Position numbers and translations under genes: made by a program
Part shown: one piece after another, positions 1-64,000 of the stretch
Layout of the letters: each line of letters opens with the position of its first letter
Numbering within the stretch: the first letter of the stretch is position 1
Assembly (NCBI RefSeq): GCF_000213785.1
Contig: NC_015557.1
Location: 62,001-126,000, forward strand
DNA: 64,000 nt
Direction of reading: 5' to 3'
Source: Hydrogenobaculum sp. 3684
Lineage (GTDB): Bacteria > Aquificota > Aquificia > Aquificales > Aquificaceae
The notes under the pieces: model-generated
Seen by the model: only the letters and a program-made list of their open reading frames with translations
Databases searched by the model: none
Told to the model about the DNA's origin: nothing

Positions 1-1
1 A

Positions 2-37
2 GGCTTTTATTCAATGTTTGATGTGCTTGGCTTATGA
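2..37 (+). CDS. 3' end of an upstream gene cut by the window edge
   Basis: One frame is open from the window edge and ends at a TGA at 35-37, which overlaps the ATG of the next gene as ATGA. The visible tail is only 11 residues (GFYSMFDVLGL), too short to assign. The ATGA overlap is typical of translationally coupled genes, which is the main reason to think this is real coding sequence. Confidence 0.35.
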   Translation, partial: GFYSMFDVLGL

Positions 38-558
38 AGTTATATAGCCTTTTGTTGGATAGGACTTATAAGCCCTTGACACTCCTTGATTATAGAAAAT
101 CTTTCTTGTTAGAATATACTCAAAGGGCTACGGTGCTGGAATACCACCCAGAAGCTGTGATAAGATCTACTTACAGGACTTACAAAGTACCTATTGTACT
201 AAAAACAAACGCTTTATCAAAAACCTTTTATAAGAATATACCCACTAGATACAACGTCTATGTAAGAGATAACTTTACCTGCGGTTATTGCGGCAAGGTG
301 TGTGATGATAGCGAGATTACGGTAGACCATATAGTCCCAGTGTCAAAAGGTGGTAAATGGACTTGGGATAATCTTGTTACTGCTTGTGAATCTTGCAACG
401 CTAAAAAATCAGACAATATCATAATGCCAATTTATATTAAACCCCATAAACCTCAATATTTTACGCTGCTTTTAAAAGAGCATCTTAAGAAAATTGATGA
501 AACTACGTTAAATATTATAAAGCCTTATTGCTATCAATATTTAAAAGAGATTTCTTGA
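34..558 (+). CDS. HNH endonuclease family protein
   Basis: A 174-residue HNH nuclease-fold protein. The core lies at about residues 75-130: a zinc knuckle C83-x2-C86, the catalytic pair D98-H99 followed by IVP, the central asparagine N113, and a second knuckle C118-x2-C121. HNH proteins of this length cut or nick DNA using one divalent metal. The roughly 70-residue N-terminal part is the extension common to the stand-alone bacterial HNH family seen in many genomes without a mobile element. It is preceded at ATGA spacing by the end of another gene and followed by rpmB, with no transposase or phage gene nearby, so a housekeeping repair role is as likely as a mobile one. The biological substrate is unknown. 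Confidence 0.85.
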   Translation: MKLYSLLLDRTYKPLTLLDYRKSFLLEYTQRATVLEYHPEAVIRSTYRTYKVPIVLKTNALSKTFYKNIPTRYNVYVRDNFTCGYCGKVCDDSEITVDHIVPVSKGGKWTWDNLVTACESCNAKKSDNIIMPIYIKPHKPQYFTLLLKEHLKKIDETTLNIIKPYCYQYLKEIS

Positions 559-570
559 GCTTTAGTTTTA

Positions 571-579
571 TGCTATAAT
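571..579 (+). promoter_or_regulatory. extended -10 promoter of rpmB
   Basis: TGC-TATAAT at 571-579 is a perfect extended -10 element. It lies 33 bp before the rpmB ATG, with an AAAGGAG ribosome site between them. No convincing -35 hexamer is seen at the right spacing, as expected for an extended -10 promoter. Confidence 0.6.
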
Positions 580-612
580 ATTAGCTTAAAACATTTGTAA
601 AGGAGTTATGAT

Positions 613-804
613 ATGGCGGCATGTTTTGTTTGCAATAAAAAGGCTGTTTATGGGAAAAGCGTTACATTTTCAGCAGAAAGAAATTCAAGAGTATTTAAAC
701 CAAACCTCCAGAGTGTAAAGATTAGGATGCCAGATGGTAGCACAAAGCGCGTTATGGTATGTACAAAGTGTCTAAAAGCCGGGAAGGTGGTAAAAGCCGT
801 TTAA
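613..804 (+). CDS. rpmB: 50S ribosomal protein L28
   Basis: A 63-residue L28 of the zinc-ribbon form. C4-x2-C7 near the N terminus and C50-x2-C53 near the C terminus form the metal site, and the middle carries the family's S-R-x-F-K-P-N-L-Q signature. It is a component of the large subunit and probably binds one zinc. The gene stands alone here without rpmG. AAAGGAGTT precedes the ATG at good spacing, and its own extended -10 promoter lies 33 bp upstream. Confidence 0.95.
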   Translation: MAACFVCNKKAVYGKSVTFSAERNSRVFKPNLQSVKIRMPDGSTKRVMVCTKCLKAGKVVKAV

Positions 805-855
805 TATACTGATTTAACGCATTTTGAAAAGATAAAATAAATATATATTTTTCTT

Positions 856-1767
856 ATGAAAGTTTTAGTGGCAGGGGGCACAGGTTTTGTTGGCAAATAT
901 GTTGTAGAGGCTTTGGAGAAGTCTACTCATTCTTACACACTTTTGACGCGCAAAAAAGTAAGTAAGCCTCATGTCGTTGTGGATTTTTTCGATGAAGAAA
1001 GCCTTAAAAAAGCTTTTGAACAAGAAAAACCAGATGTATTGATAAATCTTATAGGCATTTTGGTAGAAGAGCCTTCTAAAGGTATAACCTTTGAAAATAT
1101 TCATTACCTTATACCAAAAAATCTTTATACCGTCGCCAAAGAATACGGTATAAAACACATCATACATATGAGCGCTTTAGGGGTCTCAGAAGAAACCCCG
1201 TCTATGTATCATCACACCAAGCTTTTAGCAGAAAAATTTCTCATGTCTTTGGGGATAGATTACACCATTGTAAGACCTTCTTTGATAATAGGACCTGAGC
1301 AAAGACTTTTTAAAGATCTTGATTTCTTTGGAAAATACTTTCATATTATGGCTCATCCTGGTATATTGCCCTATTATTTTGCACCGGTGGATGTTAGAGA
1401 TGTTGCTTTTGTATTTGTAAAAGCTATAGACGATCCAAATTTAAAGAATAAGATTATAGAGCTTTGCGGTAAAAAGCCTGTTTCTTTTGATAAACTTTTA
1501 AAAGATAGTTTTAAGCTTTTAGGAAGACATGCTTTTGTATTAAGACTACCAAAACCTCTGATGTATGTAAGCGGTGCTTTGGTTGAGAAAATATTAGAAC
1601 CACCTCCTTTTAGCAAAGACCAAATACTTATGATGTACAAAAACAACGTTTGCCAAGGACAAGATCCATGGCCATTGATAGGAAAAGAACCAATCCCCTA
1701 CGAAGAATCTTTGAAATGGGCTATAGAAAACTACAAATCACATTTAAAACATGGTCTGAAGAGCTAA
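856..1767 (+). CDS. NAD(P)-binding SDR-type protein, NDUFA9/NmrA-like
   Basis: A 303-residue atypical short-chain dehydrogenase. The N terminus has the Rossmann glycine motif G7-G-x-G-x-x-G13. An S-A-L-G stretch near residue 105 and a Y-x3-K (YHHTK) near residue 120 match the SDR active-site region, and R-P-S follows, as in NAD-dependent epimerases and the NDUFA9-like branch. Bacterial members are often annotated as complex I assembly-like proteins, but nothing in the neighbourhood (rpmB upstream, convergent nfu gene downstream) supports that, so the substrate is unknown. There is no good ribosome site: AT-rich sequence directly precedes the ATG. Confidence 0.8.
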   Translation: MKVLVAGGTGFVGKYVVEALEKSTHSYTLLTRKKVSKPHVVVDFFDEESLKKAFEQEKPDVLINLIGILVEEPSKGITFENIHYLIPKNLYTVAKEYGIKHIIHMSALGVSEETPSMYHHTKLLAEKFLMSLGIDYTIVRPSLIIGPEQRLFKDLDFFGKYFHIMAHPGILPYYFAPVDVRDVAFVFVKAIDDPNLKNKIIELCGKKPVSFDKLLKDSFKLLGRHAFVLRLPKPLMYVSGALVEKILEPPPFSKDQILMMYKNNVCQGQDPWPLIGKEPIPYEESLKWAIENYKSHLKHGLKS

Positions 1768-1855
1768 CGTATAATCCCAGTAGTTTTACCATATACTGTA
1801 AATGATAGGTGGTGGTTACAGCTCCGTCTTTTCGTGCAAATATTCGAAGTTTAAA

Positions 1856-1888
1856 GCCAGCCATAACATCCTGCTGGCCTTGTTTTTA
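1856..1888 (+). terminator. intrinsic terminator between convergent genes
   Basis: GCCAGC (1856-1861) and GCTGGC (1873-1878) form a 6-bp stem followed by CTTGTTTTTA. The hairpin sits between the end of the SDR gene and the convergent nfu gene. A TATAAT at 1770-1775 lies about 85 bp upstream, so a short transcript could also end here. Confidence 0.55.
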
Positions 1889-1902
1889 GTGGTTTTAAGC
1901 TT

Positions 1903-2166
1903 TTAAAAGCCAAAACTAAAACCTAAATCTGCGTTCACATCCTTTACTTCTTTTATATCCGGGAACTTTTGCTTAAGGGCTCTTTCTACTCCAGCTTTTA
2001 ATGTAAGAGTGGACATACCACAGCCAGAGCATGCACCCATAAGCCTTACTAATACTGTACCATCTTCTTCTATGCTAACAAGCTCTATATCGCCCCCATC
2101 AAATCTCAAAGCTGGTCTTATTTCATCTAAAGCTTCTTCTACCTCTTCTACAGTTGGCAAAGCCAT
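1903..2166 (-). CDS. NifU C-terminal domain Fe-S carrier (NfuA/NfuU type)
   Basis: An 87-residue protein made only of the NifU C-terminal domain. C46-S-G-C49 is the CxxC pair that holds a [4Fe-4S] cluster at a dimer interface for transfer to apo-proteins. The start is placed at the ATG at 2166, because AGGAGGT lies just upstream; a longer frame to 2250 would only add 28 basic residues that overlap the superoxide dismutase gene. It lies 14 bp downstream of the dismutase stop and is probably co-transcribed with it, pairing Fe-S supply with oxidative defence. Confidence 0.92.
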   Translation of the reverse strand: MALPTVEEVEEALDEIRPALRFDGGDIELVSIEEDGTVLVRLMGACSGCGMSTLTLKAGVERALKQKFPDIKEVKDVNADLGFSFGF

Positions 2167-2180
2167 AAGCTTACCTCCTA

Positions 2181-2804
2181 TTAACAAAAACCTTTTAGTG
2201 TTTCGTAAGCTTTTATAGCTTTTTCGAATCTTTCGTTTATTACGTCCCAATTTAGAGAATTTAAGAAAGCGTCTATGTAAGGTGGGCGTTTGTTCTTTTG
2301 GTCTACATAGTATGCGTGTTCATAGGTATCCAACACTATAAGTGGGATAAGCCCTGTAAGGTTGTAAACGTTGTGAGCGTCAAGACCGTTTACCATGAGC
2401 TTACCTGAGAATATATCAAGACCCAAAATAGCCCATCCTCTAAAAGCTATACCTGCTGCTTTTAACTCTGTTACGCAGTTATCCCAAGAGCCAAAATCTT
2501 CTTCTACTTTTTTCTTGAGAGCTTCTGATGGAGCACCCTTTGGGGTTAGATGTCCAAAGTAAAGCTCATGCAAGACTGTACCCATATAGTTGAAGGTTTC
2601 TTCTACTTTTAGCTCTCTATATTCTGAATAGTTTTGATTGGCTTTTGACCTGTCTGAAAAGTTTAAATCTGCCAGTTTATCTTGGATTTCATTAAACTTA
2701 GCCACATAGCCTTTGTAGTGAGCTTCAAAGTGTGGCTCTATCTGTTCGTTGGATATACCGTTTAGGTTTGATGGTTTTAGATGATTCTTTGGTTCTAACT
2801 TCAT
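2181..2804 (-). CDS. superoxide dismutase, Fe/Mn family
   Basis: A 207-residue Fe/Mn superoxide dismutase. Metal ligands are recognisable as H25 (HFEAHYKGYV context), H79 (VLHELYF), D159 and H163 (DTYEHAYY; the family usually has DVWEHAYY). It converts superoxide to oxygen and hydrogen peroxide and has no signal peptide, so it is cytoplasmic. Sequence alone does not settle Fe versus Mn. A strong AAGGAGGT lies just before the ATG. The nfu gene follows 14 bp downstream. Confidence 0.95.
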   Translation of the reverse strand: MKLEPKNHLKPSNLNGISNEQIEPHFEAHYKGYVAKFNEIQDKLADLNFSDRSKANQNYSEYRELKVEETFNYMGTVLHELYFGHLTPKGAPSEALKKKVEEDFGSWDNCVTELKAAGIAFRGWAILGLDIFSGKLMVNGLDAHNVYNLTGLIPLIVLDTYEHAYYVDQKNKRPPYIDAFLNSLNWDVINERFEKAIKAYETLKGFC

Positions 2805-2859
2805 GTTTTTTACCTCCTTTTTTGGCTTTTAGAAAAATCTAAAGTTTTATGAGCACTAG

Positions 2860-3435
2860 TCAATGACCAATATTATAAAATCTTTTTACATCTTCTTTGG
2901 TGTTTATGTTTGAAAAAGATATCAAATCTTTATCTACACTCCTTGCCTGCTCTTCGGTTAATATGTTTACATCAAGATTAATTATAAGCTTTTGAAAAGA
3001 TGCTCTTTGGTTTTCTATAGATTGTTTTATTTTATCTTTTACTGAAGGATCGTAAATGGCAAGAAGTGGTTCAAAAAAACCATTTATCTTAAATATCGTT
3101 GCTTCTTTTTTATGATTTCTTATCATATACTCTACAAGATCCTTTTTTATAAAAGGCATATCTGCTCCCACTAACAAAAATGGTTTTTCTGTATAAAAAC
3201 ACGCTGTATAAAGACCACTTAGCGGGTTTTGAATATCTAATATGTCTTTTATTGATTTTGCATTTTTTATAAATAAGTATTTTTCTGGGTTTTTAGAAAC
3301 TATATATATATTTTTTGAAAAGCTGTACAATGTTCCAAACACATGTTCTATCATTGGCTTATCGTTTAGTAAAAAAAGCGTTTTATCCTCTTTAAACCTT
3401 TTGCTTTGGCCTCCCGCTAGTATGAAAGCATCCAT
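2860..3435 (-). CDS. mobA: molybdenum cofactor guanylyltransferase
   Basis: A 191-residue MobA, which transfers GMP from GTP to Mo-molybdopterin to make the guanine dinucleotide cofactor. The nucleotide-binding start L-A-G-G-Q-S-K-R-F spans residues 6-14, K19 sits where the family has a conserved lysine, and the metal-binding A-D-M-P motif has D92. It starts 4 bp after the stop of the lytic transglycosylase gene, so the two are probably co-transcribed. With the MoaC-Mog fusion at 60.9-61.8 kb, it shows that the organism makes molybdoenzymes. Confidence 0.9.
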
Positions 3436-3439
3436 GGTA

Positions 3440-4408
3440 TCATTTACCTGCTATTAATCCTTTTATAGAGCCATCTGCGGAAGCTTCTTTGTAAATTGAT
3501 TTTCCAAAGGACGGTATATAAACGTATCCTCCAGCTGGAACTAAATCTTGTCTTATTTGAGGGTTTAATCTTTTTAAGAGATAGTAGTTTACGTTGTAGG
3601 CTAGAGCTATATTTCTAAGCTCTTGCGGGGAATTTGTTCTATATATATGAAGCGTATAGTTAAAGTATTGCTTCTTTACTTTTATACCAAAATATTTTGC
3701 ATTTTTTATGATATCTAAAAGCGCTAAAAATCTTGGTACATATTGCTGAGTTTCTGGTGGGAATGAATTTTTAAAAGCCCAAAAACTTCCCCTTGGGTCT
3801 TGTTTAAACACCGACGATACACAATAAGGACCGCAGTTGTAAGCAGCTAAAACCTTGTTCCAATCTCCGAATTGGTTATATAAATCGCTAAGGTAATGAG
3901 CTGCTGCTTCTGTGGACTTTATTATGTCAAATCTCTCGTCTATTTGGTTGTTTACTATAAGACCGTAATCTCTTGCTGTTTGAGGCATTAACTGCCATAT
4001 ACCGGCTGCTTCGGCGCTTGACACAGAATATTGATTATACCCACTTTCTATGATGGGAAGATATATAAAATCCGATGGAAGGTTATATTTTTTAAGTATT
4101 GGTAATATTATAGGTGAGTAATAAATGGCTTTTTCTATGCCCCTTTCTATAAAACCTCTATCTTGGTATAAAAAGTAGTTTATATATTTTTGAACATCTT
4201 GTGTATATACAAGATTTAGAAATTGAGGGTTGTTTTGATATGTGGGACGATAACTTATTTGGGGTCTTTCATAGCTTACGTAGTTTGGCTTTTTGTAAGC
4301 GTAGCTGTTTCCATACAAAGATGCGTTTGTAATCTCTGCACTGCAAGAGCTAAGTATTATTGATAAAAGCCCCAAACCAAGAAGCCTTTTTACGTTCATA
4401 GCATACAT
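3440..4408 (-). CDS. membrane-bound lytic murein transglycosylase (SLT, MltD-like) lipoprotein
   Basis: A 322-residue lipoprotein transglycosylase. The hydrophobic signal ends in the lipobox L-S-S-C with C22 as lipidation site. The SLT domain spans about residues 95-230; E121 in IIESGYN is the catalytic glutamate, followed by the family signature [13 protein letters not shown] LysM-like stretch near residues 255-300 ([15 protein letters not shown]) could bind peptidoglycan. The enzyme cleaves glycan strands with 1,6-anhydro ends. An internal ATG at 4399 is an alternative start. It lies just before mobA and after the secretin gene on the same strand, and might make room for the secretin in the wall (inference). 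Confidence 0.88.
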
Positions 4409-4457
4409 ATCGGTATTTTAAGATACCATTAAAGTGTTAAACTTTATATGATATATA

Positions 4458-6440
4458 TTATTCTTTTGCTTTTTTCACACTTTCGTATATCCTGTGTGCT
4501 ATTACTTCGTTTGCTTTCGTAATTTTGGCAAGTTGTTCTGGGCTTTTTATAATGTAAGGGGTTATAAATATAAAAAGTGTGCTTTTTTTATTTTCTCTGT
4601 TTTGATATTTGAAGAGATTTCCTAAAACTGGGATATCTTGAAGAATTGGTATACCGCTTATGTTTTTTATAGTGTTGTTGCTCACAAGCCCTCCTAATAT
4701 CACTGTTTGACCGCTTTTAACGACTACTTCAGAATTTAAAACCCTATCTGTGGTAATAGGTATTGGCACCGTTTGACCCGCCACGTTTGTATTTGTAAAG
4801 CCTGTGATATCTTGAAGATTTAGATTTATGCCAAGTCTTATGTTGTCTTTTGATACTGTAGGTATAACATCAAGCTCTAAACCTATATCTTTGTAGTCGT
4901 ATGTGAGTATTGGATATCCGTTTATGTTGTATTGGGTACCTGTTACATAAGGATAAACTTGAGCTTCTTTTATAATAGCCTCTTCGTTGTCAAGGGTTAG
5001 CACTTTGGGGTTTGATATGATTTTAAATCCATTTCCTTGCTCTAATAAGCTTAAAAACACCGCTAAATCAGGAAATATAATTGTATTACCACCTACGTTT
5101 GCACTTATACTGCTTGAGCTTGTTACACCTACTACGAAGTTTCCAGATAAAAGTCCTTGGTATATGGTTTGAAGAGATGCCGGGTTAAATCCTATACCGC
5201 CGTTTTTGCCTAAAGCTTGCCAATTTACACCTGTGGTTAGCTGTTTGGTGAGGTTTGCCTCTACCACAGAAGCCGCTATCAACACTTGAATGCGTTTTTC
5301 GTCTAGTTTTTTTATGAGGTTTTTTAGATTTTTGTATTGGGATTTTGTAGCATAAAGTATGACGCTGTTTGTGGCTCGGTCAAAGCCTATTCTCGTGCCA
5401 TCAGAAAGATATATAGAGCCTATCGGTTTGTTGGAGGATGTTACGTTTATATTAGGATTAGAAGCTGTGTTGTTTTGAATTGTTTGGTGTTGGTTTTGCA
5501 TAGTGTTTAGGTTTGGTGTAGGTCTTTTTGTAGTAGAAGAAATGGCGCTTGCGCTTCCAAAAAGGCTTGCTAGTGTTTCTGCCATCTCTCCTACAGAAGC
5601 GTTTTGAAGAGGTATCACATAATAATGTCTTCTAAAGTGAGAGGCGCTTTCGTTTATTTTATGTATAATTTCTTTTATAGAGGCCTGCATAAGCTTGGGT
5701 GCATATACAAGCACAAAACCGCTTTTGGAGTGTTTTTTCTGAACAGAAGATACCACCATAGGTATACCAAACTTTTGGCTTACAGGGTTTACCAATGGGC
5801 TTAGAGCTTTTACCACAGCGTTTGTATCCTTTGTTTGATACATTTTTAGACTAAAAGCTAAATTTGGTATATCTATACTCTTTAAAAGTTTTTGGATTTT
5901 ATCAACAGACACTCCTATATCAGATATAATGAGGGCGTTTGAGGGCATATAAACGGTGGCATTTCCATATTGACTTAGAAAAGGTCTTACGGCGTTTAAA
6001 AGTATTTGGGCGTTTGTGTGGGCAAAGTATATGTAGGTTTCTATTGATGGGCTTGGAAATGCTTTCCTTGTCACATTTGTGCTAAAAGAAGATGCTTCTT
6101 TTATAGGTAGTATCTTGTAAAAGTTTTTATATTTTACAACAGTATACCCATCTAAAGCTAAGCTTGTTAAAAAAAGATGCCAAGCGTCTTCTACGCTTAC
6201 AGGTTTTTTGGAGCTAACGGTGATTTTTGGAAGATTTCCATTTATCCCCACCACTATAGTTTTACCGGTGAGCTTTGACATAAAATGAGCTATATCTTCT
6301 ATGCTTTGGTTTTGGAAGTTTAGTACCACCATGTTGTTGAAGTATTTGTTATTTTCCTTTCCATTTGATATTCCAAATACTATAAAAATCAATAAAATGA
6401 AAAATATATTCAAACAATTTATTTTTCTTAAAATCTTCAT
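4458..6440 (-). CDS. secretin of a type II secretion / type IV pilus-like system
   Basis: A 660-residue outer-membrane secretin (PilQ/MshL/GspD superfamily). After a hydrophobic signal (about residues 5-25) come N-domains with an STN-like start (FQNQSIEDIAHFMSKLTGKT) and two or three N1-type repeats. The C-terminal beta domain holds the hallmark S-G-Q-T-V-I-L-G-G-L and ends in FIFITPYII. A low-complexity N/Q/T linker lies in the middle. The ATG at 6440 is preferred because it places the signal peptide at the N terminus; an in-frame start at 6491 would add 17 charged residues. No other secretion or pilus assembly gene adjoins it, but a prepilin-like gene lies at 42.5 kb. Confidence 0.88.
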   Translation of the reverse strand: MKILRKINCLNIFFILLIFIVFGISNGKENNKYFNNMVVLNFQNQSIEDIAHFMSKLTGKTIVVGINGNLPKITVSSKKPVSVEDAWHLFLTSLALDGYTVVKYKNFYKILPIKEASSFSTNVTRKAFPSPSIETYIYFAHTNAQILLNAVRPFLSQYGNATVYMPSNALIISDIGVSVDKIQKLLKSIDIPNLAFSLKMYQTKDTNAVVKALSPLVNPVSQKFGIPMVVSSVQKKHSKSGFVLVYAPKLMQASIKEIIHKINESASHFRRHYYVIPLQNASVGEMAETLASLFGSASAISSTTKRPTPNLNTMQNQHQTIQNNTASNPNINVTSSNKPIGSIYLSDGTRIGFDRATNSVILYATKSQYKNLKNLIKKLDEKRIQVLIAASVVEANLTKQLTTGVNWQALGKNGGIGFNPASLQTIYQGLLSGNFVVGVTSSSSISANVGGNTIIFPDLAVFLSLLEQGNGFKIISNPKVLTLDNEEAIIKEAQVYPYVTGTQYNINGYPILTYDYKDIGLELDVIPTVSKDNIRLGINLNLQDITGFTNTNVAGQTVPIPITTDRVLNSEVVVKSGQTVILGGLVSNNTIKNISGIPILQDIPVLGNLFKYQNRENKKSTLFIFITPYIIKSPEQLAKITKANEVIAHRIYESVKKAKE

Positions 6441-6484
6441 TATAACCATTATACATAAGTTTTTGCTTTTAAAATATAAAATCC

Positions 6485-6511
6485 TTGACAAAAATAAAAA
6501 TATGCTATAAT
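6485..6511 (+). promoter_or_regulatory. sigma-70 promoter of speH
   Basis: A perfect TTGACA (6485-6490) and a perfect TATAAT (6506-6511) stand 15 bp apart, with TGC before the -10. Transcription should begin near 6518, giving a leader of about 136 nt before the speH ATG at 6654. Confidence 0.75.
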
Positions 6512-6517
6512 GATTAA

Positions 6518-6653
6518 TCTATCTTTTTTCTGGAGGTATTTTTATGAGTGAGCAGGATAGCAAATTCCGAAAGCGTGTGGGTGGCGCTGGTAATTTTGAG
6601 CAAGTTAGTTGCTCCACATCTTCTGTTGTGTTGATACCAAGGGAGGTATTGAA
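6518..6653 (+). promoter_or_regulatory. structured 5' leader of speH
   Basis: The leader is clearly more GC-rich than surrounding intergenic DNA and folds by eye. AAATTCC (6562-6568) pairs with GG-T-AATTT (6589-6596), enclosing AGCG (6572-6575) paired with CGCT (6585-6588). A second hairpin is GAGCAA (6598-6603) with TTGCTC (6609-6614). No known riboswitch consensus (SAM-I, II, III, IV, SAH, preQ1, TPP, c-di-GMP) was recognised. The same stretch also carries a small ORF. Confidence 0.5.
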
Positions 6654-6684
6654 ATGGCAAAAACCCTCGGACTCCATATTATAG
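6544..6684 (+). CDS. possible 46-residue upstream ORF overlapping speH
   Basis: An ATG at 6544 with TGGAGG at ideal distance opens a 46-codon frame that ends at a TAG at 6682-6684, 31 nt inside speH and in a different frame. The product (starting MSEQDSKFRKR) resembles nothing known to me. The good ribosome site argues for translation; the RNA pairing in the same interval argues that base composition is set by structure. If translated, ribosomes would pass through the speH start, so it could couple or limit speH translation. Confidence 0.4.
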   Translation: MSEQDSKFRKRVGGAGNFEQVSCSTSSVVLIPREVLKWQKPSDSIL

Positions 6685-7058
6685 CAGACCTTTATGGAGT
6701 TAACCCTGATCTCATTGACAGGGAAGAAGATATCAGACACCTTCTTGAAAATTCAGTAAAAGCAGGAGAGCTTACAAAAATCTCCTCTCATTTTTACCAG
6801 TTTAACCCTCACGGAGCTACGGGAGTTATCCTGTTAGCCGAATCTCATATATCCATTCACACCTGGCCAGAGCATAAAACGGCTACCGTGGATGTATTTA
6901 CCTGTGGAGACCCATCAAAGGCTTATAGAGCTATGGACTATATAATAAACTCTTTATCCCCTACTCACGTAGACAAAAAAGTCTTTGATAGAGGTATCAT
7001 AGAAGATTCAAAAGAAAAAGATGTGCTTTGGATAATGTCGAAAGCTGGTTGTTGCTAA
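6654..7058 (+). CDS. speH: S-adenosylmethionine decarboxylase proenzyme
   Basis: A 134-residue prokaryotic class 1b AdoMet decarboxylase. The chain self-cleaves between E63 and S64 (LAES-HISIHTWPE), turning S64 into the pyruvoyl group; H69 and C84 are the other processing and catalytic residues. Decarboxylated AdoMet is the aminopropyl donor for spermidine and longer polyamines common in thermophiles. GGGAGGT lies before the ATG, which fixes the start. dprA overlaps its 3' end by 31 nt. Expression is likely governed through the structured leader and upstream small ORF. MtnP at 61.8-62.6 kb would remove the methylthioadenosine by-product. Confidence 0.95.
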   Translation: MAKTLGLHIIADLYGVNPDLIDREEDIRHLLENSVKAGELTKISSHFYQFNPHGATGVILLAESHISIHTWPEHKTATVDVFTCGDPSKAYRAMDYIINSLSPTHVDKKVFDRGIIEDSKEKDVLWIMSKAGCC

Positions 7059-8053
7059 AATCCGTAAAAGGAATAGGCAACAAGTTATTGTATAAGGCTT
7101 TTAGACATTTTGGTAGTGCCGAAGCTATATTAAAAGCCGATAAAACGTCTTTGGAGCCAATCTTTGGCTCCAAGGCTAAAAATATAGTTTCTAGAGATTT
7201 TGACAGAGATTATGTAAATAACGCTATTGTTAAATTAAAACAGCTAAACGTCGAAGCTATAACCTATGAAAATGAAACATATCCTAAAAACATACTAAAC
7301 CTTCCAGACCCTCCTCCTGTGATATTTTTAAAAGGCAATAAATCTTTGCTTTGTCAAAAATCTGTTAGCATAGTAGGTTCAAGAAAAGCTGCTTTGAGCG
7401 CTTTAAATATGACAAAATCTGTTGTATCAGAACTAAGACAAACTGTGGTATCTGGAGGAGCTGATGGCATAGACTCAAAAGCTCATCAAAGTGCTTTGGA
7501 AAGCTCTATTCCCACTATAGCTGTTCTTGGTTTTGGATTTTTGTATGCAAAACAAAGTCTTTTTGGAGAGATTCTAGATAAAAACGGTCTTTTGTTAACG
7601 GAGTTTTTACCTCTTGAAAAACCTTCAAAATATACGTTTCCAATGAGAAACAGAATAATAGCCTCTTTAGGGGAATATCTTTTGGTTATGCAAGCCTCTT
7701 CTAAAAGCGGTGCTCTTATAAGTGCGTATTGGGCTTTTAAATTAAACAAAAAAGTTTTTGCATATGTGGGAAACCCGGTGGAAGAATTTGAGGGTTGTGT
7801 AAACTTAGTAAGAGAAAATGTAGCTAAGCTTTTTACAAATAAATCCCATCTTTTTAAAGACCTAGATTTATCTTTTGAAAAGCCAGAAAACCAACAAAAT
7901 TCCATACTTTCTTTTCTTGATAAACCATGCACTTTTGATGAACTTTTAGTAAAAACAAACTATGACGAGGAAAAACTTACAATGGAGCTTACCATGCTTG
8001 AAATAGAAGGCTATATATCAAAAGACGGTGCTTATTTTGTAAAAAATGCATAG
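7028..8053 (+). CDS. dprA: DNA processing protein DprA (Smf)
   Basis: A 341-residue DprA, which loads RecA onto incoming single-stranded DNA in natural transformation. Residues 9-60 form a helix-hairpin-helix/SAM-like region (VKGIGNKLL). The Rossmann core starts at about 110 with V-G-S-R-K (116-120) and S-G-G-A-D-G-I-D (142-149). A winged-helix DML1-like tail ends the chain. It begins at a TTG inside the end of speH (31-nt overlap); later TTG codons at 7049 and 7052 are alternatives. rsmE overlaps its end by 8 nt. ComFC at 15.7 kb is a second competence-related protein in the window. Confidence 0.9.
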   Translation: MDNVESWLLLKSVKGIGNKLLYKAFRHFGSAEAILKADKTSLEPIFGSKAKNIVSRDFDRDYVNNAIVKLKQLNVEAITYENETYPKNILNLPDPPPVIFLKGNKSLLCQKSVSIVGSRKAALSALNMTKSVVSELRQTVVSGGADGIDSKAHQSALESSIPTIAVLGFGFLYAKQSLFGEILDKNGLLLTEFLPLEKPSKYTFPMRNRIIASLGEYLLVMQASSKSGALISAYWAFKLNKKVFAYVGNPVEEFEGCVNLVRENVAKLFTNKSHLFKDLDLSFEKPENQQNSILSFLDKPCTFDELLVKTNYDEEKLTMELTMLEIEGYISKDGAYFVKNA

Positions 8054-8705
8054 GTTTTTTGCTTTTAGAAAAAATGGCACAATAGAGCTTTTTGATGAAG
8101 ATAAAAAGCATTTTAAAGTACTTAGAATAGAAAAAAACGAACTTTTAGAGCTTGTTATAGAAGACAAAATATACGAAGCTAAATTCACAGGGCAAAATTT
8201 TGAGCTTTTAGAAGAAAAAACAAAACCCCCAGATGTAAAAATATATGCAAACGTATGTATACCGATAAAGCTTCAAACGCTAGAAACAATAATAGATTAT
8301 GCAGTACAAGGCGGTGTTTTTGAGATAACCCCTGTTTTTTGCAAAAGAAGTTTTCAAGATAGCTCTAAGCTTTTGGAAAAGTATCAAAGGCTTCAAAAAA
8401 TTTTAAAAGAAGCTATAAAGCAAAGTAGACCGTCTTTTTTGCCAAAATTAAACTATCCTATTTCTTTAAAGGATATAACATTACAAGGATACGGTATTGT
8501 TTTTGATAGTTTTGAAAAGCCCAAAAACGATTTATTAAAAGACAACAAGTATACCCTTGTTTTTGGTCCAGAAGGAGGACTTTCCAAGGAGGAGGTGGAG
8601 TTTTTAAAAGCTTTGGGATTTAATACTCATTCTTTGGGGGATAACATATTAAGGGAAGAGCTTGCGGTGTTTGCTGGTATTTTCATGATAAGATGTAAGT
8701 TTTAG
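8046..8705 (+). CDS. rsmE: 16S rRNA (uracil-1498-N3)-methyltransferase RsmE
   Basis: A 219-residue SPOUT methyltransferase. An N-terminal PUA-like domain (MHRFFAF, H22-F-K-V-L-R) is followed by the knotted domain with E-A-x-K-Q-S-R-P (123-129), G-P-E-G-G (174-178) and L-G-D-N-I-L-R-E-E-L-A near the C terminus, where the family usually has LGPRILRTETA. It methylates U1498 of 16S rRNA with AdoMet. It overlaps dprA by 8 nt and is the last gene of the speH-dprA-rsmE group. Confidence 0.92.
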   Translation: MHRFFAFRKNGTIELFDEDKKHFKVLRIEKNELLELVIEDKIYEAKFTGQNFELLEEKTKPPDVKIYANVCIPIKLQTLETIIDYAVQGGVFEITPVFCKRSFQDSSKLLEKYQRLQKILKEAIKQSRPSFLPKLNYPISLKDITLQGYGIVFDSFEKPKNDLLKDNKYTLVFGPEGGLSKEEVEFLKALGFNTHSLGDNILREELAVFAGIFMIRCKF

Positions 8706-8711
8706 TTTGTA

Positions 8712-8720
8712 TGATATAAT
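8712..8720 (+). promoter_or_regulatory. extended -10 promoter of the oxidoreductase gene
   Basis: TGA-TATAAT at 8712-8720 gives a transcript start near 8727. GTGGAGGTG then lies just before the ATG at 8742. Confidence 0.5.
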
Positions 8721-8741
8721 TATATAAGTGGAGGTGTAAAT

Positions 8742-10397
8742 ATGGATTTGACTATGATAGTTGGAGGAAAAGCGGGTGCTGGTATAAAAGAAGCTGGTAG
8801 GCTTATATGTTCTGCTTTGGCAGAGCTTGGGTATTATGTTTTTATGTATGTGGATTACCCATCTCTTATAAGGGGAGGACACAATTTCGTCAGTATAAGA
8901 TTGGCAGATTTTCCTATAAACAGCGTTCATAAAAAAGCAGACATCATAATAGCTACAGACAAGCGTTCTGTTAAAGAGCACCTTGAGGATGCAAAAGACG
9001 ATACCCTTTGGATAATAAATGAAGTGACTGACAAAGATATGATACCTAAGGCAAGAGAGATTATCGTGATGCCTTTTAAAGAGGTAGCACCAAGCTTTTT
9101 TAAAAGTACATCGGTATTTGGTGGTGTTTTAAAGCTTTTAAACATAGATTACGAAGTAGGCTTGCCTTTCGTAAGAAAATTAAAAGAACCAGACAAAAAC
9201 GAAGCCATCTACAAAGATGCCTATGAAGCTGGTGTGGTAAAGTTTGATGTAAAACCAAGCGGTGAGAAAAAAGGCGAACTTGTATCTGGAAACGATGCAA
9301 TAGCCAACGGTGCAGTGGATGGTGGGCTTGATATATACTTTGCCTATCCTATGACTCCTTCTTCTTCGGTTTTACATACGTTAGCGGCTAAAAAAGATCA
9401 ACTTGGTATAAAAGTAATACACCCAGAAAACGAGATAGCCGTTATAAACATGGCTATAGGAGCCGCTTACGCAGGTAAAAGGTCTATGGTAGGTACATCT
9501 GGGGGTGGTTTTGCCCTTATGGTGGAGGCTTTAAGCCTTGCAGGTATGACAGAGACTCCTGTGGTAATATATGAAGCTCAAAGACCAGGCCCAAGCACTG
9601 GACTTCCCACTTACAGTGCCCAGTCAGATTTGCTTTTTGCTATTTTTGCAGGGCATGGGGATTTTGGTAAGGTTGTGATTGGAGTGTCAGATGCAGAAGA
9701 TTCTTACTCTCTTACCAAAGAAGCTTTAAACTTAGCTTGGGAATATCAAGTGCCTGTTATAGTATTAAGCGATAAAAACGCTGCAGAAAACTATTATATA
9801 TCCTCTTGCAACGAAATGTGTAGCAGAATAAAAGATATAAGACCGCCCAAAATGTATGAAGGAGATCCAAAGCTTTACAAACGCTATCAAAATGTAGAAG
9901 ATGGCATATCGCCTCTTTTATTCCCTGGTACAAAAGATGCTGTGGTAAAGGCAAACTCCTATGAGCACAACGAAGCTGGTATTACTACAGAAGATGCCCA
10001 CATCACAAAGCTTATGCAAGATAAAAGACTTAGAAAATATCAAAAGCTAAAAAACGATATTTTAAATACCAAAAAAACTTATGAGGTTTTTGGCAACAAA
10101 GATTCGGATGTATGCCTTATCTCTTGGGGTTCTAACAAGCATGTGTTAAAAGAAGTGGCAAATGCCCTAAATATAAAATTTGTGCATGTTATATACTTAG
10201 AACCTTTTCCAGAAGAGGATGTTAAAAAAGAGGTATCTGGTAAAAAGCTTATAGCTGTAGAATGCTCTGCCACAAAACAGTTTGAAAGACTTCTTCATAT
10301 GTACGGTATAAGACCTGATGTAAATATAAATAAATACAATGGAAGACCGTTTTTTGAAGATGAGGCTTTAGAGCTTGTAAAAAGCTATATAAACTAA
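8742..10397 (+). CDS. 2-oxoacid:acceptor oxidoreductase, fused gamma-alpha subunit (KorA-like)
   Basis: A 551-residue fusion of the gamma and alpha subunits of a ferredoxin-dependent 2-oxoacid oxidoreductase. Residues 1 to about 175 are the gamma domain (G-G-K-A-G-A-G-I-K, then YPSLIRGGHNF). From about 185 the alpha domain (pyrimidine-binding core) follows with GNDAIANGAVDGG and the Y-P-M-T-P-S-S motif, which is typical of the 2-oxoglutarate/KorA branch. A beta subunit (TPP and Fe-S) is needed for activity but is not adjacent; the next gene is a transporter. The reaction would be reversible CoA-dependent oxidative decarboxylation, run reductively in the reverse TCA cycle. Whether the substrate is 2-oxoglutarate, pyruvate or another acid is not decided. 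Confidence 0.88.
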   Translation: MDLTMIVGGKAGAGIKEAGRLICSALAELGYYVFMYVDYPSLIRGGHNFVSIRLADFPINSVHKKADIIIATDKRSVKEHLEDAKDDTLWIINEVTDKDMIPKAREIIVMPFKEVAPSFFKSTSVFGGVLKLLNIDYEVGLPFVRKLKEPDKNEAIYKDAYEAGVVKFDVKPSGEKKGELVSGNDAIANGAVDGGLDIYFAYPMTPSSSVLHTLAAKKDQLGIKVIHPENEIAVINMAIGAAYAGKRSMVGTSGGGFALMVEALSLAGMTETPVVIYEAQRPGPSTGLPTYSAQSDLLFAIFAGHGDFGKVVIGVSDAEDSYSLTKEALNLAWEYQVPVIVLSDKNAAENYYISSCNEMCSRIKDIRPPKMYEGDPKLYKRYQNVEDGISPLLFPGTKDAVVKANSYEHNEAGITTEDAHITKLMQDKRLRKYQKLKNDILNTKKTYEVFGNKDSDVCLISWGSNKHVLKEVANALNIKFVHVIYLEPFPEEDVKKEVSGKKLIAVECSATKQFERLLHMYGIRPDVNINKYNGRPFFEDEALELVKSYIN

Positions 10398-10400
10398 ATT

Positions 10401-11498
10401 TTGGTGGATAATACAAAACTTTTTGCCCTATACGAGTTTGGTGAATCTTTTCTTGCCAACGGTTTAGGGCTTGTACTTTTTCCTATTTTGTTTTATCAGT
10501 TTGGTATAAACATATATGACTATTCTTTTATAATAGGTGTTTCAAATTTAATAGGTGTTTTAATAAATATTTTTTTATTAAGAAAACCCCTAAGAGTCCT
10601 AAATAAGCTCTTTCTTTTTTCTAGTTTGACGTTTTTGGTTGGTTTTGGGCTTTTAACAGAAAATGAATATCTGTTTGCTCTATCTTTTATGCTATTTACA
10701 ATCGTTCATATGCAAGCTCTTTTGTTTTATCAGATATCGATATTAGAAACAAAAGATCCAAAAATATCATCTTCTTTTAGTAGCATTTTAGGATATTTGG
10801 GTTATTTTTTGGCTGTTGTATCGATGTTTTTTGTAAAAGACAAGAGGATGCTTATAGGGTTTGGTATCTTTGTTTATATAACCTGTGCTTTTTTGTTTTA
10901 TAAATATTCTAATAAAAATGTTTTTCTAAAAGCTCAAAAACTAAGTATTTTTAAGGATAATATTTTTTTAAAATATACAATTTCTTTACTTTTTTTAAGT
11001 ATAGCCCCTCAATTTTTCAACAACTCTATGACCATGTATCTTAAAACCTATCTTTTGTTGCCAGACAAAGAGGTTTATATCCTTATGTTTATAGGGCTTT
11101 TATTTGCCATAGGTTCTTCTTTTGTGCTTGGTGTTTTTTGGAAAAAAGAAAATACTGGCTTTTATATAACGGTATTTTTGTGGTTTATAGTATATCTACT
11201 TGCTATATGGAGGTTTTTTGTGCATATAGGTTATCCATTTTTTTACGGAGTAATTCTTGCGGTTTTTGGGGGTATGGCTACCGGTGTTTTTTGGACATTT
11301 TTTAAAGCTATCACCGTTCTTAAATTCAACGATGATAACGTAGGTATTAGAATAAGCTTTATATATGGGTTTTCTTCTGGGTTTGGTCCTATTTTGTTTT
11401 TTGTGATGTCTTTTATAAGTCCAGTGATGGCTTTTCTTAGCATATTGGTTTTTCTTATAATATCGTTTTTTATTTATATTTTGTTTTTTGGCTTTTAA
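10401..11498 (+). CDS. MFS-like multispanning membrane protein
   Basis: A 365-residue, very hydrophobic protein with about 10-12 membrane segments, reading like a short major facilitator family member. It begins with a TTG three bases after the stop of the oxidoreductase gene, which suggests co-transcription, although no clear ribosome site is present. Short charged loops (RKPLRVLNK near residue 60, KDKRM near 150, FWKKEN near 245) alternate with the membrane helices, an arrangement typical of transporters. The strict MFS signature between helices 2 and 3 is not evident. Substrate is unknown; a role in uptake of the oxoacid used by the upstream enzyme is only a guess. Confidence 0.7.
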   Translation: MVDNTKLFALYEFGESFLANGLGLVLFPILFYQFGINIYDYSFIIGVSNLIGVLINIFLLRKPLRVLNKLFLFSSLTFLVGFGLLTENEYLFALSFMLFTIVHMQALLFYQISILETKDPKISSSFSSILGYLGYFLAVVSMFFVKDKRMLIGFGIFVYITCAFLFYKYSNKNVFLKAQKLSIFKDNIFLKYTISLLFLSIAPQFFNNSMTMYLKTYLLLPDKEVYILMFIGLLFAIGSSFVLGVFWKKENTGFYITVFLWFIVYLLAIWRFFVHIGYPFFYGVILAVFGGMATGVFWTFFKAITVLKFNDDNVGIRISFIYGFSSGFGPILFFVMSFISPVMAFLSILVFLIISFFIYILFFGF

Positions 11499-11535
11499 AA
11501 TCTTGAAAACTTTATAAATATATAACTATATCTTA

Positions 11536-11565
11536 TTGAGTCTTAAGAAAAAACTATAATATAAT
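11536..11565 (+). promoter_or_regulatory. promoter of the Tat protein / binding protein pair
   Basis: TTGAGT (11536-11541) and TATAAT (11560-11565) are 18 bp apart. A second TATAAT overlaps at 11555-11560. The expected start near 11572 leaves a leader of about 45 nt ending in AAAGGAGGAAACG before the ATG at 11619. Confidence 0.6.
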
Positions 11566-11618
11566 ATTTGCTATGAGGGTTAAACTATAAGATAACTTTC
11601 TAAAAAGGAGGAAACGTT

Positions 11619-12419
11619 ATGGATCAAAGCAGAAGAAATGTTTTAAAAGGAGCCATACTAGGCTTAGGAGCAGGAATGGTAGCTTCAGCCTTAAACCCAA
11701 CGGCTGCCAAGGCTGAGGAAGTGGGCGCTTTGATACCAAAAGGTGCAAGGACATTAAAAGAGCTGGCAGAAAGACTTGCAAAAGCCCCAAGAAGAAGAAA
11801 TTTTAAGTCTCTACCAATGGTTTTAACAGATAAAAATCAATGGGACTGGGAAGCTTTGGACGAAGTGTTCAACTACAGAGGTGGTCCAAAACAAGTATGG
11901 GACAATTACGATATACACAGCGCTTGGCTAAACGTTATGAGAAATGCTATGAATGCTCAAATATGGTCTTATAAAAATCCAGATTTCCTTTGTGTAAGCG
12001 CATGCCATGGTAATGCACACTTTGCTATATACGATGATTATGTATGGGAAACGTATATAACACCCTTAACAAAAGGAAAGTTAAAGAAAAATGTGTGGCT
12101 TAAAATGAAACCAGGTATGCTTGAAAAAGATAGCCCCACAGATGAGTCTGGTGCTTTCTCACCAGCTGATAACAGCGTAGAAGCTCTTATAGAAAGAGGT
12201 GCTGTATTTTTAGCTTGCCACAATCAAACCTGGGAAATGGCAGGTGCACTTTTAAAAGCTGGTATAAATCCACATCATCTTACCCACGACGAACTCTCTG
12301 CAGATCTTACAAACCACATAATACCACAAGCTATAGTAACCCCAGGCGTGGTAGCTACAATACCAGAGCTTCAAATGAGAGGTTTCCATTATATAAGCAC
12401 GGCAGATTTTCCAAAATAA
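11619..12419 (+). CDS. Tat-exported protein of unknown function (DsrE-like fold suspected)
   Basis: A 266-residue protein with a clear twin-arginine signal: S-R-R-N-V-L-K-G at residues 4-11, a hydrophobic stretch, then an AKA cleavage site near residue 32. Tat export implies folding or cofactor loading before export. The mature part has two single-cysteine motifs, S-A-C-H-G-N near residue 130 and L-A-C-H-N-Q near residue 205, each Cys-His; no CxxCH heme site occurs. The last third (GAVFLACHNQTWEMAG, GVVATIPELQMRG) recalls exported DsrE-like domains, where such a cysteine handles sulfur. That reading is tentative. The next gene, 19 bp on, encodes a periplasmic binding protein. Confidence 0.65.
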   Translation: MDQSRRNVLKGAILGLGAGMVASALNPTAAKAEEVGALIPKGARTLKELAERLAKAPRRRNFKSLPMVLTDKNQWDWEALDEVFNYRGGPKQVWDNYDIHSAWLNVMRNAMNAQIWSYKNPDFLCVSACHGNAHFAIYDDYVWETYITPLTKGKLKKNVWLKMKPGMLEKDSPTDESGAFSPADNSVEALIERGAVFLACHNQTWEMAGALLKAGINPHHLTHDELSADLTNHIIPQAIVTPGVVATIPELQMRGFHYISTADFPK

Positions 12420-12438
12420 ATTTTAGGAGGTTAGAAGC

Positions 12439-13446
12439 ATGAAAAAAGCTTTACTAGCTTTAAGTGTAATGGCGTTAGGCGCCGCAGCTTTTGCAACCAC
12501 AGATTTAAACCCTTATGAAATGCCACCGCACACACCACCATGGAGCAGAAAACCAGTTGTTAGCCCAGATGTTCACAGTGCCAATAATCCAGCTGTTTAC
12601 AAGGGTTTTGATTTTACAATACCCCCAGTGGATAATGTTGTGGACTTTCACGGCGATTTAAACGCTGCCAACAAAGATGGTTTGGTAGTGTATGTAGGCG
12701 GTAACTATTATTTTGCTGTTACAAGACTTATAAAGGCTTTTGAAAAAGAATATCCTCAATACAAAGGCAAGGTATTTATAATAACAATACCTCCAGGTAA
12801 GCTTTTACAAGCAATAGAACATTACCACGATACGTTTACAATAGGCGATATGACATTTACCGCCAAACCAGATATATATGCTGGCGGTGCTTTTGGTGTG
12901 AAAAAATGTATAAAAGATGGTTTTTGTGAAGCTTCTACATTTACCCCATATGTTACAAACACACTTGCTATAGAAGTCTACAAAGGCAATCCAAAGCATA
13001 TACATAGCCTCCAAGATTTGGCAAGAAAAGATGTGAAAGTAATCATGCCAAATCCAAAGTTTGAAGGTATAGCAAGAAGAATAGAAGCTGCCCTTGAAAA
13101 ATGTGGTGGTAAGAAGTTAAAAGATGCCATATTTGGTCCACACGGTAAGGCAATATTGACAGAAATACACCACAGACAAACCCCGCTTGCAATTATGGAG
13201 CATATAGCCGATGCCGGTGTTGTATGGCACTCTGAAGTAGAAGCTCAAATGAAACAATACCACAATCCTCTTGAAGGTGTGCCAATACCAGCAAAATGCA
13301 ACTATGAAGCTATATACGCTGCTGCTGAAGTAAAAGGTGCTCCACACCCACAAGCAGCTAAAGATTGGTTGCACTTCTTAAAGACACCAGCAGCTCTAAA
13401 AGTATTTGAATTCTACGGCTTCAAACCCTACGAAGGAAAAAGATAA
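12439..13446 (+). CDS. periplasmic substrate-binding protein, type 2 (ModA-like)
   Basis: A 335-residue exported protein with a Sec signal (MKKALLALSVMALGAAAFA, cleavage near residue 19). The mature chain resembles type 2 periplasmic binding proteins: G-G-N-Y-Y-F-A-V-T-R-L-I-K-A-F-E near residue 95, P-P-G-K-L-L-Q-A-I, then A-G-G-A-F-G and a C-terminal half that ends FEFYGFKPYEGKR. Four cysteines (KKCIKDGFC, EKCGG, AKCNY) are unusual for this fold in the periplasm. AGGAGG precedes the ATG. No permease or ATPase follows directly: a strong terminator does. It may therefore work with the Tat protein upstream as an extracytoplasmic carrier or sensor rather than in an ABC importer (inference). Confidence 0.7.
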   Translation: MKKALLALSVMALGAAAFATTDLNPYEMPPHTPPWSRKPVVSPDVHSANNPAVYKGFDFTIPPVDNVVDFHGDLNAANKDGLVVYVGGNYYFAVTRLIKAFEKEYPQYKGKVFIITIPPGKLLQAIEHYHDTFTIGDMTFTAKPDIYAGGAFGVKKCIKDGFCEASTFTPYVTNTLAIEVYKGNPKHIHSLQDLARKDVKVIMPNPKFEGIARRIEAALEKCGGKKLKDAIFGPHGKAILTEIHHRQTPLAIMEHIADAGVVWHSEVEAQMKQYHNPLEGVPIPAKCNYEAIYAAAEVKGAPHPQAAKDWLHFLKTPAALKVFEFYGFKPYEGKR

Positions 13447-13452
13447 TTTCTC

Positions 13453-13486
13453 AGACTAGCTCGCCTTAAGGTGGGCTAGTCTTATT
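13453..13486 (+). terminator. strong intrinsic terminator
   Basis: AGACTAGCTCGCC (13453-13465) pairs with GGTGGGCTAGTCT (13470-13482) through a TTAA loop, giving a 13-bp stem with two G-U pairs followed by TATT. It closes the Tat/binding-protein transcript 6 bp after the stop codon. Confidence 0.85.
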
Positions 13487-13564
13487 AATCTATATAATGC
13501 TATCTTTAAAAACTTCATCTATTTTTCATAATTTTTGTGATATATTTATGTGCTTAATTTCATA

Positions 13565-13593
13565 TTGACATTTTGTTAAAGTTGTATTATTAT
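13565..13593 (+). promoter_or_regulatory. consensus sigma-70 promoter of a short transcript
   Basis: Perfect TTGACA (13565-13570), a 17-bp spacer and TATTAT (13588-13593). The start is expected near 13600, only about 95 nt before an intrinsic terminator. Confidence 0.75.
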
Positions 13594-13599
13594 ATTAAT

Positions 13600-13700
13600 A
13601 TTCAAGTTATGAGATGAAGTTAAAAAGCGAAGGTGAGTTTAAATACTCCCTCCCTCCCCCTCCCAAGATTTTTTGCACCGCATCTTTGCGGTGCCTTTCT
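13600..13700 (+). ncRNA. candidate C-rich small RNA (or attenuated leader)
   Basis: Between a consensus promoter and a factor-independent terminator lies a roughly 95-nt transcript with no useful ORF. At its centre is an unpaired-looking tract CCCTCCCTCCCCCTCCC (13648-13664), complementary to purine-rich ribosome sites. The end is GCACCGCA (13675-13682), loop TCTT, TGCGGTGC (13687-13694), then CTTTCT. The hairpin ends only 11 bp before the ABC gene ATG, which has no ribosome site after it, so the element could instead be an attenuator. Known small-RNA families were not recognised. Confidence 0.55.
13675..13700 (+). terminator. intrinsic terminator ending the short transcript
   Basis: An 8-bp perfect stem GCACCGCA/TGCGGTGC with a TCTT loop is followed by CTTTCT, and preceded by a T-run at 13669-13674. 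It immediately precedes the ABC ATPase gene. Confidence 0.75.
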
Positions 13701-13705
13701 AATTT

Positions 13706-14449
13706 ATGAATTTATTAAAGATAGAAGCTCTAAATAAATCCTTTGATAAAAGTCGTTATATCTTAAACAATATAAATCTTGAAATATTGCAAAACCAATC
13801 TTTTTGTTTGATAGGGCCATCTGGCTCTGGTAAATCAACCTTAGGAAAATGTATACTGAGATTTATTAAGCCAGATTCTGGAAAAATTTATTTTAATGGG
13901 AAAGATATATACACTATAAAAGATTATCCAAGATATGTATCTTTTGTACCTCAAGACCCAATGTCCTCTATAAACCCTCGTTTTAAGGTTTTAGACGCAA
14001 TATTAGAACCACTTCGTATAATGTCTTTGGCTTTTAATATAAAAAATATAATAAACGATATTTTGGCACTTGGGTTAAAAGAGGAGCTTTTTAATAAGAA
14101 GATAAGAGATTTATCGGGGGGAGAGCGTCAAAGGGTAGCAATAGCAAGAGCTTTCATAGCAAACCCAAAGCTTGTAATAGCCGATGAACCCACCTCTTCT
14201 TTGGATGCTATTCATAAAAACAACATAGCTTCTTTATTCTTGAAAGTTAAAAGCAACAAAACACTTTTTCTAATTACACACGATATAAAATTTGCACAGA
14301 AAATTTGTGATAAAATTGGGGTTATGTACAATGGGAATATAGTTGAGGTAGGTGATGCCGAGGATATTTTTAAAAATCCAAAACATGCGTTTACAAAAAC
14401 ACTTTTAAATAGCTACTCTTTGGATTGCAAGCAGTATTCCTATGGATAG
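13706..14449 (+). CDS. ABC transporter ATP-binding protein (OppF/DppF-like)
   Basis: A 247-residue ATPase subunit. Walker A is G-P-S-G-S-G-K-S-T at 37-45, the Q-loop is VPQDP near 81-85, the signature is L-S-G-G-E at 136-140, Walker B ends in A-D-E-P (159-162), and an H-loop L-I-T-H-D follows. The tail KHAFTKTLLNSY matches the peptide/nickel importer class. No permease or binding-protein gene is adjacent, so its partners must be elsewhere or it is an orphan. The start lies just after a terminator hairpin with no visible ribosome site. It overlaps the following corC-like gene by 8 nt. Confidence 0.85.
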   Translation: MNLLKIEALNKSFDKSRYILNNINLEILQNQSFCLIGPSGSGKSTLGKCILRFIKPDSGKIYFNGKDIYTIKDYPRYVSFVPQDPMSSINPRFKVLDAILEPLRIMSLAFNIKNIINDILALGLKEELFNKKIRDLSGGERQRVAIARAFIANPKLVIADEPTSSLDAIHKNNIASLFLKVKSNKTLFLITHDIKFAQKICDKIGVMYNGNIVEVGDAEDIFKNPKHAFTKTLLNSYSLDCKQYSYG

Positions 14450-15695
14450 TATTTTGCTTTACAGCCTTTTAATACTTTTTCTCATATTTTTATCTGGTTT
14501 TTTTGCGTCTTCCGAAGTGGTGTTTTTTGGTGCTTCTAATATATCAGAAGAAAAGGATAAAGCGTTTTATAAGAAACTGATAGATAAAATATTTAAAGAC
14601 CCGCAAGCTCTTTTGGTGTCAATGCTCATTGGAAATGAATTTGTAAATGTTTTAATATCTTCAGTGAGTTCTGGTTTTGTAATAAACCTGGTAGGCAAAA
14701 GATGGGTATTTTTATCTAGCATATTTGTCAGTATATTGATATTTTTAATTGGTGAAACTATACCTAAAAATGTTGCTCTTTTCTTGAAAGACAGGCTTTT
14801 AAAGATTTACGCAATCATATTTTATCCATATCTTGTAGCCACAAAGCCTTTTACTTATATTTTTGTAGCCCCTGTAAAAAAGATATTAAAACTTTTTGGT
14901 GTTGAAAATATAAGCTTGGAAAAGAAGTTTTCTTTAGAGCATATAGTTTACATAATGCAAAGTCCAGCAAACGCTCAGGAATTTTCAGAAGAAGAAACTC
15001 AGATGATACAAAAAGTATCCGAGATGAGAGAAACTATAGTAAGAGAAATAATGACTCCAAGGCTTGATATATTTATGTTAGAAGCAACCCAAACCGTAAA
15101 GGAAGTTATAAACGAAATATTAGAGCATGAACATAGTAGGATACCTATATACAAAGGCACAAAAGATAACGTGGTTGGTTATATACACATAAAAGACCTT
15201 ATGCCAGTTTATCAACACAAAGATGATAAGTTAGAGACTTTTTTAAGACCTATTGAATTTATACCGGAGGTTATGAACATAAAAAATCTACTTCAAGAGA
15301 TGAAAAAATCTTCAAGTCAAATAATGATGGTGGTAGATGAGCACGGTGCCATATCTGGACTCATTACGAAACATGATTTGCTTGAATGGTTGGCAGGAGA
15401 TTTACCTCAGGAGTGGGAAGATGAGGATGAATTTACCAAGATGTCTTCAGATGTTTATATAGTGGAAGGTTCTGCCTCCATAGAAGAAGTCGCCGCTACC
15501 GTTGGTTTTGAACTCTCTGAGAACTACGATTACGATACGTTGAGCGGTTTTATAATGGCAAACATGGGTAAAATTCCAAAAGAAGGCGATGAGTTTGAAT
15601 ACAAAGGTTTTAAGTTTATAGTAGATAAAATGGATGGTAAAAAGATAGAGCATGTACTTATCAAAATACCAACGGATAAAGAGCCAAATAGCTAA
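14442..15695 (+). CDS. CNNM/CBS/CorC_HlyC domain membrane protein (magnesium/cobalt efflux family)
   Basis: A 417-residue protein with the standard domain order: a CNNM (DUF21) membrane domain (about 1-170, ending near VRKILKL-like positive residues), a CBS pair (about 200-330, with REIMTPRLDIFMLEA and MMVVDEHGAISGLIT), and a C-terminal CorC_HlyC domain (about 345-417). Relatives export or help balance Mg2+ and Co2+; some were named hemolysins by mistake. It overlaps the ABC gene upstream by 8 nt and the comFC gene downstream by 44 nt, so the three are one transcript. Confidence 0.9.
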   Translation: MDSILLYSLLILFLIFLSGFFASSEVVFFGASNISEEKDKAFYKKLIDKIFKDPQALLVSMLIGNEFVNVLISSVSSGFVINLVGKRWVFLSSIFVSILIFLIGETIPKNVALFLKDRLLKIYAIIFYPYLVATKPFTYIFVAPVKKILKLFGVENISLEKKFSLEHIVYIMQSPANAQEFSEEETQMIQKVSEMRETIVREIMTPRLDIFMLEATQTVKEVINEILEHEHSRIPIYKGTKDNVVGYIHIKDLMPVYQHKDDKLETFLRPIEFIPEVMNIKNLLQEMKKSSSQIMMVVDEHGAISGLITKHDLLEWLAGDLPQEWEDEDEFTKMSSDVYIVEGSASIEEVAATVGFELSENYDYDTLSGFIMANMGKIPKEGDEFEYKGFKFIVDKMDGKKIEHVLIKIPTDKEPNS

Positions 15696-16350
15696 GATTT
15701 TTGACAAACTTTACATACCAGACAACGTTTGTCTTAGCTGTAACAACTATTTTAAGCCGACGCTTCAGGGTTATGTTTGCGATGATTGTATAGCATCTAT
15801 AAAACCTATGCTTTTTGAAAAAGAAACTCTTCCTTACATAGATTCCTATAGGATTTTTAGTAGCTACGACAAAGCTTTAAAAGAAATGATAATCGCCTTA
15901 AAATTTAAGAAAGCCTCTTTGTTTGCAAAAATAATAGGGGATATTGTAAAAGATGATTTTTTTGCTTTTGTAAAATCTATAAACCCTGATATTGTTACCT
16001 ATGTGCCAGTTTCTTTCTTTAGATTTTGGCAAAGGGGTTATGACCAGAATGATATCTTGTTAAAAGCCTTAAACGCTCAATACATATCTATTTTTAAACG
16101 TATAAAACACGCTAAACCTTTATCTCTTAGCATTGACAAAAATCAAAGAGAACATATTGTTTCTGGGGCTTTTAAGATAAAAAAAGAGTTTGTATTTAAT
16201 TTGGAAGGTAAAAAAGTTTTAGTCTTTGATGATATATTAACTACAGGAGCTACTGCTACTCAAATAGCAAAAATCCTTAAGATGCACGCTGTAAAAGAGG
16301 TTTATTTTTATTTTATAGCCTCCCACAAAAAACATGTTAATATGTTATAA
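15652..16350 (+). CDS. comFC: ComF family protein (phosphoribosyltransferase fold)
   Basis: A 232-residue ComFC. The N-terminal zinc ribbon is C27-x2-C30 ... C43-x2-C46; the C-terminal type I phosphoribosyltransferase domain carries the PRPP loop V-F-D-D-I-L-T-T-G-A-T near residue 195. ComFC acts in natural transformation with ComFA and DprA; its catalytic reaction is not established. The ATG at 15652 lies 44 nt inside the corC-like gene, and the zinc ribbon shows that the N terminus is needed. The acs promoter overlaps its stop. Confidence 0.85.
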   Translation: MYLSKYQRIKSQIAKIFDKLYIPDNVCLSCNNYFKPTLQGYVCDDCIASIKPMLFEKETLPYIDSYRIFSSYDKALKEMIIALKFKKASLFAKIIGDIVKDDFFAFVKSINPDIVTYVPVSFFRFWQRGYDQNDILLKALNAQYISIFKRIKHAKPLSLSIDKNQREHIVSGAFKIKKEFVFNLEGKKVLVFDDILTTGATATQIAKILKMHAVKEVYFYFIASHKKHVNML

Positions 16351-16351
16351 T
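16346..16351 (+). promoter_or_regulatory. -10 element of acs
   Basis: TATAAT overlaps the comFC stop codon, 27 bp before the acs ATG; TTGGAGGTG is the ribosome site. A -35 hexamer is weak. Confidence 0.4.
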
Positions 16352-16377
16352 ATATAAAACTAACTTGGAGGTGTGTT

Positions 16378-18258
16378 ATGAACAACGAAGTACTTTTAAA
16401 AGTGGAGGAGAAGATAAATCCACCAGCCCACATATTGGAGGAGGCTCATATAAAAGATTACGAGTCTATTTACAAAAAATCAATAGAAAATCCAGATGCT
16501 TTTTGGACAGAAGTAGCACAAGACATTACATGGTTTAAACCATTTTCAAAGGTTTTAGAATGGAATTTCCCATACGCCAAATGGTTTTTAGATGCTAAAT
16601 TAAACGCTTCTTACAACTGTCTTGATAGGCATATAGAAGAAGGGCATAGAAACAAAGTAGCTTATATAGGAGTAAACGAAGATTTAGAAGAGCATAAAAT
16701 TACCTATGGGGAGCTTCTTGAGCTTGTAAATAGACTTGCAAATGGATTGAAAAGCTTAGGCCTTAAAAAAGGCGATAGAGTTTCTATATACATGCCAAAC
16801 ACAGTTGAAGCTGTGGCAAGCATGCTGGCTTGTGCTCGCATAGGAGTCATACATCAAGTGGTGTTTGCTGGGTTTAGTGAAGGTGCTTTAAGAACAAGGG
16901 TAGGAGATGCTGGAGCAAGCGCTATAATAACCGCTACATACACAAAAAGACGTGGTAAAAAAGTAGAGCTTTTGCCCACCGCTTTAGAAGCTATAAAAGG
17001 TCTTGATTCGATCAAACATGTAATATGTTGGGATAGAGATAACGCTGGCCTTCCAGAGGGTGTGCTCAGCTTTTACGATATTGTTAAAAGCCAAAAACCA
17101 GAATGTGAACCAGAACATATGGATTCTGAAGATCCACTGTTTATACTCTATACTTCTGGTACCACCGGTAAGCCTAAAGGTGTTATACATACCACCGGTG
17201 GATACATGGTAAATGTGCATTTTACCACAAAAAACGTATTTGCCCTAAAGCCAAACGATATATATTGGTGTACTGCTGATATAGGTTGGATAACAGGGCA
17301 TTCTTACATAGTCTATGGGCCGTTGTCTGTGGGTGTTACAAGCGTTATATTTGAAGGAGCTCCAGACTATAAAGACCCATCCACTTGGTGGAAGATAGTA
17401 GAAAAATATAGAGTAAACAAGTTTTATACTGCTCCAACAGCTGTTAGACTTTTTATGAGATACGGAGAGCAATGGCCAGAAGCTCATGATCTATCTTCTC
17501 TTAAAATCCTTGGTTCTGTGGGCGAACCTATAAATCCTGAAGCTTGGCACTGGTACTACGAGCATATAGGACATAAAAATTGCGCCATAGTAGATACTTG
17601 GTGGCAAACAGAGACCGGAGCTCACATGATAACTACTTTACCAGGCAATCCTATGAAACCAGGTAAAGCCGGTAAGCCACTTCCAGGTGTTGAAGTAGCT
17701 ATAGTGGATAAAAATGGTAATCCCGTACCTCCTAACACAGTAGGTTATATAGTTATAAAAAATCCTTGGCCATCTATGATGAGAGATTGCTGGGGACAAC
17801 CTGAACGCTATAAAAAATATTGGACTGAGATACCAGGCAATGTTTACAACGCCGATGACTTAGGCTCTATAGATGAAGAAGGTTATATTATGATAGTGGG
17901 TAGAGCCGACGATGTACTTTCTGTGGCTGGTCATCGTATAGGTACTATGGAAGTAGAAAGCGCCATAGTAGATCACGAAGCTGTGGCTGAGGCTGCTGTT
18001 ATAGGTAAACCAGACCCAATAAAGGGCGAACATATAAAGGCTTTTGTAATACTAAAACAAGGATACACACCTTCTGAAGAGCTAAAAAAGAGTATTCAAG
18101 AGCATGTAAAACATGTGCTTGGGGCTATAGCCTATCCAGAGGAGATAGAGTTTGTGGATAAACTACCAAAAACAAGAAGCGGAAAGATTATGAGAAGGAT
18201 ATTAAAGGCTAAGGAACTCGGCCTTGATGTAGGTGATGTATCTACCTTAGAGGATTGA
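16378..18258 (+). CDS. acs: acetyl-CoA synthetase (AMP-forming)
   Basis: A 626-residue acetyl-CoA synthetase, which activates acetate with ATP and CoA via acetyl-AMP. The P-loop Y-T-S-G-T-T-G-K-P-K-G-V lies near residue 260, the acetate-pocket W in DTWWQTETG near 406, and the C-terminal K603 in P-K-T-R-S-G-K-I-M-R-R is the catalytic lysine that acetylation silences in the family. Length is normal. It is preceded by its own -10 and followed without gap by purH (TGATG overlap). Confidence 0.95.
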   Translation: MNNEVLLKVEEKINPPAHILEEAHIKDYESIYKKSIENPDAFWTEVAQDITWFKPFSKVLEWNFPYAKWFLDAKLNASYNCLDRHIEEGHRNKVAYIGVNEDLEEHKITYGELLELVNRLANGLKSLGLKKGDRVSIYMPNTVEAVASMLACARIGVIHQVVFAGFSEGALRTRVGDAGASAIITATYTKRRGKKVELLPTALEAIKGLDSIKHVICWDRDNAGLPEGVLSFYDIVKSQKPECEPEHMDSEDPLFILYTSGTTGKPKGVIHTTGGYMVNVHFTTKNVFALKPNDIYWCTADIGWITGHSYIVYGPLSVGVTSVIFEGAPDYKDPSTWWKIVEKYRVNKFYTAPTAVRLFMRYGEQWPEAHDLSSLKILGSVGEPINPEAWHWYYEHIGHKNCAIVDTWWQTETGAHMITTLPGNPMKPGKAGKPLPGVEVAIVDKNGNPVPPNTVGYIVIKNPWPSMMRDCWGQPERYKKYWTEIPGNVYNADDLGSIDEEGYIMIVGRADDVLSVAGHRIGTMEVESAIVDHEAVAEAAVIGKPDPIKGEHIKAFVILKQGYTPSEELKKSIQEHVKHVLGAIAYPEEIEFVDKLPKTRSGKIMRRILKAKELGLDVGDVSTLED

Positions 18259-19778
18259 TGAGAGCACTTATATCTGTATACGATAAAACTGGTATTTTAG
18301 AACTGGCTAAGGAGCTTTTGAACCAAGGGTATGAGATTCTATCCAGCGGTGGGACATATGCTTATCTAAAAAATGCTGGGATTGATGCAATAGAAGTGTC
18401 TGAGGTAACAGGTTTTAGAGAGATTTTAGGTGGTAGGGTAAAAACCCTCCACCCTGTTATACACGGTGGTATTTTGTTTAGAGAAGACGTAGAAAAAGAT
18501 TTAGAAGAAATAAAAGAAAACTCTATAGAACCTATTGATATCGTAGTGGTGAACTTGTATCCTTTTGAAAAGAAGATGAAAGAGCTAAAAGACATAGATG
18601 CTCTTATAGAGTTTATAGACATAGGGGGTCCTGCTCTTGTAAGAGCCGCTGCTAAAAATCATAAAAGGGTTAGTGTGCTTACAGATGTAGAAGATTACGG
18701 ATGGTTTATAGAAAAGCTAAAGATGAATGCTATATCTCAAAAAGATAGAAGATACCTTGCGCTAAAAGCTTTTCGGCTTTCTTCTTATTACGATGCTGTT
18801 ATAGCTAATTATTTCTTTAAAGTATTTGGCTTTTCGGAAAAAGATTTTAAGCATCATACTATACCTATGTTTTTGAAAGATGAATTGAGATACGGTGAAA
18901 ATCCACATCAGCAAGCTTATCTATACGAAAATCCATTGGAAGAAAATGGTATTGCAAGAGCAGATGTGCTTCAAGGTAAAAAGATGTCTTACAACAACTA
19001 TCTTGACGCTGATTCTGTGATAAAGCTTATATCAGAATTTTCCAATCCTTGCTGTGCTATCGTAAAACACAACAATCCAAGCGGTGTAGCTACAGATATC
19101 AACATTCTAGAAGCTTACAAAAAAGCTTTTCATTGTGATCCTGAAGCTGCGTTTGGTGGTATCGTAGCTTTTAACAGAGTGGTGGATAAAGATGTTGCAA
19201 AAGCTATTGTAGAGCATTTTTATGAGATAGTCATAGCTCCAGATTTTACCGAAGAAGCTGTTGAGGAGTTTTCTAAAAAGAAAAATTTAAGGCTGGTAAG
19301 GTATGAAAACTACAATCAGAGGGTTGATGTAAGGAGTATATCCGGTGGGTTTTTATTACAGGACATAGATGATAAGCTTTATGAATCTATAGAGGTAGTT
19401 TCGTTAAGAAGACCCACTGAGCAAGAGCTAGAGGATGCTATATTTGCTTGGAAAGTGGCAAAATGGACAAAATCAAACGCTATAGTGATAGCTAAAAACA
19501 ATCAAACTATAGGGATAGGTGCTGGTCAAGTATCGAGGGTAGATTCTTTGAGGAGTGCCATAAGAAAAGCAAAAAACTTTGGGCACGATTTAAAAGGTGC
19601 AGTAGTGGCCTCAGATGCTTTTTTCCCATTTAGGGATAGTATAGATATAGCTGCTCAAGAAGGAATATCTGGTACAATACAACCTGGCGGTTCCATAAGA
19701 GACAAAGAAGTTATAGAGGCTGTAAACGAGCATAACATGTTTATGATATTTACCCATATGAGGCATTTCAGACATTGA
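18258..19778 (+). CDS. purH: bifunctional AICAR transformylase/IMP cyclohydrolase
   Basis: A 506-residue PurH, the last two steps of IMP synthesis. The N-terminal MGS-like cyclohydrolase domain shows S-V-Y-D-K-T-G and GGRVKTLHPVIHGGIL; the transformylase part has RYGENPHQQA, KHNNPSGVA and GGSIRD. Its ATG overlaps the acs stop as TGATG at 18256-18260; a TTG three bases earlier is also in frame but less likely. It stands apart from other pur genes, as does purT at 23.1 kb. Confidence 0.95.
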   Translation: MRALISVYDKTGILELAKELLNQGYEILSSGGTYAYLKNAGIDAIEVSEVTGFREILGGRVKTLHPVIHGGILFREDVEKDLEEIKENSIEPIDIVVVNLYPFEKKMKELKDIDALIEFIDIGGPALVRAAAKNHKRVSVLTDVEDYGWFIEKLKMNAISQKDRRYLALKAFRLSSYYDAVIANYFFKVFGFSEKDFKHHTIPMFLKDELRYGENPHQQAYLYENPLEENGIARADVLQGKKMSYNNYLDADSVIKLISEFSNPCCAIVKHNNPSGVATDINILEAYKKAFHCDPEAAFGGIVAFNRVVDKDVAKAIVEHFYEIVIAPDFTEEAVEEFSKKKNLRLVRYENYNQRVDVRSISGGFLLQDIDDKLYESIEVVSLRRPTEQELEDAIFAWKVAKWTKSNAIVIAKNNQTIGIGAGQVSRVDSLRSAIRKAKNFGHDLKGAVVASDAFFPFRDSIDIAAQEGISGTIQPGGSIRDKEVIEAVNEHNMFMIFTHMRHFRH

Positions 19779-19841
19779 AGCTTTGCAAATTTAAAAATTG
19801 TTTTTATATTTTATTTATATCCAATAACGTGAGAGGTTTTT

Positions 19842-20981
19842 ATGAAATTACCACCGCTTAGAATAAGGCATATAGAGGTGGAGATACCTATTATACAAGG
19901 GGGTATGGGCGTAGGTATTTCTTGGGAAAAATTAGCAGGAGCTGTTGCTTCCTGCGGTGCAATTGGAGTTGTCTCCTCTGTGGGTACAGGCTATAGATTT
20001 TTAGATCTTGTTAAAAAAGATAAGTTTGGAAGGCCAATAGGCACTGAAAATGCTCACAACAGCGAAGCTTTAAGGCTTATTATTCAAAAAGCTAAAGAAA
20101 TAGCTGGTGGGAAAGGTGCCATAGGTGTGAATATACTATCTGCTATAAATGATTACGGTAGAGTGGCAAACGAAGCTGCCAAGTTTGGAGCTGATTTAAT
20201 CATATCTGGAGCAGGGCTTCCTTTGAAGTTGCCAGAGTATACAGAAGGCTATGATACTGCGTTAGTGCCTATAGTATCTTCTGCTAGGGCTTTAAACCTT
20301 ATAGCCAAAACATGGAAAAAGCGCTACAACAGGTTACCAGATGCTGTCGTTTTAGAAGGCCCCATGTCTGGTGGTCATCAAGGTTTTAAGTATGAAGATT
20401 GTTTTAAGCCGGAGTTTCAGCTTGAAAATTTGTTTGATGAGGTTTACAAAGAGGCTCAAGAATGGGGTAATATACCTCTTATAGTGGCAGGTGGTGTTTG
20501 GGATTACAACGATATAAAAACATACATTCAAAGAGGGGCAGCCGGTGTACAGATGGCTACCAGGTTTGCAGTTACAAAAGAAAGCGATGCACCGCTTGTA
20601 TATAAGGAGCTTCTTTTGAACGCTGAAGAAAAGGATATAATACTTCTAAAATCCCCAGTGGGATATCCTTTGAGGGTTATAAAAACTCCTTTTGTGGAAA
20701 GGCTTTTAAACGGGTATAACGGCTGGAAAGGATGTGTCTCTGATTGTGTAGCCCCTTGTAAGCACGGAGAGGAGGCTAAAAAAGTAGGTTTTTGTATAGC
20801 CGATAGACTTGGAGCTGCTTGTCTTGGCAACGTAGAAGAAGGTATTTTTATAAGCGGTGCCAACGGGTACAAGTTGAAAAAGCAAGGTATTATATCTGTT
20901 TGTGAGCTTATAGATATGCTTACTGGCAAAATACCAGATCCTACTGTAGAAAACAAAGAGACATTTACAGAGGTGGTATAA
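19842..20981 (+). CDS. NAD(P)H-dependent flavin oxidoreductase / nitronate monooxygenase family
   Basis: A 379-residue FMN TIM-barrel protein of the nitronate monooxygenase/FabK superfamily. Early P-I-I-Q-G-G-M-G-V-G, later GPMSGGHQG and the phosphate-binding VAGGVWDYNDIK with GAAGVQMATRF support FMN binding. The C-terminal third has a cysteine cluster (GCVSDCVAPCKHG, then GFCIADRLGAACLG), which some members of this subgroup also have and which could bind a metal or Fe-S cluster. It could be an enoyl-ACP reductase-like or nitronate-oxidising enzyme; sequence does not decide. It heads a gapless run to dxr. Confidence 0.85.
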   Translation: MKLPPLRIRHIEVEIPIIQGGMGVGISWEKLAGAVASCGAIGVVSSVGTGYRFLDLVKKDKFGRPIGTENAHNSEALRLIIQKAKEIAGGKGAIGVNILSAINDYGRVANEAAKFGADLIISGAGLPLKLPEYTEGYDTALVPIVSSARALNLIAKTWKKRYNRLPDAVVLEGPMSGGHQGFKYEDCFKPEFQLENLFDEVYKEAQEWGNIPLIVAGGVWDYNDIKTYIQRGAAGVQMATRFAVTKESDAPLVYKELLLNAEEKDIILLKSPVGYPLRVIKTPFVERLLNGYNGWKGCVSDCVAPCKHGEEAKKVGFCIADRLGAACLGNVEEGIFISGANGYKLKKQGIISVCELIDMLTGKIPDPTVENKETFTEVV

Positions 20982-20982
20982 G

Positions 20983-21315
20983 TTGAGGTTTTATGGGCTT
21001 TTAAAAGATGAAGATTTTTTAAATATTGTGCAAAAAATCTCTGGTGATAATTGGATTATAGAAGATACAAAATCAAAAACAAAAGAAGAGCTTTCAAAAG
21101 ATCAAATAAAAAACCGTCTTTTAGACATTGCCAATGAGATAAAAAATTGGAAACAAACTCTTACCCTTATGCCAAACAATACTATTTTTGTATTTGTGGC
21201 GGATAAAGAAGAACCAAGGGCTTTTAAGATATACGATACGAGCTCATTGGGATGTTCTACAACGCTACCTCCTCCAAGATGGAAAGTTTATAAAAAGGGT
21301 ATAGTGCTTGAATGA
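20983..21315 (+). CDS. hypothetical protein, 110 residues
   Basis: The gene starts with TTG one base after the previous stop (TAAGTTGAGG). The product is a mixed alpha/beta soluble protein without signal or membrane segment. It has a lysine-rich middle (EDTKSKTKEELSKDQIKN), a beta-strand pair (NTIFVFVADKEEP) and a conserved-looking S-L-G-C-S-T-T-L-P-P-P-R-W near the C terminus. I recognise no family. The tight packing with both neighbours (4-nt overlap downstream) is the main evidence for a real gene. Confidence 0.6.
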   Translation: MRFYGLLKDEDFLNIVQKISGDNWIIEDTKSKTKEELSKDQIKNRLLDIANEIKNWKQTLTLMPNNTIFVFVADKEEPRAFKIYDTSSLGCSTTLPPPRWKVYKKGIVLE

Positions 21316-21593
21316 TTTATCTTGTAATGGTAGGACAGCATAAGTTAAGAGAGCTTATATACCTTTGGACGCTTTTAAACTTAAACAATATAAAATGCTT
21401 TATATCCTATATAAAAAATGAGCCTTCCTATGAGAAAACTGCTTCTTTTGATGGGGCCAAGGTTTTTATAAAAGACTCCGATTTAGATAGGATAAATGTC
21501 CTTGATATACAAAACAGTATTTTTTTATTGGAAAAGCCTGTAAACTTGGAAAATATAAACAACATATATAAGGATATACTTTCTTTGATATGA
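21312..21593 (+). CDS. hypothetical protein, 93 residues
   Basis: The gene is linked by ATGA overlaps to the genes on both sides. The small product begins MIYLVMVGQHKLRELIYLW and has the strand-helix-strand rhythm of a signal-transfer or DUF2007-like (ferredoxin-fold) domain, but no catalytic motif. Family not recognised. Coupling to the 110-residue protein and to the DUF4149-like membrane protein suggests that the three function together. Confidence 0.6.
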   Translation: MIYLVMVGQHKLRELIYLWTLLNLNNIKCFISYIKNEPSYEKTASFDGAKVFIKDSDLDRINVLDIQNSIFLLEKPVNLENINNIYKDILSLI

Positions 21594-21988
21594 GTAATCT
21601 TGTACTTTTTATGATAAGCACATGGTTTGGCGTTAGTTTGTTTTTTAGCTTTGATGTGGCTCCAACGCTTTTTGATACGCTTTCTACCATATTGGCCGGT
21701 GAAGTGGTGGCAAGAATATTTCCAATGTATTTTGGTATTGGGCTTTTTATCTTTTTATTTTCTTTTTTACTGCTTTTTTTAAGTGAAAAACCTATTTTCA
21801 AAAAGACATTTTTTTTCTTTACTATAAACATAGTTATTTTTATAGCTTTTCTTGTTTTTATATTGCCGGAGGCTTCTTTTTTAAAACATACAGATTATCA
21901 TGCATTCCTTCGTTTACACGCTTTTAGTATGGTATTAAATCTTATACAAATGATAAATAGCTTTTTTATAATACTAAGTTTGCTATGA
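21590..21988 (+). CDS. DUF4149-like (TMEM205-type) membrane protein
   Basis: A 132-residue protein with four predicted membrane helices. The first segment contains T-W-F-G-V-S-L-F-F-S-F-D-V-A-P-T-L-F, resembling the S-F-V-V-A-P-x-L-F signature of the DUF4149/TMEM205 family, followed by GEVVARIFPMYF; a charged DYHAFLRLHAFSM loop precedes the last helix, as usual in that family. Function in bacteria is unknown. It overlaps both neighbours by 4 nt, upstream the 93-residue protein and downstream dxr. Confidence 0.75.
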   Translation: MSNLVLFMISTWFGVSLFFSFDVAPTLFDTLSTILAGEVVARIFPMYFGIGLFIFLFSFLLLFLSEKPIFKKTFFFFTINIVIFIAFLVFILPEASFLKHTDYHAFLRLHAFSMVLNLIQMINSFFIILSLL

Positions 21989-23112
21989 TAAGGCTTAGCA
22001 TACTAGGTTCTACGGGGACTATTGGGAAAAATGCACTAGATGTTGTAAGAGCGCACAAGGACAAAATCCAGCTTGTAGGCATAGGTGCATACCGAGCATC
22101 CAAAGAGCTTTTGGAAGAGGTTAAAGAGTTTAGACCTAAGTTTGTTTTTAGCGTAGAAACCCCTACAAAAGATTGGCTTGATGAGGTTTCAAAATATTCT
22201 AAGTACCTTGACGAAGAGGAGGGGCTTCAGGCTATTATAGAAAACTCCGACAGGATTTTAAACGCTATATCTGGGACCTCTGGCATAAAAGCCACTTACA
22301 ATATACTAAAAGCTAAAAAAATACTTCTTGCTTCCAACAAGGAATCAATTCTTTGTATGCCTAATCTGATAAGAGAAAACCTTGATTTGGTAATACCAGT
22401 AGACAGCGAACACAATGCCGCTTTTGAGCTTCTTAAAAGCCACAAAACTGTGAAAAACCTTTATATAACTGCCTCAGGTGGTCCTTTCAGAGAGTATTCC
22501 AAAGAACAGCTGAAAACTGTAAGCAAAGAAGAGGCTCTTAAACACCCAAATTGGAAGATGGGTCCAAAGATAACCATAGACTCTGCAACACTTATGAACA
22601 AAGGATTTGAACTCATAGAAGCCAGTGTATTGTTTAATATACCACTTGAACGCATAAAGATATTGATACATCCTCAAAGTATAGTGCATGCCATAGTTGA
22701 ACTTGAAAACGGCTCTTTTATAGCAAATATGTCGCTTCCAGATATGAGGCTTCCTATTCAAAACGCTATTTTTTATCCAGAGATGGTAAATTATACCTTC
22801 AATAGGTTAGATTTAACATATATTTCTTGTCTTAGTTTTGAAAAGCCTAAAAGGGATTTGTTTAGGGCTATCGATGTTTGTGAATGGGTAGCCTCTATGG
22901 GTAATCCTTATGTATCTGTGCTTTTAGGAGCTGATGATAAAGCTGTAGAACTTTTTTTAGAAGGCAAAATTGGATTTCTTGATATACCAGTTTTGATAGA
23001 GAATGTGCTTTCTTCGGTGAACTTTCATATAGAAGAGAATCTTGAGGATATTTTAAGGGCTGTGGAGTTTGGTAAAAACAAATTACTAGAATTATCAAAT
23101 CATAGGATGTGA
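21985..23112 (+). CDS. dxr: 1-deoxy-D-xylulose 5-phosphate reductoisomerase
   Basis: A 375-residue DXR, the committed step of the MEP isoprenoid pathway (DXP to 2-C-methyl-D-erythritol 4-phosphate, NADPH). The NADPH loop L-G-S-T-G-T-I-G-K spans residues 7-15; later LASNKESI, P-V-D-S-E-H-N-A (metal-binding D and E), ASGGPF and HPNWKMGPKITIDSATLMNKG are all canonical. ATGA overlap upstream; purT begins 12 bp downstream, so it lies inside a long operon. Confidence 0.95.
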   Translation: MIRLSILGSTGTIGKNALDVVRAHKDKIQLVGIGAYRASKELLEEVKEFRPKFVFSVETPTKDWLDEVSKYSKYLDEEEGLQAIIENSDRILNAISGTSGIKATYNILKAKKILLASNKESILCMPNLIRENLDLVIPVDSEHNAAFELLKSHKTVKNLYITASGGPFREYSKEQLKTVSKEEALKHPNWKMGPKITIDSATLMNKGFELIEASVLFNIPLERIKILIHPQSIVHAIVELENGSFIANMSLPDMRLPIQNAIFYPEMVNYTFNRLDLTYISCLSFEKPKRDLFRAIDVCEWVASMGNPYVSVLLGADDKAVELFLEGKIGFLDIPVLIENVLSSVNFHIEENLEDILRAVEFGKNKLLELSNHRM

Positions 23113-23124
23113 TAAAATATAATT

Positions 23125-24309
23125 ATGATAGGCACTCCATTGTCTTACAACACTACAAAAATACTGCTTCTTGGTTCAGGTGAACTTGGTAAAGAGTTTG
23201 CTATAGAAGCTATAAGGCTTGGTATAGAGGTCGTGGCGGTGGATTCATATCAGCACGCTCCAGCCCAACAATTAGCCCAAAGATATTACGTTATAGACAT
23301 GAAGAACAAAGAGCTTTTAAAGAGCTTAGCTTACAGGGAGGCTCCAGATTTTATAGTCCCTGAGATAGAAGCTATAAATACAGATGCCCTTATAGAGTTA
23401 GAACAAGAAGGTTTTAATATAGTCCCCTGTGCTAGGGCTGTAAAATATACGATGAACCGTATAGCCATAAGGCGTTTTGCCGCTGAAGAACTTGGACTTC
23501 CCACATCTAAGTATAAATTTGTAAATACGTTTGAAGAGTTAAAACAAGCTGCCAAAGAACTTGGTTATCCGGTGGTGGTAAAACCGGTGATGAGCTCTTC
23601 AGGTAAGGGTCAGTCTATAGTTTATAAAGAACAAGATTTAGAAAAAGCTTTTTATATAGCAAAAGAAAAGGCAAGAGGGGATTCAAAAGAACTTATCGTA
23701 GAGGAGTTTATAGATTTTGATTATGAAATTACTATGCTCACAGTAAGGACAAAAAATCAAGGGATCTTGTTTTGTCCTCCCATAGGTCATATACAAGTAG
23801 AAGGTGATTATTATGAAAGTTGGCAACCTCATCCAATGGATGATAAGCTTTTACAAAAAGCCCAAGACATAGCAAGAACCGTTGTAGAAGGGCTTGGTGG
23901 GTACGGTATATTTGGATGTGAGCTTTTTGTAAGAAAAGACGAGGTTATATTTAACGAAATATCTCCAAGGCCTCACGATACTGGTATGGTGACGATGATC
24001 TCTCAAAATATGCCTGAGTTTGAGATACATCTAAGAGCGATACTTGGACTCCCTATACATATTGAGCTTTTAGGAGCCGGAGCCTCTTATTGTTTTCATG
24101 CAAAAACAGACGGTATAATACCAGCTTACGATAATCTTGAAGAGGCTTTATCTATACCAAACACAAAGCTAAGGATCTTTGGAAAGCCCATCACAAGACC
24201 AAAAAGACGGATGGGAGTAGCTTTGGCGTTGGCAGAGAACATAGAAAAAGCCCGTCAAAACGCTAAAAAAGTTGCCAATTCAGTAAGGATTTTGGAAGAG
24301 AGCATTTAG
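23125..24309 (+). CDS. purT: formate-dependent phosphoribosylglycinamide formyltransferase
   Basis: A 394-residue ATP-grasp enzyme that formylates GAR using formate and ATP, avoiding folate. The N-terminal pre-ATP-grasp domain shows [11 protein letters not shown]; the ATP-grasp part has [14 protein letters not shown], and the C-terminal [15 protein letters not shown] is diagnostic of PurT over PurK. Use of formate suits an autotroph that may make or take up formate. It lies between dxr and lepA with gaps of 12 and 9 bp. Confidence 0.95.
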
Positions 24310-24318
24310 TATAATCCG

Positions 24319-26118
24319 ATGGAAAACATAAGAAACTTCTCGATAATAGCCCACGTAGACCATGGCAAATCTACATTGGCCGATAGACTTATAGAGTTTT
24401 GCGGAGCTATCACGGATAGAGAAAAAAAAGATCAAATGCTTGATACTCTTGATATAGAAAGAGAAAGAGGCATCACGATAAAACTCCAAGCTGTGAAAAT
24501 AAACTATCACAGCAAGATACAAAACAAAGATTTTACACTTCATCTTATAGATACACCAGGACACGTAGATTTTTCTTACGAAGTATCAAGATCTTTAGCA
24601 GCTTGCGAAGGAGCTTTGCTCTTAATAGATGCCTCACAGGGTATAGAAGCCCAAACTGTGGCAAACTTTTGGAAAGCCGTCGAGCAAAACCTAGTTATAA
24701 TACCTGTAATAAACAAAATAGACCTACCAGCAGCGGACCCAGATCGTATAAAACTTCAAATAAGAGATATACTTGGCCTTGACCCAGATGAGGCTATACT
24801 TGCTTCTGCCAAAGAAGGTATAGGTATAGAAGAGATTTTAGAGGCTATCACCAAAAGGATACCACCACCCAAAGGAGATGAAAATGCACCTTTAAAAGCC
24901 CTCATATTTGATTCTTATTATGATCCTTATAGAGGTGCTGTGGCTTTTGTTAGAATATTTGATGGGTCTTTGAAAGTAGGTGATAGGATAAAGCTATTTT
25001 CTACCGGCAAGGAGTTTGAAGTTACTGAGGTTGGTGCCCAGACGCCAAAAATGACAAAGCTTCCTATACTAAAAGCCGGAGACGTTGGGTATATAGCAGC
25101 TTCTATAAAAGATGTAAGAGATATAAGAGTTGGCGATACTATCACATTAAAATCAAACCCCACCAAAGAGGCAATCCCTGGTTTTAAAACTGCAAAGCCT
25201 ATGGTTTTTGCAGGGCTTTATCCCACCGAGGATTCAGACTTTGAAGAGCTAAGAGATGCTTTAGAAAAATACTCTATAAACGACGCAGCTATCACTTATG
25301 AACCAGAAACATCCCCTGCTATAGGTATGGGTTTTAGATGTGGGTTTTTGGGGCTTTTACACATGGAAATAGTCCAAGAAAGACTTTCAAGAGAGTACAA
25401 CATAGATGTTATCACCACCGCTCCAAGCGTTGTCTATAGGTTAAAGCTTAAAAATAAACCAGAGGTTTTTGAGGTTAAAAGCTCAAACGATGTACCAGAC
25501 AACTTTGGCCTTATAGAGTATATAGAAGAACCGTATGTGCTTGCCACCATCATTACCCCCAAAGACTATGTAGGAAATATAATAAATATATGCCAAGATA
25601 AAAGGGGTATACAGGTAAAATTTTCTTACCTTGATCAAAACACAGCGTTGCTTGAATATGAGATGCCCCTTCAAGAGATTATAGTGGATTTTCACGATAA
25701 GATAAAATCTGCTTCCAAAGGATATGCATCTTTTGACTATGAGTTTTTAGGATATAAAGAATCTGATTTGGTAAAACTAACTATCATGATAAACAAAGAA
25801 CCAGTGGATGCTCTGTCGTTTTTGGTGCACAAAGATAAAGCTTACAGAAAGGCAAGGGCTTTGGTGGAACAACTAAAAGAGACTATACCAAGACAGCTTT
25901 TTGAAATAAACGTCCAAGCGGCTATAGGCAGTAAAATTATAGCTTCAGAGCGCATCCCCCCGCTGAGAGCCAATGTCACGGCCAAATGTTATGGTGGTGA
26001 TGTATCAAGAAAAAGAAAGCTCTTAGAAAAGCAAAAAGAAGGTAAAAAACGCATGAAACAGTTTGGCAAGGTATCTTTGCCTCAAGAGGCTTTCTTAAGC
26101 GTTTTAAAAGCCCAATGA
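24319..26118 (+). CDS. lepA: elongation factor 4 (LepA)
   Basis: A 599-residue LepA GTPase. G1 is [10 protein letters not shown] (about 10-19), the switch has [12 protein letters not shown]3 is DTPGHVDF, G4 is NKIDLP; the LepA-specific C-terminal domain ends [24 protein letters not shown]. It acts on translating ribosomes, probably in initiation or back-translocation. It overlaps the downstream aminomutase gene by 4 nt. Confidence 0.97.
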
Positions 26119-27203
26119 TAAAAACAACTGACAAGTCAAAATGGAACGATTGGCGTTGGCAACTTCAAAACCGTATAACCACTTTAGAAGAATTATCAAA
26201 ATATATAGAGCTAACTAAAGAAGAGATTGAGTTTTTTGATGCTGTTTCAGAAGAATATCCTTTTGCCGTGACCCCTTATTATTTGTCTCTTATCAAAGAT
26301 CCCAAAGATAAAAAAGATCCCATAAGGCTTCAAATAGTCCCAAGCCCTCTTGAAATAGATGAAAAAGCCCAAGAAAACTCACATCCAAACGCCCTAAACG
26401 AAGAAACTTTTATAAAAGGTCTTACTCATAGATACGAAGACAGAGTTCTAATAAGCGTAACCTCTTACTGCGGTGTTTATTGTAGGCATTGTATGAGAAA
26501 GCGCATTTTCAAAGAGGGCACTTATGCCACTCCCAAAGAGCTTTTAGATGTTTATTTTGATTATATTAAAAGCCATAAAAATGTAAAAGACGTACTAATA
26601 TCAGGAGGAGATCCTCTCACTCTTGACAACGAGAGATTAAAATACATCCTTGATAACCTATCTTCTATAGAGCATCTTGAGGTGATAAGGATAGGTTCAA
26701 GGGTACCGGTGACACTTCCCCAGCGCCTTTACGATGAGGAGCTTCTTGATATACTATCCAAATACGACAAGCTTTGGATAAATACGCACTTTAACCATCC
26801 AAACGAAATCACAGAAGATGCCAAATTAGCTATAAGAAATCTGCTAAAGGCTGGTGTGCCAGTAAACAATCAAGCTGTACTTTTAAAAGGTGTAAACGAT
26901 GACAAAGAAACGATGCTTGAACTAATGAGAAAGCTTTTAAGTATAAAGGTAAAACCTCAGTACCTTTTCCACTGTGACCCCATCACAGGCACAATTCATT
27001 TTAGGACCTCTATAGAAAAGGGCTTAGAGATAATGGATTATATGAGAGGAAGACTAAGCGGGTTTGGTATACCTACTTACGCTATAGATTTACCTGGTGG
27101 TAAGGGCAAAGTTCCACTTGTTCCATCTTATTTTAAAAAGCTTGAAAACGGCTTATATGAGTTTGTAGCTTTTGATAAAACGAAAGTTATAATAGAAGAA
27201 TAA
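26115..27203 (+). CDS. KamA-family radical SAM lysine 2,3-aminomutase
   Basis: A 362-residue radical SAM/PLP aminomutase. The cluster motif is C119-x3-C123-x2-C126 ([14 protein letters not shown]); the PLP lysine is expected at K332 in L-P-G-G-K-G-K. N-terminal [10 protein letters not shown] is typical for KamA. The family makes beta-lysine either as an osmolyte or antibiotic precursor (KamA) or for modification of EF-P (EpmB). Length sits between EpmB (about 340) and clostridial KamA (about 415). The ATGA overlap with lepA makes a link to translation (EF-P lysine modification) plausible but unproven; no EF-P or EpmA gene is in the window. Confidence 0.88.
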
Positions 27204-27220
27204 CACTTAAATAACATCTA

Positions 27221-27250
27221 TTGCAACGTTGATGCAACATTGATGCAACA
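27221..27250 (+). promoter_or_regulatory. 11-bp phased repeats, likely enhancer (UAS) of the sigma-54 activator
   Basis: GCAAC occurs three times at 27223-27227, 27234-27238 and 27245-27249, exactly 11 bp apart, within the repeated unit TTGATGCAACA. One-turn phasing puts them on one DNA face. They lie about 100 bp upstream of the -24/-12 promoter, the usual place for enhancer-binding protein sites. The activator gene follows three genes later. Confidence 0.65.
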
Positions 27251-27320
27251 TGAAACATTAGCATTTTTTAAAGTCATTAGAATGTCAATGGTTTATTATT
27301 AAAAGTTTATTACATTATGA

Positions 27321-27336
27321 TGGCACGATATTTGCC
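27321..27336 (+). promoter_or_regulatory. sigma-54 (-24/-12) promoter
   Basis: TGGCAC (27321-27326), five bases, TTGCC (27332-27336): the invariant GG (27322-27323) and GC (27334-27335) are separated by the required 10 bp. Start expected near 27347, 25 bp before the ATG at 27372. It matches the RpoN consensus closely. Confidence 0.85.
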
Positions 27337-27371
27337 ATATAAATAGTATCAAACGTTAGGAGGTGTGGCTT

Positions 27372-27713
27372 ATGGCTACAGTTAGCAAGCTAAAAGAGCT
27401 CATGACTCTCCCGGGTGCTGTGGCAGCGGGCGAGTTTACAGACGATGGTAGGTTGGTAGCCTACTACGGGGATATAGATGAGAAATCTGCCGAAATTGCA
27501 GCTATGATGTGTGCTGCCAACAAGCTTATGGGTAATATGCAGGCTAAAGGTTGGAGTACTTACACTGGCAAAGATGGTTTTTATCCAGTAGAGGGCTTTG
27601 CGGTGGCTGGTGGTAAGTATGTAGCTTGTATTTTCGGCAACGTAGGTGTGTTTTTGGAACTTTCAAAAGCTGATTTTGACAAGACCTTTGAAGTACTATC
27701 AAAACATATTTAA
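27372..27713 (+). CDS. DUF2173 family protein (first copy)
   Basis: A 113-residue soluble protein. It shares with the next gene the frame GAVAAGEF-DG-LVAYYGDI, then AAMMCAAN, GW-Y-GK, and GFAV-GGKY-ACI-GNVGVF. Members of DUF2173 occur mostly in sulfur- and hydrogen-oxidising bacteria and archaea; their fold resembles roadblock/LC7-type small domains and their function is unknown. The start is the ATG at 27372, supported by AGGAGGTG upstream; a GTG at 27363 is less likely. It is the first gene of a sigma-54-controlled unit and is 11 bp from its paralogue. Confidence 0.85.
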   Translation: MATVSKLKELMTLPGAVAAGEFTDDGRLVAYYGDIDEKSAEIAAMMCAANKLMGNMQAKGWSTYTGKDGFYPVEGFAVAGGKYVACIFGNVGVFLELSKADFDKTFEVLSKHI

Positions 27714-27724
27714 GGAGGTGTAAT

Positions 27725-28048
27725 ATGGCAAACCTTGATCAACTTTTAAGCATAAAAGGTGTATGGGCAGCTGGTGAGTTTTCTCAGGATGGTAAACTCT
27801 TGTCTTACAAAGGCAACATAAGTGAAGAAGAAGCTGCTATGGCAGCTATGATGTGTGCTGCCAATATGATGATGGCTGAGATGCAAACCCAAGGTTATAC
27901 AGCCATGTCTGGCAAAGAATGGACTCCTCTTGCAGGCTTTGCCCTTACTGGTCCAAAGTACTCTGTTTGTATTGGAAAGGGTGTTGGCGTTTTTGTAAAC
28001 AACGACGAAGTTTCTTTTAACGAAGTGTTCAAAGCTCTTTCTTCCTAA
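27725..28048 (+). CDS. DUF2173 family protein (second copy)
   Basis: A 107-residue paralogue of the preceding protein, with the same order of motifs (K-G-V-W-A-A-G-E-F, AAMMCAANMMMAEMQ, GFALTGPKYSVCIGKGVGVF). The copies are clearly diverged, so they may form a heterodimer. Both carry a cysteine in AAMMCAAN and one in the final strand. AAGGAGGTG precedes the ATG. A hairpin after this gene probably lowers transcription of the downstream genes. Confidence 0.85.
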   Translation: MANLDQLLSIKGVWAAGEFSQDGKLLSYKGNISEEEAAMAAMMCAANMMMAEMQTQGYTAMSGKEWTPLAGFALTGPKYSVCIGKGVGVFVNNDEVSFNEVFKALSS

Positions 28049-28063
28049 GGTTTATGGTGTTAC

Positions 28064-28090
28064 TGGGGGTGGGGAGCCCCCACATTTTTT
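28064..28090 (+). terminator. hairpin with T-run inside the sigma-54 operon
   Basis: TGGGGG (28064-28069) pairs with CCCCCA (28077-28082), followed by CATTTTTTG. The position, between the DUF2173 pair and the SCP2-like gene, suggests partial termination, so that the DUF2173 genes are made in excess over the regulator. Confidence 0.65.
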
Positions 28091-28107
28091 GTTTAGGAGT
28101 GGAATTT

Positions 28108-28494
28108 ATGTATAAATTTTTATCTTATGATTTTATAAAAGCTTACAAAGATCAATGGAACAAAAACGAGAAACTTAAAAATGATCTTAAAAACTTCTCT
28201 GCTAAGCTAAAATATTATATAATCTCTAAAGAGAATGAAGCGGTAGAGCTTATAATAAAAAATGGAGAGGCTATAAGCTGTGGAATGGCAGACGGTAAAG
28301 ATTACGATTTTGAAATGTGGGCTACATTGGAAGACTGGAAATCGCTTGCTACAGGGCAAATGGGACCAAAAGCTGCCATGCTTACAAAGAAGTTAAAGTT
28401 TAAGGGTTCTATGATAACAGCTATGAAATATATGGGAGCTTTTGAGGAGAGTTTGAGGATGATGGGTAGCGTACCTGTGGATTGGAATGCTTAA
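28108..28494 (+). CDS. SCP2 sterol-binding-like domain protein
   Basis: A 128-residue protein. The order of a helix start (FLSYDFIKAYKDQWN), a strand region (KYYIISKENEAVELIIKNGEAISCG), D-F-E-M-W-A-T-L-E-D-W, then A-A-M-L-T-K-K-L-K-F-K-G-S and a final helix matches the SCP2-like fold, which binds acyl or other hydrophobic groups. AGGAGTGG lies upstream of the ATG. It is encoded between the DUF2173 pair and their presumed activator, so it may be part of the same response. The ligand is unknown. Confidence 0.65.
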   Translation: MYKFLSYDFIKAYKDQWNKNEKLKNDLKNFSAKLKYYIISKENEAVELIIKNGEAISCGMADGKDYDFEMWATLEDWKSLATGQMGPKAAMLTKKLKFKGSMITAMKYMGAFEESLRMMGSVPVDWNA

Positions 28495-28502
28495 TATGTT
28501 TT

Positions 28503-30062
28503 ATGGATTTTAGTATATTCGATGAGCTTCTTGACGGGGTTTTGGTAATAGGCTTAGACTATAAGATAGTTTATGCCAACGATTCTGCTAAAAAGCTTCT
28601 TGACGTAAAAGAAAACGATTTTTGTAAAGGACTTTTTAGTATATGTAATTCTTGTCCCTTAAAGCTTGTTTTGGAAGATAGAGAAAGCGTGCAGGTTTAC
28701 GATATAAAAACCAACACAGATGTTCATGCTTGTTGGAGTATGAGCCCTCTTTTTAATGGTGATAAATGCGAGGGGGTAGTGGAGGTCTTTAAAGATGTAA
28801 GCAACGTAGTTTCTTGTATATTAGAATCTCAAAGACAAAAAACCTACAAAGAAACAATTTTAAACTCTATAGTAGAGGCAATACTTGTTTTGGATGAAAA
28901 CGGTTATATAGTAGAGCACAACAATATAGCCAAAAAAATGCTTTGTAGAACCAGTGAAGAATCTTTGATAGGAAGGCATATAAAAGAGCTTGTGAATCTG
29001 AGTTTAGAAGAGTTTCCTCCACAAGGAGAAAGAACAGATGTATACATAGAAACTCCGTGTGGTAGGCAAAAAGCATCAACGCTTGTATCCCCTATGAATC
29101 TTGGTTTTGGTTATGTGGTATCTTTTTATGTGATCCAGCAAGATAATATGTCTTTTTGCGATAAACTAGATTACATTTTTACCAAAAGTCCAACATTTCA
29201 AAAAGTACTAGATTTAGTGAAATCTTGTTCAGAGCACAATGTAAACGTGCTTATAGAAGGAGAAACCGGCACAGGCAAAAGCCTTTTGGCAAAATACATA
29301 CATCTTTTGTCCCCAAGAAGAGATGCTCCTTTTGTTAAAGTAAACTGTGCTGCTATACCAGAGAACCTCTTGGAGGCAGAGCTTTTTGGATATGTAAAAG
29401 GAGCTTTTACAGGGGCCACAAAAGATAAACCCGGTAAAGCGGAGATAGCTGATGGCGGAACTTTGTTTTTGGATGAGATAGGGGATATGCCACTGAGCTT
29501 ACAGGCAAAAATTCTCCACCTTGTAGAAGAAAAAGAATTTGAAAGACTTGGCTCAAACACCCCCAGAAAGACAAATATAAGGATTATAGCTTCCACTAAC
29601 AAAGACATAAAAGAGCTTATGAGACAAGGGCGTTTTAGAGAAGATCTTTATTACAGGTTAAGTGTTGTGAACATATATCTACCCCCTCTTAGAGAAAGAA
29701 AAGAAGATATACCGCTTTTAATAAATAATTTTATAGAAAAATATTCAAAACTCTATTCAAAAAGGGTAAAATCAATATCTGGTGATGCTATAAAAATACT
29801 CCTTGGTTATGATTTTCCAGGTAACATCAGAGAATTAGAGCATATTATAGAAAAGGCTGTAATAACATGTAGAAGTAGCATAATAAATATTGAAGATATA
29901 AGTCTAGATTTTCAAAGCAACAACCATAAACAGCAAGAAGAAAAAGAAAGGATAAAGGCTGTCTTAGAAAAGGTAAATTACAACAAGAGTTTGGCGGCAA
30001 AAATGCTTGGTATACACCGTACCACTCTTTGGAGAAAGTTAAAAGAGCTTGGTATTGGCTAA
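28503..30062 (+). CDS. sigma-54-dependent activator with two PAS domains (PAS-PAS-AAA+-Fis)
   Basis: A 519-residue enhancer-binding protein. PAS 1 spans about 5-100 and carries five cysteines (C41, C48, C51, C77, C89); C-x6-C-x2-C-P-L there is common in sensor PAS domains and may hold a metal or act as a redox switch. PAS 2 spans about 115-215. The AAA+ core has Walker A G-E-T-G-T-G-K-S (253-260), the sigma-54 contact loop G-A-F-T-G-A (300-305) and D-E-I-G-D-M-P. A Fis-type helix-turn-helix ends the chain. There is no receiver domain, so it senses its signal directly. The -24/-12 promoter and phased repeats at 27.2-27.3 kb are its likely targets. An ATG at 28482 is an alternative start. Confidence 0.92.
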   Translation: MDFSIFDELLDGVLVIGLDYKIVYANDSAKKLLDVKENDFCKGLFSICNSCPLKLVLEDRESVQVYDIKTNTDVHACWSMSPLFNGDKCEGVVEVFKDVSNVVSCILESQRQKTYKETILNSIVEAILVLDENGYIVEHNNIAKKMLCRTSEESLIGRHIKELVNLSLEEFPPQGERTDVYIETPCGRQKASTLVSPMNLGFGYVVSFYVIQQDNMSFCDKLDYIFTKSPTFQKVLDLVKSCSEHNVNVLIEGETGTGKSLLAKYIHLLSPRRDAPFVKVNCAAIPENLLEAELFGYVKGAFTGATKDKPGKAEIADGGTLFLDEIGDMPLSLQAKILHLVEEKEFERLGSNTPRKTNIRIIASTNKDIKELMRQGRFREDLYYRLSVVNIYLPPLRERKEDIPLLINNFIEKYSKLYSKRVKSISGDAIKILLGYDFPGNIRELEHIIEKAVITCRSSIINIEDISLDFQSNNHKQQEEKERIKAVLEKVNYNKSLAAKMLGIHRTTLWRKLKELGIG

Positions 30063-30097
30063 TAGAGTGCTATATTATAAAAAATTATAAAAACCCC

Positions 30098-30125
30098 TTT
30101 ACAAAATTAAAATTTATGCTATAAT
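30098..30125 (+). promoter_or_regulatory. promoter of tRNA-Pro(UGG)
   Basis: TTTACA (30098-30103), 16-bp spacer, TATAAT (30120-30125) with TGC before it. It lies 10 bp before the tRNA. Confidence 0.7.
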
Positions 30126-30135
30126 GTATATACTA

Positions 30136-30208
30136 CGGGGTGTGGCTCAGGTGGTAGAGCGTCGGCTTTGGGAGCCGAATGTCGCAGGTTCGAGTCCTGC
30201 TACCCCGA
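30136..30208 (+). tRNA. tRNA-Pro (anticodon UGG)
   Basis: The cloverleaf can be drawn fully: acceptor CGGGGTG with TACCCCG, D arm CTC...GAGC, anticodon stem TCGGC/GCCGA with loop TTTGGGA (anticodon TGG), T arm GCAGG-TTCGAGT-CCTGC, discriminator A. CCA is not encoded. The 3' end overlaps the end of the convergent lpxB by 9 bp, and the T-run after it may serve as terminator. Confidence 0.97.
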
Positions 30209-31267
30209 TTTTAAAATATTTTCTATAAAATCTGCTATTCTTTCGGTAGCATTTTCTGGGCCAAGTTTTTCTCTTAACAAAGAAAGGTTTTCTCTCATAG
30301 AGTTTACCTTTGAAGGGTTTTCTAAGTAAGAGCTTACAACGTTTATAATATCTTCTTTTGATGGTTGTATGAGCTCTGGTATTATCTCTTTATCCATTAT
30401 TATGTTTGGAAGGCCTATATATTTTGATTTTACAAGGCGTTTTGCTATTTGAAGGGTTATTGGATTTAATCTATAAAATATTATATGAGGAAGTCCTAAA
30501 AGTGATGCTTCTAAAGAAGCTGTCCCAGAGGCTATGATGCCAAACTTTGCCCTTCTCATCACATCCAAAGAACTTTCTTTTGTGGTTTCTATATAATCTT
30601 TTTTGTATATTGGATAGTCTACCGTGCTTGCTATTGGTATTAGGCTTTTCATATGAAAAGTTTTATATATATAATAAGATAACTCTTCTAAAAGCCCAAT
30701 ATGCCTTTTGAATTCAGAGTTTCTAGAACCAGGGAGCATTGCTATTATATTTTCTTTTTGTACGCTTGAGGGTTTTATCATATCAAGAAGGGGATGACCA
30801 AAATAGTGGACGTTAAAGTGCTCGTTTTCATAGGGTTTATATATATCAAGCTCAAATGGAAGTATAACGATAAGATGTCTTACATACTTTACGATCTCTT
30901 TTATCCTTTGGGGTTTCCAAGCCCATACCTGAGGAGATATAAAATATATTATATGGTTGTGTTTTAGGTTTTTCATAAGGCGAAAGTTAAACCCCGGAGC
31001 ATCGCAAAGCATCGCCCATCTTGAGTTGTTGGCTTTTTTTATGGCAAGATTTATTATTTTTTTTATTTTAAAAACCTTTGGAAGGACTTCTATTATGCCC
31101 ACCAAATTTAAATCTTTTATGTTGGCTATAGGTTTTACTCCAAGCTCTTCCATGCGTGTGTCTGTTATACCTGATATGTTTAGATGCTTATCTTTTAAAT
31201 GTTTTAATATATTTACTACGTAGTTGGCAGCCGATAAATCCCCTACCGATAAAAATAAATCATCCAC
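30200..31267 (-). CDS. lpxB: lipid-A-disaccharide synthase
   Basis: A 355-residue GT19 enzyme that joins UDP-diacylglucosamine and lipid X into the lipid A disaccharide at the inner membrane face. PGFNFRLMK, ISPQVWAWKPQR, the LPFE motif, YFGHPLLD, LPGSRNSE and SGTASLEASLLGLPHIIFYR are all family hallmarks. The N terminus is unusual: family members have S-x-G-E-x-S-G-D, here LSVGDLSAANY, and the chain is about 25 residues shorter than the usual 380. It starts at a GTG overlapping the upstream gene by 8 nt. It shows that the organism builds lipopolysaccharide. Confidence 0.88.
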   Translation of the reverse strand: MDDLFLSVGDLSAANYVVNILKHLKDKHLNISGITDTRMEELGVKPIANIKDLNLVGIIEVLPKVFKIKKIINLAIKKANNSRWAMLCDAPGFNFRLMKNLKHNHIIYFISPQVWAWKPQRIKEIVKYVRHLIVILPFELDIYKPYENEHFNVHYFGHPLLDMIKPSSVQKENIIAMLPGSRNSEFKRHIGLLEELSYYIYKTFHMKSLIPIASTVDYPIYKKDYIETTKESSLDVMRRAKFGIIASGTASLEASLLGLPHIIFYRLNPITLQIAKRLVKSKYIGLPNIIMDKEIIPELIQPSKEDIINVVSSYLENPSKVNSMRENLSLLREKLGPENATERIADFIENILKSG

Positions 31268-31661
31268 TTTTTAAAGTGATTTTAAACTTATCTTTTTTCT
31301 CTATTATAGCTTTGATGTTGTCTACATCTATAAAGCATCTGTAAGAGATTTCTATTTTTGCGTTTGATCTTATATTTACGTACCTTTGTGCAGTTATATT
31401 TTCTATTGAGTTTACAAATGTGCTTTTTAGATAAACTCCGTCGTGGTGTTCCAATATTTCTGTTTTTACATCGTAGTAGTTGTTTTGTTCTACGGCCTCA
31501 TCCCAAAGGTTTTTGTCAAGCTCTTTTTCAAAAGAGTATCCAAACTCCAAATCGTCTTCATCTATGTTTTCAATTTCTTCTTTTATAATAGGCTCGATAT
31601 AAGCTTTGAAGTCTAAAAGTTTTTTTAGGTCTTTGGTCTTATAAGCTTCATCTATGGGCAT
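31260..31661 (-). CDS. hypothetical acidic protein upstream of lpxB
   Basis: A 133-residue protein rich in Asp, Glu and Lys, with no signal or membrane helix. The second half predicts alternating strands (ENITAQRYVNIRSNAKIEISYRCFIDV), like a small beta-sandwich or barrel. I recognise no family. The ATG at 31661 is chosen over an upstream in-frame start at 31730 because the extra residues are atypical; TATAAT lies about 10 bp upstream of this ATG, which suggests a very short or absent leader. It overlaps the lpxB start by 8 nt, so the two are translationally coupled. Confidence 0.6.
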   Translation of the reverse strand: MPIDEAYKTKDLKKLLDFKAYIEPIIKEEIENIDEDDLEFGYSFEKELDKNLWDEAVEQNNYYDVKTEILEHHDGVYLKSTFVNSIENITAQRYVNIRSNAKIEISYRCFIDVDNIKAIIEKKDKFKITLKSG

Positions 31662-31737
31662 ATATATATTATAGCATAACTTAGTCTGCGGTCTTGACTT
31701 TGGAATGTTTAGAGAAAAGATTCCACACAACCCTGTT

Positions 31738-31767
31738 TTTACAAAAGAAAACCAAGAATGCTATAAT
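31738..31767 (+). promoter_or_regulatory. promoter of the type I restriction-modification operon
   Basis: TTTACA (31738-31743), 18-bp spacer, TATAAT (31762-31767). It lies about 95 bp before hsdM and directly before a 20-codon ORF. Confidence 0.55.
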
Positions 31768-31771
31768 AGAT

Positions 31772-31834
31772 ATGAAGAAGAATAACGGAACTTCAGAACT
31801 ACTATTGGAAAAAGGTTATTTTGTGGGTGCTTAA
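31772..31834 (+). CDS. possible 20-codon leader ORF before hsdM
   Basis: ATG at 31772, five bases after the -10 hexamer, opens MKKNNGTSELLLEKGYFVGA and stops 28 bp before hsdM. With the start this close to the promoter the message would be leaderless. It may be a chance ORF; similar short ORFs controlling restriction operons are known elsewhere, but no homology is claimed. Confidence 0.25.
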   Translation: MKKNNGTSELLLEKGYFVGA

Positions 31835-31862
31835 ACAATTAAATAGTTAAGGAGTATAAGCT

Positions 31863-34301
31863 ATGAATGAAAACAAAATTACATTGAGGCAACTTGAAGA
31901 GCATTTATTTAAAGCTGCTGATATATTAAGGGGTCAGATGGATGCTTCGGAGTATAAAGAGTATATATTTGGAATGCTTTTTTTAAAGCGTGTTTCCGAT
32001 GAGTTTGAAGCAAAGAGGGAAGAGCTTATAGAAAAATACAGACAAAAAGGCTATTCAGAAGAAAAGATACAAAGTTTAATAGAAGATCCTATTTCTTATG
32101 AAGATACTTTCTTTGTTCCAGAAAGGGCAAGATGGCAAAATATTTTAAACTTAAAAGAAGATATAGGAAACCAACTAAATAAAGCTCTTGCATCGTTAGA
32201 AGAAGCCAATCCAAGTCTTGAAGGTGTTCTTAGACATATAGATTTTAACGCTGTAAAAGGCAGAACAAAGCTAAAAGACCAACAACTTATTGACCTTATT
32301 CATCATTTTAACAAGTATAGATTGAGAAATGAAGATTTTGAATTTCCTGACTTGCTCGGTGCAGCTTATGAGTACCTTTTAAAAGATTTTGCCGACTCGG
32401 CAGGCAAGAAAGGCGGAGAGTTTTATACTCCCGCAGGTGTAAAAACTTTAATGGTTAGACTTGTAAAGCCGCAAGAAGGAATGACCATATACGACCCGAC
32501 GGTTGGCTCTGGTGGATTTCTCATTGAAGCGAGAAACTATGTAGAAGAGATAGGACAAGACCCTACCAACTTAGGACTTTATGGACAAGAATTCAATGGT
32601 GTTACTTGGTCAATTTGTAAAATGAACATGATACTTCACGGCATACCTGATGCCCACATAGAAAATGAAGATGTTTTGACAGAACCAAAACATTTAGAAA
32701 ACGGATACATAAAAAGATTTGATAGAATCCTCGCAAATCCTCCATTTTCTCAAAATTACTCAAGAACAAACATGAAGTTTGAAGAGAGATTTAAGTATGG
32801 CTTTGCTCCAGAGACAGGCAAAAAAGCCGATTTAATGTTTTTACAGCATATGATAGCAAGCTTAAAAGACAATGGAATACTGGCAACCGTTATGCCTCAT
32901 GGAGTGCTGTTTAGAGGTAATCAAGAAAAGGTAATTAGAACAGGTATTATTAAAGATGATTTGATTGAAGCAATCATCGGACTACCACCAAAGTTATTTT
33001 ACAACACAGGCATTCCAGCTTGCATCATAGTTATTAACAAGAACAAACCAAAAGAGCTTAAAAACAAAATATTGTTTATAAATGCAGATAAGGAATATGG
33101 AGAAGGAAGAAATCAAAATTATTTAAGACATGAAGATATTGAAAAAATCGTTACAGTCTTTGAGAAAAAATTAGAAATACCTAAATATTCAAGATTGGTA
33201 GATATTAAAGAGATTGAAGAAAACGACTTTAACCTAAATATCAGAAGATACGTTGACAATTCTCCAGAGCCAGAAATTGAAAACGTCCATCATCATATAA
33301 TGGGAAGCGTACCTAAGAATGAAGTAGAGCTTTATAAATCTCAAATTGACAAACTAAATTTTGATATATTTAAAATCTTTATAGAAAAAGATGAAAGCTC
33401 GTTTGATTTTAAACATGATTTGATAGATAAAAGCCAGATAAAAGAGATTATAGATTCTGATGAGAGTGTAAATGATGTATTTTATCTGCATCATCAAAAG
33501 CTTAATCAGTGGTGGGAAGAAATAAAAGGCGAGATTGAAAGCTTTCCAAACAGTAAAAATCTTTGGGCGTTTAGAATTAGAGCTTTAAACAGCCTAAAGG
33601 ATAAGTTTATTCCTTTGAATGTTTTAGATGAGTTTAAATTAACTGGTATTTTTGTTAATTGGTGGGAAGATTTAAGCTATGACTTTAAAACAATTATAAC
33701 ATCAGGATGGAGTAGCTTAATCATAGATGACCAAAAAATTAAAGAAGCTTTCTTTAAAGAAGATTTAGAAACATTAGAAGAGATTGAAGCAAAAAAATCA
33801 GAAATTGAAGGAGAGTTAAATGAGCTTTTAGAAGAGATTGAAGACTGGGACGAAGAAGACCAAGGCGAAAAATCAGTCAGTAAAGTAAAACCATACCTAA
33901 AAGCTCTTATTAAAGATTTAAAAACAAATAATCAAGACTCCATTAAAGAAGCTGAAAAATGGGAAGCTTTGCTTAAAGATATTGAGAAAAAAGAAAAAGA
34001 GCAGAAAGATATCAACAAGCAAATAAAACAGATAAATGATAATTTAATTAAAGCAGTAAAAGAAAAAAGAAATTCCATATCCGAAGAAGAGGCTAAAGAG
34101 TTAATTTTAGACAAAATCTATCAAACTATAAAACAGCATCTTGAAAGGTATTTAAATGCCCAAAAGAAAGAGCTAATAAAGATTTTTGAAAATCTTTGGG
34201 ATAAGTATAAGGTTTCTTTAAAAGAGCTTGAAGCTGAGAGAGATTTAGAAGTTAAAAAGTTAGATGAGTTTTTAGAAATGTTGGGATATGTTAATGAGTA
34301 A
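31863..34301 (+). CDS. hsdM: type I restriction-modification DNA methyltransferase subunit
   Basis: An 812-residue N6-adenine methyltransferase. The HsdM N-terminal helical domain covers about 1-150; motif I is D-P-T-V-G-S-G-G-F (211-219) and motif IV N-P-P-F (292-295). The usual family length is about 500, so the C-terminal 300 residues are an extension: an acidic linker, then a Lys/Glu-rich coiled coil (about 640-812, [13 protein letters not shown] and [18 protein letters not shown]). This matches a known long HsdM subtype that may contact HsdS or HsdR. TAAGGAG precedes the ATG. The fic gene overlaps its end by 8 nt. Confidence 0.95.
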
Positions 34302-35406
34302 ATCAAAGCCATACATACCTATAGAGTTTCCACCAAAAGATTTAACCTTAGAGCCATTTATAAAAAAGATAGTAGAAGCAAACAGGGGAGTAGCTCTATT
34401 TGATGGAATATTAAGAGCATTACCAAATCCAGATATCTTACTTGCTCCGTTAATCACAAATGAAGCTGTATTATCAAGCAAGATTGAAGGAACTCAAACC
34501 ACTTTTGAAGATGTTTTAAAAGAAGAGGCTGGCATAACTCCTAAAAACATATCTCCATCTTTAAAAGAGGATTTAAAAGAGGTTTTAAACTATAAAAAGG
34601 CTTTAATCTATGGCTCACAGGCAATTGAGTATAGAGATTTATCACTATCTTTAATTAAAGAACTCCAAAAGATTTTATTAACTAATGTTAGAGGAAGAAA
34701 TAGACTGCTTGGTGAGTTTAGGAAAACACAAAATTGGATTGGTACACCTGGAACACCAATTGAAAATGCAAGATACATACCACCAGACCCTATTATTTTG
34801 CCAGAGCATCTTGAATATTGGGAGAAGTTTTTAAAATCTGATGATTATCCTGATAAAATAGTCCAGCTTGGTTTATTGCATGCTCAGTTTGAAATTCTTC
34901 ATCCTTTTGAAGATGGCAACGGTAGAGTTGGGCGTCTTATAATTCCTTTGTTTTTGTATTGGAAAAGCCTAATATCAAGTCCAAGTTTTTATTTGAGTGA
35001 GTATTTGGAAAAAAATAGAACTGAGTATTATGATAGGTTGCTAATGATAACAAAAGATAATGATTGGTCTGGCTGGATAGATTTCTTTTTGACGGCAGTA
35101 ATACAGCAGGCTAAAATAAATATCGATAAAGCTCAAAAGCTTTTAAATCTTTACAATGAGATGAAAGATAGATTTATACAGGCGACTAAATCTCAATATG
35201 CTATTCCTGCTCTTGATGCGTTTTTTAAGCAACCTGTTATTGATACTAAATCGTTTTTAGAATTAATAAAAGCTCCAAAAAAGTCGGGAATAGAGGTTCT
35301 TAATAAATTGGTGTATTCTAATTTGATAATTTTAAGAACTCCTTCAAAAGGCAACAATCCAGCAGTTTATGAATTTGCTAAAATATTGGATATTATAAAT
35401 GCTTAA
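34294..35406 (+). CDS. Fic family protein embedded in the type I locus
   Basis: A 370-residue Fic enzyme. The Fic motif [12 protein letters not shown] is complete at 203-214, so it should transfer AMP from ATP to protein hydroxyls. Upstream, S-S-K-I-E-G (61-66) fits the class II inhibitory [S/T]xxxE[G/N] helix, so activity is probably self-restrained. The Fic_N region and a C-terminal winged-helix-like tail ([20 protein letters not shown]) complete the usual architecture. The ATG at 34294 overlaps hsdM; 34288 is an alternative. Lying between hsdM and hsdS, it belongs to the restriction operon and may modify its subunits or act as an abortive effector (inference). Confidence 0.9.
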
Positions 35407-35412
35407 AGATTG

Positions 35413-35477
35413 TTTTGTGTGTGGTGTAATGCACGCAAAAATTTTTGTGTGTGGTGTTTTTGATTTGATTGCACGCA
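35413..35477 (+). repeat. imperfect direct repeat between fic and hsdS
   Basis: TTTTGTGTGTGGTGT occurs at 35413-35427 and 35443-35457, and each copy is followed by GCACGCA (35431-35437 and 35471-35477). The first GCACGCAAAAA can also pair with the second TTTTTGTGTG as a hairpin. It may be a regulator site or terminator; it lies in the 99-bp gap before hsdS. Confidence 0.6.
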
Positions 35478-35505
35478 GTTTATTTTGTTTAGAGGTGATT
35501 TAATT

Positions 35506-36825
35506 ATGAGTGGTGATAAAGAGTTTAAAGAATTTGAAAATTTGCCAGAGGGGTGGAAGTGGGTAAGGTTGGAGGAGGTTATTGAGAAGACTTATCCAGG
35601 TGAATGGGGCGATAATCCAACTGATAGCAAAAATATTTTTCCAGTATTTAGCACTCTTGCTATTGATTATGATGGTAGAATAGACTTTACAAAAGCAATT
35701 CCAAGAAAACTAAACAAGAAAAAAATTGAAAAATTAAAGCTAAGAAAAGGTATGATTTTAATAGAAAAATCAGGCGGTAGTACAGATATTCCAGCAGGGA
35801 AGGTAGCAATTTTAAAACAAGATTTTGAAGGAACATGCTCTAATTTTATTCAAATTTTAAAACCTAATAATAATGCTTGCAATAGCTATTATCTGTTTTA
35901 CAGATTGTTATACAACTTTAAAAATAATCTTACTGAGAAATATCAGCAAAAGACAACAGGAATTATAAATTTTATATTGAAAGAATATTTTAATGAATAT
36001 ATCCCCCTCCCCCCGCTACCAGAACAGCAAAAAATAGCTGAAATTCTTGAAACAATTGACAATGCTATAGAAAAGACAGACAAGATTATAGAAAAATACA
36101 AACGCATAAAACAGGGCTTGATGCAGGATTTACTCACCAAAGGCATAGACGAAAACGGCAACATTAGAGATGAAAAAACTCACAAGTTTAAAGACTCCAC
36201 ACTTGGCAGGATACCAGAAGAGTGGGAAGTTGTGAGATTGGGGGAGATTGGAGAGATAATTACTGGTAGTACGCCCCCAACCGAAAATTCTGAATATTAT
36301 GGAGACGAATATCTCTTCATTTCTCCTGAAGATATACAAAATAAAAAGTACATTGTAAATACAACTAAAAAATTAACAAAACTTGGTATGAATATACAAA
36401 GAAAAATTTCACCAATGTCTATTTGTGTTGTGTGTATTGGATCTACAATAGGTAAAATAGCAATAACAAAATATGAATGTTCTACAAATCAACAAATTAA
36501 TACTATAATTCCAAACTTAAAACTTTATGACCCTGAAGCATTATATTATTTTATAAATTTTCATATTCAATCTCCACTAAAAATAGAGGCAGGATTGCAA
36601 GCTGTACCTATTGTTAACAAATCCGCATTTTCAAAAATCCCCCTACCCCTCCCCCCACTCCCCGAACAGCAACGCATAGCCGAAATACTTTCACAAACAG
36701 ACCAAACAATTGAAAAAGAACAACAATACAAAGAAAAACTACAAAGAACGAAACAAGGACTTATGCAAGACCTATTAACAGGAAAAGTTAGAGTTAACCA
36801 CCTTGTTGAGGAGGAAGAAAAATGA
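35506..36825 (+). CDS. hsdS: type I restriction-modification specificity subunit
   Basis: A 439-residue HsdS with two target-recognition domains. Each TRD starts with P-E-G-W-K-W or P-E-E-W-E-V, and each is followed by L-P-P-L-P-E-Q-Q-[KR]-I-A-E-I-L and a helix ending K-Q-G-L-M-Q-D-L-L-T (about 167-215 and 382-430). The two helices form the coiled-coil spacer of a bipartite recognition site. The near-identity of the two conserved regions permits TRD swapping by recombination. AGAGGTG lies before the ATG at 35506; a TTG or other start at 35485 is weaker. The next gene overlaps by 4 nt. Confidence 0.94.
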   Translation: MSGDKEFKEFENLPEGWKWVRLEEVIEKTYPGEWGDNPTDSKNIFPVFSTLAIDYDGRIDFTKAIPRKLNKKKIEKLKLRKGMILIEKSGGSTDIPAGKVAILKQDFEGTCSNFIQILKPNNNACNSYYLFYRLLYNFKNNLTEKYQQKTTGIINFILKEYFNEYIPLPPLPEQQKIAEILETIDNAIEKTDKIIEKYKRIKQGLMQDLLTKGIDENGNIRDEKTHKFKDSTLGRIPEEWEVVRLGEIGEIITGSTPPTENSEYYGDEYLFISPEDIQNKKYIVNTTKKLTKLGMNIQRKISPMSICVVCIGSTIGKIAITKYECSTNQQINTIIPNLKLYDPEALYYFINFHIQSPLKIEAGLQAVPIVNKSAFSKIPLPLPPLPEQQRIAEILSQTDQTIEKEQQYKEKLQRTKQGLMQDLLTGKVRVNHLVEEEEK

Positions 36826-37112
36826 ACAGAGATATACAAGCAATTTTACAAGAACGTAAAAATTATTTAGTAGAAAAGTTTGGAGTAATTGAAATTGCTA
36901 TCTTTGGCTCCTATGCAAGAGGTGAACAAGGCAAGGATAGTGATGTAGATCTCATAGTTGATTTTAAAGAAGGCTGGAAAACTTTTGATAATTACATGAA
37001 TTTAAAATTCTACCTTGAAGAACTTTTTGGTAAAAAGGTTGACCTTGTGATTAAATCGGCTATAAATCCCCGCATAAAACCTTTCATCATTGAGGAAGCT
37101 ATATATGTCTAA
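36822..37112 (+). CDS. MNT-type minimal nucleotidyltransferase
   Basis: A 96-residue nucleotidyltransferase of the MntA class. The core is I-F-G-S-Y-A-R-G-E (G29, S30) followed by D-S-D-V-D-L (D41 and D43 as metal ligands). MNT proteins usually act as antitoxins that AMPylate a HEPN toxin; no HEPN gene is adjacent. It overlaps hsdS by ATGA and is followed 35 bp later by hsdR, so it is made with the restriction system. A role in guarding HsdR, or a remnant of a HEPN/MNT pair, are both possible. Confidence 0.85.
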   Translation: MNRDIQAILQERKNYLVEKFGVIEIAIFGSYARGEQGKDSDVDLIVDFKEGWKTFDNYMNLKFYLEELFGKKVDLVIKSAINPRIKPFIIEEAIYV

Positions 37113-37147
37113 AAAACGTAAAAATTTCTTCTTGAAAAGGAGTAAAC

Positions 37148-40100
37148 ATGTATTCCAAACTTGATGAAGAACACTATGTAGAAAATCCCTTCCTTGCCCA
37201 ATTACAACAGTTGGGATGGAAGATTTACAGACAAAGCAAAGATAACCCCGAAAATGTAAAAGAGATTTTAACATTCAATAGTAATGGTGAGCCTAATTAC
37301 GGCGAAAGCCAAAAATTCAGAGAAACCTTTAAAGAAGTCATACTTGAAAACGTATTAGCCCAATCAATTAAAAAAATAAACCCATGGATAGAAGAAGACC
37401 AAATAAAAGAAGTAATCAGAAAAATTACAACACCACAAGCAAACTCTCTACTTGAAGCAAACAAAGAAATACACGACTTACTATTAGAAAGTACATCAGT
37501 CCAAGAAAATAGACAAACAGGAGAAAAAAGCCCAACAGTTAGATTTATAGATTTTAAAAACCCAGAAAACAATACATTTATAGCAATATCTCAATTCAAA
37601 CTAAACGTACCCGGCACAGAAAAACACATAATTCCCGATATTGTGCTTTTTGTAAATGGATTGCCCCTTGTTGTAATAGAATGCAAATCCCCTGTCATAT
37701 CAGACCCAATGAACGAAGCAATCAAACAGCTAATGAGATATTCAAATAGGCGAGGAGAAAAAGAAGGAAACGAAAAACTATTTTATTATAACGCTTTTAT
37801 GATAGCCACATTCAACCAAAGAGCAAAATACGGCACGATCACATCAAGCCCAGAGCATTTTTATGAATGGAAAGACCCATACCCCTACTCATTATCAGAC
37901 ATACCAAACATTGCAAACAAAAACCCTACAAGCCAAGACATATTAGTCCAAGGAATGCTTTCAAAAAATAACCTACTAAGCATTATAAGAAATTTTATAT
38001 TATTTGTTGAAGATGACAAAGGGGGCATTAAAAAAGTAGCCCCAAGATATCAACAATTTAGAACGGTCAACAAAATCATAGAAAAAATCAAAAAAGGAAA
38101 AAATCCAGAAGAAAAAGGTGGTATAGTATGGCATACACAAGGCTCAGGCAAATCCCTTACAATGATGCAAACGGTCAGAGCCTTTTATCACGACCCAGAA
38201 CTTAGCAAATTCAAAATAGTGTTCATTACAGATAGAGAACAGCTTGAAAAACAACTCCTTGATACATCAAAAAGCGTTGGCTTTACAGTCCACCAAGCAA
38301 AAAATATAGAACACTTTAAAGAACTTCTAAAAACAAACACACCAGACCTAATAATGGGAATGGTGCATAAATTCAGAGAAAAAGACATTGAAAAAGGATT
38401 TCCAGTGTTAAATACATCAGAAAACATTCTTGTTATGATAGATGAAGCTCACAGAACCCAGTATAAACTACTTGGAGCAAATTTAAGAACAGCACTTCCA
38501 AACTCAGTAAAAATAGCATTTACAGGAACCCCGATAGAAAAAACAGAGCTTACATTCGGACAGTATATAGACAAATACGGAATAAGACAAGCAATAGAAG
38601 ACGGCGTGACGGTAGGTATAATTTACGAAGGAAGAACCCACTCAGCAGAACTAATAGACGAAGAAAAAGCAAACGTAAAATTTGAAGAAGTTTTTAAATA
38701 TGCAGACAACGAAGAAAAACGAGAAATACTTGGAAAGTATACTTGGAGATCCTACTTAGAAGCCCAAGAGGTAATAAAAGAAAAAGCAAAGGATATGATA
38801 GAGCACTATGTTAATAACATATTTCCAAACGGATTTAAAGCCCAGGTAGTAGCAGTTTCAAGGCTTGCAGCGGTAAGATACAAACAAGCCCTTGAAGAAG
38901 CAATAAAAGAAAAAATAAAACAGCTTGAAGAAAATAACCCAACCAAGATAGATATAGAAACTCTAAAAAGGCTAAAAGTAGCCGTTGTGATCTCAAAAGG
39001 CTCAAACAACGAAGACCCAAATATTTTTAAAGACGAATACACAAACCCAAACGAACATCAAAAAAACATCAAAAGCTTTAAAACACCATTTAACAAAAAA
39101 GATGAAAGCGGAATATCGGGAGACGTTGGCATAATTGTAGTAAATCAAATGCTACTAACAGGATTTGATGCACCAATAGAACAAGCAATGTATCTTGATA
39201 ACGTAATAAAAGACCATAACCTTTTGCAAGCAATCGCAAGAGTAAACAGAGCATACGAAAAAAAAGATTGCGGATACGTCGTAGATTACGTAGGAGTATT
39301 AAAAAATCTAAAAGATTCTCTATCAATATACGCCGATGAAGATATTGAAGAAATAAGCAGGACAATCATAAACAAAGCTAAAATCAAAGATGAAGCTAAA
39401 CACTATCAAAACAAGATAGATGAATTTTTCAATAAAAACCAAATACCAAATTGGAGAGACAATAAAGATGATTGTATAGACCTACTTGAAGATAAAGAGA
39501 AAAGAAATGAGTTTATAAACTTATTCAGAAGTTTTAACAGAGCATTAGATAAACTCTTTCCAGATAAAGAAGCTTTAAAGTATCTACCAGACCTAAAACT
39601 ACTAAGCTTTATAAAAGAAACAGCAAGAAACAGATACAGAGATCCCAATTTAAGCATAAGCGATGCTCCTAACAAACTTAGGAGCATTATAGAAGAACAC
39701 TTAATCTCAAAAGGAATAGACCCAAAAGTCCCACCAACCCCTATACTTAGCGATGAGTTTTTAGAAAAGCTTAAAAAAGAAGAAACGCCAAAACAAAGAG
39801 CAAAAGAGTTAGAACATGCTATCTATGAACACATAGAAAACCACTTTCAAGAAGACCCAGAATTCTATGAAAGATTTTCAGAAAGATTAAAAGATATCTT
39901 AGAGCAGTACAAAGAAAGCTGGGAAAATTTAGCAAACGAACTTGAATCTTTGAGAGAACAGCTAAAAATAGGTAGAGCCTCTGAAGAAACGTTCGGATTA
40001 GACCCAAAAAAAGAGATGCCATTCTTGGGATTAATAAAAAAAGAGCTTTACGGCAAGAAAAACATTGCAGAGCTTTCAGACAAAGAGATAGACGCTTTAA

Positions 40101-40315
40101 TAGAACTAACAAAGGATATAATATCATTGATAGAAAAAGAAACAAAAAAAGTAGATTTTTGGGATTCCGAACATAAACAAAAAATTTTGAAAGGTCGCAT
40201 AAGAGATTTTCTTCTTGAGAAAGAAAATATATTTCCTAATATTTATGACAAGAGAAATGAAATTACTCAAAAACTATTAGAGCTTGCATGGAACATACAT
40301 GGCAAAAGAAATTAA
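37148..40315 (+). CDS. hsdR: type I restriction endonuclease/translocase subunit
   Basis: A 1055-residue HsdR. The N-terminal PD-(D/E)xK nuclease shows I-I-P-D-I-V-L-F and V-V-I-E-C-K-S near 155-180. The SF2 helicase core follows: Walker A T-Q-G-S-G-K-S-L-T (near 335), motif II I-D-E-A-H-R-T (near 430), motif III A-F-T-G-T-P, and motif VI Q-A-I-A-R-V-N-R. A helical C-terminal region binds the HsdM/HsdS core. Length is normal. AAGGAG precedes the ATG. The coding strand is strongly A-rich (AAA, ATA, CAA, CCA codons), unlike genes on either side of the island. Confidence 0.95.
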   Translation: MYSKLDEEHYVENPFLAQLQQLGWKIYRQSKDNPENVKEILTFNSNGEPNYGESQKFRETFKEVILENVLAQSIKKINPWIEEDQIKEVIRKITTPQANSLLEANKEIHDLLLESTSVQENRQTGEKSPTVRFIDFKNPENNTFIAISQFKLNVPGTEKHIIPDIVLFVNGLPLVVIECKSPVISDPMNEAIKQLMRYSNRRGEKEGNEKLFYYNAFMIATFNQRAKYGTITSSPEHFYEWKDPYPYSLSDIPNIANKNPTSQDILVQGMLSKNNLLSIIRNFILFVEDDKGGIKKVAPRYQQFRTVNKIIEKIKKGKNPEEKGGIVWHTQGSGKSLTMMQTVRAFYHDPELSKFKIVFITDREQLEKQLLDTSKSVGFTVHQAKNIEHFKELLKTNTPDLIMGMVHKFREKDIEKGFPVLNTSENILVMIDEAHRTQYKLLGANLRTALPNSVKIAFTGTPIEKTELTFGQYIDKYGIRQAIEDGVTVGIIYEGRTHSAELIDEEKANVKFEEVFKYADNEEKREILGKYTWRSYLEAQEVIKEKAKDMIEHYVNNIFPNGFKAQVVAVSRLAAVRYKQALEEAIKEKIKQLEENNPTKIDIETLKRLKVAVVISKGSNNEDPNIFKDEYTNPNEHQKNIKSFKTPFNKKDESGISGDVGIIVVNQMLLTGFDAPIEQAMYLDNVIKDHNLLQAIARVNRAYEKKDCGYVVDYVGVLKNLKDSLSIYADEDIEEISRTIINKAKIKDEAKHYQNKIDEFFNKNQIPNWRDNKDDCIDLLEDKEKRNEFINLFRSFNRALDKLFPDKEALKYLPDLKLLSFIKETARNRYRDPNLSISDAPNKLRSIIEEHLISKGIDPKVPPTPILSDEFLEKLKKEETPKQRAKELEHAIYEHIENHFQEDPEFYERFSERLKDILEQYKESWENLANELESLREQLKIGRASEETFGLDPKKEMPFLGLIKKELYGKKNIAELSDKEIDALIELTKDIISLIEKETKKVDFWDSEHKQKILKGRIRDFLLEKENIFPNIYDKRNEITQKLLELAWNIHGKRN

Positions 40316-40985
40316 CTTAATAGTAGAAAAGATAATAAGGTCAGACAGAAAAAGTATTGCCATACAAATTACAGACAGGAGAACGATCATAATAAAAGCA
40401 CCGAAGCAAGCAACCAATGAAACAATAAGCAAAGTAATTTTAAAAAATCAATCTTGGATTGAAGAAAAAATAAAAAAAGTACAATCAAGAGACCCAAAAT
40501 TCAAAGAAAAAGAATTTGTAAACGGAGAAGGATTTTTATACTTAGGAAAACATTACCGTTTACAAATAACCAAAAACCAAGAAGAGCCTTTAATACTAAA
40601 AGATAAATATTTTCATATTTCAGAAAGCCATTTGCATAAAGCAAGAGAAATATTCATAGATTGGTATAAAGAAAGAGCTTTTGAAAAAATATCTGAAAGG
40701 GTAGAATTTTACGCCAAAATAAAAGGCTGTACTTATAGCAGAATAAACATAACAAACGCACAAAGAAGATGGGGTTCTTGTAGCAGCCTTGGAAATCTAA
40801 ACTTTACCTGGAGGCTAATAATGGCTCCCTTGTCTGTAATAGATTATGTAGTAATTCATGAATTAGTTCACTTAGAAGAAAAAAATCACAGTAAGAAGTT
40901 TTGGAGTAAAGTAAAAGTTTTAATGCCAGACTATGAAGAAAAAGATAGATGGCTAAGAGAAAACGGGTATATGTTGAATATTTAA
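40299..40985 (+). CDS. YgjP/WLM-type metallopeptidase
   Basis: A 228-residue protein of the DUF45 (YgjP) family, with the zinc motif H-E-L-V-H-L-x5-H (VIHELVHLEEKNHSKKFW) near residue 185 and the family's R-R-W-G-S-C-S-S-x-G-N-L-N-F before it. The ATG at 40299 lies within the end of hsdR (17-nt overlap); 40284 is an in-frame alternative. Such proteins very often accompany type I hsdR genes; their job is unknown, perhaps proteolytic control of HsdR. Composition is A-rich like hsdR. Confidence 0.88.
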   Translation: MAKEINLIVEKIIRSDRKSIAIQITDRRTIIIKAPKQATNETISKVILKNQSWIEEKIKKVQSRDPKFKEKEFVNGEGFLYLGKHYRLQITKNQEEPLILKDKYFHISESHLHKAREIFIDWYKERAFEKISERVEFYAKIKGCTYSRINITNAQRRWGSCSSLGNLNFTWRLIMAPLSVIDYVVIHELVHLEEKNHSKKFWSKVKVLMPDYEEKDRWLRENGYMLNI

Positions 40986-41049
40986 ATATTTTAGTTCACA
41001 GCTTACTACTTTATGAGATCGTCTCAATAGCCTTTTAAAGAAATTATAT

Positions 41050-41081
41050 GTTCACGATGTAGTGAACTTATACAGTATAAT
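41050..41081 (+). promoter_or_regulatory. palindromic operator and -10 for a leaderless exchanger mRNA
   Basis: GTTCACGATGTAGTGAAC (41050-41067) is a perfect 6-bp-arm inverted repeat covering the expected -35 region of TATAAT (41076-41081). The ATG lies at 41088, so transcription should begin at or beside the start codon. A second dyad, TGAGA-TCG-TCTCA (41014-41026), lies upstream and may end the restriction operon. Confidence 0.55.
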
Positions 41082-41087
41082 ATTCAC

Positions 41088-42047
41088 ATGGATTTTATCC
41101 TTATAGTAGTTTACATGATTTTAATATACGTATTGGCGGAAATTATTGTAAATGCTATAGATGTTTTGTCTCACGAGTTAAAAATTCCAGAGGGCATTAG
41201 CTCTTCTGTGATAGCATCTTTGGTGACTACGTTGCCGGAGTTTTTGGTGCCACTTATATCTTTTCTAAAGGGTTCTGTGGATACCACCCATATCGGTCTT
41301 GGTTCTATATTCGGTGGGCCTATGTTTCTTAGTATGTTTGGTTTTGGTTTTATGCTTTTGGTGATAGAAGCCAAATATAAGAGATTTAAAGACTTGTACG
41401 ACTTGACAAACATACTATTTTTCTTGTTTGCTTTTAATATAGCCTTATTGGCTAATTTTCTATCCTTTAAAAAACCTCTTGTGTTGTTGTTTCTGATAAT
41501 CTATGCGTATTTTGTATATATTCAGTTTAAAAGCCGTAAAACTAAAGACGAAGAAGAGAATGAAAAACTTTTTTTCTCTATTTTTTTCTCTAAACTTGGA
41601 ATAAAAGACTATACCAAAACACTTGCCGTAGTTCAAGGTTTGTTGGTGATTTTCACGCTTCCTTTTGTAATAGATGGGCTTGTGCTAAGTATAGAGGGTA
41701 TAGCTCATTCACTTGGATGGGATGCTTACAAAAGCGCTATAGTGTTTTCTCCCCTTGCCACAGAACTTCCAGAACTTTCAAACGCTTTTATCTGGGCTAG
41801 AAAAGGAAGGATAAAGTCTTCTATAGGCAACATCGTGGGGTCTTTGGTTTTTCAATCTTGTATGCCGGTGAGCTTGGGTCTGTGGTTTACCGATTGGCGT
41901 ATACCAAATATGCTTATGGTGGGTGGGTTTCTTAGTATTTTGAGTACTTTGATATTTTCTCTTAGTATATCAAAAGCTATAAATCTTAGAATTGGTATCA
42001 TATTTATAATTTTCATAATTGTGTTATACTTTTTATATATATTATGA
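41088..42047 (+). CDS. sodium/calcium exchanger family membrane protein
   Basis: A 319-residue protein with about ten membrane helices in two inverted halves. The halves carry the alpha-repeat signatures S-L-V-T-T-L-P-E-F (near 45) and S-P-L-A-T-E-L-P-E-L (near 225), whose glutamates bind the cation in the Ca2+:cation antiporter superfamily. A charged cytosolic loop (KSRKTKDEEENEK) separates them. Likely a Ca2+/Na+ or Ca2+/H+ antiporter; the ion is not decided. No ribosome site; the message seems leaderless. It overlaps the HU gene by 4 nt. Confidence 0.85.
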   Translation: MDFILIVVYMILIYVLAEIIVNAIDVLSHELKIPEGISSSVIASLVTTLPEFLVPLISFLKGSVDTTHIGLGSIFGGPMFLSMFGFGFMLLVIEAKYKRFKDLYDLTNILFFLFAFNIALLANFLSFKKPLVLLFLIIYAYFVYIQFKSRKTKDEEENEKLFFSIFFSKLGIKDYTKTLAVVQGLLVIFTLPFVIDGLVLSIEGIAHSLGWDAYKSAIVFSPLATELPELSNAFIWARKGRIKSSIGNIVGSLVFQSCMPVSLGLWFTDWRIPNMLMVGGFLSILSTLIFSLSISKAINLRIGIIFIIFIIVLYFLYIL

Positions 42048-42352
42048 GAAAGAAAGATTTGTTAAATCAAGTTATGATAAAGTTGCAAAAACAAGATACT
42101 AAACTAAAAAAAAGAGATGTGGCCCGTATCATAAATATGTTTTTAGATATATTAGAAGATACCATTGTGTCAAAAAAGGAAAATAAGATTCAGCTTTCTG
42201 GTTTTGGGACTTTTTATATAAAAGAAAGAAAACCCCGCATAGGAAGAAATCCAAAAACTGGTGACTTGTATAAGATACCTATAAGGTATAGCCTCACTTT
42301 CAAACCAAGTCAAAATTTTATATTGCAAGTAAACCACAAGAAAAAAGTCTAA
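42044..42352 (+). CDS. HU/IHF-family DNA-binding protein
   Basis: A 102-residue bacterial histone-like protein. The DNA-binding arm shows G-F-G-T-F-Y-I-K-E-R-K-P-R-I-G-R-N-P-K-T-G, where the proline that intercalates in DNA is the P of RNP. The N-terminal helical body starts MRKKDLLNQV. Extra lysines at both ends exceed the 90-residue norm. It begins inside the exchanger gene (ATGA), and its stop abuts the tRNA-Pro gene directly, so its mRNA 3' end must be made by tRNA processing if they are co-transcribed. Confidence 0.93.
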   Translation: MRKKDLLNQVMIKLQKQDTKLKKRDVARIINMFLDILEDTIVSKKENKIQLSGFGTFYIKERKPRIGRNPKTGDLYKIPIRYSLTFKPSQNFILQVNHKKKV

Positions 42353-42425
42353 CGGAATGTGGCGCAGGTGGTAGCGCACTGGCATGGGGGGCCAGGGGTC
42401 CCGGGTTCGAGTCCCGGCATTCCGA
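42353..42425 (+). tRNA. tRNA-Pro (anticodon GGG)
   Basis: Acceptor CGGAATG/CATTCCG, D arm GCGC...GCGC, anticodon stem CTGGC/GCCAG with loop ATGGGGG (anticodon GGG), variable loop, T arm CCGGG-TTCGAGT-CCCGG, discriminator A. CCA is not encoded. The first base follows the HU stop codon with no gap; no separate promoter was found. Confidence 0.96.
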
Positions 42426-42475
42426 TTTTAAAATATTTTAATTTTTTCACGATATAATATTTATATGGTGATTTT

Positions 42476-42970
42476 ATGAAAAGCGCCAAAAACTCAAATA
42501 AAGCTTTTTCTTTGGTAGAGTTTCTTGTGGTGATAGCCATACTTGCCATCTTTACATATGTATTTATGGGGCCTGGTATGAGGTGGTATCATCAATATAA
42601 ACTCTATTCTGAAGGTCAAAGGCTACATTCTCTTGTTATGGAAGCAAAAAACTATGCAATATCAAACTCGGTTTATACTTCTTTATGTACTACAAGTTCT
42701 TCTTTAACTATTTATAATTTGGGGCTTTATCCAAACTCCTCTTGTGGCGGTAATATTGTAGAGTCTTATACTTTACCCTCTTACGAGACTTCTTATCTTA
42801 GCTATACAGGAAATCCGGGTTATATATCTTTTGATGCAAGAGGTGTAAGTGCTCAAAATGGAAATGTGTGCGTTTATGATTCTTATATAAACCAATACTA
42901 TATGATATGCGTGTCCTATGTTGGCATAAGGGATACGTCTGGTACTGGCATATGCCCAACTAACTGCTAA
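42476..42970 (+). CDS. type IV pilin-like / pseudopilin protein
   Basis: A 164-residue prepilin. The class III signal is a short basic leader, then K-A/F-S-L-V-E-F-L-V-V-I-A-I-L, cut before F11; E15 is the conserved +5 glutamate. Ala instead of Gly at -1 is tolerated but uncommon. The body has four C-terminal-half cysteines (LCTT, SSCGG, NVCVYD, MICVS, GICPTNC) that could form disulfides. It looks like a minor pilin or GspH-type subunit. TATAAT at 42453-42458 serves as its promoter. The secretin at 4.5-6.4 kb could be its outer-membrane partner. Confidence 0.8.
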   Translation: MKSAKNSNKAFSLVEFLVVIAILAIFTYVFMGPGMRWYHQYKLYSEGQRLHSLVMEAKNYAISNSVYTSLCTTSSSLTIYNLGLYPNSSCGGNIVESYTLPSYETSYLSYTGNPGYISFDARGVSAQNGNVCVYDSYINQYYMICVSYVGIRDTSGTGICPTNC

Positions 42971-43018
42971 ACATCATAGATTTTTAGTATACTGCTAAAC
43001 ATCATAGATTTTTAGTAT
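42963..43018 (+). repeat. perfect 28-bp tandem duplication before rplU
   Basis: The 28-bp unit that starts ACTGCTAAAC and ends TTTTTAGTAT is present twice without mismatch (42963-42990, 42991-43018). The first copy includes the pilin stop codon. Each copy can pair CTAAA with TTTAG. The second copy supplies the -35 region of the rplU promoter. Confidence 0.9.
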
Positions 43019-43024
43019 TTTACT

Positions 43025-43033
43025 TGTTATAAT
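43025..43033 (+). promoter_or_regulatory. extended -10 promoter of rplU-rpmA
   Basis: TGT-TATAAT at 43025-43033; start near 43040; AGAGAGG then precedes the ATG at 43067. The upstream promoter half lies in the 28-bp tandem repeat. Confidence 0.55.
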
Positions 43034-43066
43034 TATCAATCTTAAATTGAAGAGAGGTTAGTGCTT

Positions 43067-43357
43067 ATGTATGCTGTTATAGAAACTGGTTCAAAACAGT
43101 ACGTAGTTAAAGAGGGCGATGTTTTAAAGGTGGAAAAGCTTCCTTTTGGAGAAAACGAGGAGATAGAACTTCCAGCTTTAAGCATAGTAAAAGACGGTGC
43201 TGTTAAGTTTGGCGGTAAGGTGAAAGCAAAAGTTTTATCTACTGCTAAAGATAAGAAGGTGCTTATTTTCAAGCATCTTCCAAAGAAACATTCTAAGAAA
43301 CTAAGAGGACACAGGCAGTTTTATACAAAAATCTCTATACTATCTATAGGAGAGTGA
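43067..43357 (+). CDS. rplU: 50S ribosomal protein L21
   Basis: A 96-residue L21 with the start MYAVIETGSKQYVVKEGD and the C-terminal K-H-L-P-K-K-H-S-K-K-L-R-G-H-R-Q, both canonical. It binds 23S rRNA domain near the exit tunnel. The ATG at 43067 is supported by AGAGAGG; two extra in-frame codons from 43061 are not needed. rpmA follows 3 bp later, the usual L21-L27 order. Confidence 0.96.
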   Translation: MYAVIETGSKQYVVKEGDVLKVEKLPFGENEEIELPALSIVKDGAVKFGGKVKAKVLSTAKDKKVLIFKHLPKKHSKKLRGHRQFYTKISILSIGE

Positions 43358-43360
43358 GCT

Positions 43361-43624
43361 ATGGCATCAAAGGCAAGTGGTGGTTCAACAAGAAACGGTA
43401 GAGATAGTAATTCAAAGCGCCTTGGTGTTAAGGCTTTTGGTGGACAGTTTGTAAAAGCTGGTTCTATTATAATCCGTCAAAGAGGTACCAAGGTGCACCC
43501 AGGTAAAAACGTGGGTCTTGGATCCGACTATACTATCTTTGCTCTCAAAGACGGTATAGTAAAGTTTGAAGAGAAAGGTAAAAAGAAGTTTGTCAGCATA
43601 GAGCCGGTAGAAGCAAGTGCATAA
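43361..43624 (+). CDS. rpmA: 50S ribosomal protein L27
   Basis: An 87-residue L27 beginning [20 protein letters not shown], with no N-terminal cleavage extension like that of Firmicutes, so the flexible arm near the peptidyl-transferase centre is made directly. V-H-P-G-K-N-V-G-x-G-x-D-Y-T-I-F-A-L is intact. The TetR gene overlaps its end by 8 nt. Confidence 0.96.
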
Positions 43625-44234
43625 GACAGTAGAAGAAAAGACGCCTCAAAGAGAGAGCACGAAAGACAAAATAATAGAGATAGCGGCTGAGATAATTTCT
43701 CAGGAAGGTTTAAGAGGCTTTACGGCAAAAAATATAGCCACAAGGCTCAATATAACCGACGCCGCTATATTTAAGCATTTTAAAGATATGAACGATATAG
43801 TGCAAGCGGTAGTCAAAAAGTATACAGGAGAGTGTTTAACAGCTATAAGAAGTATAGTATTTGATAGAGATTTATCGATCCAGCAAAAAATAGACAAAAT
43901 AATGGATACTCATATGGACATGCTTGAGAAAAGTAAAGGTGCTATTCCAGTTCTGTGCTTTGAGATATCAAGGTCAAACATATACGATAATAGAGCTGTT
44001 GTAAGTTTTTTGGAAAACTATTTTGATCTTATAAGCATCCTTTTTCATAGAGGTATTGAGGAAGGTATTATAAAAAAAGATTTAGACATAGAAGAGGCTG
44101 CCTTCACATTTTTAGGGCTTTTACAATCAAGAGTGTTTATATGGTTTTTGAGGGGGAAAGAAGGTAGCATAGTAAAAGATAAAAAAACATTGAAGATGCT
44201 ATTTGAGGAGGGGTTGTTTGATGCAAGTCCATAA
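43617..44234 (+). CDS. TetR/AcrR family transcriptional regulator
   Basis: A 205-residue regulator starting at a GTG inside the rpmA stop region. The N-terminal helix-turn-helix is complete: [19 protein letters not shown] at about 19-37, then [22 protein letters not shown], the common TetR pattern with IYKHFKSK replaced by IFKHFKDM. The C-terminal ligand domain is typical of the YcdC/TetR_C class. Its target may be the GH57 gene, which it overlaps by 14 nt, or a distant transporter. Expression with ribosomal protein genes is unusual for a repressor. Confidence 0.88.
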
Positions 44235-46269
44235 GTATTTTGTAGTTCACGGACATTTTTATCAACCTATCAGGATAAGCCCATCTTTAGGTGAAATTGA
44301 TTTAGAACCATCTGCCTATCCTTATGAAAACTGGAACAAAAGAATACTTAGAGAATGTTATCTTCCAAACGCTTACGCTCATATAAAAGAAGACGAATTG
44401 GTGATAGATATAGTAAATAACTACGATCATATTAGCTTTAACATAGGTTATACGCTACTTAGCTGGTTTGAAAAGCACGAGCCTTATATTCTTGATATTC
44501 TTAAGAAAAGCTCAAAAAACGCTTTAGCTTTGGCTTTTAACCATACGATACTGCCTTTGGATCCACGGTTTGATAAAGAGATACAAGTTTATTGGGGTAT
44601 AAAAACCCACGAGTATTATTTTGGTGTCAAGCCAAAGGGCATGTGGCTACCAGAGTGTGCTGTAAATTATGAGACGTTAGAAGTCTTTAAGGCTTTTGGT
44701 ATAGAGTATGTCATATTGGCTCCTCATCAGGTTTCCAACAAAACTTCTAAAAACTATGGTTATATAAAATTAAAAAACGGTAATATAAAAGTTTTTATAT
44801 ACGATGGTATTGTCTCTGCTAAACTTTCCTTTGAAGATCTTCTTACAGATGTAAAAAGACTTGTGGATGTTTTCAAGCAATCTGGGGATATTATTCCAAT
44901 AGTTGCCACTGATGGGGAAACTTTTGGTCATCACAAAAAGTTTGGTGAGATGGGACTTGCTTATCTTTCAAAGCTTATACCTTTAAAAGCTCTAAACGAT
45001 CTTGTGGAAGAGCTAAAAGATTTTGATTATGAATTTAAGTTGGTAGAAAATACCTCTTGGAGTTGTCCTCACGGTATAGAGCGCTGGCGAACGCATTGTG
45101 GTTGCAACTCTGGTGCTCATCCAGATTGGAATCAGTACTGGCGCGGACCTTTGAGAGAGGCTTTAGAGTTTCTAAGACAAAAAGTCAGAGAAAATTTAGA
45201 AAATATAGCTAAAAAGTTTAAAATAGATTTAAAACAACTTTTATTTGAATACGTAGATGTTATCCTTGGTGTAAAGGATACAGAAGAGTTTTTGAAAGAA
45301 AAGGGCATTGACGATGAAGAGTATAAGCTTGCTTTTGCCAAACTTCTAAACGCCTATAAATGTGTACAGTTTTCATTCTCTTCAGATGCTTGGTTTTTTG
45401 ACGATGTGTCTGGAGTTGAGGTAAAACACGCTCTTGATATGGCAAAGTACGCTATATACTTGTTAAAAGACTATGAAGATATTGAGATACCTTTTATAAA
45501 CATTTTGCAAAACGCCAAAGGCAATACCAAGGAAAGACCTACCGCAAAAGATGTGTATATAAAAGATGCAAAAGTGTATACCCTTGAAGATGTAGCGTCT
45601 TATTTGGCTATTATGAATCACTACGGTTATATAAAGGACGAAGGGTATTTTGTTAAATTTTATTATAAAATCTCCACTTCTGGAAATTATATATACGTAT
45701 TTATAAAAGATAAAGAAACCCTTGAGCAAAATTCTTTTGAGTTTAATATAAAAGATTTAGATGTGTCTAATATGTTTGGGGCTTTTAAAAAAGATATAAC
45801 GGAGTTTTTGATATACAATACAATTAAAGAGAATATAAAGCATTACGAAGAGCTTATAAAACAAATTATCTCAAATATATCACACATAGAAGTCCTTTCT
45901 CCATTTATAGAACAGCAAAAAGCTTTTATAGAGCAAATAGCGAAGAATGTTTTACTTTATATGTTAAAACAAAACTACGATATAGAAGATATTGTTTCTT
46001 TTTATATTGAGCTTGTAAATTTTGGTGTGAATTTAAAATCTGTTTATATTACAAAAGAAGCTAGTAAATATCTATATAGAAAGGCAAAAGAGTTACCAAA
46101 CAACGAAGACGAATTTTTAAAGATACTCGGTTTTGTAAAACTTTATAACAAAGATGAAAAAGATTACAATCTTATGATAGGTATATGGGGTACTCAAAAT
46201 GAGGTATGGGCTAAAAAAGACCTTATAAAAAATAAATCTATCTTAGATGCACTTCACATAGCTTATTGA
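44221..46269 (+). CDS. glycoside hydrolase family 57 protein (DUF3536-containing)
   Basis: A 682-residue GH57-type protein. The N-terminal barrel opens VVHGHFYQPIR; M-W-L-P-E-C-A-V-N-Y-E near 143 bears the region of the nucleophile glutamate, and TDGETFGHHKKFGEMG near 235 the aspartate region. The C-terminal part is the DUF3536 domain usual in this subgroup. GH57 enzymes act on alpha-glucans (amylase, branching, 4-alpha-glucanotransferase), so a glycogen role is probable, but the exact reaction is unknown. The ATG at 44221 follows GAGGAGGGG; an earlier in-frame TTG at 44203 is rejected. Confidence 0.88.
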   Translation: MQVHKYFVVHGHFYQPIRISPSLGEIDLEPSAYPYENWNKRILRECYLPNAYAHIKEDELVIDIVNNYDHISFNIGYTLLSWFEKHEPYILDILKKSSKNALALAFNHTILPLDPRFDKEIQVYWGIKTHEYYFGVKPKGMWLPECAVNYETLEVFKAFGIEYVILAPHQVSNKTSKNYGYIKLKNGNIKVFIYDGIVSAKLSFEDLLTDVKRLVDVFKQSGDIIPIVATDGETFGHHKKFGEMGLAYLSKLIPLKALNDLVEELKDFDYEFKLVENTSWSCPHGIERWRTHCGCNSGAHPDWNQYWRGPLREALEFLRQKVRENLENIAKKFKIDLKQLLFEYVDVILGVKDTEEFLKEKGIDDEEYKLAFAKLLNAYKCVQFSFSSDAWFFDDVSGVEVKHALDMAKYAIYLLKDYEDIEIPFINILQNAKGNTKERPTAKDVYIKDAKVYTLEDVASYLAIMNHYGYIKDEGYFVKFYYKISTSGNYIYVFIKDKETLEQNSFEFNIKDLDVSNMFGAFKKDITEFLIYNTIKENIKHYEELIKQIISNISHIEVLSPFIEQQKAFIEQIAKNVLLYMLKQNYDIEDIVSFYIELVNFGVNLKSVYITKEASKYLYRKAKELPNNEDEFLKILGFVKLYNKDEKDYNLMIGIWGTQNEVWAKKDLIKNKSILDALHIAY

Positions 46270-46283
46270 TGTAAAATATTTTT

Positions 46284-47483
46284 ATGTATAGTCAACCGGA
46301 CGAAAAAGGTTATTTTAAAGAAGGAGATATAGCTTTTGGTGGAAGGTTTTTACCTGAAACGTTGATGTATGCTCTTGAAGAGCTTGAATATTTTTATAAA
46401 AAACTCAAAGACGATGAGTCTTTTAAAAATCAACTAAATTATTACCTAAAAGATTACGCTGGAAGGCCAACTCCTCTTTATTTTGCCCAAAAACTTTCCG
46501 ATCTTGCCGGTGCTAAGATATATCTTAAAAGAGAAGATTTGCTTCATACAGGAGCGCATAAGATAAACAACGCTATAGGGCAATGTCTTTTGGCTAAAAA
46601 GATGGGTAAACACCGTATTATAGCTGAGACAGGTGCAGGACAGCACGGTGTGGCTACGGCTACCGCTTGTGCGTTGCTTGGTCTTGAGTGCGTTGTTTAT
46701 ATGGGTGAAGAAGACGTTAGGCGTCAGAGGTTAAATGTTTTCAGAATGGAGCTTTTAGGTGCAAAGGTAGAAGTGGTGACTTCTGGTACAAAAACTTTGA
46801 AAGATGCCATCAATGAAGCGTTGAGAGATTGGGTTACAAACGTTGAAACCACTCATTATGTAGTTGGTTCTGTAGTAGGCCCACATCCTTTTCCTATGAT
46901 AGTGAGAGATTTTCAAAAGGTAATAGGAGAAGAGACAAAGTCTCAAATAATAGAAAAAGAGGGAAGACTTCCTGATTTTGTCATAGCCTGTGTAGGTGGT
47001 GGTTCGAACTCCATAGGCATTTTTTACCCTTTTATTGATGATAAAGAGGTTAAGCTTATAGGTGTTGAAGCGGGTGGGCTTGGTCTTGCTAGTAAAAAAC
47101 ATGCGGCACCTTTATCGGACGGTGAAGTGGGAATACTTCATGGCATGAAATCTTACTTTATGCAGGATGAAGAAGGTCAAATATTGGGTACTCATTCTGT
47201 ATCTGCTGGTCTTGATTATCCTGGTGTGGGTCCTGAGCATGCTTTCTTAAAAGCTACGAAAAGAGCTACATACATATATGCTACTGACGAAGAGGCGCTG
47301 GAGGGTTTTAAGCTTTTAGCAAAAACAGAAGGTATAATACCTGCTTTGGAATCTTCTCATGCTGTTATAAAGGCTATAGATATTGCCAAAGAAAACCCCG
47401 GTTCTTTAATGATAATAAACCTCTCCGGTAGAGGCGATAAGGATGTAAATCAGATATTTGATATGTTTAAAGGTGGCATTTAG
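46284..47483 (+). CDS. trpB: tryptophan synthase beta chain
   Basis: A 399-residue TrpB1, which joins indole and serine. The PLP lysine is K93 in H-T-G-A-H-K-I-N-N; the phosphate loop G-G-G-S-N-S-I-G lies near 236, and E-T-G-A-G-Q-H-G is intact. trpA is not adjacent and no other trp gene lies nearby, which is common in Aquificales. It starts 14 bp after the GH57 gene. A divergent unknown gene lies just 3' on the other strand. Confidence 0.96.
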
Positions 47484-47485
47484 CT

Positions 47486-47854
47486 TTATATCTTTTTCGC
47501 CAGAGTTTCTAAGAATTCCTCATAAGTTTTTGATATCTGATCTGCTTTTTCACATAGATTTTTATCCATGAGTATATCCTTTTTCATCAAAAATGGTCTT
47601 ATCGTATTTTCATAGTTGTTTTTATGTTCCAAGTAATCGTATTTTATATCCTCTTTATCCATGTTTTCTATATCTATCATGTAAGATTTGTAAAGGACTT
47701 TTACAGATATAAGTAGATGCTCTAATTCCTTTGATAAATCGCCCTTATCTTTACCAGCCAAAAATATCCTGTTAAATTTTGAATAATTTAAGTTTTCCAT
47801 GCTTTTAATATATTGTATAACCTTTAAAAAGGGATGATCAAAATAAGTATGCAA
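47486..47854 (-). CDS. hypothetical helical protein, up to 122 residues
   Basis: The product is rich in charged helices (LSKELEHLLISVKVLYKSYMIDI, KADQISKTYEEFLETLAKKI) with no signal peptide or cysteine motif; it could be a small helical bundle. No family recognised. The longest frame begins at a TTG (47854); the first ATG is at 47800, giving 104 residues. Neither has a good ribosome site. It ends 2 bp from the trpB stop, convergent. Confidence 0.5.
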   Translation of the reverse strand: MHTYFDHPFLKVIQYIKSMENLNYSKFNRIFLAGKDKGDLSKELEHLLISVKVLYKSYMIDIENMDKEDIKYDYLEHKNNYENTIRPFLMKKDILMDKNLCEKADQISKTYEEFLETLAKKI

Positions 47855-47904
47855 TATTTTGCAACATGAATATGTGTAGAGATTTGCTTTACTAAGTTTT
47901 GTGC

Positions 47905-47971
47905 TATAATTATAACTCTAACCAGCGCTTGCCGTATAGCGCTATATAAGTGACGGTGCCTTTTGGCTTTA
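47905..47971 (+). promoter_or_regulatory. promoter and possible pseudoknot leader of the CysO-type gene
   Basis: TATAAT (47905-47910) begins a leader of about 65 nt. AGCGCT (47924-47929) pairs with AGCGCT (47938-47943); within the loop CCGT (47932-47935) can pair with ACGG (47953-47956) downstream, an H-type pseudoknot pattern. GCC-TTTT-GGC (47958-47967) forms a small hairpin just before the AAGGAGAGG ribosome site. No known riboswitch class was recognised. Confidence 0.45.
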
Positions 47972-47981
47972 AGGAGAGGAT

Positions 47982-48260
47982 ATGGCTATAACCGTTAGAA
48001 TACCAACACCTTTGAGAAGATTGGCCAATGGCCAAGGAGAAGTAAGCGTAGAGGCTAAAAACATAAGAGAGCTTATAGATGCCTTAGAAGCCTCTTATCC
48101 TGGTTTTAAAGAAAGGCTTGTGGATGAAAATGGAGAGCTAAGAAGGTTTGTAAACCTTTATTTAAACGATGAGGATATAAGATTTTTAAAAGGTATAGAT
48201 ACAGAGCTAAAAGATGGAGATACGCTTTCTATAGTTCCAGCGATTGCAGGTGGTGTTTGA
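47982..48260 (+). CDS. MoaD/ThiS-family sulfur carrier, CysO-like
   Basis: A 92-residue ubiquitin-fold sulfur carrier. V-R-I-P-T-P-L-R-R, the middle RRFVNLYLNDEDIRF and the end D-G-D-T-L-S-I-V-P-A-I-A-G-G are closest to mycobacterial CysO, which is thiocarboxylated on its terminal glycine and gives sulfur to O-phosphoserine for cysteine. Here one extra Val follows the GG, so a C-terminal cut (as done by Mec-type peptidases for CysO in some species) may be needed. It could also serve molybdopterin or other sulfur transfers. Its 3' end overlaps the convergent miaA gene by 32 bp. Confidence 0.82.
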   Translation: MAITVRIPTPLRRLANGQGEVSVEAKNIRELIDALEASYPGFKERLVDENGELRRFVNLYLNDEDIRFLKGIDTELKDGDTLSIVPAIAGGV

Positions 48261-49125
48261 TATCTTCGATGGTTCTTATTGGTGTGAAGGTGGTTTTTTG
48301 AAACCATCTTCTTTGCCTTGAAGCATACTCTTTTGTGTTTTTTATTATATTTTCTATAGCCTCTTTAAGGCTTGATTTACCTTCTATATAAGGTATCATC
48401 TCTTTGTAGCCTATAGCCTGAGAAGATGTCATGGCTTCTTTGTACCCTAAACAAAGCAAATTTATACATTCTGCTTCAAGCCCTTGCTCTATCATATAGT
48501 ATGTTCTTTTTTCTATGTTTTTGTTTAGCTCTTCTTGAGTAAGGTTTGTATAAAAGCCTAAAACTTTCATTTTTGGTTCATGCCATTTGTGGAATGTGGA
48601 AAAGGGTTTTCCAGTGTTTATAAACACTTCTAACGCTCTTATTATACGTTTTTTATCGTTTTTTCCTATTTTTTCTGCGTATACTTTATCTACGGTTTTA
48701 AGCTTTTCATATAAAAAATGAAGTCCTTTTTTGTTTGCTATATTTTCTAATTTCTTTCTAAGTTTAAAATCTGGTTCTGAAGTTTCAGGTAAGCCGTATA
48801 AGAGAGCTTGGATATAGAGGTATGTACCACCTACTATTATTGGTATTTTACCTTTTTCTTTTATTTGCTTGATAATGTTTTTTGTTTTTTCCACATATAT
48901 ATAAGTATCAAAATATTCATTTGGTAATACTACATCTATCATATGGTATTTTATCTCTTTTCTTTTTTCTAAACTTGGCTTTGCGGTGCCTATGTTCATA
49001 AATTTGTATACACACATGGAATCCGCGCTTATTATCTCTGTGTTTAAAAGCTTTGCCAACTCGTGAGCAATTTCTGTTTTACCGGATGCCGTGGGCCCAC
49101 CTATTATTATGGCGTCTATAGACAT
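48229..49125 (-). CDS. miaA: tRNA dimethylallyltransferase
   Basis: A 298-residue MiaA, adding the isopentenyl group to A37 of tRNAs that read UNN codons. The P-loop G-G-P-T-A-S-G-K-T spans about 8-16; D-S-M-C-V-Y, G-G-T-Y-L-Y, and the tRNA-binding Q-A-I-G-Y-K-E are intact (the family usually has SMQVY: M-C is a small deviation). It overlaps tsaE by 10 nt upstream, and the sulfur carrier gene by 32 bp at the 3' end on the opposite strand. Confidence 0.95.
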   Translation of the reverse strand: MSIDAIIIGGPTASGKTEIAHELAKLLNTEIISADSMCVYKFMNIGTAKPSLEKRKEIKYHMIDVVLPNEYFDTYIYVEKTKNIIKQIKEKGKIPIIVGGTYLYIQALLYGLPETSEPDFKLRKKLENIANKKGLHFLYEKLKTVDKVYAEKIGKNDKKRIIRALEVFINTGKPFSTFHKWHEPKMKVLGFYTNLTQEELNKNIEKRTYYMIEQGLEAECINLLCLGYKEAMTSSQAIGYKEMIPYIEGKSSLKEAIENIIKNTKEYASRQRRWFQKTTFTPIRTIEDIKHHLQSLEL

Positions 49126-49517
49126 AATTTAAACAGCCTTTTATTTTGACCTATATCTTTTATACTAAGTTTTTTTGTGCATTCTATTTCTTTTGGCCAC
49201 TCTACAAAGGTTATAGATTCGCTTTGTTTTTCTTTTATATAATCTATAAAACTTTTTACATTTTCTACTCTGTAGAAGTCTACATGCAACACGTCAAAGT
49301 CTTTCAACTTGTATTCGTTTATTATTGAAAACGTGGGACTTGATACATCGTAAAAGTTGTAGCTTTTAAGAAAAGCTTTCACAAACGTAGTTTTTCCAGA
49401 TCCAAGATCACCTTCTAAGCATACTACGTCTGATACTTTCATATAATCTTTTACAAGATTTACAAATTCATCTAAATTATCTAATGTGATAATGTCTATT
49501 ATGTATTTGTTTTGCAT
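49116..49517 (-). CDS. tsaE: tRNA threonylcarbamoyladenosine biosynthesis ATPase TsaE
   Basis: A 133-residue P-loop ATPase with L-E-G-D-L-G-S-G-K-T-T-F-V-K near residue 35-48 and S-P-T-F-S-I-I-N-E-Y (T and Y binding switch region). TsaE drives turnover of the TsaBD complex that makes t6A37 in tRNA. It overlaps miaA, so two A37-modifying enzymes share one transcript. Confidence 0.92.
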   Translation of the reverse strand: MQNKYIIDIITLDNLDEFVNLVKDYMKVSDVVCLEGDLGSGKTTFVKAFLKSYNFYDVSSPTFSIINEYKLKDFDVLHVDFYRVENVKSFIDYIKEKQSESITFVEWPKEIECTKKLSIKDIGQNKRLFKLCL

Positions 49518-49566
49518 AAGTGTTGATTATATCAGATGTACAAAGCTTTAAACATGAGCATTATCA

Positions 49567-49595
49567 TTGAATTTAAGTTTTTAATATGATAAAAT
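49567..49595 (+). promoter_or_regulatory. promoter of the initiator tRNA
   Basis: TTGAAT (49567-49572), 17-bp spacer, TAAAAT (49590-49595); the tRNA starts 6 bp later. Confidence 0.65.
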
Positions 49596-49600
49596 TTTAT

Positions 49601-49674
<74 letters not shown>

Positions 49675-49689
49675 CTTAACTTTTGATTT

Positions 49690-50310
49690 TTAAACCTCTT
49701 TAATCTTTTTGTAAAAGAAAATGTTGTTTATTTTCATAGTTTCGAAAAACTGAGTATGTATACGGTTTAGCACTTCTGTCATAGATACTATAAAAAACTG
49801 CCCATTTTTATAGTGTAAGCTATATTCTTTATAGCAATTAGCTTCGAATCGTCGTTAAAATATATTAGGACATTTCTGCAAAATGCCACGTCAAATACTT
49901 CTCTATAGGTTGTAAAATCTTCTTTTCTTATGAGGTTTAACTGCTTAAATTGTATTTTTTCATTATAGAATCTTTTATTTTGAAACTATCTTCTTTTATA
50001 TCTAAAAATCTATGATATTCTTGCGGTATATCTAACATTTCTCTTTTTGGATATATGCCAGTTTTTGCTTTCTCTAAGTAAGTCTCATTTATATCAAAGC
50101 CTATTATTTGATATGGTATAGCGTTGGCTTCAAACATCAGTTTGTCGTGGCAGACTTGTTGGTCGTGGCAGATTTGTCTTATAAAAACATGTTTAATTTT
50201 TTTGCTAAAAGCATCAAACGCTCATCTGGATAGTAGTTGCCAGTTAACTCATAAATTATCTTTCTCAATTCTTCAAAGAATTTGCCACTTATACTAGTTT
50301 CTTGTTCCAA
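49690..50310 (-). pseudogene. cheR: decayed CheR chemotaxis methyltransferase
   Basis: Pieces of CheR read in order on the minus strand. A TTG at 50310 inside trmD opens 43 residues like the CheR N-terminal helices (GKFFEELRKIIYELTG), stopping at 50179. A gap that lacks about 80 family residues follows and holds a 16-bp repeat, GTCGTGGCAGA[CT]TTGT (50144-50159, 50162-50177). Then IIGFDINETYLEKAKTGIYP runs to a stop near 49937. In a shifted frame comes FDVAFCRNVLIYFND, the CheR hallmark. A further shift gives FFIVSMTEVLN, the remains of FLGHSESL, ending at 49690. At least two frameshifts and one deletion make it inactive. No other chemotaxis gene is in the window. Confidence 0.85.
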
Positions 50311-51047
50311 CCTAATATCTCCTCAAAACTTAGATTTGTTTTTATGGCTTCTAAAAATAGCTTTTCTATATTGGTTAATTTTTTTGGTATTAAATCCGGT
50401 CTTAATTTTACCGTAAGCTCTATTCGTTCCCATAGACTCCAGAGCTCTATTAGTTTGTGATTTCCGGTTTTTAATACCCATGGTATCTTATGACCTTTAA
50501 ATTCTTCTGGTCTTGTATAAACTGGATAACCAAGCCATTTGTTTGAAAAAGAGTCTTGCTCTAAACTTTCTTTGTCTGACAAAACCCCTTCTAAAAGTCT
50601 TGTTATACCATCTATTATTGAAAGTGCCACCAATTCCCCGCTGCTTAGTATAAAGTCTCCTATGGATATGTCCAAATCTACTATATTGTCTACTCTTTTG
50701 TCCATTCCTTCATATCTACCACATAATATTATAATATTTTTTTTATTTTTTAAATTGTTTAATATGTGCTGGTTTATTGTTTTGCCCCATGGCTCTGGTT
50801 TTATTACAAAGGGTTTTTGAGATGTGATAGACAATACGTGCTCATAAGCAGCCACTATAGGCTCTGGTTTTAATACCATCCCTGGGAACCCACCGTAAGC
50901 GGTATCATCTACTTTTTCATAAAAATTTCTTGGGTTTACAGTATGAACACTGACAAACCCTTGTTTTATGGCTTTTGATAAGATACCAAATTTAGTATAA
51001 CACTCTATTATTTCTGGAAATATGCTAACTACGAAAAAATTAATCAT
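50289..51047 (-). CDS. trmD: tRNA (guanine-37-N1)-methyltransferase
   Basis: A 252-residue TrmD, the SPOUT enzyme that makes m1G37 to prevent +1 frameshifting. D-D-x-A-Y-G-G-F-P-G-M-V (about 46-57), L-C-G-R-Y-E-G-M-D (around 112-120), G-D-F-I-L-S-S-G-E (near 133-141) and W-L-G-Y-P-V-Y-T-R-P are all present. It overlaps atpZ by 8 nt upstream. The cheR remnant overlaps its last codons. Confidence 0.96.
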   Translation of the reverse strand: MINFFVVSIFPEIIECYTKFGILSKAIKQGFVSVHTVNPRNFYEKVDDTAYGGFPGMVLKPEPIVAAYEHVLSITSQKPFVIKPEPWGKTINQHILNNLKNKKNIIILCGRYEGMDKRVDNIVDLDISIGDFILSSGELVALSIIDGITRLLEGVLSDKESLEQDSFSNKWLGYPVYTRPEEFKGHKIPWVLKTGNHKLIELWSLWERIELTVKLRPDLIPKKLTNIEKLFLEAIKTNLSFEEILGWNKKLV

Positions 51048-51258
51048 CTTTTAACGTTTTTTTAAAATCTTGGTAAGCGTTTTTAAAACCAGCTATTATG
51101 CCAAAAGCTAAAAATATAAACAAAAACAAAGGGGATGTGTTTTTATGGAAAAATTCAAAAGCCAACTTATCAAGCATATATCCAACGAATAAGCCTGCTA
51201 TTATACCACCAAGGATGTTAAAAGCAACATTTAAAGCACTAAACTCTTTTAGGTTCAT
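51040..51258 (-). CDS. AtpZ/AtpI-type ATP synthase accessory membrane protein
   Basis: A 72-residue protein with two membrane helices. N-I-L-G-G-I-I-A-G-L-F-V-G-Y-M-L-D-K in helix 1 and LAFGIIAGFKNAYQDFKK in helix 2 are the AtpZ pattern, a small partner of F-type ATP synthase linked to Mg2+ supply or c-ring assembly. It lies between pheA (4-nt overlap) and trmD (8-nt overlap), away from any atp operon. Confidence 0.82.
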   Translation of the reverse strand: MNLKEFSALNVAFNILGGIIAGLFVGYMLDKLAFEFFHKNTSPLFLFIFLAFGIIAGFKNAYQDFKKTLKDD

Positions 51259-52325
51259 CTTGGATAAGAGCCCAAAAATTTTATCATATGGCTGTTTTTG
51301 TCAAGTTCTTCTAATGCTTCTTTTACATTTTTATCTTCGATATGTCCTTCCATATCTACATAAAATATATCATCCCAAGCCTTTTTCTTGGAAGGCCTTG
51401 ACTCTATTTTAGTAAGGTTTATATTGTGCCTATAAAATATTTCAAGGGCTTTATAAAGGGCTCCTGTTTGGTTTTTAACACCCATAATGATGCTGGTTTT
51501 ATCTTTTCCTGTGGGCTTTGTAAGTGTTTTACCTATTATTAAAAATCTTGTGAAGTTATTTTTTTGGTCTTGGATGTTTTTTGCCAATATGTTTAATCCG
51601 TAAACGTAAGCTGCTACTTCAGATGCTATAGCTGCCGTTCCTGGTTCTTTTTGAGCTATTTCACAGGCGTTTGCAGTGCTTTTGGCTTCTAATATTTCTG
51701 CAAAAGGAAGATGCTTTTCTAAAAATTTCCTGCTTTGCGCTAGCGCATGTTTGTGGGAATATACTTTGCTTATTTTAGCAATATCTCTTTCTAACGATAA
51801 CAGAAATAGATTTATGGGTATTATGATTTCTCCTACTATAAAAAGATCCGCATCCATTAAAAGATCAATGGTATGATTTACTATCCCTTCTATGGTGTTT
51901 TCTATGGGCACTACTCCGTAATGGGCGTTTCCCGATTCTACAAGCTCAAAAACTGTAGAGATAGAATCGCAGGCAATATAATCAGAAGATAATCCAAAAT
52001 GGGATATGGCTGCCTGATGGGTAAACGTTGCTTTTGGCCCAAAGTAGGCTATCTTTACAGCTCCTTCCAAAGATGATATGGCAGATATAATCTCTTTATA
52101 TATTATTTCCAGTGCTTCTTTTGGAAACAAACCGTATTTTTCATTTTCTTTTATTACGTTTGATATAACTTCTTTTTCCCTTTGTAAGTTCCTAACTTGT
52201 ATATTTTGCTGTTTTTTTATTTCTCCTATCTTTTTTGCAATATCAGCTCTTTTGTTTAGAAGCTCTACTATTTTTGCGTCTATTTTGTCTATCTCGCTTC
52301 TTAAATCCTCTAACTCTTTGGTCAT
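51255..52325 (-). CDS. pheA: bifunctional chorismate mutase/prephenate dehydratase
   Basis: A 356-residue P-protein that turns chorismate into phenylpyruvate. The AroQ mutase domain covers about 1-85 (LRSEIDKIDAKIVELLNKR), the dehydratase about 90-275 (AYFGPKATFTHQAA, VPIENTIEGIVNHTIDLL), and an ACT domain the end, with E-S-R-P-S in its phenylalanine-binding site, so feedback inhibition by Phe is expected. It overlaps neighbours by 4 nt on both sides. Confidence 0.95.
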   Translation of the reverse strand: MTKELEDLRSEIDKIDAKIVELLNKRADIAKKIGEIKKQQNIQVRNLQREKEVISNVIKENEKYGLFPKEALEIIYKEIISAISSLEGAVKIAYFGPKATFTHQAAISHFGLSSDYIACDSISTVFELVESGNAHYGVVPIENTIEGIVNHTIDLLMDADLFIVGEIIIPINLFLLSLERDIAKISKVYSHKHALAQSRKFLEKHLPFAEILEAKSTANACEIAQKEPGTAAIASEVAAYVYGLNILAKNIQDQKNNFTRFLIIGKTLTKPTGKDKTSIIMGVKNQTGALYKALEIFYRHNINLTKIESRPSKKKAWDDIFYVDMEGHIEDKNVKEALEELDKNSHMIKFLGSYPR

Positions 52326-52582
52326 TCTATGTCAATTTTCTTTGCTTTTTTCTTGGTCTCTTGCTTTGGTTCTGTTTTTTTCTCGAGCTTTTGGACTTGA
52401 TAATCCACAACAGCCTTTAAAGCTTTCCAGAAAGCCATCTCCGATATTCTCATCTGCCTTATCACCTCTTCCCTTATCTCTTTTGGTGGCAAAAATGCAC
52501 TAAAAAGCATTTTAAGGGCTTGTTCTCTTGCCATTTGGGCTTCGTCTTCAAAGCTTTCTACTTCAAGTTTTTCCTTTTCCAT
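52322..52582 (-). CDS. hypothetical protein, 86 residues, first gene of the pheA cluster
   Basis: A short soluble, very charged protein beginning MEKEKLEVESFEDEAQ, with a central helix (LPPKEIREEVIRQMRISEMAFWKALKAVVDYQ) and a Lys/Glu tail. No family recognised. The ATG at 52582 is preferred to the upstream in-frame start at 52618. It overlaps pheA by ATGA, so it is expressed with pheA, atpZ and trmD. It diverges from secF. Confidence 0.55.
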   Translation of the reverse strand: MEKEKLEVESFEDEAQMAREQALKMLFSAFLPPKEIREEVIRQMRISEMAFWKALKAVVDYQVQKLEKKTEPKQETKKKAKKIDIE

Positions 52583-52647
52583 ACTAAATATTATAAACTT
52601 TATACTTTTAGTTGGCAATATTAATTTATGATATACTAATACAAGTT

Positions 52648-53529
52648 ATGCGGATTAAATATATACATTTTATAAAGTATAGATACTACTCTTATGTGAT
52701 ATCTATAATATTGATATTGCTTTCGGCTTTTAGCTTGTATAGTAGGGGCTTAAATCTTGGTCTTGATTTTACCGGCGGGACAATGATAGAAGTAAGGTTC
52801 CAAACACCTGTAAGCGTAAAGCAAGTAGATGATGCTCTTTATAAGGTAAATATCAAAGATGCGGTTGTTCAGCGTACAAACACTGGCGATATTATTGTGA
52901 AGATAAGGGTAGGTGAGAAGCCAAGCCTTGTAGAAAAAGCGTTAAATAGTATTGGTAGTTATAAGCTTTTACAAAGAGAAGATATTGGTTCTGTGGTAAG
53001 TGGAGAACTAAGAAAAAAGGCTGTATGGGCTATAATTACAGCTTTAGTAGGCATACTGATATATCTATCCTTTAGATATGAGTTTTTGTTTGCTCTTGGT
53101 GGAATATTGGCACTTGCTCACGACGTTTTTATAGTTGTAGGTGCTTATTCTTGGACTTATAAGGAAGTGAGTTTGGACGTTTTGGCTTCAATTCTTGTGG
53201 TGGCTGGTTATTCTATAACAGATACTGTGGTGGTATTTGATAGAATAAGAGAAAATCTCAAATTAAGAAAAGGTATGGACCTGTCTGAGATTATAAACTT
53301 GTCTGTTAACCAAAATATAGTAAGGACTATTATGACGTCTTCTACGGTGTTTTTATCTTCTTTGGGTCTATACCTTTTTGGTGGAAGCGTTTTATCTGAT
53401 ATTTCTTTTGCGTTTTTGATAGGTGTTGTGGTGGGTACTCTTTCTTCTATATTTGTGGCTTCAGCTCTTGTTCTTGATATAAAAATCTTACTTAGAAAGA
53501 TCAAAAAACAAAAACCAAAATCAATATAG
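52648..53529 (+). CDS. secF: protein translocase subunit SecF
   Basis: A 293-residue SecF with six membrane helices. L-G-L-D-F-T-G-G-T (near 38-46) marks the first periplasmic domain and YSITDTVVVFDRIREN the conserved helix 4 region. It works with SecD to pull exported chains using the proton gradient. secD is not adjacent, unlike most bacteria. TATACT lies only about 11 bp before the ATG and no ribosome site is seen, so the message may be leaderless. Confidence 0.93.
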   Translation: MRIKYIHFIKYRYYSYVISIILILLSAFSLYSRGLNLGLDFTGGTMIEVRFQTPVSVKQVDDALYKVNIKDAVVQRTNTGDIIVKIRVGEKPSLVEKALNSIGSYKLLQREDIGSVVSGELRKKAVWAIITALVGILIYLSFRYEFLFALGGILALAHDVFIVVGAYSWTYKEVSLDVLASILVVAGYSITDTVVVFDRIRENLKLRKGMDLSEIINLSVNQNIVRTIMTSSTVFLSSLGLYLFGGSVLSDISFAFLIGVVVGTLSSIFVASALVLDIKILLRKIKKQKPKSI

Positions 53530-53592
53530 TCATTGTCAAATTCTTCTAATTTTATATTTTATTAAAATCTTAAAAACAAAGGAGTGGTTGTT

Positions 53593-53709
53593 ATGGGTAA
53601 AAAATTGAATGCTCATGATAAGTTTATTTTCATCTTAACTCCCACTGTAATCATTATTGTATTTGTTATTTTTCTAATAATATTTAACTATGTATCTAAA
53701 CACGGTTAA
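53593..53709 (+). CDS. 38-residue single-span membrane microprotein
   Basis: ATG at 53593 follows AAAGGAGTGG at ideal distance. The product starts MGKKLNAHDKF and has one membrane helix at about residues 11-33 (FIFILTPTVIIIVFVIF), ending NYVSKHG; basic residues at the N terminus suggest cytoplasmic N-in topology. It resembles small accessory subunits of membrane oxidases (CydX, CcoQ) only in size. It lies 127 bp upstream of sqr and could be a partner of a membrane quinone enzyme. Function is unknown. Confidence 0.65.
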   Translation: MGKKLNAHDKFIFILTPTVIIIVFVIFLIIFNYVSKHG

Positions 53710-53730
53710 ATAGTTTTTAACAATTTTATA

Positions 53731-53766
53731 CTTTCTTTATATATAAGAAAGATTTATTTTCTTATA
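53731..53766 (+). promoter_or_regulatory. overlapping inverted repeats upstream of sqr
   Basis: TATAAGAAA (53742-53750) and TTTCTTATA (53758-53766) are perfect 9-bp arms. CTTTCTT (53731-53737) can instead pair with AAGAAAG (53745-53751), so two mutually exclusive stems share one strand. This can be a terminator for the microprotein, an attenuator, or a double operator. Confidence 0.6.
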
Positions 53767-53802
53767 AGATATATTTATTTACTTATACGTATATAGTTAT
53801 AT

Positions 53803-53808
53803 TATAAT
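53803..53808 (+). promoter_or_regulatory. -10 element of sqr
   Basis: TATAAT at 53803-53808, start near 53815, TTAGGAGG then ATG at 53837. The -35 is not clear in this AT-only stretch. Confidence 0.5.
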
Positions 53809-53836
53809 TAAGTATTATCTAACTTTAGGAGGTATT

Positions 53837-55123
53837 ATGGCAAAAAGAGTGGTTATTATAGGCGGTGGCGTAGGTGGTGTATCTACCGCTTACAATTTAA
53901 GGAAATTAGACGCTAACCTTGATATCAAAGTAGTTTCTGGAAGGCCTTATTTTGGTTTTACTCCAGCCTATCCTCATTTGGCTATAGGATGGCGTAAATT
54001 TGGTGATGTATCAACGCCTCTTCAACCAGCTTTGAAGAAAAAGAACATAGATTTTATAAATGAGGATGCTGATAAGATAGATCCAGATGCCAACAAAGTT
54101 ACGTTAAAAAGTGGCAAAGTCTTAGAATACGATTATCTTGTAATAGCTACCGGTCCAAAACTTGTATATACAGAGGGCCAAGAGGAAAATGGACATTCTG
54201 TATGTACAGTGGATCACGCTTTAGAACTCAACAAAGCTTTGGAAAAGTTTTTTGAAAAACCAGGTCCAGTGGTGGTTGGTGCTAAACCAGGTACTAGCTG
54301 TTTTGGCCCAGGATATGAGTTTGCTTTTATGCTTCATTATGAAGCTAAGAAAAGAGGCTTAAGGCATAAGTTTCCAATCTATTATATAACTTCTGAGCCG
54401 TTTTTGGGTCATCTCGGTTTAGGTGGTGTTGGAACCTCAAGAAGGGTTATGGAAGACTTGATGGCCGAAAGGGATATAAGACCAACGGTAAATGTAAAAG
54501 TAAAAAAAGTTGAAAAAGATCATGTTGTTTATGAAGATTTAAACGGCAAAGAATATCAAGTAGAATCTTCTTTTACTATGCTTATGCCAAGTTTTATGGG
54601 TACAGATGTAGTAGCAAGCGCTGGTGATAAAGTAGCAAATCCGGCCAATAAGATGGTTATAGTGGATAAGTGCTTCAACAATCCAAATTATAGAAACATA
54701 TACGGTGTTGGCGTAGTAGCTGCTATACCTCCAGTAGAACAAACTCCAGTGCCTACCGGTGTTCCAAAAACTGGTCAAATGATAGAGGGTATGGCTTTGG
54801 CCACCGCTTTAAACATAGTATCTGATATAAGAAACAGCTCAGAAAGGTATATGCCTACTTTGGCCGCTATATGTATAGCTGATATGGGTAACGATGCCGC
54901 TGGTTTTATAGCTTATCCGGTTATACCACCAAGAGCTTGGACCTTGCAAAAAAAGAGTAAATGGATGCACTGGGTTAAAACTAGCTTTGAAAAATATTTC
55001 TTATGGAAGGTAAAATTTGGCGATGTAGAGCCATGGTTTGAAAAGATGGGTCTTGAGGCTATGTTTAATCTTCACTTAGTAGAACCATGCGCTGATTGTA
55101 GTGGTGTGCCAGGTAAACAATAA
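53837..55123 (+). CDS. sqr: sulfide:quinone oxidoreductase (type I-like)
   Basis: A 428-residue flavoprotein that oxidises sulfide to polysulfide sulfur and reduces membrane quinone. The FAD loop is G-G-G-V-G-G at 9-14; three redox cysteines lie at C123 (HSVCTVDHA), C155 (GTSCFGPGYE) and C346 (AAICIADMGNDAA), as in the Acidithiobacillus enzyme. An amphipathic C-terminal stretch (KTSFEKYFLWKVKFG) should anchor it to the membrane. The tail adds C418-x2-C421 (PCADCSG), not part of the catalytic set. It is flanked by two single-span microproteins, and a TauE-type exporter is convergent downstream. Confidence 0.95.
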   Translation: MAKRVVIIGGGVGGVSTAYNLRKLDANLDIKVVSGRPYFGFTPAYPHLAIGWRKFGDVSTPLQPALKKKNIDFINEDADKIDPDANKVTLKSGKVLEYDYLVIATGPKLVYTEGQEENGHSVCTVDHALELNKALEKFFEKPGPVVVGAKPGTSCFGPGYEFAFMLHYEAKKRGLRHKFPIYYITSEPFLGHLGLGGVGTSRRVMEDLMAERDIRPTVNVKVKKVEKDHVVYEDLNGKEYQVESSFTMLMPSFMGTDVVASAGDKVANPANKMVIVDKCFNNPNYRNIYGVGVVAAIPPVEQTPVPTGVPKTGQMIEGMALATALNIVSDIRNSSERYMPTLAAICIADMGNDAAGFIAYPVIPPRAWTLQKKSKWMHWVKTSFEKYFLWKVKFGDVEPWFEKMGLEAMFNLHLVEPCADCSGVPGKQ

Positions 55124-55174
55124 TACTTGAAAAAATTTTTTTATATGTTATTATGTTATTAAGGAGGTGAAGTT

Positions 55175-55333
55175 ATGTATTTAGGATTTAAGCTTTCTAT
55201 GTTTTTGGCAATTATATTTTATGGTTGGATTTTTGCCACCCTTTTGTATGGCATAATAAATGCTTCTCGCACAGATGAAGAAGGTGAGATTTTCCAGGGT
55301 TTTAACGACGAACCAAATATTAAGAAACAATAA
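55175..55333 (+). CDS. 52-residue single-span membrane microprotein after sqr
   Basis: ATG at 55175 follows a near-perfect AAGGAGGTGA. MYLGFKLSMFLAIIFYGWIF begins one membrane helix (about residues 5-29) and an acidic cytosolic or periplasmic tail follows (ASRTDEEGEIFQGFNDEP). It lies 51 bp after sqr and just before a terminator, so it is almost certainly co-transcribed with sqr. It may anchor or stabilise SQR; no family recognised. Confidence 0.7.
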   Translation: MYLGFKLSMFLAIIFYGWIFATLLYGIINASRTDEEGEIFQGFNDEPNIKKQ

Positions 55334-55340
55334 TGTAAGA

Positions 55341-55366
55341 AGCGGGTTGTAAGCCCGCTTTTTATT
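55341..55366 (+). terminator. intrinsic terminator after sqr
   Basis: AGCGGG (55341-55346) pairs with CCCGCT (55354-55359), followed by TTTTTATT. It can serve the convergent exporter gene as well. Confidence 0.85.
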
Positions 55367-56123
55367 ATATTAAATATTTTACTCCTATTAAAAATAAAAA
55401 TAAAAGTGTTAGTCTCATAAAGGTTTCATTTGATATTTTCATATGCAGTTTGTTTCCTCCAAAAAGCCCTAAACCAGCAAAAGGTATAAGAGATAGGCCT
55501 ATCTCAAATAGTTTTAAGTTTAAAAGCCCTACACTAAGATAGGTGAAAACCCTAAGGATGTTATCTAAAAGCGCTATCACTTGGAATGTGGCCCTAAAGG
55601 CTCTTTTTTCTATTCTCCTTAGCTGAAGGTAAGCTACCAAAGGAGGACCACCACCACCGTATAAGCTTCCTATAATACCAGCAAGCATACCTAATGGAAA
55701 TGCCCAGAACTTTCTTATAATTGGTAGCTTTTCTGGTTTAAAACTAACAGCGTATATCACATAGGATATGATAAATACTCCTAAAAATCTTGTTATGTTT
55801 TGAGCATCTGTTTTTGCCAAAATAAAAGTACCTATAATAAGCCCTATTATGCTACCTGGAAAAAGCCAGGTTAACTCTTTAAACCTTATATGCGAGAAAT
55901 CGTAAGCTCCTAACAGTATAGATCCAGCTAAGTCTAAAATGAGCACCACCGGTACCACTTCCTTTATAGGAAATGTAAGACTTAGAAGCGATACTGAAAT
56001 AAGCCCAGAACCGAAACCTATTGTGGCTCTTACGTAAAAAGCCAAGGCTACCACAAAAGCCCCGTATACAAAATAAGACCAAAAATGTGGGTTTAATAAA
56101 TTTATCATATCTATTGTATGCAT
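55365..56123 (-). CDS. TauE/SafE family anion (sulfite) exporter
   Basis: A 252-residue membrane protein with about eight helices. The first half carries I-G-F-G-S-G-L-I-S-V-S-L-L and PVVLILDLAGS, the second G-S-L-Y-G-G-G-G-P-P-L-V-A-Y-L, both typical of the TauE/SafE family whose members export sulfite, sulfoacetate or related anions. Convergent placement next to sqr supports a sulfur-anion role, by inference only. It is monocistronic on the minus strand. Confidence 0.88.
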   Translation of the reverse strand: MHTIDMINLLNPHFWSYFVYGAFVVALAFYVRATIGFGSGLISVSLLSLTFPIKEVVPVVLILDLAGSILLGAYDFSHIRFKELTWLFPGSIIGLIIGTFILAKTDAQNITRFLGVFIISYVIYAVSFKPEKLPIIRKFWAFPLGMLAGIIGSLYGGGGPPLVAYLQLRRIEKRAFRATFQVIALLDNILRVFTYLSVGLLNLKLFEIGLSLIPFAGLGLFGGNKLHMKISNETFMRLTLLFLFLIGVKYLI

Positions 56124-56190
56124 AAGAAAATTTTACTATTTAAAAACTTTTTATTCTCTGATAGATATAGTATTTTTGCTTTTAATAAAA

Positions 56191-56793
56191 TCAAAATAAT
56201 AAACTATGCTGTTTTAAAATATTTGTGATTTCGTTTGTGATGGCCTCCACATTTTTTGAGGCGTCTATTGTATAAAAATTGTATTCTTTTGCAAGTTTTA
56301 AATAACCATCCCTTACCTTTTTTAAAAATTCTAAATCTTCAAATACATCTTTTTCTCTTTTAAGCCTTAGAAGAGCTATTTTTGGGTCTATGTCAAGTAG
56401 AAATACAATATTTGGTATATATATGTCGCATACGAAATCGTTTAGGGCTTTTAGAAAGTTTATATCGATACCAAAACCATAACCCTGATAAGCTATCGTT
56501 GAATATATATATCTATCCAAAAGTAGTATACCTTCAAAACCTTTGAAATGCTTTTCTATCATATGTGCTCTTGAGGCTTCTATTAGAAATGTTTGGGTTT
56601 TTGGGTCTAGTTTTTGTAATTTTAATATATCTCTAATTTTCTCTCCCATCTCTGTGGAGCCTGGTTCTCTTAATAATTTTACGTTTTTATCTTTTAAAAG
56701 CTCATAAACTATATTTATTTGTGTGGATTTTCCGCTGCCGTCTATTCCTTCAAAAACTATGATGTAGGGTTTTTGTATAACTTTATTTTCCAT
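56191..56793 (-). CDS. tmk: thymidylate kinase
   Basis: A 200-residue dTMP kinase. The P-loop F-E-G-I-D-G-S-G-K-S-T (about 14-24), the D-R-Y motif in LLDRYIYSTIAYQG, and a LID with RLKREKDVF are in place. It makes dTDP for DNA synthesis. It begins on the last base of dnaB, so replication initiation and precursor supply are co-expressed. Confidence 0.95.
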   Translation of the reverse strand: MENKVIQKPYIIVFEGIDGSGKSTQINIVYELLKDKNVKLLREPGSTEMGEKIRDILKLQKLDPKTQTFLIEASRAHMIEKHFKGFEGILLLDRYIYSTIAYQGYGFGIDINFLKALNDFVCDIYIPNIVFLLDIDPKIALLRLKREKDVFEDLEFLKKVRDGYLKLAKEYNFYTIDASKNVEAITNEITNILKQHSLLF

Positions 56794-58250
56794 TAAAAAT
56801 CTACGTCCAAATCTATATCTGTATCTACTATATCGCTATCTTCTGTTAAACCGTTTTCCTCTTCCTCATATTTTGAATAAAGGGATGCAGCTTTTTCTGA
56901 TAGCTGGTAAAAAGATGCGAAATCGCTAATAAAAGCAAGTCTAACTATGCCAGTGGGTCCTTGTCTTTGCTTTGCTATTATGACCTCTACAATTCCCTTT
57001 TCCTCTGGCAACGGATTTTTTTTGTAATACTCTGGTCTATGTAAGAAAATAATAAGATCCGCATCTTGCTCTATTTGGCCAGACTCTCTTAAATCCGATA
57101 GCTGGGGTCTTTTGTCTGATCTATGCTCTGTTTGGCGTGAAAGCTGAGCTAGGGCTATTACAGGTATTTTTAGCTCTTTTGCCAAGGCTTTTAAATTTCT
57201 AGATACCTCAGCCACTTCTTCTTGTCTATTGCCTTTTGCTCTTATAGACCTTATAAGCTGAAGATAGTCTATTGCTATTATTTTGACGCCTTTTTCTCTA
57301 ACTAGTTTTCTGGCTTTTATGCGAAGATCCGATATTGTAATGGCTGGGGAGTCGTCTATGTAGATTCTTAATTTTGACAGCTCTTCTTTTGTATCGTTTA
57401 AAAGTTTTATCTCTTCGTCTGTTACCATCCCAGTCCTAAGTCTTTGCATATCTATTTTACTTGCTGAAGATAAAAGCCTCATAATAAGCTGCTCTTTGCT
57501 CATCTCCAGAGAAAATATCCCAACAGCTATATCTTTTTTAGCCATGTTGTGCATCATTGAAAGCATAAAGGAAGATTTTCCCATTCCAGGTCTTGCCGCT
57601 ATTATTACAAGATCAGATTCGTGAAAACCTGTGGTAAGCTTGTCTAAATCAATAAAACCAGTAGGCACACCGGTAACAAGCTCTTTTTTGTGGGCAAATT
57701 TTTCTATTATGCTTATAACATCTTCCAATATATCTTTTAGCTCAAAGTATCCAACGTTTACATTGTCAGAGGCTATGTTTATAAGTTCGCTTTGTATGGT
57801 TTCTATAAGGATGCTTGAATCTTGGGTTTGTTTTGTTTCCCTTATTATCTTGATGCCCAAATTTATTATTGCTCTTTGAATAGCTTTTTCTTTTATAATT
57901 TTTATTACACTTTGTAAAATCTCTATATCTGTAACAGCTTCTAAAACGAGCGCTTCTAAAAAGTCTTCCGTTATATCTATTATTTTCTTTTTTTCTATAA
58001 AATCTTTTAACAAAACTCTGTCTATGGTGTTTAGGTTTGCATTTTCAAAATAGTATTCTAATAAAATCTTAAAAAGGGTTTTATGTATCGGCTCAAAGAA
58101 ATCATCCTCTTTTAGTACCTCTGCTACTATTGGTATGTTTTCTATATCGTATAGCATAGCACCAAGTACGGATCTTTCAGCAGCTTCGTCTCTTGGTAAA
58201 TCAATATCAAAGAAGCTATTTTTGTTTAGTAATTCGTCTGTGTTGTTCAT
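56793..58250 (-). CDS. dnaB: replicative DNA helicase DnaB
   Basis: A 485-residue hexameric helicase. The N-terminal dimer domain (PRDEAAERSVLGAMLYD) precedes a RecA-fold core with Walker A A-R-P-G-M-G-K-S-S (near 224-232) and I-I-A-I-D-Y-L-Q-L-I as Walker B; QLSRQTEHRSDKRPQLSDLRESGQIEQDAD is the usual C-terminal signature region. No intein is present. An acidic tail rich in D ends the chain. It is the first gene of dnaB-tmk. Confidence 0.96.
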   Translation of the reverse strand: MNNTDELLNKNSFFDIDLPRDEAAERSVLGAMLYDIENIPIVAEVLKEDDFFEPIHKTLFKILLEYYFENANLNTIDRVLLKDFIEKKKIIDITEDFLEALVLEAVTDIEILQSVIKIIKEKAIQRAIINLGIKIIRETKQTQDSSILIETIQSELINIASDNVNVGYFELKDILEDVISIIEKFAHKKELVTGVPTGFIDLDKLTTGFHESDLVIIAARPGMGKSSFMLSMMHNMAKKDIAVGIFSLEMSKEQLIMRLLSSASKIDMQRLRTGMVTDEEIKLLNDTKEELSKLRIYIDDSPAITISDLRIKARKLVREKGVKIIAIDYLQLIRSIRAKGNRQEEVAEVSRNLKALAKELKIPVIALAQLSRQTEHRSDKRPQLSDLRESGQIEQDADLIIFLHRPEYYKKNPLPEEKGIVEVIIAKQRQGPTGIVRLAFISDFASFYQLSEKAASLYSKYEEEENGLTEDSDIVDTDIDLDVDF

Positions 58251-58277
58251 TTTTATATTTTATTTTTAAAATTATGT

Positions 58278-58889
58278 TTAAGTATTTTCTTTTAATTCAA
58301 GTCCTATCATCTTTTCTTCTAGCAATTTTGTATATTCTTCTAAATCCGCATTTTCTTCTATGTATATTTCCTCTGTAGTCCTTAGCTTTATGCTTGAAAA
58401 AGGCATTGGTATTTGAAATCTGTCCCAGGAGTTGAGGCTTATGTAGTTTGATATGTTTGCGTATATACCGACTATTGGTCTTTTTGTTTTTTGAGCAAGA
58501 TAAACAATGCCTTGTTTTACTTTTTTGGGTGGGCCAGTGGGTCCATCTACAGTTATGGCTATATTATAACCTTGTTCTAAAATTTTTTTTATCTGAATAA
58601 GAGCTTTAGCTCCTCCTTTGTCTTTGTTGTCTTTGTTGCTGGAGCCTCTTACTACTCCAAAACCGAGACCTTGCAGTAAGATAGTGGCTATATCACCGTC
58701 TTTGTTTTGGCTTGCCATGCTGTAAATGTTTTTGTCTATGCCATACATAGCTACAGCTAAAGCCTGAGAGTGCCATAATGCGTATATAACAGCTCTGTCT
58801 TTTGAATCGTCTCTGTCGCAGGTTATTTTTATGGTTTTTCTTAAAAGCCTTATACCGTATGGCAAAAGCTTTATGAGGCTATCTTTCAT
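58278..58889 (-). CDS. lysophospholipid acyltransferase family protein (DUF374)
   Basis: A 203-residue member of the LPLAT/DUF374 family, related to lipid A late acyltransferases. I-Y-A-L-W-H-S-Q-A-L (about 34-43) carries the catalytic-type histidine, GVVRGSSNKDNKDKGGAKALIQ and ITVDGPTGPPKKVKQG are the substrate-binding motifs of this subgroup, though the aspartate of HX4D is not obvious. The enzyme probably acts on lipid A or a lysolipid at the inner membrane. It lies 27 bp upstream of dnaB in the same direction. Confidence 0.82.
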   Translation of the reverse strand: MKDSLIKLLPYGIRLLRKTIKITCDRDDSKDRAVIYALWHSQALAVAMYGIDKNIYSMASQNKDGDIATILLQGLGFGVVRGSSNKDNKDKGGAKALIQIKKILEQGYNIAITVDGPTGPPKKVKQGIVYLAQKTKRPIVGIYANISNYISLNSWDRFQIPMPFSSIKLRTTEEIYIEENADLEEYTKLLEEKMIGLELKENT

Positions 58890-58907
58890 TAAAATTTAAA
58901 TTTGGAA

Positions 58908-58925
58908 AGGGGCTTGAAAGCCCCT
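58908..58925 (-). terminator. terminator of glnB-glnA
   Basis: AGGGGCT (58908-58914) pairs with AGCCCCT (58919-58925) across TGAA, 13 bp after the glnA stop in the direction of transcription, followed by TTTCCAAATTT on the transcript strand. Confidence 0.7.
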
Positions 58926-58937
58926 ATTCTTAGCATA

Positions 58938-60347
58938 TTAGATATCAAAGTATAGTTCAAATTCAAGCGGGTGTGGAGTAAATCTCATCTTGTTTATTTC
59001 CTCTTTCTTTGATTCAATCCACATTTGGATAAACTCTTCTGTAAATACTCCACCTTTTAGTAAAAATTCATAATCTTCTTCTAGAGCTTTTAGAGATTCT
59101 TCTAATGAGCCTGGAAGCTGTGGTATATTTTGAAGTTCTTCTGGTGGCAATGAATATATGTCTTTGTCAAAAGGTTCACCTGGGTTTAGCTTGTTTTCTA
59201 TACCATCAATTGCTGCCATCAATATCGCTGCAAAAGCAAGATATGGGTTTGTGGTAGGGTCTGGGAACCTTATTTCTATACGTTTTGTCTTTGGATTTTG
59301 AGAATACATAGGTATTCTTATGGAAGCAGATCTGTTTCTGGCAGAGTAAGCAAGTCTTACGGGAGCTTCAAAACCTGGTACTAACCTGTGGTAAGAGTTT
59401 ATAGTAGGGTTTGTAATAGCTGCTAAGGCTGGACCATGTTTTAGTATACCGCCTATTGCATATTTACATATTTCTGATATACCTGCATAGTCAGAACCAG
59501 CAAATAGGTTTTGACCGCCCTTCCATATTGAGAAGTGTGTGTGCATACCACTACCGTTGTCGTTTGGTAAGACTTTTGGCATGAATGTAGCAAATTTGCC
59601 ATACTTAGCTGCTACTTGTCTTACTGTATACTTATATTTAAAAAGATTATCCGCTTGTTTTACCAAGGAGTTATACCTTATATCTATTTCGGCTTGACCA
59701 GCTGTAGCCACTTCGTGGTGGTGTAATTCTACTGTGATACCCATGTACTTGCTCATTATGGTTACCATTTCTGCTCTTAAGTCGTGAGTTTTGTCTAGTG
59801 GAGGTGCTGGGAAGTATCCTCTCTTGTTTGGTATTTTATAACCAGATGAAGTAAATTCTCTATTCCACCATCCTTCTTCTGAGTCTACTCTCCAGAAAGA
59901 TGAGTTCCCAGTGTTGCCAAACTCTACAGAATCAAATATGAAAAATTCAGCTTCAGGACCAAAATAAGCTACATCGCCTATGCCTGTTTGTTTGAGATAT
60001 TGTTCTGCTTTTTGAGCTATGTATCTTGTATCTCTTCCATATCTTTCCCTTGTAATGGGGTCGTAGATATCACATATCATCACAATGGTATTTTCCATGA
60101 AAGGATCTATGAAGCATGTTTCTGGATCTGGAAAAGCTAGCATATCTGACTCATTTATAGATTGCCAGCCTCTTATAGAAGAACCGTCAAAGCCTCTTCC
60201 GTTTTCGAACGTATCCATAGATAATTCATAGGCTGGTATGGTAAGGTGCTGCCATTGGCCAAACGGATCTGAAAATCTCAGATCCACATACTCGATGCCT
60301 TCGTTCTTGACTAGGTCCAAGACCTCTTGAGCTTTTGCTTGATTCAT
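58938..60347 (-). CDS. glnA: glutamine synthetase type I
   Basis: A 469-residue GSI. G-R-G-F-D-G-S-S-I-R-G-W, F-G-P-E-A-E-F-F, H-H-E-V-A-T-A-G-Q-A-E, G-S-G-M-H-T-H and N-P-T-I-N-S-Y-H-R-L cover the ammonia, metal and ATP sites. D-I-Y-S-L-P-P-E-E near residue 400 keeps the tyrosine that is adenylylated in beta-type enzymes. TTTTTATTAAGGAGG lies upstream; glnB precedes it by 30 bp, so nitrogen sensor and enzyme share an operon. Confidence 0.97.
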   Translation of the reverse strand: MNQAKAQEVLDLVKNEGIEYVDLRFSDPFGQWQHLTIPAYELSMDTFENGRGFDGSSIRGWQSINESDMLAFPDPETCFIDPFMENTIVMICDIYDPITRERYGRDTRYIAQKAEQYLKQTGIGDVAYFGPEAEFFIFDSVEFGNTGNSSFWRVDSEEGWWNREFTSSGYKIPNKRGYFPAPPLDKTHDLRAEMVTIMSKYMGITVELHHHEVATAGQAEIDIRYNSLVKQADNLFKYKYTVRQVAAKYGKFATFMPKVLPNDNGSGMHTHFSIWKGGQNLFAGSDYAGISEICKYAIGGILKHGPALAAITNPTINSYHRLVPGFEAPVRLAYSARNRSASIRIPMYSQNPKTKRIEIRFPDPTTNPYLAFAAILMAAIDGIENKLNPGEPFDKDIYSLPPEELQNIPQLPGSLEESLKALEEDYEFLLKGGVFTEEFIQMWIESKKEEINKMRFTPHPLEFELYFDI

Positions 60348-60377
60348 ATTAAACCTCCTTAATAAAAATTTAGCTTT

Positions 60378-60725
<348 letters not shown>

Positions 60726-60795
60726 CTATCAAATATAATGCCAATAAACTTTTTCTTGTAAAATAACATTTCTTGAAAAATCACTGGTATTATTT

Positions 60796-60831
60796 GTTAA
60801 CAAAATTGTTAACATGTTAACATATGTCAAC
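60796..60831 (-). promoter_or_regulatory. GTTAAC operator-like cluster upstream of glnB
   Basis: Palindromic GTTAAC occurs at 60796-60801, 60808-60813 and 60816-60821, and GTCAAC at 60826-60831. The first three sit inside longer dyads (TTGTTAACAA, TTGTTAACATGTTAACA). The cluster starts about 80 bp upstream of the glnB ATG and suggests binding of a dimeric regulator to several half-sites. Confidence 0.55.
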
Positions 60832-60850
60832 ATTGTATTTTTATACTTTT

Positions 60851-61759
60851 TCAATGTCCTTCACCTCTTGCCATTTTAAGAGCATGTTTAATTAGCCCAC
60901 CTATCATGCTAAGGTTGTCTTTTACGCCGCCGCTACTTCCAGGTAGGTTTATCACTATGCAGTTTTCGTTTATGATACCACAAACAGCCCTAGACATTAC
61001 GCTTTTTGGCACTTTTCTATAACCATAAACTCTCATTATCTCTTCAAAACCTATCATCTCTTTTATTATAACTTCTTTAGTGGCTTCCGGTGCTATATCT
61101 CTTTTTGAAAAACCAGTGGAACCACTCGTTATAATAATGTTTGCAGTGTTTTGTAGGCTTTTAAGACGATCTATCAATATGTCTTTATCATCTGGTATGA
61201 CCTCGTAATGAACTACTTCCGCCTTTAGATTTTCTAACATTTCTATAGCTATTTTGCCACTTTTATCTTCGTATTCTCCTTTGGAAGCTCTATCGCTTAA
61301 GACTATGACCGCCGCTTTTTCTCCAGATAAATCTTCAAAATAATCAGACTTTCCACCTTTTTTAGATAAAAGCTTTATTTCTTTTATCACCATATTTTTA
61401 TCTATACCTTTACACATATCATATATGTTTAAAAGCATTGTATTTACAGCGTTTAGTGCTTCCATTTCGTAGCCGGTTCTAGCTATTCCTCTTACTGTAG
61501 CAAACACTTCTATGCCGTTTTCTTTTATGTTTACCTCACCTTCTACAAAGTCAATGCTTATAGGATGACAAAATGGAAGTATTTGTTGAGTAGCTTTTGC
61601 ACCATATAAAGCGCACAATTTTGTGGCTTCTGTGAGATTGCCTTTTGGTAATTGATTTGATTTAATCTTTTCTATGGTTTCCTTACTAAGCTCTATAAAG
61701 CCATAGGCTTTTGCCTCTCTTAGGGTTTCTATCTTATCGCTTACATCTATTGTTTTCAT
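60851..61759 (-). CDS. MoaC-MogA/MoaB fusion, molybdenum cofactor biosynthesis
   Basis: A 302-residue fusion. Residues 1 to about 145 are MoaC (ALYGAKATQQILPFCHPISID and MEALNAVNTMLLNIYDMCK), which with MoaA makes cyclic pyranopterin monophosphate. From about 150 to the end is a MogA/MoaB domain (VIVLSDRASKGEYEDKSG, ITSGSTGFSKRDIAPEAT, NLPGSSGGVKD) that adenylylates molybdopterin. Fusion of an early and a late step is uncommon but known in a few lineages. It overlaps mtnP by 4 nt. Confidence 0.9.
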   Translation of the reverse strand: MKTIDVSDKIETLREAKAYGFIELSKETIEKIKSNQLPKGNLTEATKLCALYGAKATQQILPFCHPISIDFVEGEVNIKENGIEVFATVRGIARTGYEMEALNAVNTMLLNIYDMCKGIDKNMVIKEIKLLSKKGGKSDYFEDLSGEKAAVIVLSDRASKGEYEDKSGKIAIEMLENLKAEVVHYEVIPDDKDILIDRLKSLQNTANIIITSGSTGFSKRDIAPEATKEVIIKEMIGFEEIMRVYGYRKVPKSVMSRAVCGIINENCIVINLPGSSGGVKDNLSMIGGLIKHALKMARGEGH

Positions 61760-62595
61760 ACATCTGCTCCTTCTAATACGCTTTCACATTGGCATACAAA
61801 TTGTTTTTGGGCTTTTGTTATGAAAAGCGTTAAAAACTTTTTAATCTCCTCGTCTTTTTGTTTCATCATATCTATCACTTCTTTCGAGGTAAGTTTATTG
61901 CCTTCTATGCCAGCGGCAGGATTTGTTATTATGCTTATATGAAGTATATGCATGCCTGTTTCCCTTGCTAAAAAGACCTCTGGACACGCTGTCATGCCTA
62001 CCATATCTGCCCCTAAATGCTTTAGCATCTCTATCTCTTTTTTAGTTTCAAACCTTGGACCTTCGGTACAAGCGTATACACCCTTTACATAGAAATGTAA
62101 ATTCAATTCTCTTAGTGTTTCGTTTGCTATTCCTATCATCTCTTCGCAAAAGATGTTTGACATGTCTGTATGTACTACTTTTTTAGCTTTTAAAAGCCTA
62201 TAAAAAGGTGTATCTTCTTCATCTATGTCTTTGGAAAACACCCCTTCGAAAAACGTTGATACTCTTGATTTGGTAAAGTCTAAAACATCGGATGTTATAA
62301 CAATATCACCGCTTTTAAAAAGTGTGTTTATACCACCTGTAGCCCCTATGCTTATTAGTTTTCTAACACCTATTTTATATAAAGCGTATATGTTTGCTCT
62401 ATAGTTTACAAGATGAGGTGGTATGGAATGGTCTATGTCGTGCCTTGATAAGAAGGCAACGCCATTTTTTAAAAATATTTTGGAAGATGGTTTACCAAAA
62501 GGAGTATCTATATCTAGTTCTTCAACATCATCAAATATTTTATATAAACCACTTCCACCTATTATTCCAAGAAAAGCATTGTTTTCGTGGTGCAT
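61756..62595 (-). CDS. mtnP: S-methyl-5'-thioadenosine phosphorylase
   Basis: A 279-residue MTAP. G-I-I-G-G-S-G-L-Y, F-L-S-R-H-D, S-I-G-A-T-G-G-I, the C-T-E-G-P-R-F-E-T motif and G-M-T-A-C-P-E-V are characteristic of the hexameric thermophilic enzymes. It splits methylthioadenosine to adenine and methylthioribose-1-phosphate, clearing the by-product of the SpeH-dependent aminopropyl transfers. The start codon lies within an 11-bp inverted repeat. Confidence 0.93.
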   Translation of the reverse strand: MHHENNAFLGIIGGSGLYKIFDDVEELDIDTPFGKPSSKIFLKNGVAFLSRHDIDHSIPPHLVNYRANIYALYKIGVRKLISIGATGGINTLFKSGDIVITSDVLDFTKSRVSTFFEGVFSKDIDEEDTPFYRLLKAKKVVHTDMSNIFCEEMIGIANETLRELNLHFYVKGVYACTEGPRFETKKEIEMLKHLGADMVGMTACPEVFLARETGMHILHISIITNPAAGIEGNKLTSKEVIDMMKQKDEEIKKFLTLFITKAQKQFVCQCESVLEGADV

Positions 62596-62621
62596 AAAAA
62601 TATAATATCACACCACGAAAA
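62582..62621 (-). promoter_or_regulatory. 11-bp perfect inverted repeat over the mtnP start
   Basis: TTTTCGTGGTG (62582-62592) and CACCACGAAAA (62611-62621) are perfect arms 18 bp apart; the first covers mtnP codons 2-5 and the ATG lies just inside the loop. The centre (TATTAT-like on the transcribed strand) could be a -10. It may be a DNA operator, or an RNA hairpin that presents the start codon in its loop; it might also end the deacetylase mRNA. Confidence 0.6.
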
Positions 62622-62628
62622 GTTTTGT

Positions 62629-63381
62629 TTAAGCTTCTAACTCTGATAATCTCTTTATTTCATAACCTCGTTTCAAAGAATACTCTATAACATCTTTTAG
62701 TGTAAGATCGTCTGGATATTTAAAGTGCATTAAGACTTTTGTTTTTGTTGGCCTGCCAAGTTTCATAGATAGCTCTTCCATATGTTCCATATAAATTTTG
62801 AATTTATCTAAAGGTTGTATGGGGTTTTTATAAACACCAAAATGAGGTCTATGATAAAAAGACAAATCCAAATCCCACCAAGCTATATCCCAACCATGGG
62901 CTTTTATAAGGGATTCGATATATTTTTTGTTTATATAATTGCCAACGTCTCCGTATGGATATCTAAAATGCTTTATGTTGTTAAAATTTTCGTTTCCAAG
63001 CTTGTCTATAAACGTTTTTTCATATAGGCTAAAGTCTTCGTCTATTTTAGATATAGTTTCCTTTGAGAAGAAGTTATGATAGTAGGTGTGGCATCCTAAT
63101 TCATGCCCGTTTTCTATGGCATTTATCCATGGTTTCGGGTCTTCTTCTATAACTCTTCCTATGATAAAAAAGTTTGCCGGCACCTGATAATAATTTACTA
63201 TGTTTACTATTTTTTCTCTATCAAACCACCCGTCGTCTATAGTTAAAGCTATTTGTGGCTTTATATTGGTAGATTTTGTTTGTTCTTTTGTGGCGTTTTT
63301 CAATGTGCTTCCAAAAGCACTACCAATGCCTAAGCCTATTCCACCTACAAGAATGTTTTTTAAAAATTCTCTTCTTTCCAT
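62629..63381 (-). CDS. Tat-exported polysaccharide deacetylase family protein
   Basis: A 250-residue NodB-like protein with a twin-arginine signal (E-R-R-E-F-L-K at 2-8, then a glycine-rich hydrophobic stretch). I-A-L-T-I-D-D-G-W carries the metal and catalytic aspartates of motif 1 (D48 and D49 by count, T-I-D-D); H-E-L-G-C-H-T-Y-Y-H gives the metal histidines of motif 2; R-Y-P-Y-G resembles motif 3. It should remove acetyl groups from a cell-wall or exopolysaccharide N-acetylhexosamine. Folding before export suggests that the metal is loaded in the cytoplasm. It is 33 bp upstream of mtnP. Confidence 0.85.
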   Translation of the reverse strand: MERREFLKNILVGGIGLGIGSAFGSTLKNATKEQTKSTNIKPQIALTIDDGWFDREKIVNIVNYYQVPANFFIIGRVIEEDPKPWINAIENGHELGCHTYYHNFFSKETISKIDEDFSLYEKTFIDKLGNENFNNIKHFRYPYGDVGNYINKKYIESLIKAHGWDIAWWDLDLSFYHRPHFGVYKNPIQPLDKFKIYMEHMEELSMKLGRPTKTKVLMHFKYPDDLTLKDVIEYSLKRGYEIKRLSELEA

Positions 63382-63443
63382 ATTTCTACTCTAAAATATT
63401 ATATATAAGAATTATGAAAGAAACATAAAATTTATGTGAGCAT

Positions 63444-64000
63444 TCAAAGGTTGTTTGGGGTTGCGGTAGTTTTTGTAGGGTTTAAAGATTTTTGGTTGTT
63501 TTCTTTTTCTCTTATTGTTATAAACTTGTTGTAGCGCAAATCCACTATTTTGTTTGCGAGATAACTAGGGCCGTAGTTTAATATTATTTTTAGCCTCTCT
63601 AAAAGTTGCTTTTTATCGTATTTATTTGAAAGTGGTAGTATAATCTCCCCGTTTATATCTTTTATATCTACAAAAATACCGCTGTTGGTAATAAATATAT
63701 TTTTGTCTTTAAATTGTTTTAAATAATTTGCTATAGGCTTTAGCCACAGTTTAACTTCTTTCTGGGTTTTTTCTATATCTGGTGTATATATAATGGTTAG
63801 GCCTTTGGTGTTGAAGTATCTTTTATCAAACAAATTACCTTTGTCATCCATGAGATAGCTTTTGTTTTGGTTTACCACAACGGCAATGGGTTTTCTTTCT
63901 TTTATATAAACATCTACCACTACATCGTTATTTAATATACCCTTCAAATCTTTTTTTATAGCCACTGAAGCTACAGCGTTGCCGGTGGCTTTTTCTAATT
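63444..64000 (-). CDS. ftsQ: FtsQ-type cell division protein, truncated by the window edge
   Basis: At least 185 residues are visible; the frame stays open through the right edge, so a GTG at 63965 is probably internal. The portion seen begins in the POTRA domain (VVDVYIKERKPIAVV, matching the FtsQ V-x-E-R-x-P-x-A motif), then the beta domain (YLMDDKGNLFDKRYF; LPLSNKYDKKQLLERLKIIL), ending IVDLRYNKFITIRE and a disordered N/K/T tail. FtsQ is a bitopic divisome protein linking FtsB/FtsL to late proteins. The upstream signal-anchor is outside the window. Confidence 0.85.
   Translation of the reverse strand, partial: LEKATGNAVASVAIKKDLKGILNNDVVVDVYIKERKPIAVVVNQNKSYLMDDKGNLFDKRYFNTKGLTIIYTPDIEKTQKEVKLWLKPIANYLKQFKDKNIFITNSGIFVDIKDINGEIILPLSNKYDKKQLLERLKIILNYGPSYLANKIVDLRYNKFITIREKENNQKSLNPTKTTATPNNL

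Follow-up and report, generated by a model that had tools for sequence, protein, structure and literature searches.

The sequence analyzed here, referred to as the window, is a stretch of 64,000 nt from the 1,552,775 bp chromosome of Hydrogenobaculum sp. 3684 (NC_015557.1). It carries speH, the sole AdoMet_dc gene that a Pfam profile search detects in the genome, which has 99% identity to speH of a second genome from the same genus (G040). The preliminary description had placed before it a 46-codon upstream ORF (uORF) with a strong ribosome site, running 31 nt into speH, and its coordinates, frame, and overlap were all reproduced (Table 1). The two genes are read in different frames and overlap by exactly 31 nt. 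In the window, the uORF ends in KWQKPSDSIL-stop, and the first codons of its C-terminal core encode the Shine-Dalgarno (SD) sequence of speH. Using the window as the only source for a background rate, an overlapping uORF of this type was found at one of the 27 genes with a recognizable ribosome site, and that gene is speH. Downstream, an ORF at 7028 to 8053 that is DprA-like by sequence overlaps the end of speH (7028 to 7058) by 31 nt, provided that its TTG start has been placed correctly, and it is probably cotranscribed with speH in an operon.

Table 1. Features of the speH locus, in window coordinates
Feature	Position	Strand	Basis
Sigma-70-type promoter	-35 TTGACA 6485-6490, -10 TATAAT 6506-6511	+	Sequence; 15-nt spacer, TG before the -10 box
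uORF Shine-Dalgarno, TGGAGGT	6531-6537	+	Sequence
Leader ORF (uORF), 46 codons, ATG start, MSEQDSKFRKRVGGAGNFEQVSCSTSSVVLIPREVLKWQKPSDSIL-stop	6544-6684	+	ORF call and orthologues across the order
uORF conserved C-terminal core, REVLKWQKPSDSIL-stop	6640-6684	+	Frozen speH third positions; motif at speH only
uORF stop, TAG	6682-6684	+	Position fixed 31 nt inside speH
speH Shine-Dalgarno, AGGGAGG, within the uORF	6640-6646	+	Sequence; GGAGG invariant in alignments A1 and A2
speH, AdoMet decarboxylase proenzyme (MAKTLGLHIIADLYG...)	6654-7058	+	ATG at 6654; Pfam PF02675 AdoMet_dc, E = 5e-38
Small hairpin GAGCAA-GTTAG-TTGCTC, within the uORF (putative element)	6598-6614	+	Four Hydrogenobaculum genomes; Hydrogenobaculum only

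The promoter had been called perfect, which is true of its two consensus hexamers alone because the spacing is 15 nt and not 17 nt; the TTGACA/TATAAT pair is therefore not reported by a consensus scan that allows spacings of 16 to 18 nt. The hexamers place the leader at about 135 nt, in line with the 136 nt given before. The promoter prediction is supported by conservation, since 101 of 102 Aquificales genomes have a -10 box matching at least five of six positions no more than 75 nt ahead of the uORF. The leader was also correctly said to be richer in G+C than its surroundings, with 45 to 47% over 6540 to 6629 versus 15 to 23% just upstream.

Conservation of the uORF in the Aquificales

The start regions of speH were taken from 123 genomes of the phylum. 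Within the Aquificales, which here comprise the families f1 (Hydrogenobaculum, Hydrogenobacter, and other Aquificaceae), f2, and f3, a short ORF precedes speH in all 22 genera and, by a simple rule, in 97 of 102 genomes. In all three families the uORF starts with ATG and its TAG stop falls exactly 31 nt inside speH, and a 6 to 7 nt SD match stands before it in 94 of the 102 genomes. The first stop in the uORF frame falls at +31 in 22 of 22 genera, where codon resampling expects 3.7; the genera are not fully independent, so that probabilities at this level are indicative and the tree-based count described below is the stronger test.

The uORF ranges from about 19 to 49 codons across the order. 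Its N-terminal part reads ..LLKNLDKEER or ..LFKNFSREDR in f1, MGSxSPT.. in f3, MRQIKKFFKEVE in f2, and MSEQDSKFRKR.. in Hydrogenobaculum, and its C-terminus is KW(Q/K/S)(K/R)PSDC(I/T)(S/L)-stop in nearly all families and KWQKPSDSIL-stop in Hydrogenobaculum. The PSDC element is not universal, being PSDS in the window and HWES in f4. Among 61 genomes searched, 56 contain the C-terminal motif, each once and at speH alone, and the five that lack it are three Hydrogenobaculum genomes (PSDS), G005, and G020, in which speH is fragmentary. Occurrences elsewhere in these 61 genomes, which a leader-peptide regulon would show, were not found.

Outside the order, two f4 genomes of the same class share the stop position and have a different end, RWQKHWESTL-stop. 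At about 40 readable speH loci from outside the Aquificota, no comparable ORF was seen, and three of these loci have weak candidates with GTG or TTG starts. Judged from the few outgroups, the arrangement appears to predate the order and the PSDC ending appears to be typical of the Aquificales. Most genomes of family f5 lack an overlapping uORF, and the uORF is thus dispensable for speH. We had considered f5 as a clean negative control, which it is only in part: genus g26 has an overlapping uORF with a TTG start, and other genera have a tiny TTG-initiated uORF. The argument is therefore placed on G005 and on other phyla.

Several further observations were made during this survey. The tiny ORF of f5, TTG AGT GTY ATY TAA (MSVI-stop), occurs in four genera (L131, L132, L127, L124, and L133) with synonymous differences only; it lies behind an SD about 35 to 50 nt upstream of speH, does not overlap it, and would seem to be a distinct uORF of minimal length. 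Genomes of f3 encode a second AdoMet_dc homologue (L202-L219) starting ..GFGPHLMVDGY, which may be one of the SpeD-derived decarboxylases that have been described (PMC10407285). Finally, a typical Aquificaceae speH with its uORF is found on a contig filed under an 'Acidobacteria bacterium' MAG (L063, RFFP01000026.1), a record that is probably mislabelled or contaminated.

Selection on the encoded peptide

In the overlap, the frames are offset so that every speH third codon position coincides with a second codon position in the uORF. At speH codons 5 to 9 (CTC GGA CTG CAT ATC), synonymous diversity is 0.007 in f1 and 0.02 in f3; at the other conserved speH codons it is 0.52 and 0.44, respectively. 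Parsimony steps were counted for 103 genomes on a tree built from speH codons 14 onward. Third-position changes at codons 2 and 4 to 10 amount to 2, 0, 0, 1, 2, 2, 2, and 1, the mean for 74 downstream codons is 23.6, and none of 100,000 permutations gave counts as low as those of the overlap. Codon 3 is the exception, with 11 third-position changes that correspond to a K/R swap in the uORF in most genomes. The wobble positions of the uORF are free, as the first positions of speH codons 4 and 10 changed 12 and 26 times. Codon 10 ends in A (TTA, CTA, or ATA), the base that completes the TAG, in every genome except G005.

G005, a member of f2, provides a natural experiment. Its uORF, MLTFFEKIP-stop, terminates before speH, and speH codons 6, 7, 10, and 12 are GGT, TTA, ATT, and GAT, where its five readable f2 relatives retain GGA, TTG or CTG, ATA, and GAC. 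This one genome accounts for the single third-position change at codon 6 in the order and for the one at codon 10. The release of these codons where the frames no longer overlap is what a coding constraint, rather than an RNA motif, would produce. We treat G005 as supporting evidence from one genome that falls short of proof.

The part of the uORF that does not overlap speH is also coding. Over 39 disjoint pairs, pN/pS is 0.47 in the uORF frame (95% CI 0.36-0.61), whereas the two remaining frames give 0.69 and 0.92. In 97 of 102 genomes the ATG that comes first after the SD belongs to the uORF frame, although its distance takes about a dozen values, and uORF lengths differ by multiples of three. 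Four Hydrogenobaculum genomes have 99, 108, or 117 nt between the start of the uORF and the AAATGG junction, and many uORF changes among them are synonymous. Some of the C-terminal sequence is forced, because the codons for K/R-E-E/D are the speH SD and W arises from ATG plus G. Taken together, the frozen third positions of speH, the free wobble positions of the uORF, and the release of sites in G005 indicate that the C-terminus and stop of the uORF are almost certainly selected at the level of the encoded peptide.

Search for RNA structure in the leader

The leader had been described as structured, yet its fold is no better than that of shuffled sequence: the minimum free energy is -32.7 kcal/mol versus -33.2 ± 3.4 kcal/mol for shuffles (z = 0.16), and 114 of 200 shuffles were as good. 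For RNA ALTERNATIVES, RNAalifold on 20 f3 leaders (A1) and 19 f1 leaders (A2) returned no covarying pair in either alignment. In the consensus of both families, GAGG in the SD of speH is matched to CCUC in codons 4 and 5, and a small hairpin, GG.CUGC/GCGG.CC, is added. A hairpin over the speH ribosome site (about 6633 to 6650) weakens to 3 to 4 pairs in two other Hydrogenobaculum genomes. Another, at 6598 to 6614, is kept in four Hydrogenobaculum genomes, with its loop altered in one, but it is coding and absent from other genera. The only terminator-like stem is weak, lies inside the uORF, and does not rise above shuffles.

It had also been suggested that the leader is a new RNA that senses AdoMet, its decarboxylated form, or polyamines. 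A G+C-rich leader in an A+T-rich genome would fit such a riboswitch, but the G+C-rich part is coding, and the fold score and lack of covariation given above speak against it. No known riboswitch consensus had been recognized, and a search of the leader against Rfam likewise gave no match. An aptamer would have no room, because the leader before the uORF in relatives is about 20 to 40 nt (about 23 nt in f1 and f2 and 40 nt in f3, with about 7 nt allowed between the -10 box and the transcript start). We consider a riboswitch extremely improbable. The absence of both covariation and a conserved ORF in relatives had been named in advance as what would count against control by the leader; covariation is indeed absent, and the ORF is clearly conserved.

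A second, separate constraint may exist beside the uORF. CCCTC at speH codons 4 and 5, the complement of the speH SD, is found in most genomes even where no overlapping uORF exists, and because CTC at codon 5 is retained even in G005 and f5, a weak SD/anti-SD contact is possible. Within f1, nearly all genomes use GCG or GCA for Ala-11 and all use GAC for Asp-12; across f1, f3, and f5, Asp-12 is almost always GAC. A different feature was seen in f3 leaders (for example L017, L148, L193, and L196), where a GC-rich hairpin, usually GGGC..GCCC, occupies the first 20 nt or so from the uORF start codon. This hairpin, which may adjust how efficiently the uORF is initiated, survives even though register, loop length, and peptide differ.

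Proposed control of speH and its known counterparts

We propose that the uORF is a cis-acting leader peptide gene that is dual-coded with the start of speH. The 5' end of the mRNA would lie shortly before the uORF, and ribosomes would load on the uORF's own site, read across both the SD and the ATG of speH, and finish at the UAG (+29 to +31 of speH). Because each of these ribosomes would cover the speH start, uORF translation would govern speH initiation. A terminating uORF ribosome would span about +11 to +43 of speH, beside or overlapping an initiating one; if it were held there, with the UAG in the A site, it would collide with an initiating ribosome, which requires speH to about +15. The nascent C-terminus, KW-x-(K/R)-PSDC-(I/T)-(S/L)-stop, could make RF1-dependent termination slow or conditional; leader peptides with slow or arrested termination are usually recognized by a fixed stop combined with conservation of the nascent C-terminus. 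The most likely signal would be a polyamine or some other pathway product, resulting in feedback repression as with the mammalian and plant AdoMet decarboxylase uORFs.

Based on the sequence comparisons, we assign a probability of roughly 0.6 to the reading that a dual-coded leader peptide controls speH translation in cis, probably via slow or regulated termination at the UAG. Its parts differ in strength. That the uORF controls speH in cis is likely, arrest at the uORF stop codon comes just short of an even bet, and a polyamine-type ligand is a tentative assignment. The most specific version is possible but doubtful: a nascent-peptide sensor of polyamines (or of AdoMet or decarboxylated AdoMet) that would mediate feedback on AdoMet decarboxylase through arrest at a stop inside speH, would have arisen independently of the mammalian and plant uORFs, and would be encoded by the same DNA as the first ten codons of the enzyme.

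The main rival to conditional termination is coupling by traffic alone, in which ribosomes on the uORF block or unfold the speH start and the peptide has no role of its own. Competition or occlusion by position could regulate speH without peptide-specific arrest, and such a view would be content with the usually strong uORF SD and the fixed overlap geometry. It is also compatible with G005, which has kept speH and now shows the classical layout of a stop next to an SD. Coupling does not, however, need fixed second-position nucleotides, and the frozen sites together with the in-frame pN/pS of 0.47 show selection on amino acids. Typical coupling has the stop within about 10 nt of the start (PMC3711429), but in 22 of 22 genera the uORF stop lies 28 nt past the speH start, and G005 alone resembles the classical case. 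We judge this explanation unlikely. Selection at the peptide level would also suit a free-standing small protein of about 19 to 49 residues that is released and acts in trans, for example on SpeH. That idea is hard to reconcile with a C-terminus held at a set distance from the stop behind an N-terminus of variable length and sequence, with a motif never found away from speH, and with an overlap that would be costly for a trans-acting gene; it is accordingly very improbable.

Alternatively, the invariant ACCCUCGGACUGCAUAUCNUAGC could be an RNA structure or a site for a protein or sRNA, with the uORF as a by-product. The SD/CCUC pairing and small hairpin in the consensus of both families, as well as the codon preferences at codons 5, 11, and 12, are what such an element would produce. 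Against this, no pair covaries, the half of f3 with GCT has a U-U in the hairpin, and the Hydrogenobaculum change from TGC to TCC breaks the hairpin while it is a conservative C-to-S replacement in the peptide. The loop is as frozen as the stem save for the uORF wobble base (26 steps), and the remaining sites are freed in G005, where the frame is cut. Short helices of this kind are also weak at the growth temperatures of thermophiles. An element at the RNA level is thus improbable, less so than the trans-acting peptide. A programmed frameshift yielding a uORF-SpeH fusion was rejected as well: the overlaps, read by eye, contain no conserved X XXY YYZ in the required -1 phase, and the conserved SpeH N-terminus would be replaced.

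The leader peptide reading has parallels in eukaryotes: in animals and plants, upstream peptides are already known to regulate AdoMet decarboxylase. The mammalian AdoMet decarboxylase uORF encodes MAGDIS and stalls at its own stop codon with polyamines (PMC4505036), and arrest at the stop codon of the plant AdoMetDC1 uORF is cited in PMC9648851. Like the mammalian (AMD1) and plant uORFs, the Aquificales uORF is a short ORF with a conserved peptide located 5' of the same polyamine enzyme. The eukaryotic uORFs act on scanning ribosomes, whereas the present uORF is bacterial and dual-coded with the main ORF over 31 nt. MAGDIS, of six residues, is not known to overlap its main ORF. A comparison by eye with MAGDIS revealed no homology beyond the -IS-stop ending of f1 and f3. 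Kinship through the D-(C)-I-S-stop ending of many species was rejected: the window and f2 have -IL-stop or -TL-stop and the ending is not conserved in f4 either, so that the likeness is probably a coincidence.

The earlier notion of a bacterial equivalent of the AdoMet decarboxylase uORF thus holds for the anatomy, which is order-wide, selected as a peptide, and confined to speH; the regulation is putative. The sequence evidence suggests that a small upstream peptide controls speH in the Aquificales, as in animals and plants. Searches of open-access papers turned up no description of an AdoMet decarboxylase uORF in bacteria, and subscription papers may hold one. A conserved counterpart in this deeply branching bacterial order would add another instance, apparently independent, of the same strategy applied to the same enzyme. 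It would also offer a compact and thermostable system for asking by what means polyamines might be sensed by a ribosome together with a short nascent peptide. The locus is also a clear natural case of an overlapping frame that shapes synonymous codon choice in a metabolic gene, and G005, where the frame is cut and the codons are released, serves as its internal control.

Among bacterial systems, the nearest are conserved leader peptides before a decarboxylase of polyamine synthesis, namely SpeFL/ORF34 of speF in gamma-proteobacteria. SpeFL is an ornithine sensor that blocks RF1-mediated release (PMC8429421), and ORF34/speF involves RNA refolding and Rho-dependent termination (PMC6386406, PMC8429421). 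Control at the leader stop is likewise proposed here, and the UAG of the Aquificales uORF is also an RF1 codon. As in the SpeFL/TnaC type, a conserved C-terminus lies at a fixed distance from the stop and the N-terminus is variable. The Aquificales uORF differs from SpeFL/speF in that its stop is inside the downstream gene and no sequence similarity is present; its overlap with speH and the absence of covariation leave no structured, refolding RNA in between. TnaC and other termination-arrest leaders share conserved C-terminal residues at a fixed stop codon, but sequence, gene, and geometry differ from those of TnaC, and arrest is inferred in the present case. Ordinary overlapping genes have a similar operon-like stop/start overlap, but here a conserved mini-ORF takes the upstream place, the length of the overlap is fixed at 31 nt, and purifying selection acts on the peptide. 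Control by leader peptides is a known principle; the gene, the phylum, and the dual-coded geometry would be new.

Follow-up and report, generated by a model that had tools for sequence, protein, structure and literature searches.

A unit of four genes, which includes a sensor-activator of its own together with a sigma-54 promoter and a candidate activator site, is carried by heat-loving Aquificota and is described here from Hydrogenobaculum sp. 3684, within a window of 64 kb from contig NC_015557.1; the genome is complete, comprises 1.55 Mb and belongs to the Aquificaceae. The unit is real and conserved, and is apparently undescribed in the literature that we searched. Its regulatory circuit is probably that of a self-contained, autoregulated sigma-54 operon with one target. 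Such a circuit is of a known kind, a one-component sigma-54 activator with an adjacent target, and what is new is the effector set and the cysteine-rich PAS sensor. If this is true, a sigma-54 circuit that serves a single target, and whose sensor is a PAS domain rich in cysteines, extends across the whole phylum.

In the proposed circuit the first, cysteine-rich PAS domain of the activator (PAS1) would sense a redox-type signal, and the activator, bound to dyads of the TTGCAAC type about 110 bp upstream of the transcription start, would then remodel the sigma-54 polymerase waiting at the -24/-12 element. As the last gene of the transcript, the activator gene would be under its own control, and a hairpin after the second gene, together with strong ribosome sites for the first two, would provide for much of the first two products and less of the others. 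We know of no function for DUF2173, the family to which those two products belong. Since the arrangement recurs across the phylum, the function of DUF2173 proteins becomes directly testable; and because promoter, putative binding site, sensor and partners lie in one conserved package that could be rebuilt in a laboratory strain, signal and function can be tested together. In the searched literature DUF2173 is named by a single paper, and COG4831 and guessed Aquifex locus numbers were not found; a 2025 survey of sigma-54 regulons makes no mention of DUF or sterol-carrier genes.

Anatomy of the unit

All elements named by the original prediction were recovered in their places by sequence and profile search, on the forward strand of the window. 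The first two genes, D1 (27372-27713) and D2 (27725-28048), are indeed DUF2173 paralogues, matching PF09941 with E-values of 1e-39 and 3e-38 respectively. They are followed by a gene for an SCP2-like protein (28108-28494), which matches PF02036 with an E-value of 2e-17 (63.8 bits, above the cut-off of 21.3), and by the activator gene (28503-30062), whose product has the PAS-PAS-AAA+(GAFTGA)-Fis layout that had been predicted, as profile matches and the motif in the sequence confirm. The activator probably starts at ATG 28503; TTG 28482, an earlier reading corrected here, is only mechanically possible.

The proposal that a partial terminator separates D2 from the SCP2-like gene is borne out by a hairpin (TGGGGGTGGGGAGCCCCCA) followed by a T-run (CATTTTTT) at 28064-28090, a probable partial terminator whose position is kept across relatives. 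Of 39 distinct loci, 21 have a G+C-rich hairpin with a T-run after D2, where shuffled sequences give 1.25; the hairpin sequences differ and some loci have none. The ribosome site AGGAGGTG is strong before both D1 and D2, and perfect before D1, and the site before the activator is weak. Hairpin and ribosome sites thus fit the excess of D1 and D2 that was originally suggested.

Promoter and candidate activator sites

The -24/-12 promoter, described beforehand as canonical, is a perfect match (TGGCACGATATTTGC, 27321-27335) ending 36 bp 5' of the D1 start codon, a position from which a transcription start near 27346 is predicted. Of 44 distinct upstream regions compared across relatives, 35 contain TGGCAN8GC (in shuffles, mean 0.5 and maximum 3), usually 36-60 bp 5' of the D1 ATG, with a weak match in some loci. 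No convincing sigma-70 promoter was found on the coding strand between the boxes and D1. The genome encodes four strong sigma-54 activators and an intact-looking rpoN, with a product of 395 aa ending in the RpoN box (RRTVAKYR). TGGCAYN5TTGC occurs eight times in it, and at least two of the other -24/-12 sites precede genes that look sigma-54-controlled: good sites lie before an arsenite-oxidase-like Rieske gene, itself near another activator gene, and before a nifW-like gene (G000:C1:273919 and 872403; L096, L100).

Upstream of the promoter, TGCAAC boxes at 27222, 27233 and 27244 bear out the three elements phased at exactly 11 bp that had been noticed, and a fourth, degenerate one (TGAAAC) follows near 27251. 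The boxes form overlapping imperfect dyads of 17 bp, TTGCANC-N3-GNTGCAA (27221-27256), and the putative functional site is better described as the dyad TTGCAAC-N3-GTTGCAA than as a repeat series, the 11-bp direct repeat being made up of the half-sites of this dyad. The clearest form among relatives, TTGCAACACTGTTGCAA, is likewise a 17-bp dyad, the form to be expected with a Fis-type dimer. At least two TGCAAC/GTTGCA boxes are present in 41 of the 44 distinct upstream regions (shuffle mean 1.0, maximum 6); their spacings are mostly 11 and 12, and in most loci the first box lies about 70-100 bp 5' of the -24 element.

The distribution of the boxes is that of a site with one target. The pair TGCAACN5TGCAAC occurs once in the whole Hydrogenobaculum genome, upstream of D1, and allowing one mismatch adds just two stray sites. 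Among 136 Aquificota genomes the pair is present in 43, at the unit in 32, at a relic or contig end in four and only elsewhere in seven; read backward, as a control, it gives four matches in total. We consider it highly improbable that the boxes belong to another regulator while the neighbouring activator acts elsewhere: one genome (G038) does have an activator gene without the box pair, but the boxes are almost confined to the unit, which in turn is almost always accompanied by the same activator, and where the activator differs the boxes differ too. This last case is Hydrogenophilus, in which the -24/-12 site is kept and TTGAAACA repeats stand in place of TGCAAC boxes. The pairing of activator and phased boxes in the original proposal is strongly supported by their co-occurrence, and the activator is predicted to bind them.

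Conservation and co-inheritance

Boxes, promoter and activator are all kept beside DUF2173 genes across two Aquificota families, so that the original proposal withstood the comparison with relatives that might have refuted it. About 40 Aquificota loci, almost all of those fetched, have the order D1-D2-SCP2-activator on one strand, whereas the genes flanking the unit are common to loci within a genus only and differ between genera. The distance matrices of the four proteins correlate at 0.60-0.76, D1 being the most conserved (median distance 0.15) and the activator the least (0.44).

PF09941 has matches in 56 of the 136 genomes, of which 47 are of the paired type once nine fused-type matches are set aside; the N-terminal PAS-PAS part of the activator is found in 48. 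The two are inherited together: 45 genomes have both, 86 neither, two paired DUF2173 only and three the activator only. The five exceptions are a relic (G007) and a contig end (G044) among those that lack the activator, and a fragment (G002) and two contig ends (G047 and G048) among those that lack paired DUF2173.

Two genomes, G038 and G004, carry the activator gene apart from D1-D2-SCP2, with D1 still preceded by boxes. Because of this separation, and since the separate activator gene of G038 has no box pair, autoregulation is not universal. In G038 (L150:3427-6532; G038:C1:681426-684531) the activator gene lies 3' of the sulfite dehydrogenase genes sorA-sorB, with overlapping frames, 0.4 Mb from D1-D2-SCP2 and adjoining a transposase-like gene. 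In G001 (L074:6373-7965) the activator coding sequence is divided between two frames, which may reflect either a broken circuit or a sequence error.

Relics retain the boxes. In G011, boxes and promoter remain and the first D1 codons run straight into the final activator codons, the whole unit having been lost in one clean deletion. G026 retains boxes and a broken activator, and G007 has boxes and a D1 match interrupted by a stop, with no other unit gene in the fetched contig. The junction in G011 (L132:1040-1260) lies at a shared stretch encoding KLKEL, with boxes and promoter left in place; the idea that the unit is lost more readily where a KLKEL stretch is repeated at both its ends was rejected, there being no enrichment.

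The activator

PF00158, PF25601 and PF02954 match the activator above cut-off, and Walker A (GETGTGKS) and GAFTGA are present in its sequence. Having two PAS domains and no receiver, it is not a two-component response regulator of the NtrC kind. In PAS1, Cys41, Cys48, Cys51 and Cys77 (numbered from ATG 28503) are invariant in 33 of 33 sequences; the structural model has only moderate confidence around these cysteines, and the PAS pair is similar in fold to DosP and FixL. The cysteines suggest, as a reasonable reading, that PAS1 is a metal or redox sensor, and make it a candidate for a PAS sensor of the Fe-S type.

The closest parallels share some features and differ in others. Like the PspF-Psp system, the unit sets a dedicated activator beside a small effector operon with a -24/-12 promoter, upstream sites and few targets; unlike PspF, the activator normally lies inside the operon and carries a pair of PAS domains, and in place of PspA the effectors are DUF2173 proteins and an SCP2-like one. 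The NorR/NifA class has the same sensor-AAA+-Fis layout without a receiver, and NorR controls one adjacent promoter through several neighbouring sites. The AAA+ domain scores 311 bits against the NorR model and 331 against the NifA model, both below the curated cut-offs, and the activator differs from this class in its sensor, a PAS pair with four cysteines rather than a GAF domain, in its binding site and in its target. PAS sensors of the NreB/FixL type offer a third comparison: NreB has four cysteines, as does PAS1, whereas here the spacing is C-x6-C-x2-C...C, the sensor is mounted on a sigma-54 activator, and metal binding is only putative.

D1, D2 and the SCP2-like protein

The D1 model, of high confidence (pLDDT 94), runs helix-strand-strand-long helix-three strands-helix, and the fold predicted from it is of the Roadblock/LC7 (MglB-like) type. 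A Foldseek search returned Roadblock/LC7 proteins, MglB and Ragulator subunits, the best being 3kye from Streptomyces (E 3e-6, TM 0.81). D1 shares this predicted fold with MglB and LAMTOR/Ragulator, but at 13-18% identity and with no GTPase partner in the unit, and the Roadblock model PF03259 gives 13.6 and 16.1 bits for the DUF2173 proteins, below its cut-off of 23. D1 and D2, as proteins of predicted Roadblock fold, most likely pair in a heterodimer. The partnership is supported by nine matches in Hydrogenothermaceae, each a single protein of some 213-231 aa with a weakly matching first half and a DUF2173 second half. In the two cases inspected (L070:4433-6599, L071:2247-4371) the fused DUF2173-like protein adjoins a GltD-like NADPH oxidoreductase.

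The fold matches to MglB and Ragulator might imply that some small Ras-like GTPase is controlled by D1-D2, on the pattern of MglB and MglA. This we judge very unlikely, as no GTPase gene occurs in any unit inspected, and none of MglA size was detected in the Hydrogenobaculum genome with PF00025, which gives there only weak matches in large frames such as those of translation or EngA-type GTPases; these weak matches are themselves weak evidence of absence. Since no small MglA-like GTPase was detected, D1 and D2 probably form a GTPase-independent platform.

Roadblock proteins are commonly adaptors, which lends some appeal to the reading that D1 and D2 are feedback inhibitors or partners of the activator, as PspA is of PspF, and not the end effector. 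Hydrogenophilus argues in the same direction, its activator beside D1-D2-SCP2 being a protein of 327 aa with AAA+ and Fis only and no sensory domain, so that a partner protein should control it. Most of the activators, however, have two PAS domains of their own, and the operon looks built for an excess of D1 and D2, which makes this role for the pair rather doubtful.

Physiological role and variant units

As the end effector, the D1-D2 heterodimer would act as a GTPase-independent platform with the SCP2-like carrier during redox or respiratory adaptation, a role that we put forward tentatively as a possibility. Several units have a small cytochrome c gene inserted between D2 and the SCP2-like gene, and G028 has a second, divergent unit (L065:568-4156; G028:C16) in which box, promoter and activator are kept and other genes swapped in, giving D1', D2', multiheme cytochrome c, hemerythrin and activator. 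In Hydrogenophilus a cytochrome c551-like gene, as well as the sensor-less activator, adjoins D1-D2-SCP2. Adaptation of a redox or respiratory kind is what the inserted cytochrome c and hemerythrin genes, along with the cysteines of the sensor, point to. A fuller and speculative version, which we would not expect to hold in all its parts, is that DUF2173 pairs are GTPase-free Roadblock heterodimers, produced in excess by a metal-sensing sigma-54 circuit of their own, and would either join the SCP2-like carrier in buffering or transporting a hydrophobic redox compound, for instance quinone or polysulfur, or control the activator, as an undescribed cytoplasmic redox-adaptation system.

The frequency of DUF2173 in sulfur and hydrogen oxidisers had been noted at the outset, and a DUF2173 gene is induced by elemental sulfur, 99-fold and 32-fold, in two Sulfolobaceae (PMC11323534). 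That the unit is specific to sulfur oxidation, for sulfur or sulfite handling, would also accord with the position of the G038 activator 3' of sorA-sorB, but this is a single case beside a transposase-like gene. Within Aquificota no link to the marker genes tested (soxB, sorA, GcvH/LbpA-like) was found, and these markers lend no support there to the suggestion that DUF2173 goes with sulfur or hydrogen oxidation. soxB is not correlated with the unit, many soxB-positive genomes being without it; sorA, in 28 genomes only, is not correlated either; and the complete Hydrogenobaculum genome has neither gene. With GCV_H copy number taken as a proxy for the sHdr pathway, most Aquificaceae with good assemblies have 5-7 copies and Hydrogenothermaceae 2-3, whether the unit is present or not. 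As soxB, sorA and GcvH/LbpA-like counts do not follow the unit, a specific sulfur pathway is unsupported inside Aquificota, and we regard a sulfur-specific role as unlikely.

Beyond the Aquificota, DUF2173 was found on plasmids in Methylocystis iwaonis only, with no SCP2 or activator annotated nearby, and none was found in viral contigs. Two loci (L037:4736-5854, L042:3084-4182) carry a divergent D1'-D2'-SCP2' set, without boxes of its own, directly upstream of a normal unit.

Follow-up and report, generated by a model that had tools for sequence, protein, structure and literature searches.

Two single-span microproteins encoded beside sqr in Hydrogenobaculum

The sulfide:quinone oxidoreductase gene (sqr) of Hydrogenobaculum, an acidophilic Aquificaceae genus of acid hot springs, lies between two small genes, ORF1 and ORF2, which are real coding genes under purifying selection. 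Judged from sequence, they represent two new genus-restricted families of single-span microproteins linked to sqr, a known kind of protein. Their most probable role, with a probability of about one half, is an accessory one: single-span proteins specific to this genus that assist SQR or the quinol-oxidising chain fed by SQR. The locus is part of a 64-kb window, the whole stretch of DNA analysed, in a source genome (G000) of 1.55 Mb on a single contig. The within-genus comparison covered five Hydrogenobaculum species, the most divergent being G002 (UBA2488).

Two conserved small genes flank sqr

Features of the sqr locus, with positions counted in the 64-kb window
Feature	Position	Strand	Description
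Promoter-like element before ORF1	53533..53560	+	TTGTCA-16 bp-TATTTT
ORF1	53593..53709	+	ATG 53593 to TAA 53709; 38 aa; single-span microprotein MGKKLNAHDKFIFILTPTVIIIVFVIFLIIFNYVSKHG; predicted N-inside
sqr leader and promoter region	53750..53836	+	Strongly conserved; TTTACT-16 bp-TATTAT; ribosome site AGGAGGT
sqr	53837..55123	+	Sulfide:quinone oxidoreductase, 428 aa; ortholog of Aquifex enzyme 3HYV
Promoter-like element between sqr and ORF2	55127..55154	+	TTGAAA-16 bp-TATTAT
ORF2	55175..55333	+	ATG 55175 to TAA 55333; 52 aa; single-span microprotein MYLGFKLSMFLAIIFYGWIFATLLYGIINASRTDEEGEIFQGFNDEPNIKKQ; conserved acidic tail
Intrinsic terminator directly 3' of ORF2	55336..55365	+	AAGCGGG-TTGTAAG-CCCGCTT, then T-rich
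TauE/SafE-family permease	55365-56123	-	Convergent with ORF2 in four of the five species; not linked to sqr in the remaining one

The earlier note had placed one ORF 127 bp before sqr and the other 51 bp after it, both with an excellent ribosome site and a single membrane helix, and the sequence, the ORF list, hydropathy and AlphaFold2 all agree with this. The ribosome sites are AAAGGAGTGG 5' of ORF1 and AAGGAGGTG 5' of ORF2, and the best 19-residue stretch has a hydropathy of 3.2 in ORF1 and 2.2 in ORF2. Modelled as a single chain in AlphaFold2, ORF1 forms one helix at residues 7-37 (mean pLDDT 90), and ORF2 one helix at residues 2-44 (mean pLDDT 75, confident only to about residue 30). The charge pattern suggests an N-inside topology for both. 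Aquifex SQR is a monotopic enzyme on the outer side of the membrane; with ORF2 predicted to be N-inside, its conserved acidic tail would face outside, on the same side as SQR.

Both ORFs evolve as protein-coding genes. In the alignment of the five species 22/38 positions of ORF1 and 42/52 of ORF2 are invariant, and dN/dS is approximately 0.1 for both (Fisher p 1e-4 to 1e-13). Between loci L001 and L004, ORF1 has 20 synonymous and 6 nonsynonymous changes on 24 and 90 sites, and ORF2 has 18 and 2 on 30 and 123 sites, with Fisher p ~1e-13 in each case. The dN of ORF2 in close species pairs is comparable with or below that of sqr. Purifying selection, one hydrophobic helix and a ribosome site, the properties expected of a gene for a small single-span bacterial membrane protein, are thus present in both. 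It is very improbable that the ORFs are merely chance open frames in A+T-rich gaps: such DNA favours hydrophobic codons and 5-12% of sequences generated with the gap composition reach the ORF length, but ORF, ribosome site and hydrophobic helix occur together in <0.1% of them (0.06% for the ORF1 gap, 0.02% for the ORF2 gap), and chance would not account for the dN/dS and Fisher p values above.

Among the 53 small intergenic ORFs of the window, only ORF1 and ORF2 have a ribosome site together with a strong helix and are also conserved over their full length in 4/4 sister species. The sole other hydrophobic candidate, at 6548-6634, was rejected as an out-of-frame GTG read within the leader of the next gene.

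Linkage and signals within the genus

ORF1 and ORF2 flank sqr in all five Hydrogenobaculum species, in the same order and on the same strand with nearly the same spacing. In G002 a block homologous to window positions 53550-55327, which starts at about the ORF1 promoter and extends to the end of ORF2, lies on one contig, while the neighbouring blocks, one ending at 53507 (secF) and the other starting at 55366 (TauE), are on two other contigs. In this species a divergent P-type ATPase and a transglycosylase border the trio; their counterparts are far from sqr in the other species. Since homology breaks just outside the trio on both sides, ORF1, sqr and ORF2 appear to have stayed together while both neighbourhoods changed. 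A rough count in the stretch tested gives about one fifth of adjacencies broken in G002 and ~80% kept, so that survival of the trio through one relocation is modest evidence. A functional tie of the two ORFs to sqr is supported, at the level of sequence, by their co-directional presence in 5/5 species and their retention as a block after rearrangement.

The same comparison excludes ORF1 as a gene of the secF operon, as secF of G002 lies on a separate contig and is not followed by ORF1 there, whereas ORF1 has remained beside sqr. An apparent truncation of sqr in G002 coincides with a run of N in the assembly. Gene order in window positions 44100-64000 is split into many short blocks relative to G002; some of the breaks are contig ends, and the rearrangement rate is apparently high for one genus.

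Each of the three genes has a promoter-like element upstream. The promoter scan finds equally many such sites in shuffled sequence, so it is their conservation rather than the match itself that supports them. The element before ORF1 is TTGTCA or TTGAAA, 16 bp, then TATTTT, TATATT or TATCTT in the five species, and it still precedes ORF1 in the most divergent species, where secF is no longer upstream. The sqr leader is unusually conserved across the genus and contains, close to the putative -10, the inverted repeat ATAAT-TAAGT-ATTAT, which could be a regulator site. The element in the gap between sqr and ORF2 is kept in 5/5 species while the spacer varies, suggesting that ORF2 may have its own promoter. 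The terminator after ORF2 is genuine: its 46-nt fold has -18.1 kcal/mol (z -4.8), and the stem is maintained despite altered bases in the more distant species L004 and L005. The earlier note had ORF2 inside the sqr transcript, before the terminator. Its placement before the terminator stands, but the sqr transcript is possibly not its only source; ORF2 may be made from the sqr transcript and also from its own start. No Rfam element was found at the ORF1-sqr-ORF2 locus.

Distribution outside the genus and the SQR enzyme

In 121 genomes from across the class, profile searches found a single copy of each family per Hydrogenobaculum genome and gave no credible match in the 116 other genomes. A scan of 84,980 species genomes for ORF2 returned three records only, all from Hydrogenobaculum. 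At sqr itself, 0/25 loci from eight other Aquificaceae genera and 0/5 loci of a second family carry a similar small membrane ORF in the same orientation as sqr, so that ORF1 and ORF2 occur at 5/35 of the orthologous sqr loci inspected, all Hydrogenobaculum. The weak profile matches outside the genus (E 0.001-1) that were inspected fall within longer, unrelated proteins, are out of frame or contain stop codons. Two viral-contig matches to ORF2 (46% identity) are in another frame of a phage gene, have mainly the search-pattern motif in common, and were set aside as chance.

In several other Aquificaceae genera the neighbour of sqr is a gene for cytochrome oxidase subunit III (L006, L007, L009, L010 and L025) or for the Rieske protein of bc1 (L011-L015, L020 and L021), with Pfam identity tested on L006 and L011 only. 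These neighbours match the biochemical SQR-bc1-oxidase supercomplex described for Aquifex.

The Hydrogenobaculum SQR aligns with Aquifex SQR (PDB 3HYV) over residues 1-427 with an E value of 3.5e-194. The central gene of the locus is thus an ortholog of a gene whose relatives, unlike Hydrogenobaculum sqr, lack ORF1- or ORF2-like neighbours. As the alignment includes the C-terminal part, there is no sign of a need for an extra anchor. Identity between orthologous SQRs is 61-71% in other genera of the family and 54-56% in the second family. Of 22 substitutions special to the genus, 3/22 are in residues 361-428; a genus-specific contact patch at the C-terminus was rejected, as the special substitutions are not concentrated there.

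Possible functions

In the preferred reading, ORF1 and ORF2 would be microproteins that cross the inner membrane once and belong to a three-gene sqr locus specific to the genus. Their place in the membrane would be next to SQR, itself monotopic, or next to a quinol-oxidising complex that receives SQR electrons (bc1/cbb3 or cytochrome bd), and they would help to assemble, stabilise or dock SQR or that complex. This role is favoured by the constant position of the ORFs next to sqr in the genus and by the location of ORF2 ahead of the terminator at the end of the locus. Against it are the restriction to one genus, the orthologous SQRs that occur elsewhere without either protein, and the special SQR substitutions, which do not cluster in the C-terminal part. 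We infer the topology, co-expression with sqr and any contact with SQR or an oxidase.

It is somewhat unlikely, although the best placed of the alternatives, that the two are independent small membrane proteins, for example in stress or acid adaptation, and neighbours of sqr by descent only. Their own promoter-like elements, which mean that co-transcription with sqr is not assured, and their restriction to the genus would fit such proteins, and with most adjacencies kept a neighbourhood can persist without function. It is harder to explain in this way why two such genes flank one gene when there are none elsewhere in 64 kb, and why the trio's DNA was kept with breakpoints exactly outside it.

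The earlier note proposed that the proteins are subunits or anchors of SQR, in the way CydX serves cytochrome bd. The functional tie in this proposal is supported within the genus, where the small ORFs and their helix are conserved beside sqr in 5/5 species, but the idea of a general subunit does not: the same check finds none at the 30 loci of other genera, and since the families are absent there although SQR is orthologous, ORF1 and ORF2 cannot be general SQR subunits. A narrower version, in which one or both are stoichiometric transmembrane subunits that give the monotopic enzyme an integral anchor, is improbable. It is consistent with the tight linkage to sqr, the nearly invariant tail of ORF2, and the predicted helix with a conserved tail facing the side on which SQR would lie. 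However, the C-terminal part of SQR is conserved and has no genus-specific patch, and a strict subunit role is less likely than the accessory role because the same SQR works elsewhere without the two proteins.

Small single-span subunits overlooked by annotation are common in respiratory complexes. CydX, CcoQ and CoxIIa would be the nearest functional analogues of ORF1 and ORF2, by likeness of build and context. Like the products of the two ORFs, CydX (YbgT/YccB) is short, spans the membrane once and is encoded next to a respiratory enzyme of the membrane, but the enzyme beside ORF1 and ORF2 is monotopic rather than polytopic, and they adjoin sqr, not cydAB. ORF2 shares the general build of CcoQ/FixQ of cbb3, an N-terminal helix with a short acidic tail, but both ORFs are outside the cbb3-like operon. 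CoxIIa, the single-helix subunit IIa of the ba3 oxidase of Aquifex and Thermus, is encoded upstream of the subunit II gene, in contrast to the position of the ORFs beside sqr. Aquifex SQR occurs in a supercomplex where CoxIIa, missed by genome annotation, was found late by intact mass (PMC3128077), and this one-helix subunit is the closest precedent. In the source genome the sole heme-copper oxidase is cbb3-like in build (PMC3665934).

That ORF1 and ORF2 are small subunits of a terminal oxidase encoded at a distance (bd or cbb3-like), and expressed with sqr because the oxidase receives SQR electrons, is the least probable of these functional alternatives. The source genome has one cytochrome bd and one heme-copper oxidase, the latter in the cbb3-like operon, and lacks the high-scoring heme-copper oxidases of its relatives (open frames of ~540-590 aa). 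Its cydAB genes (G000:C1, ~394-397 kb) are not encoded together with ORF1 and ORF2 (~115-117 kb). No CydX-like ORF lies beside cydAB, in favour of this reading, and the build of ORF2, one helix and an acidic tail, is general for such subunits. To our knowledge, however, not every bd oxidase has a known CydX. The cbb3 and bd oxidases reported in Hydrogenobaculum from metagenomes are thought to be coupled to sulfur oxidation (PMC3665934), also in favour of an oxidase partner. Neither ORF matches the CydX (YbgT_YccB), CcoQ/FixQ or CoxIIa Pfam families (hmmscan of the five Hydrogenobaculum members of each ORF family, E up to 10), so displaced members of these families were rejected, while such a function may still apply. 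At the end of the cbb3-like operon (L112, G000:C1:744000-758000) there are already two small membrane ORFs (98 and 79 aa; L112 reverse strand 8665-9203), themselves without a Pfam match.

SQR is known to be monotopic and to attach to the membrane unaided. It is doubtful that the accessory role extends to two dedicated transmembrane microprotein subunits docking SQR to quinol-oxidising complexes in a lineage-specific build of the SQR supercomplex. If a lineage does add dedicated one-helix partners, it would show how a self-binding monotopic SQR can join a respiratory supercomplex, and the small membrane proteins, which are poorly mapped, would gain two families. Should the partner turn out to be an oxidase, the locus would still supply, for an acidophilic sulfide oxidiser, a short list of missing subunits that can be tested.
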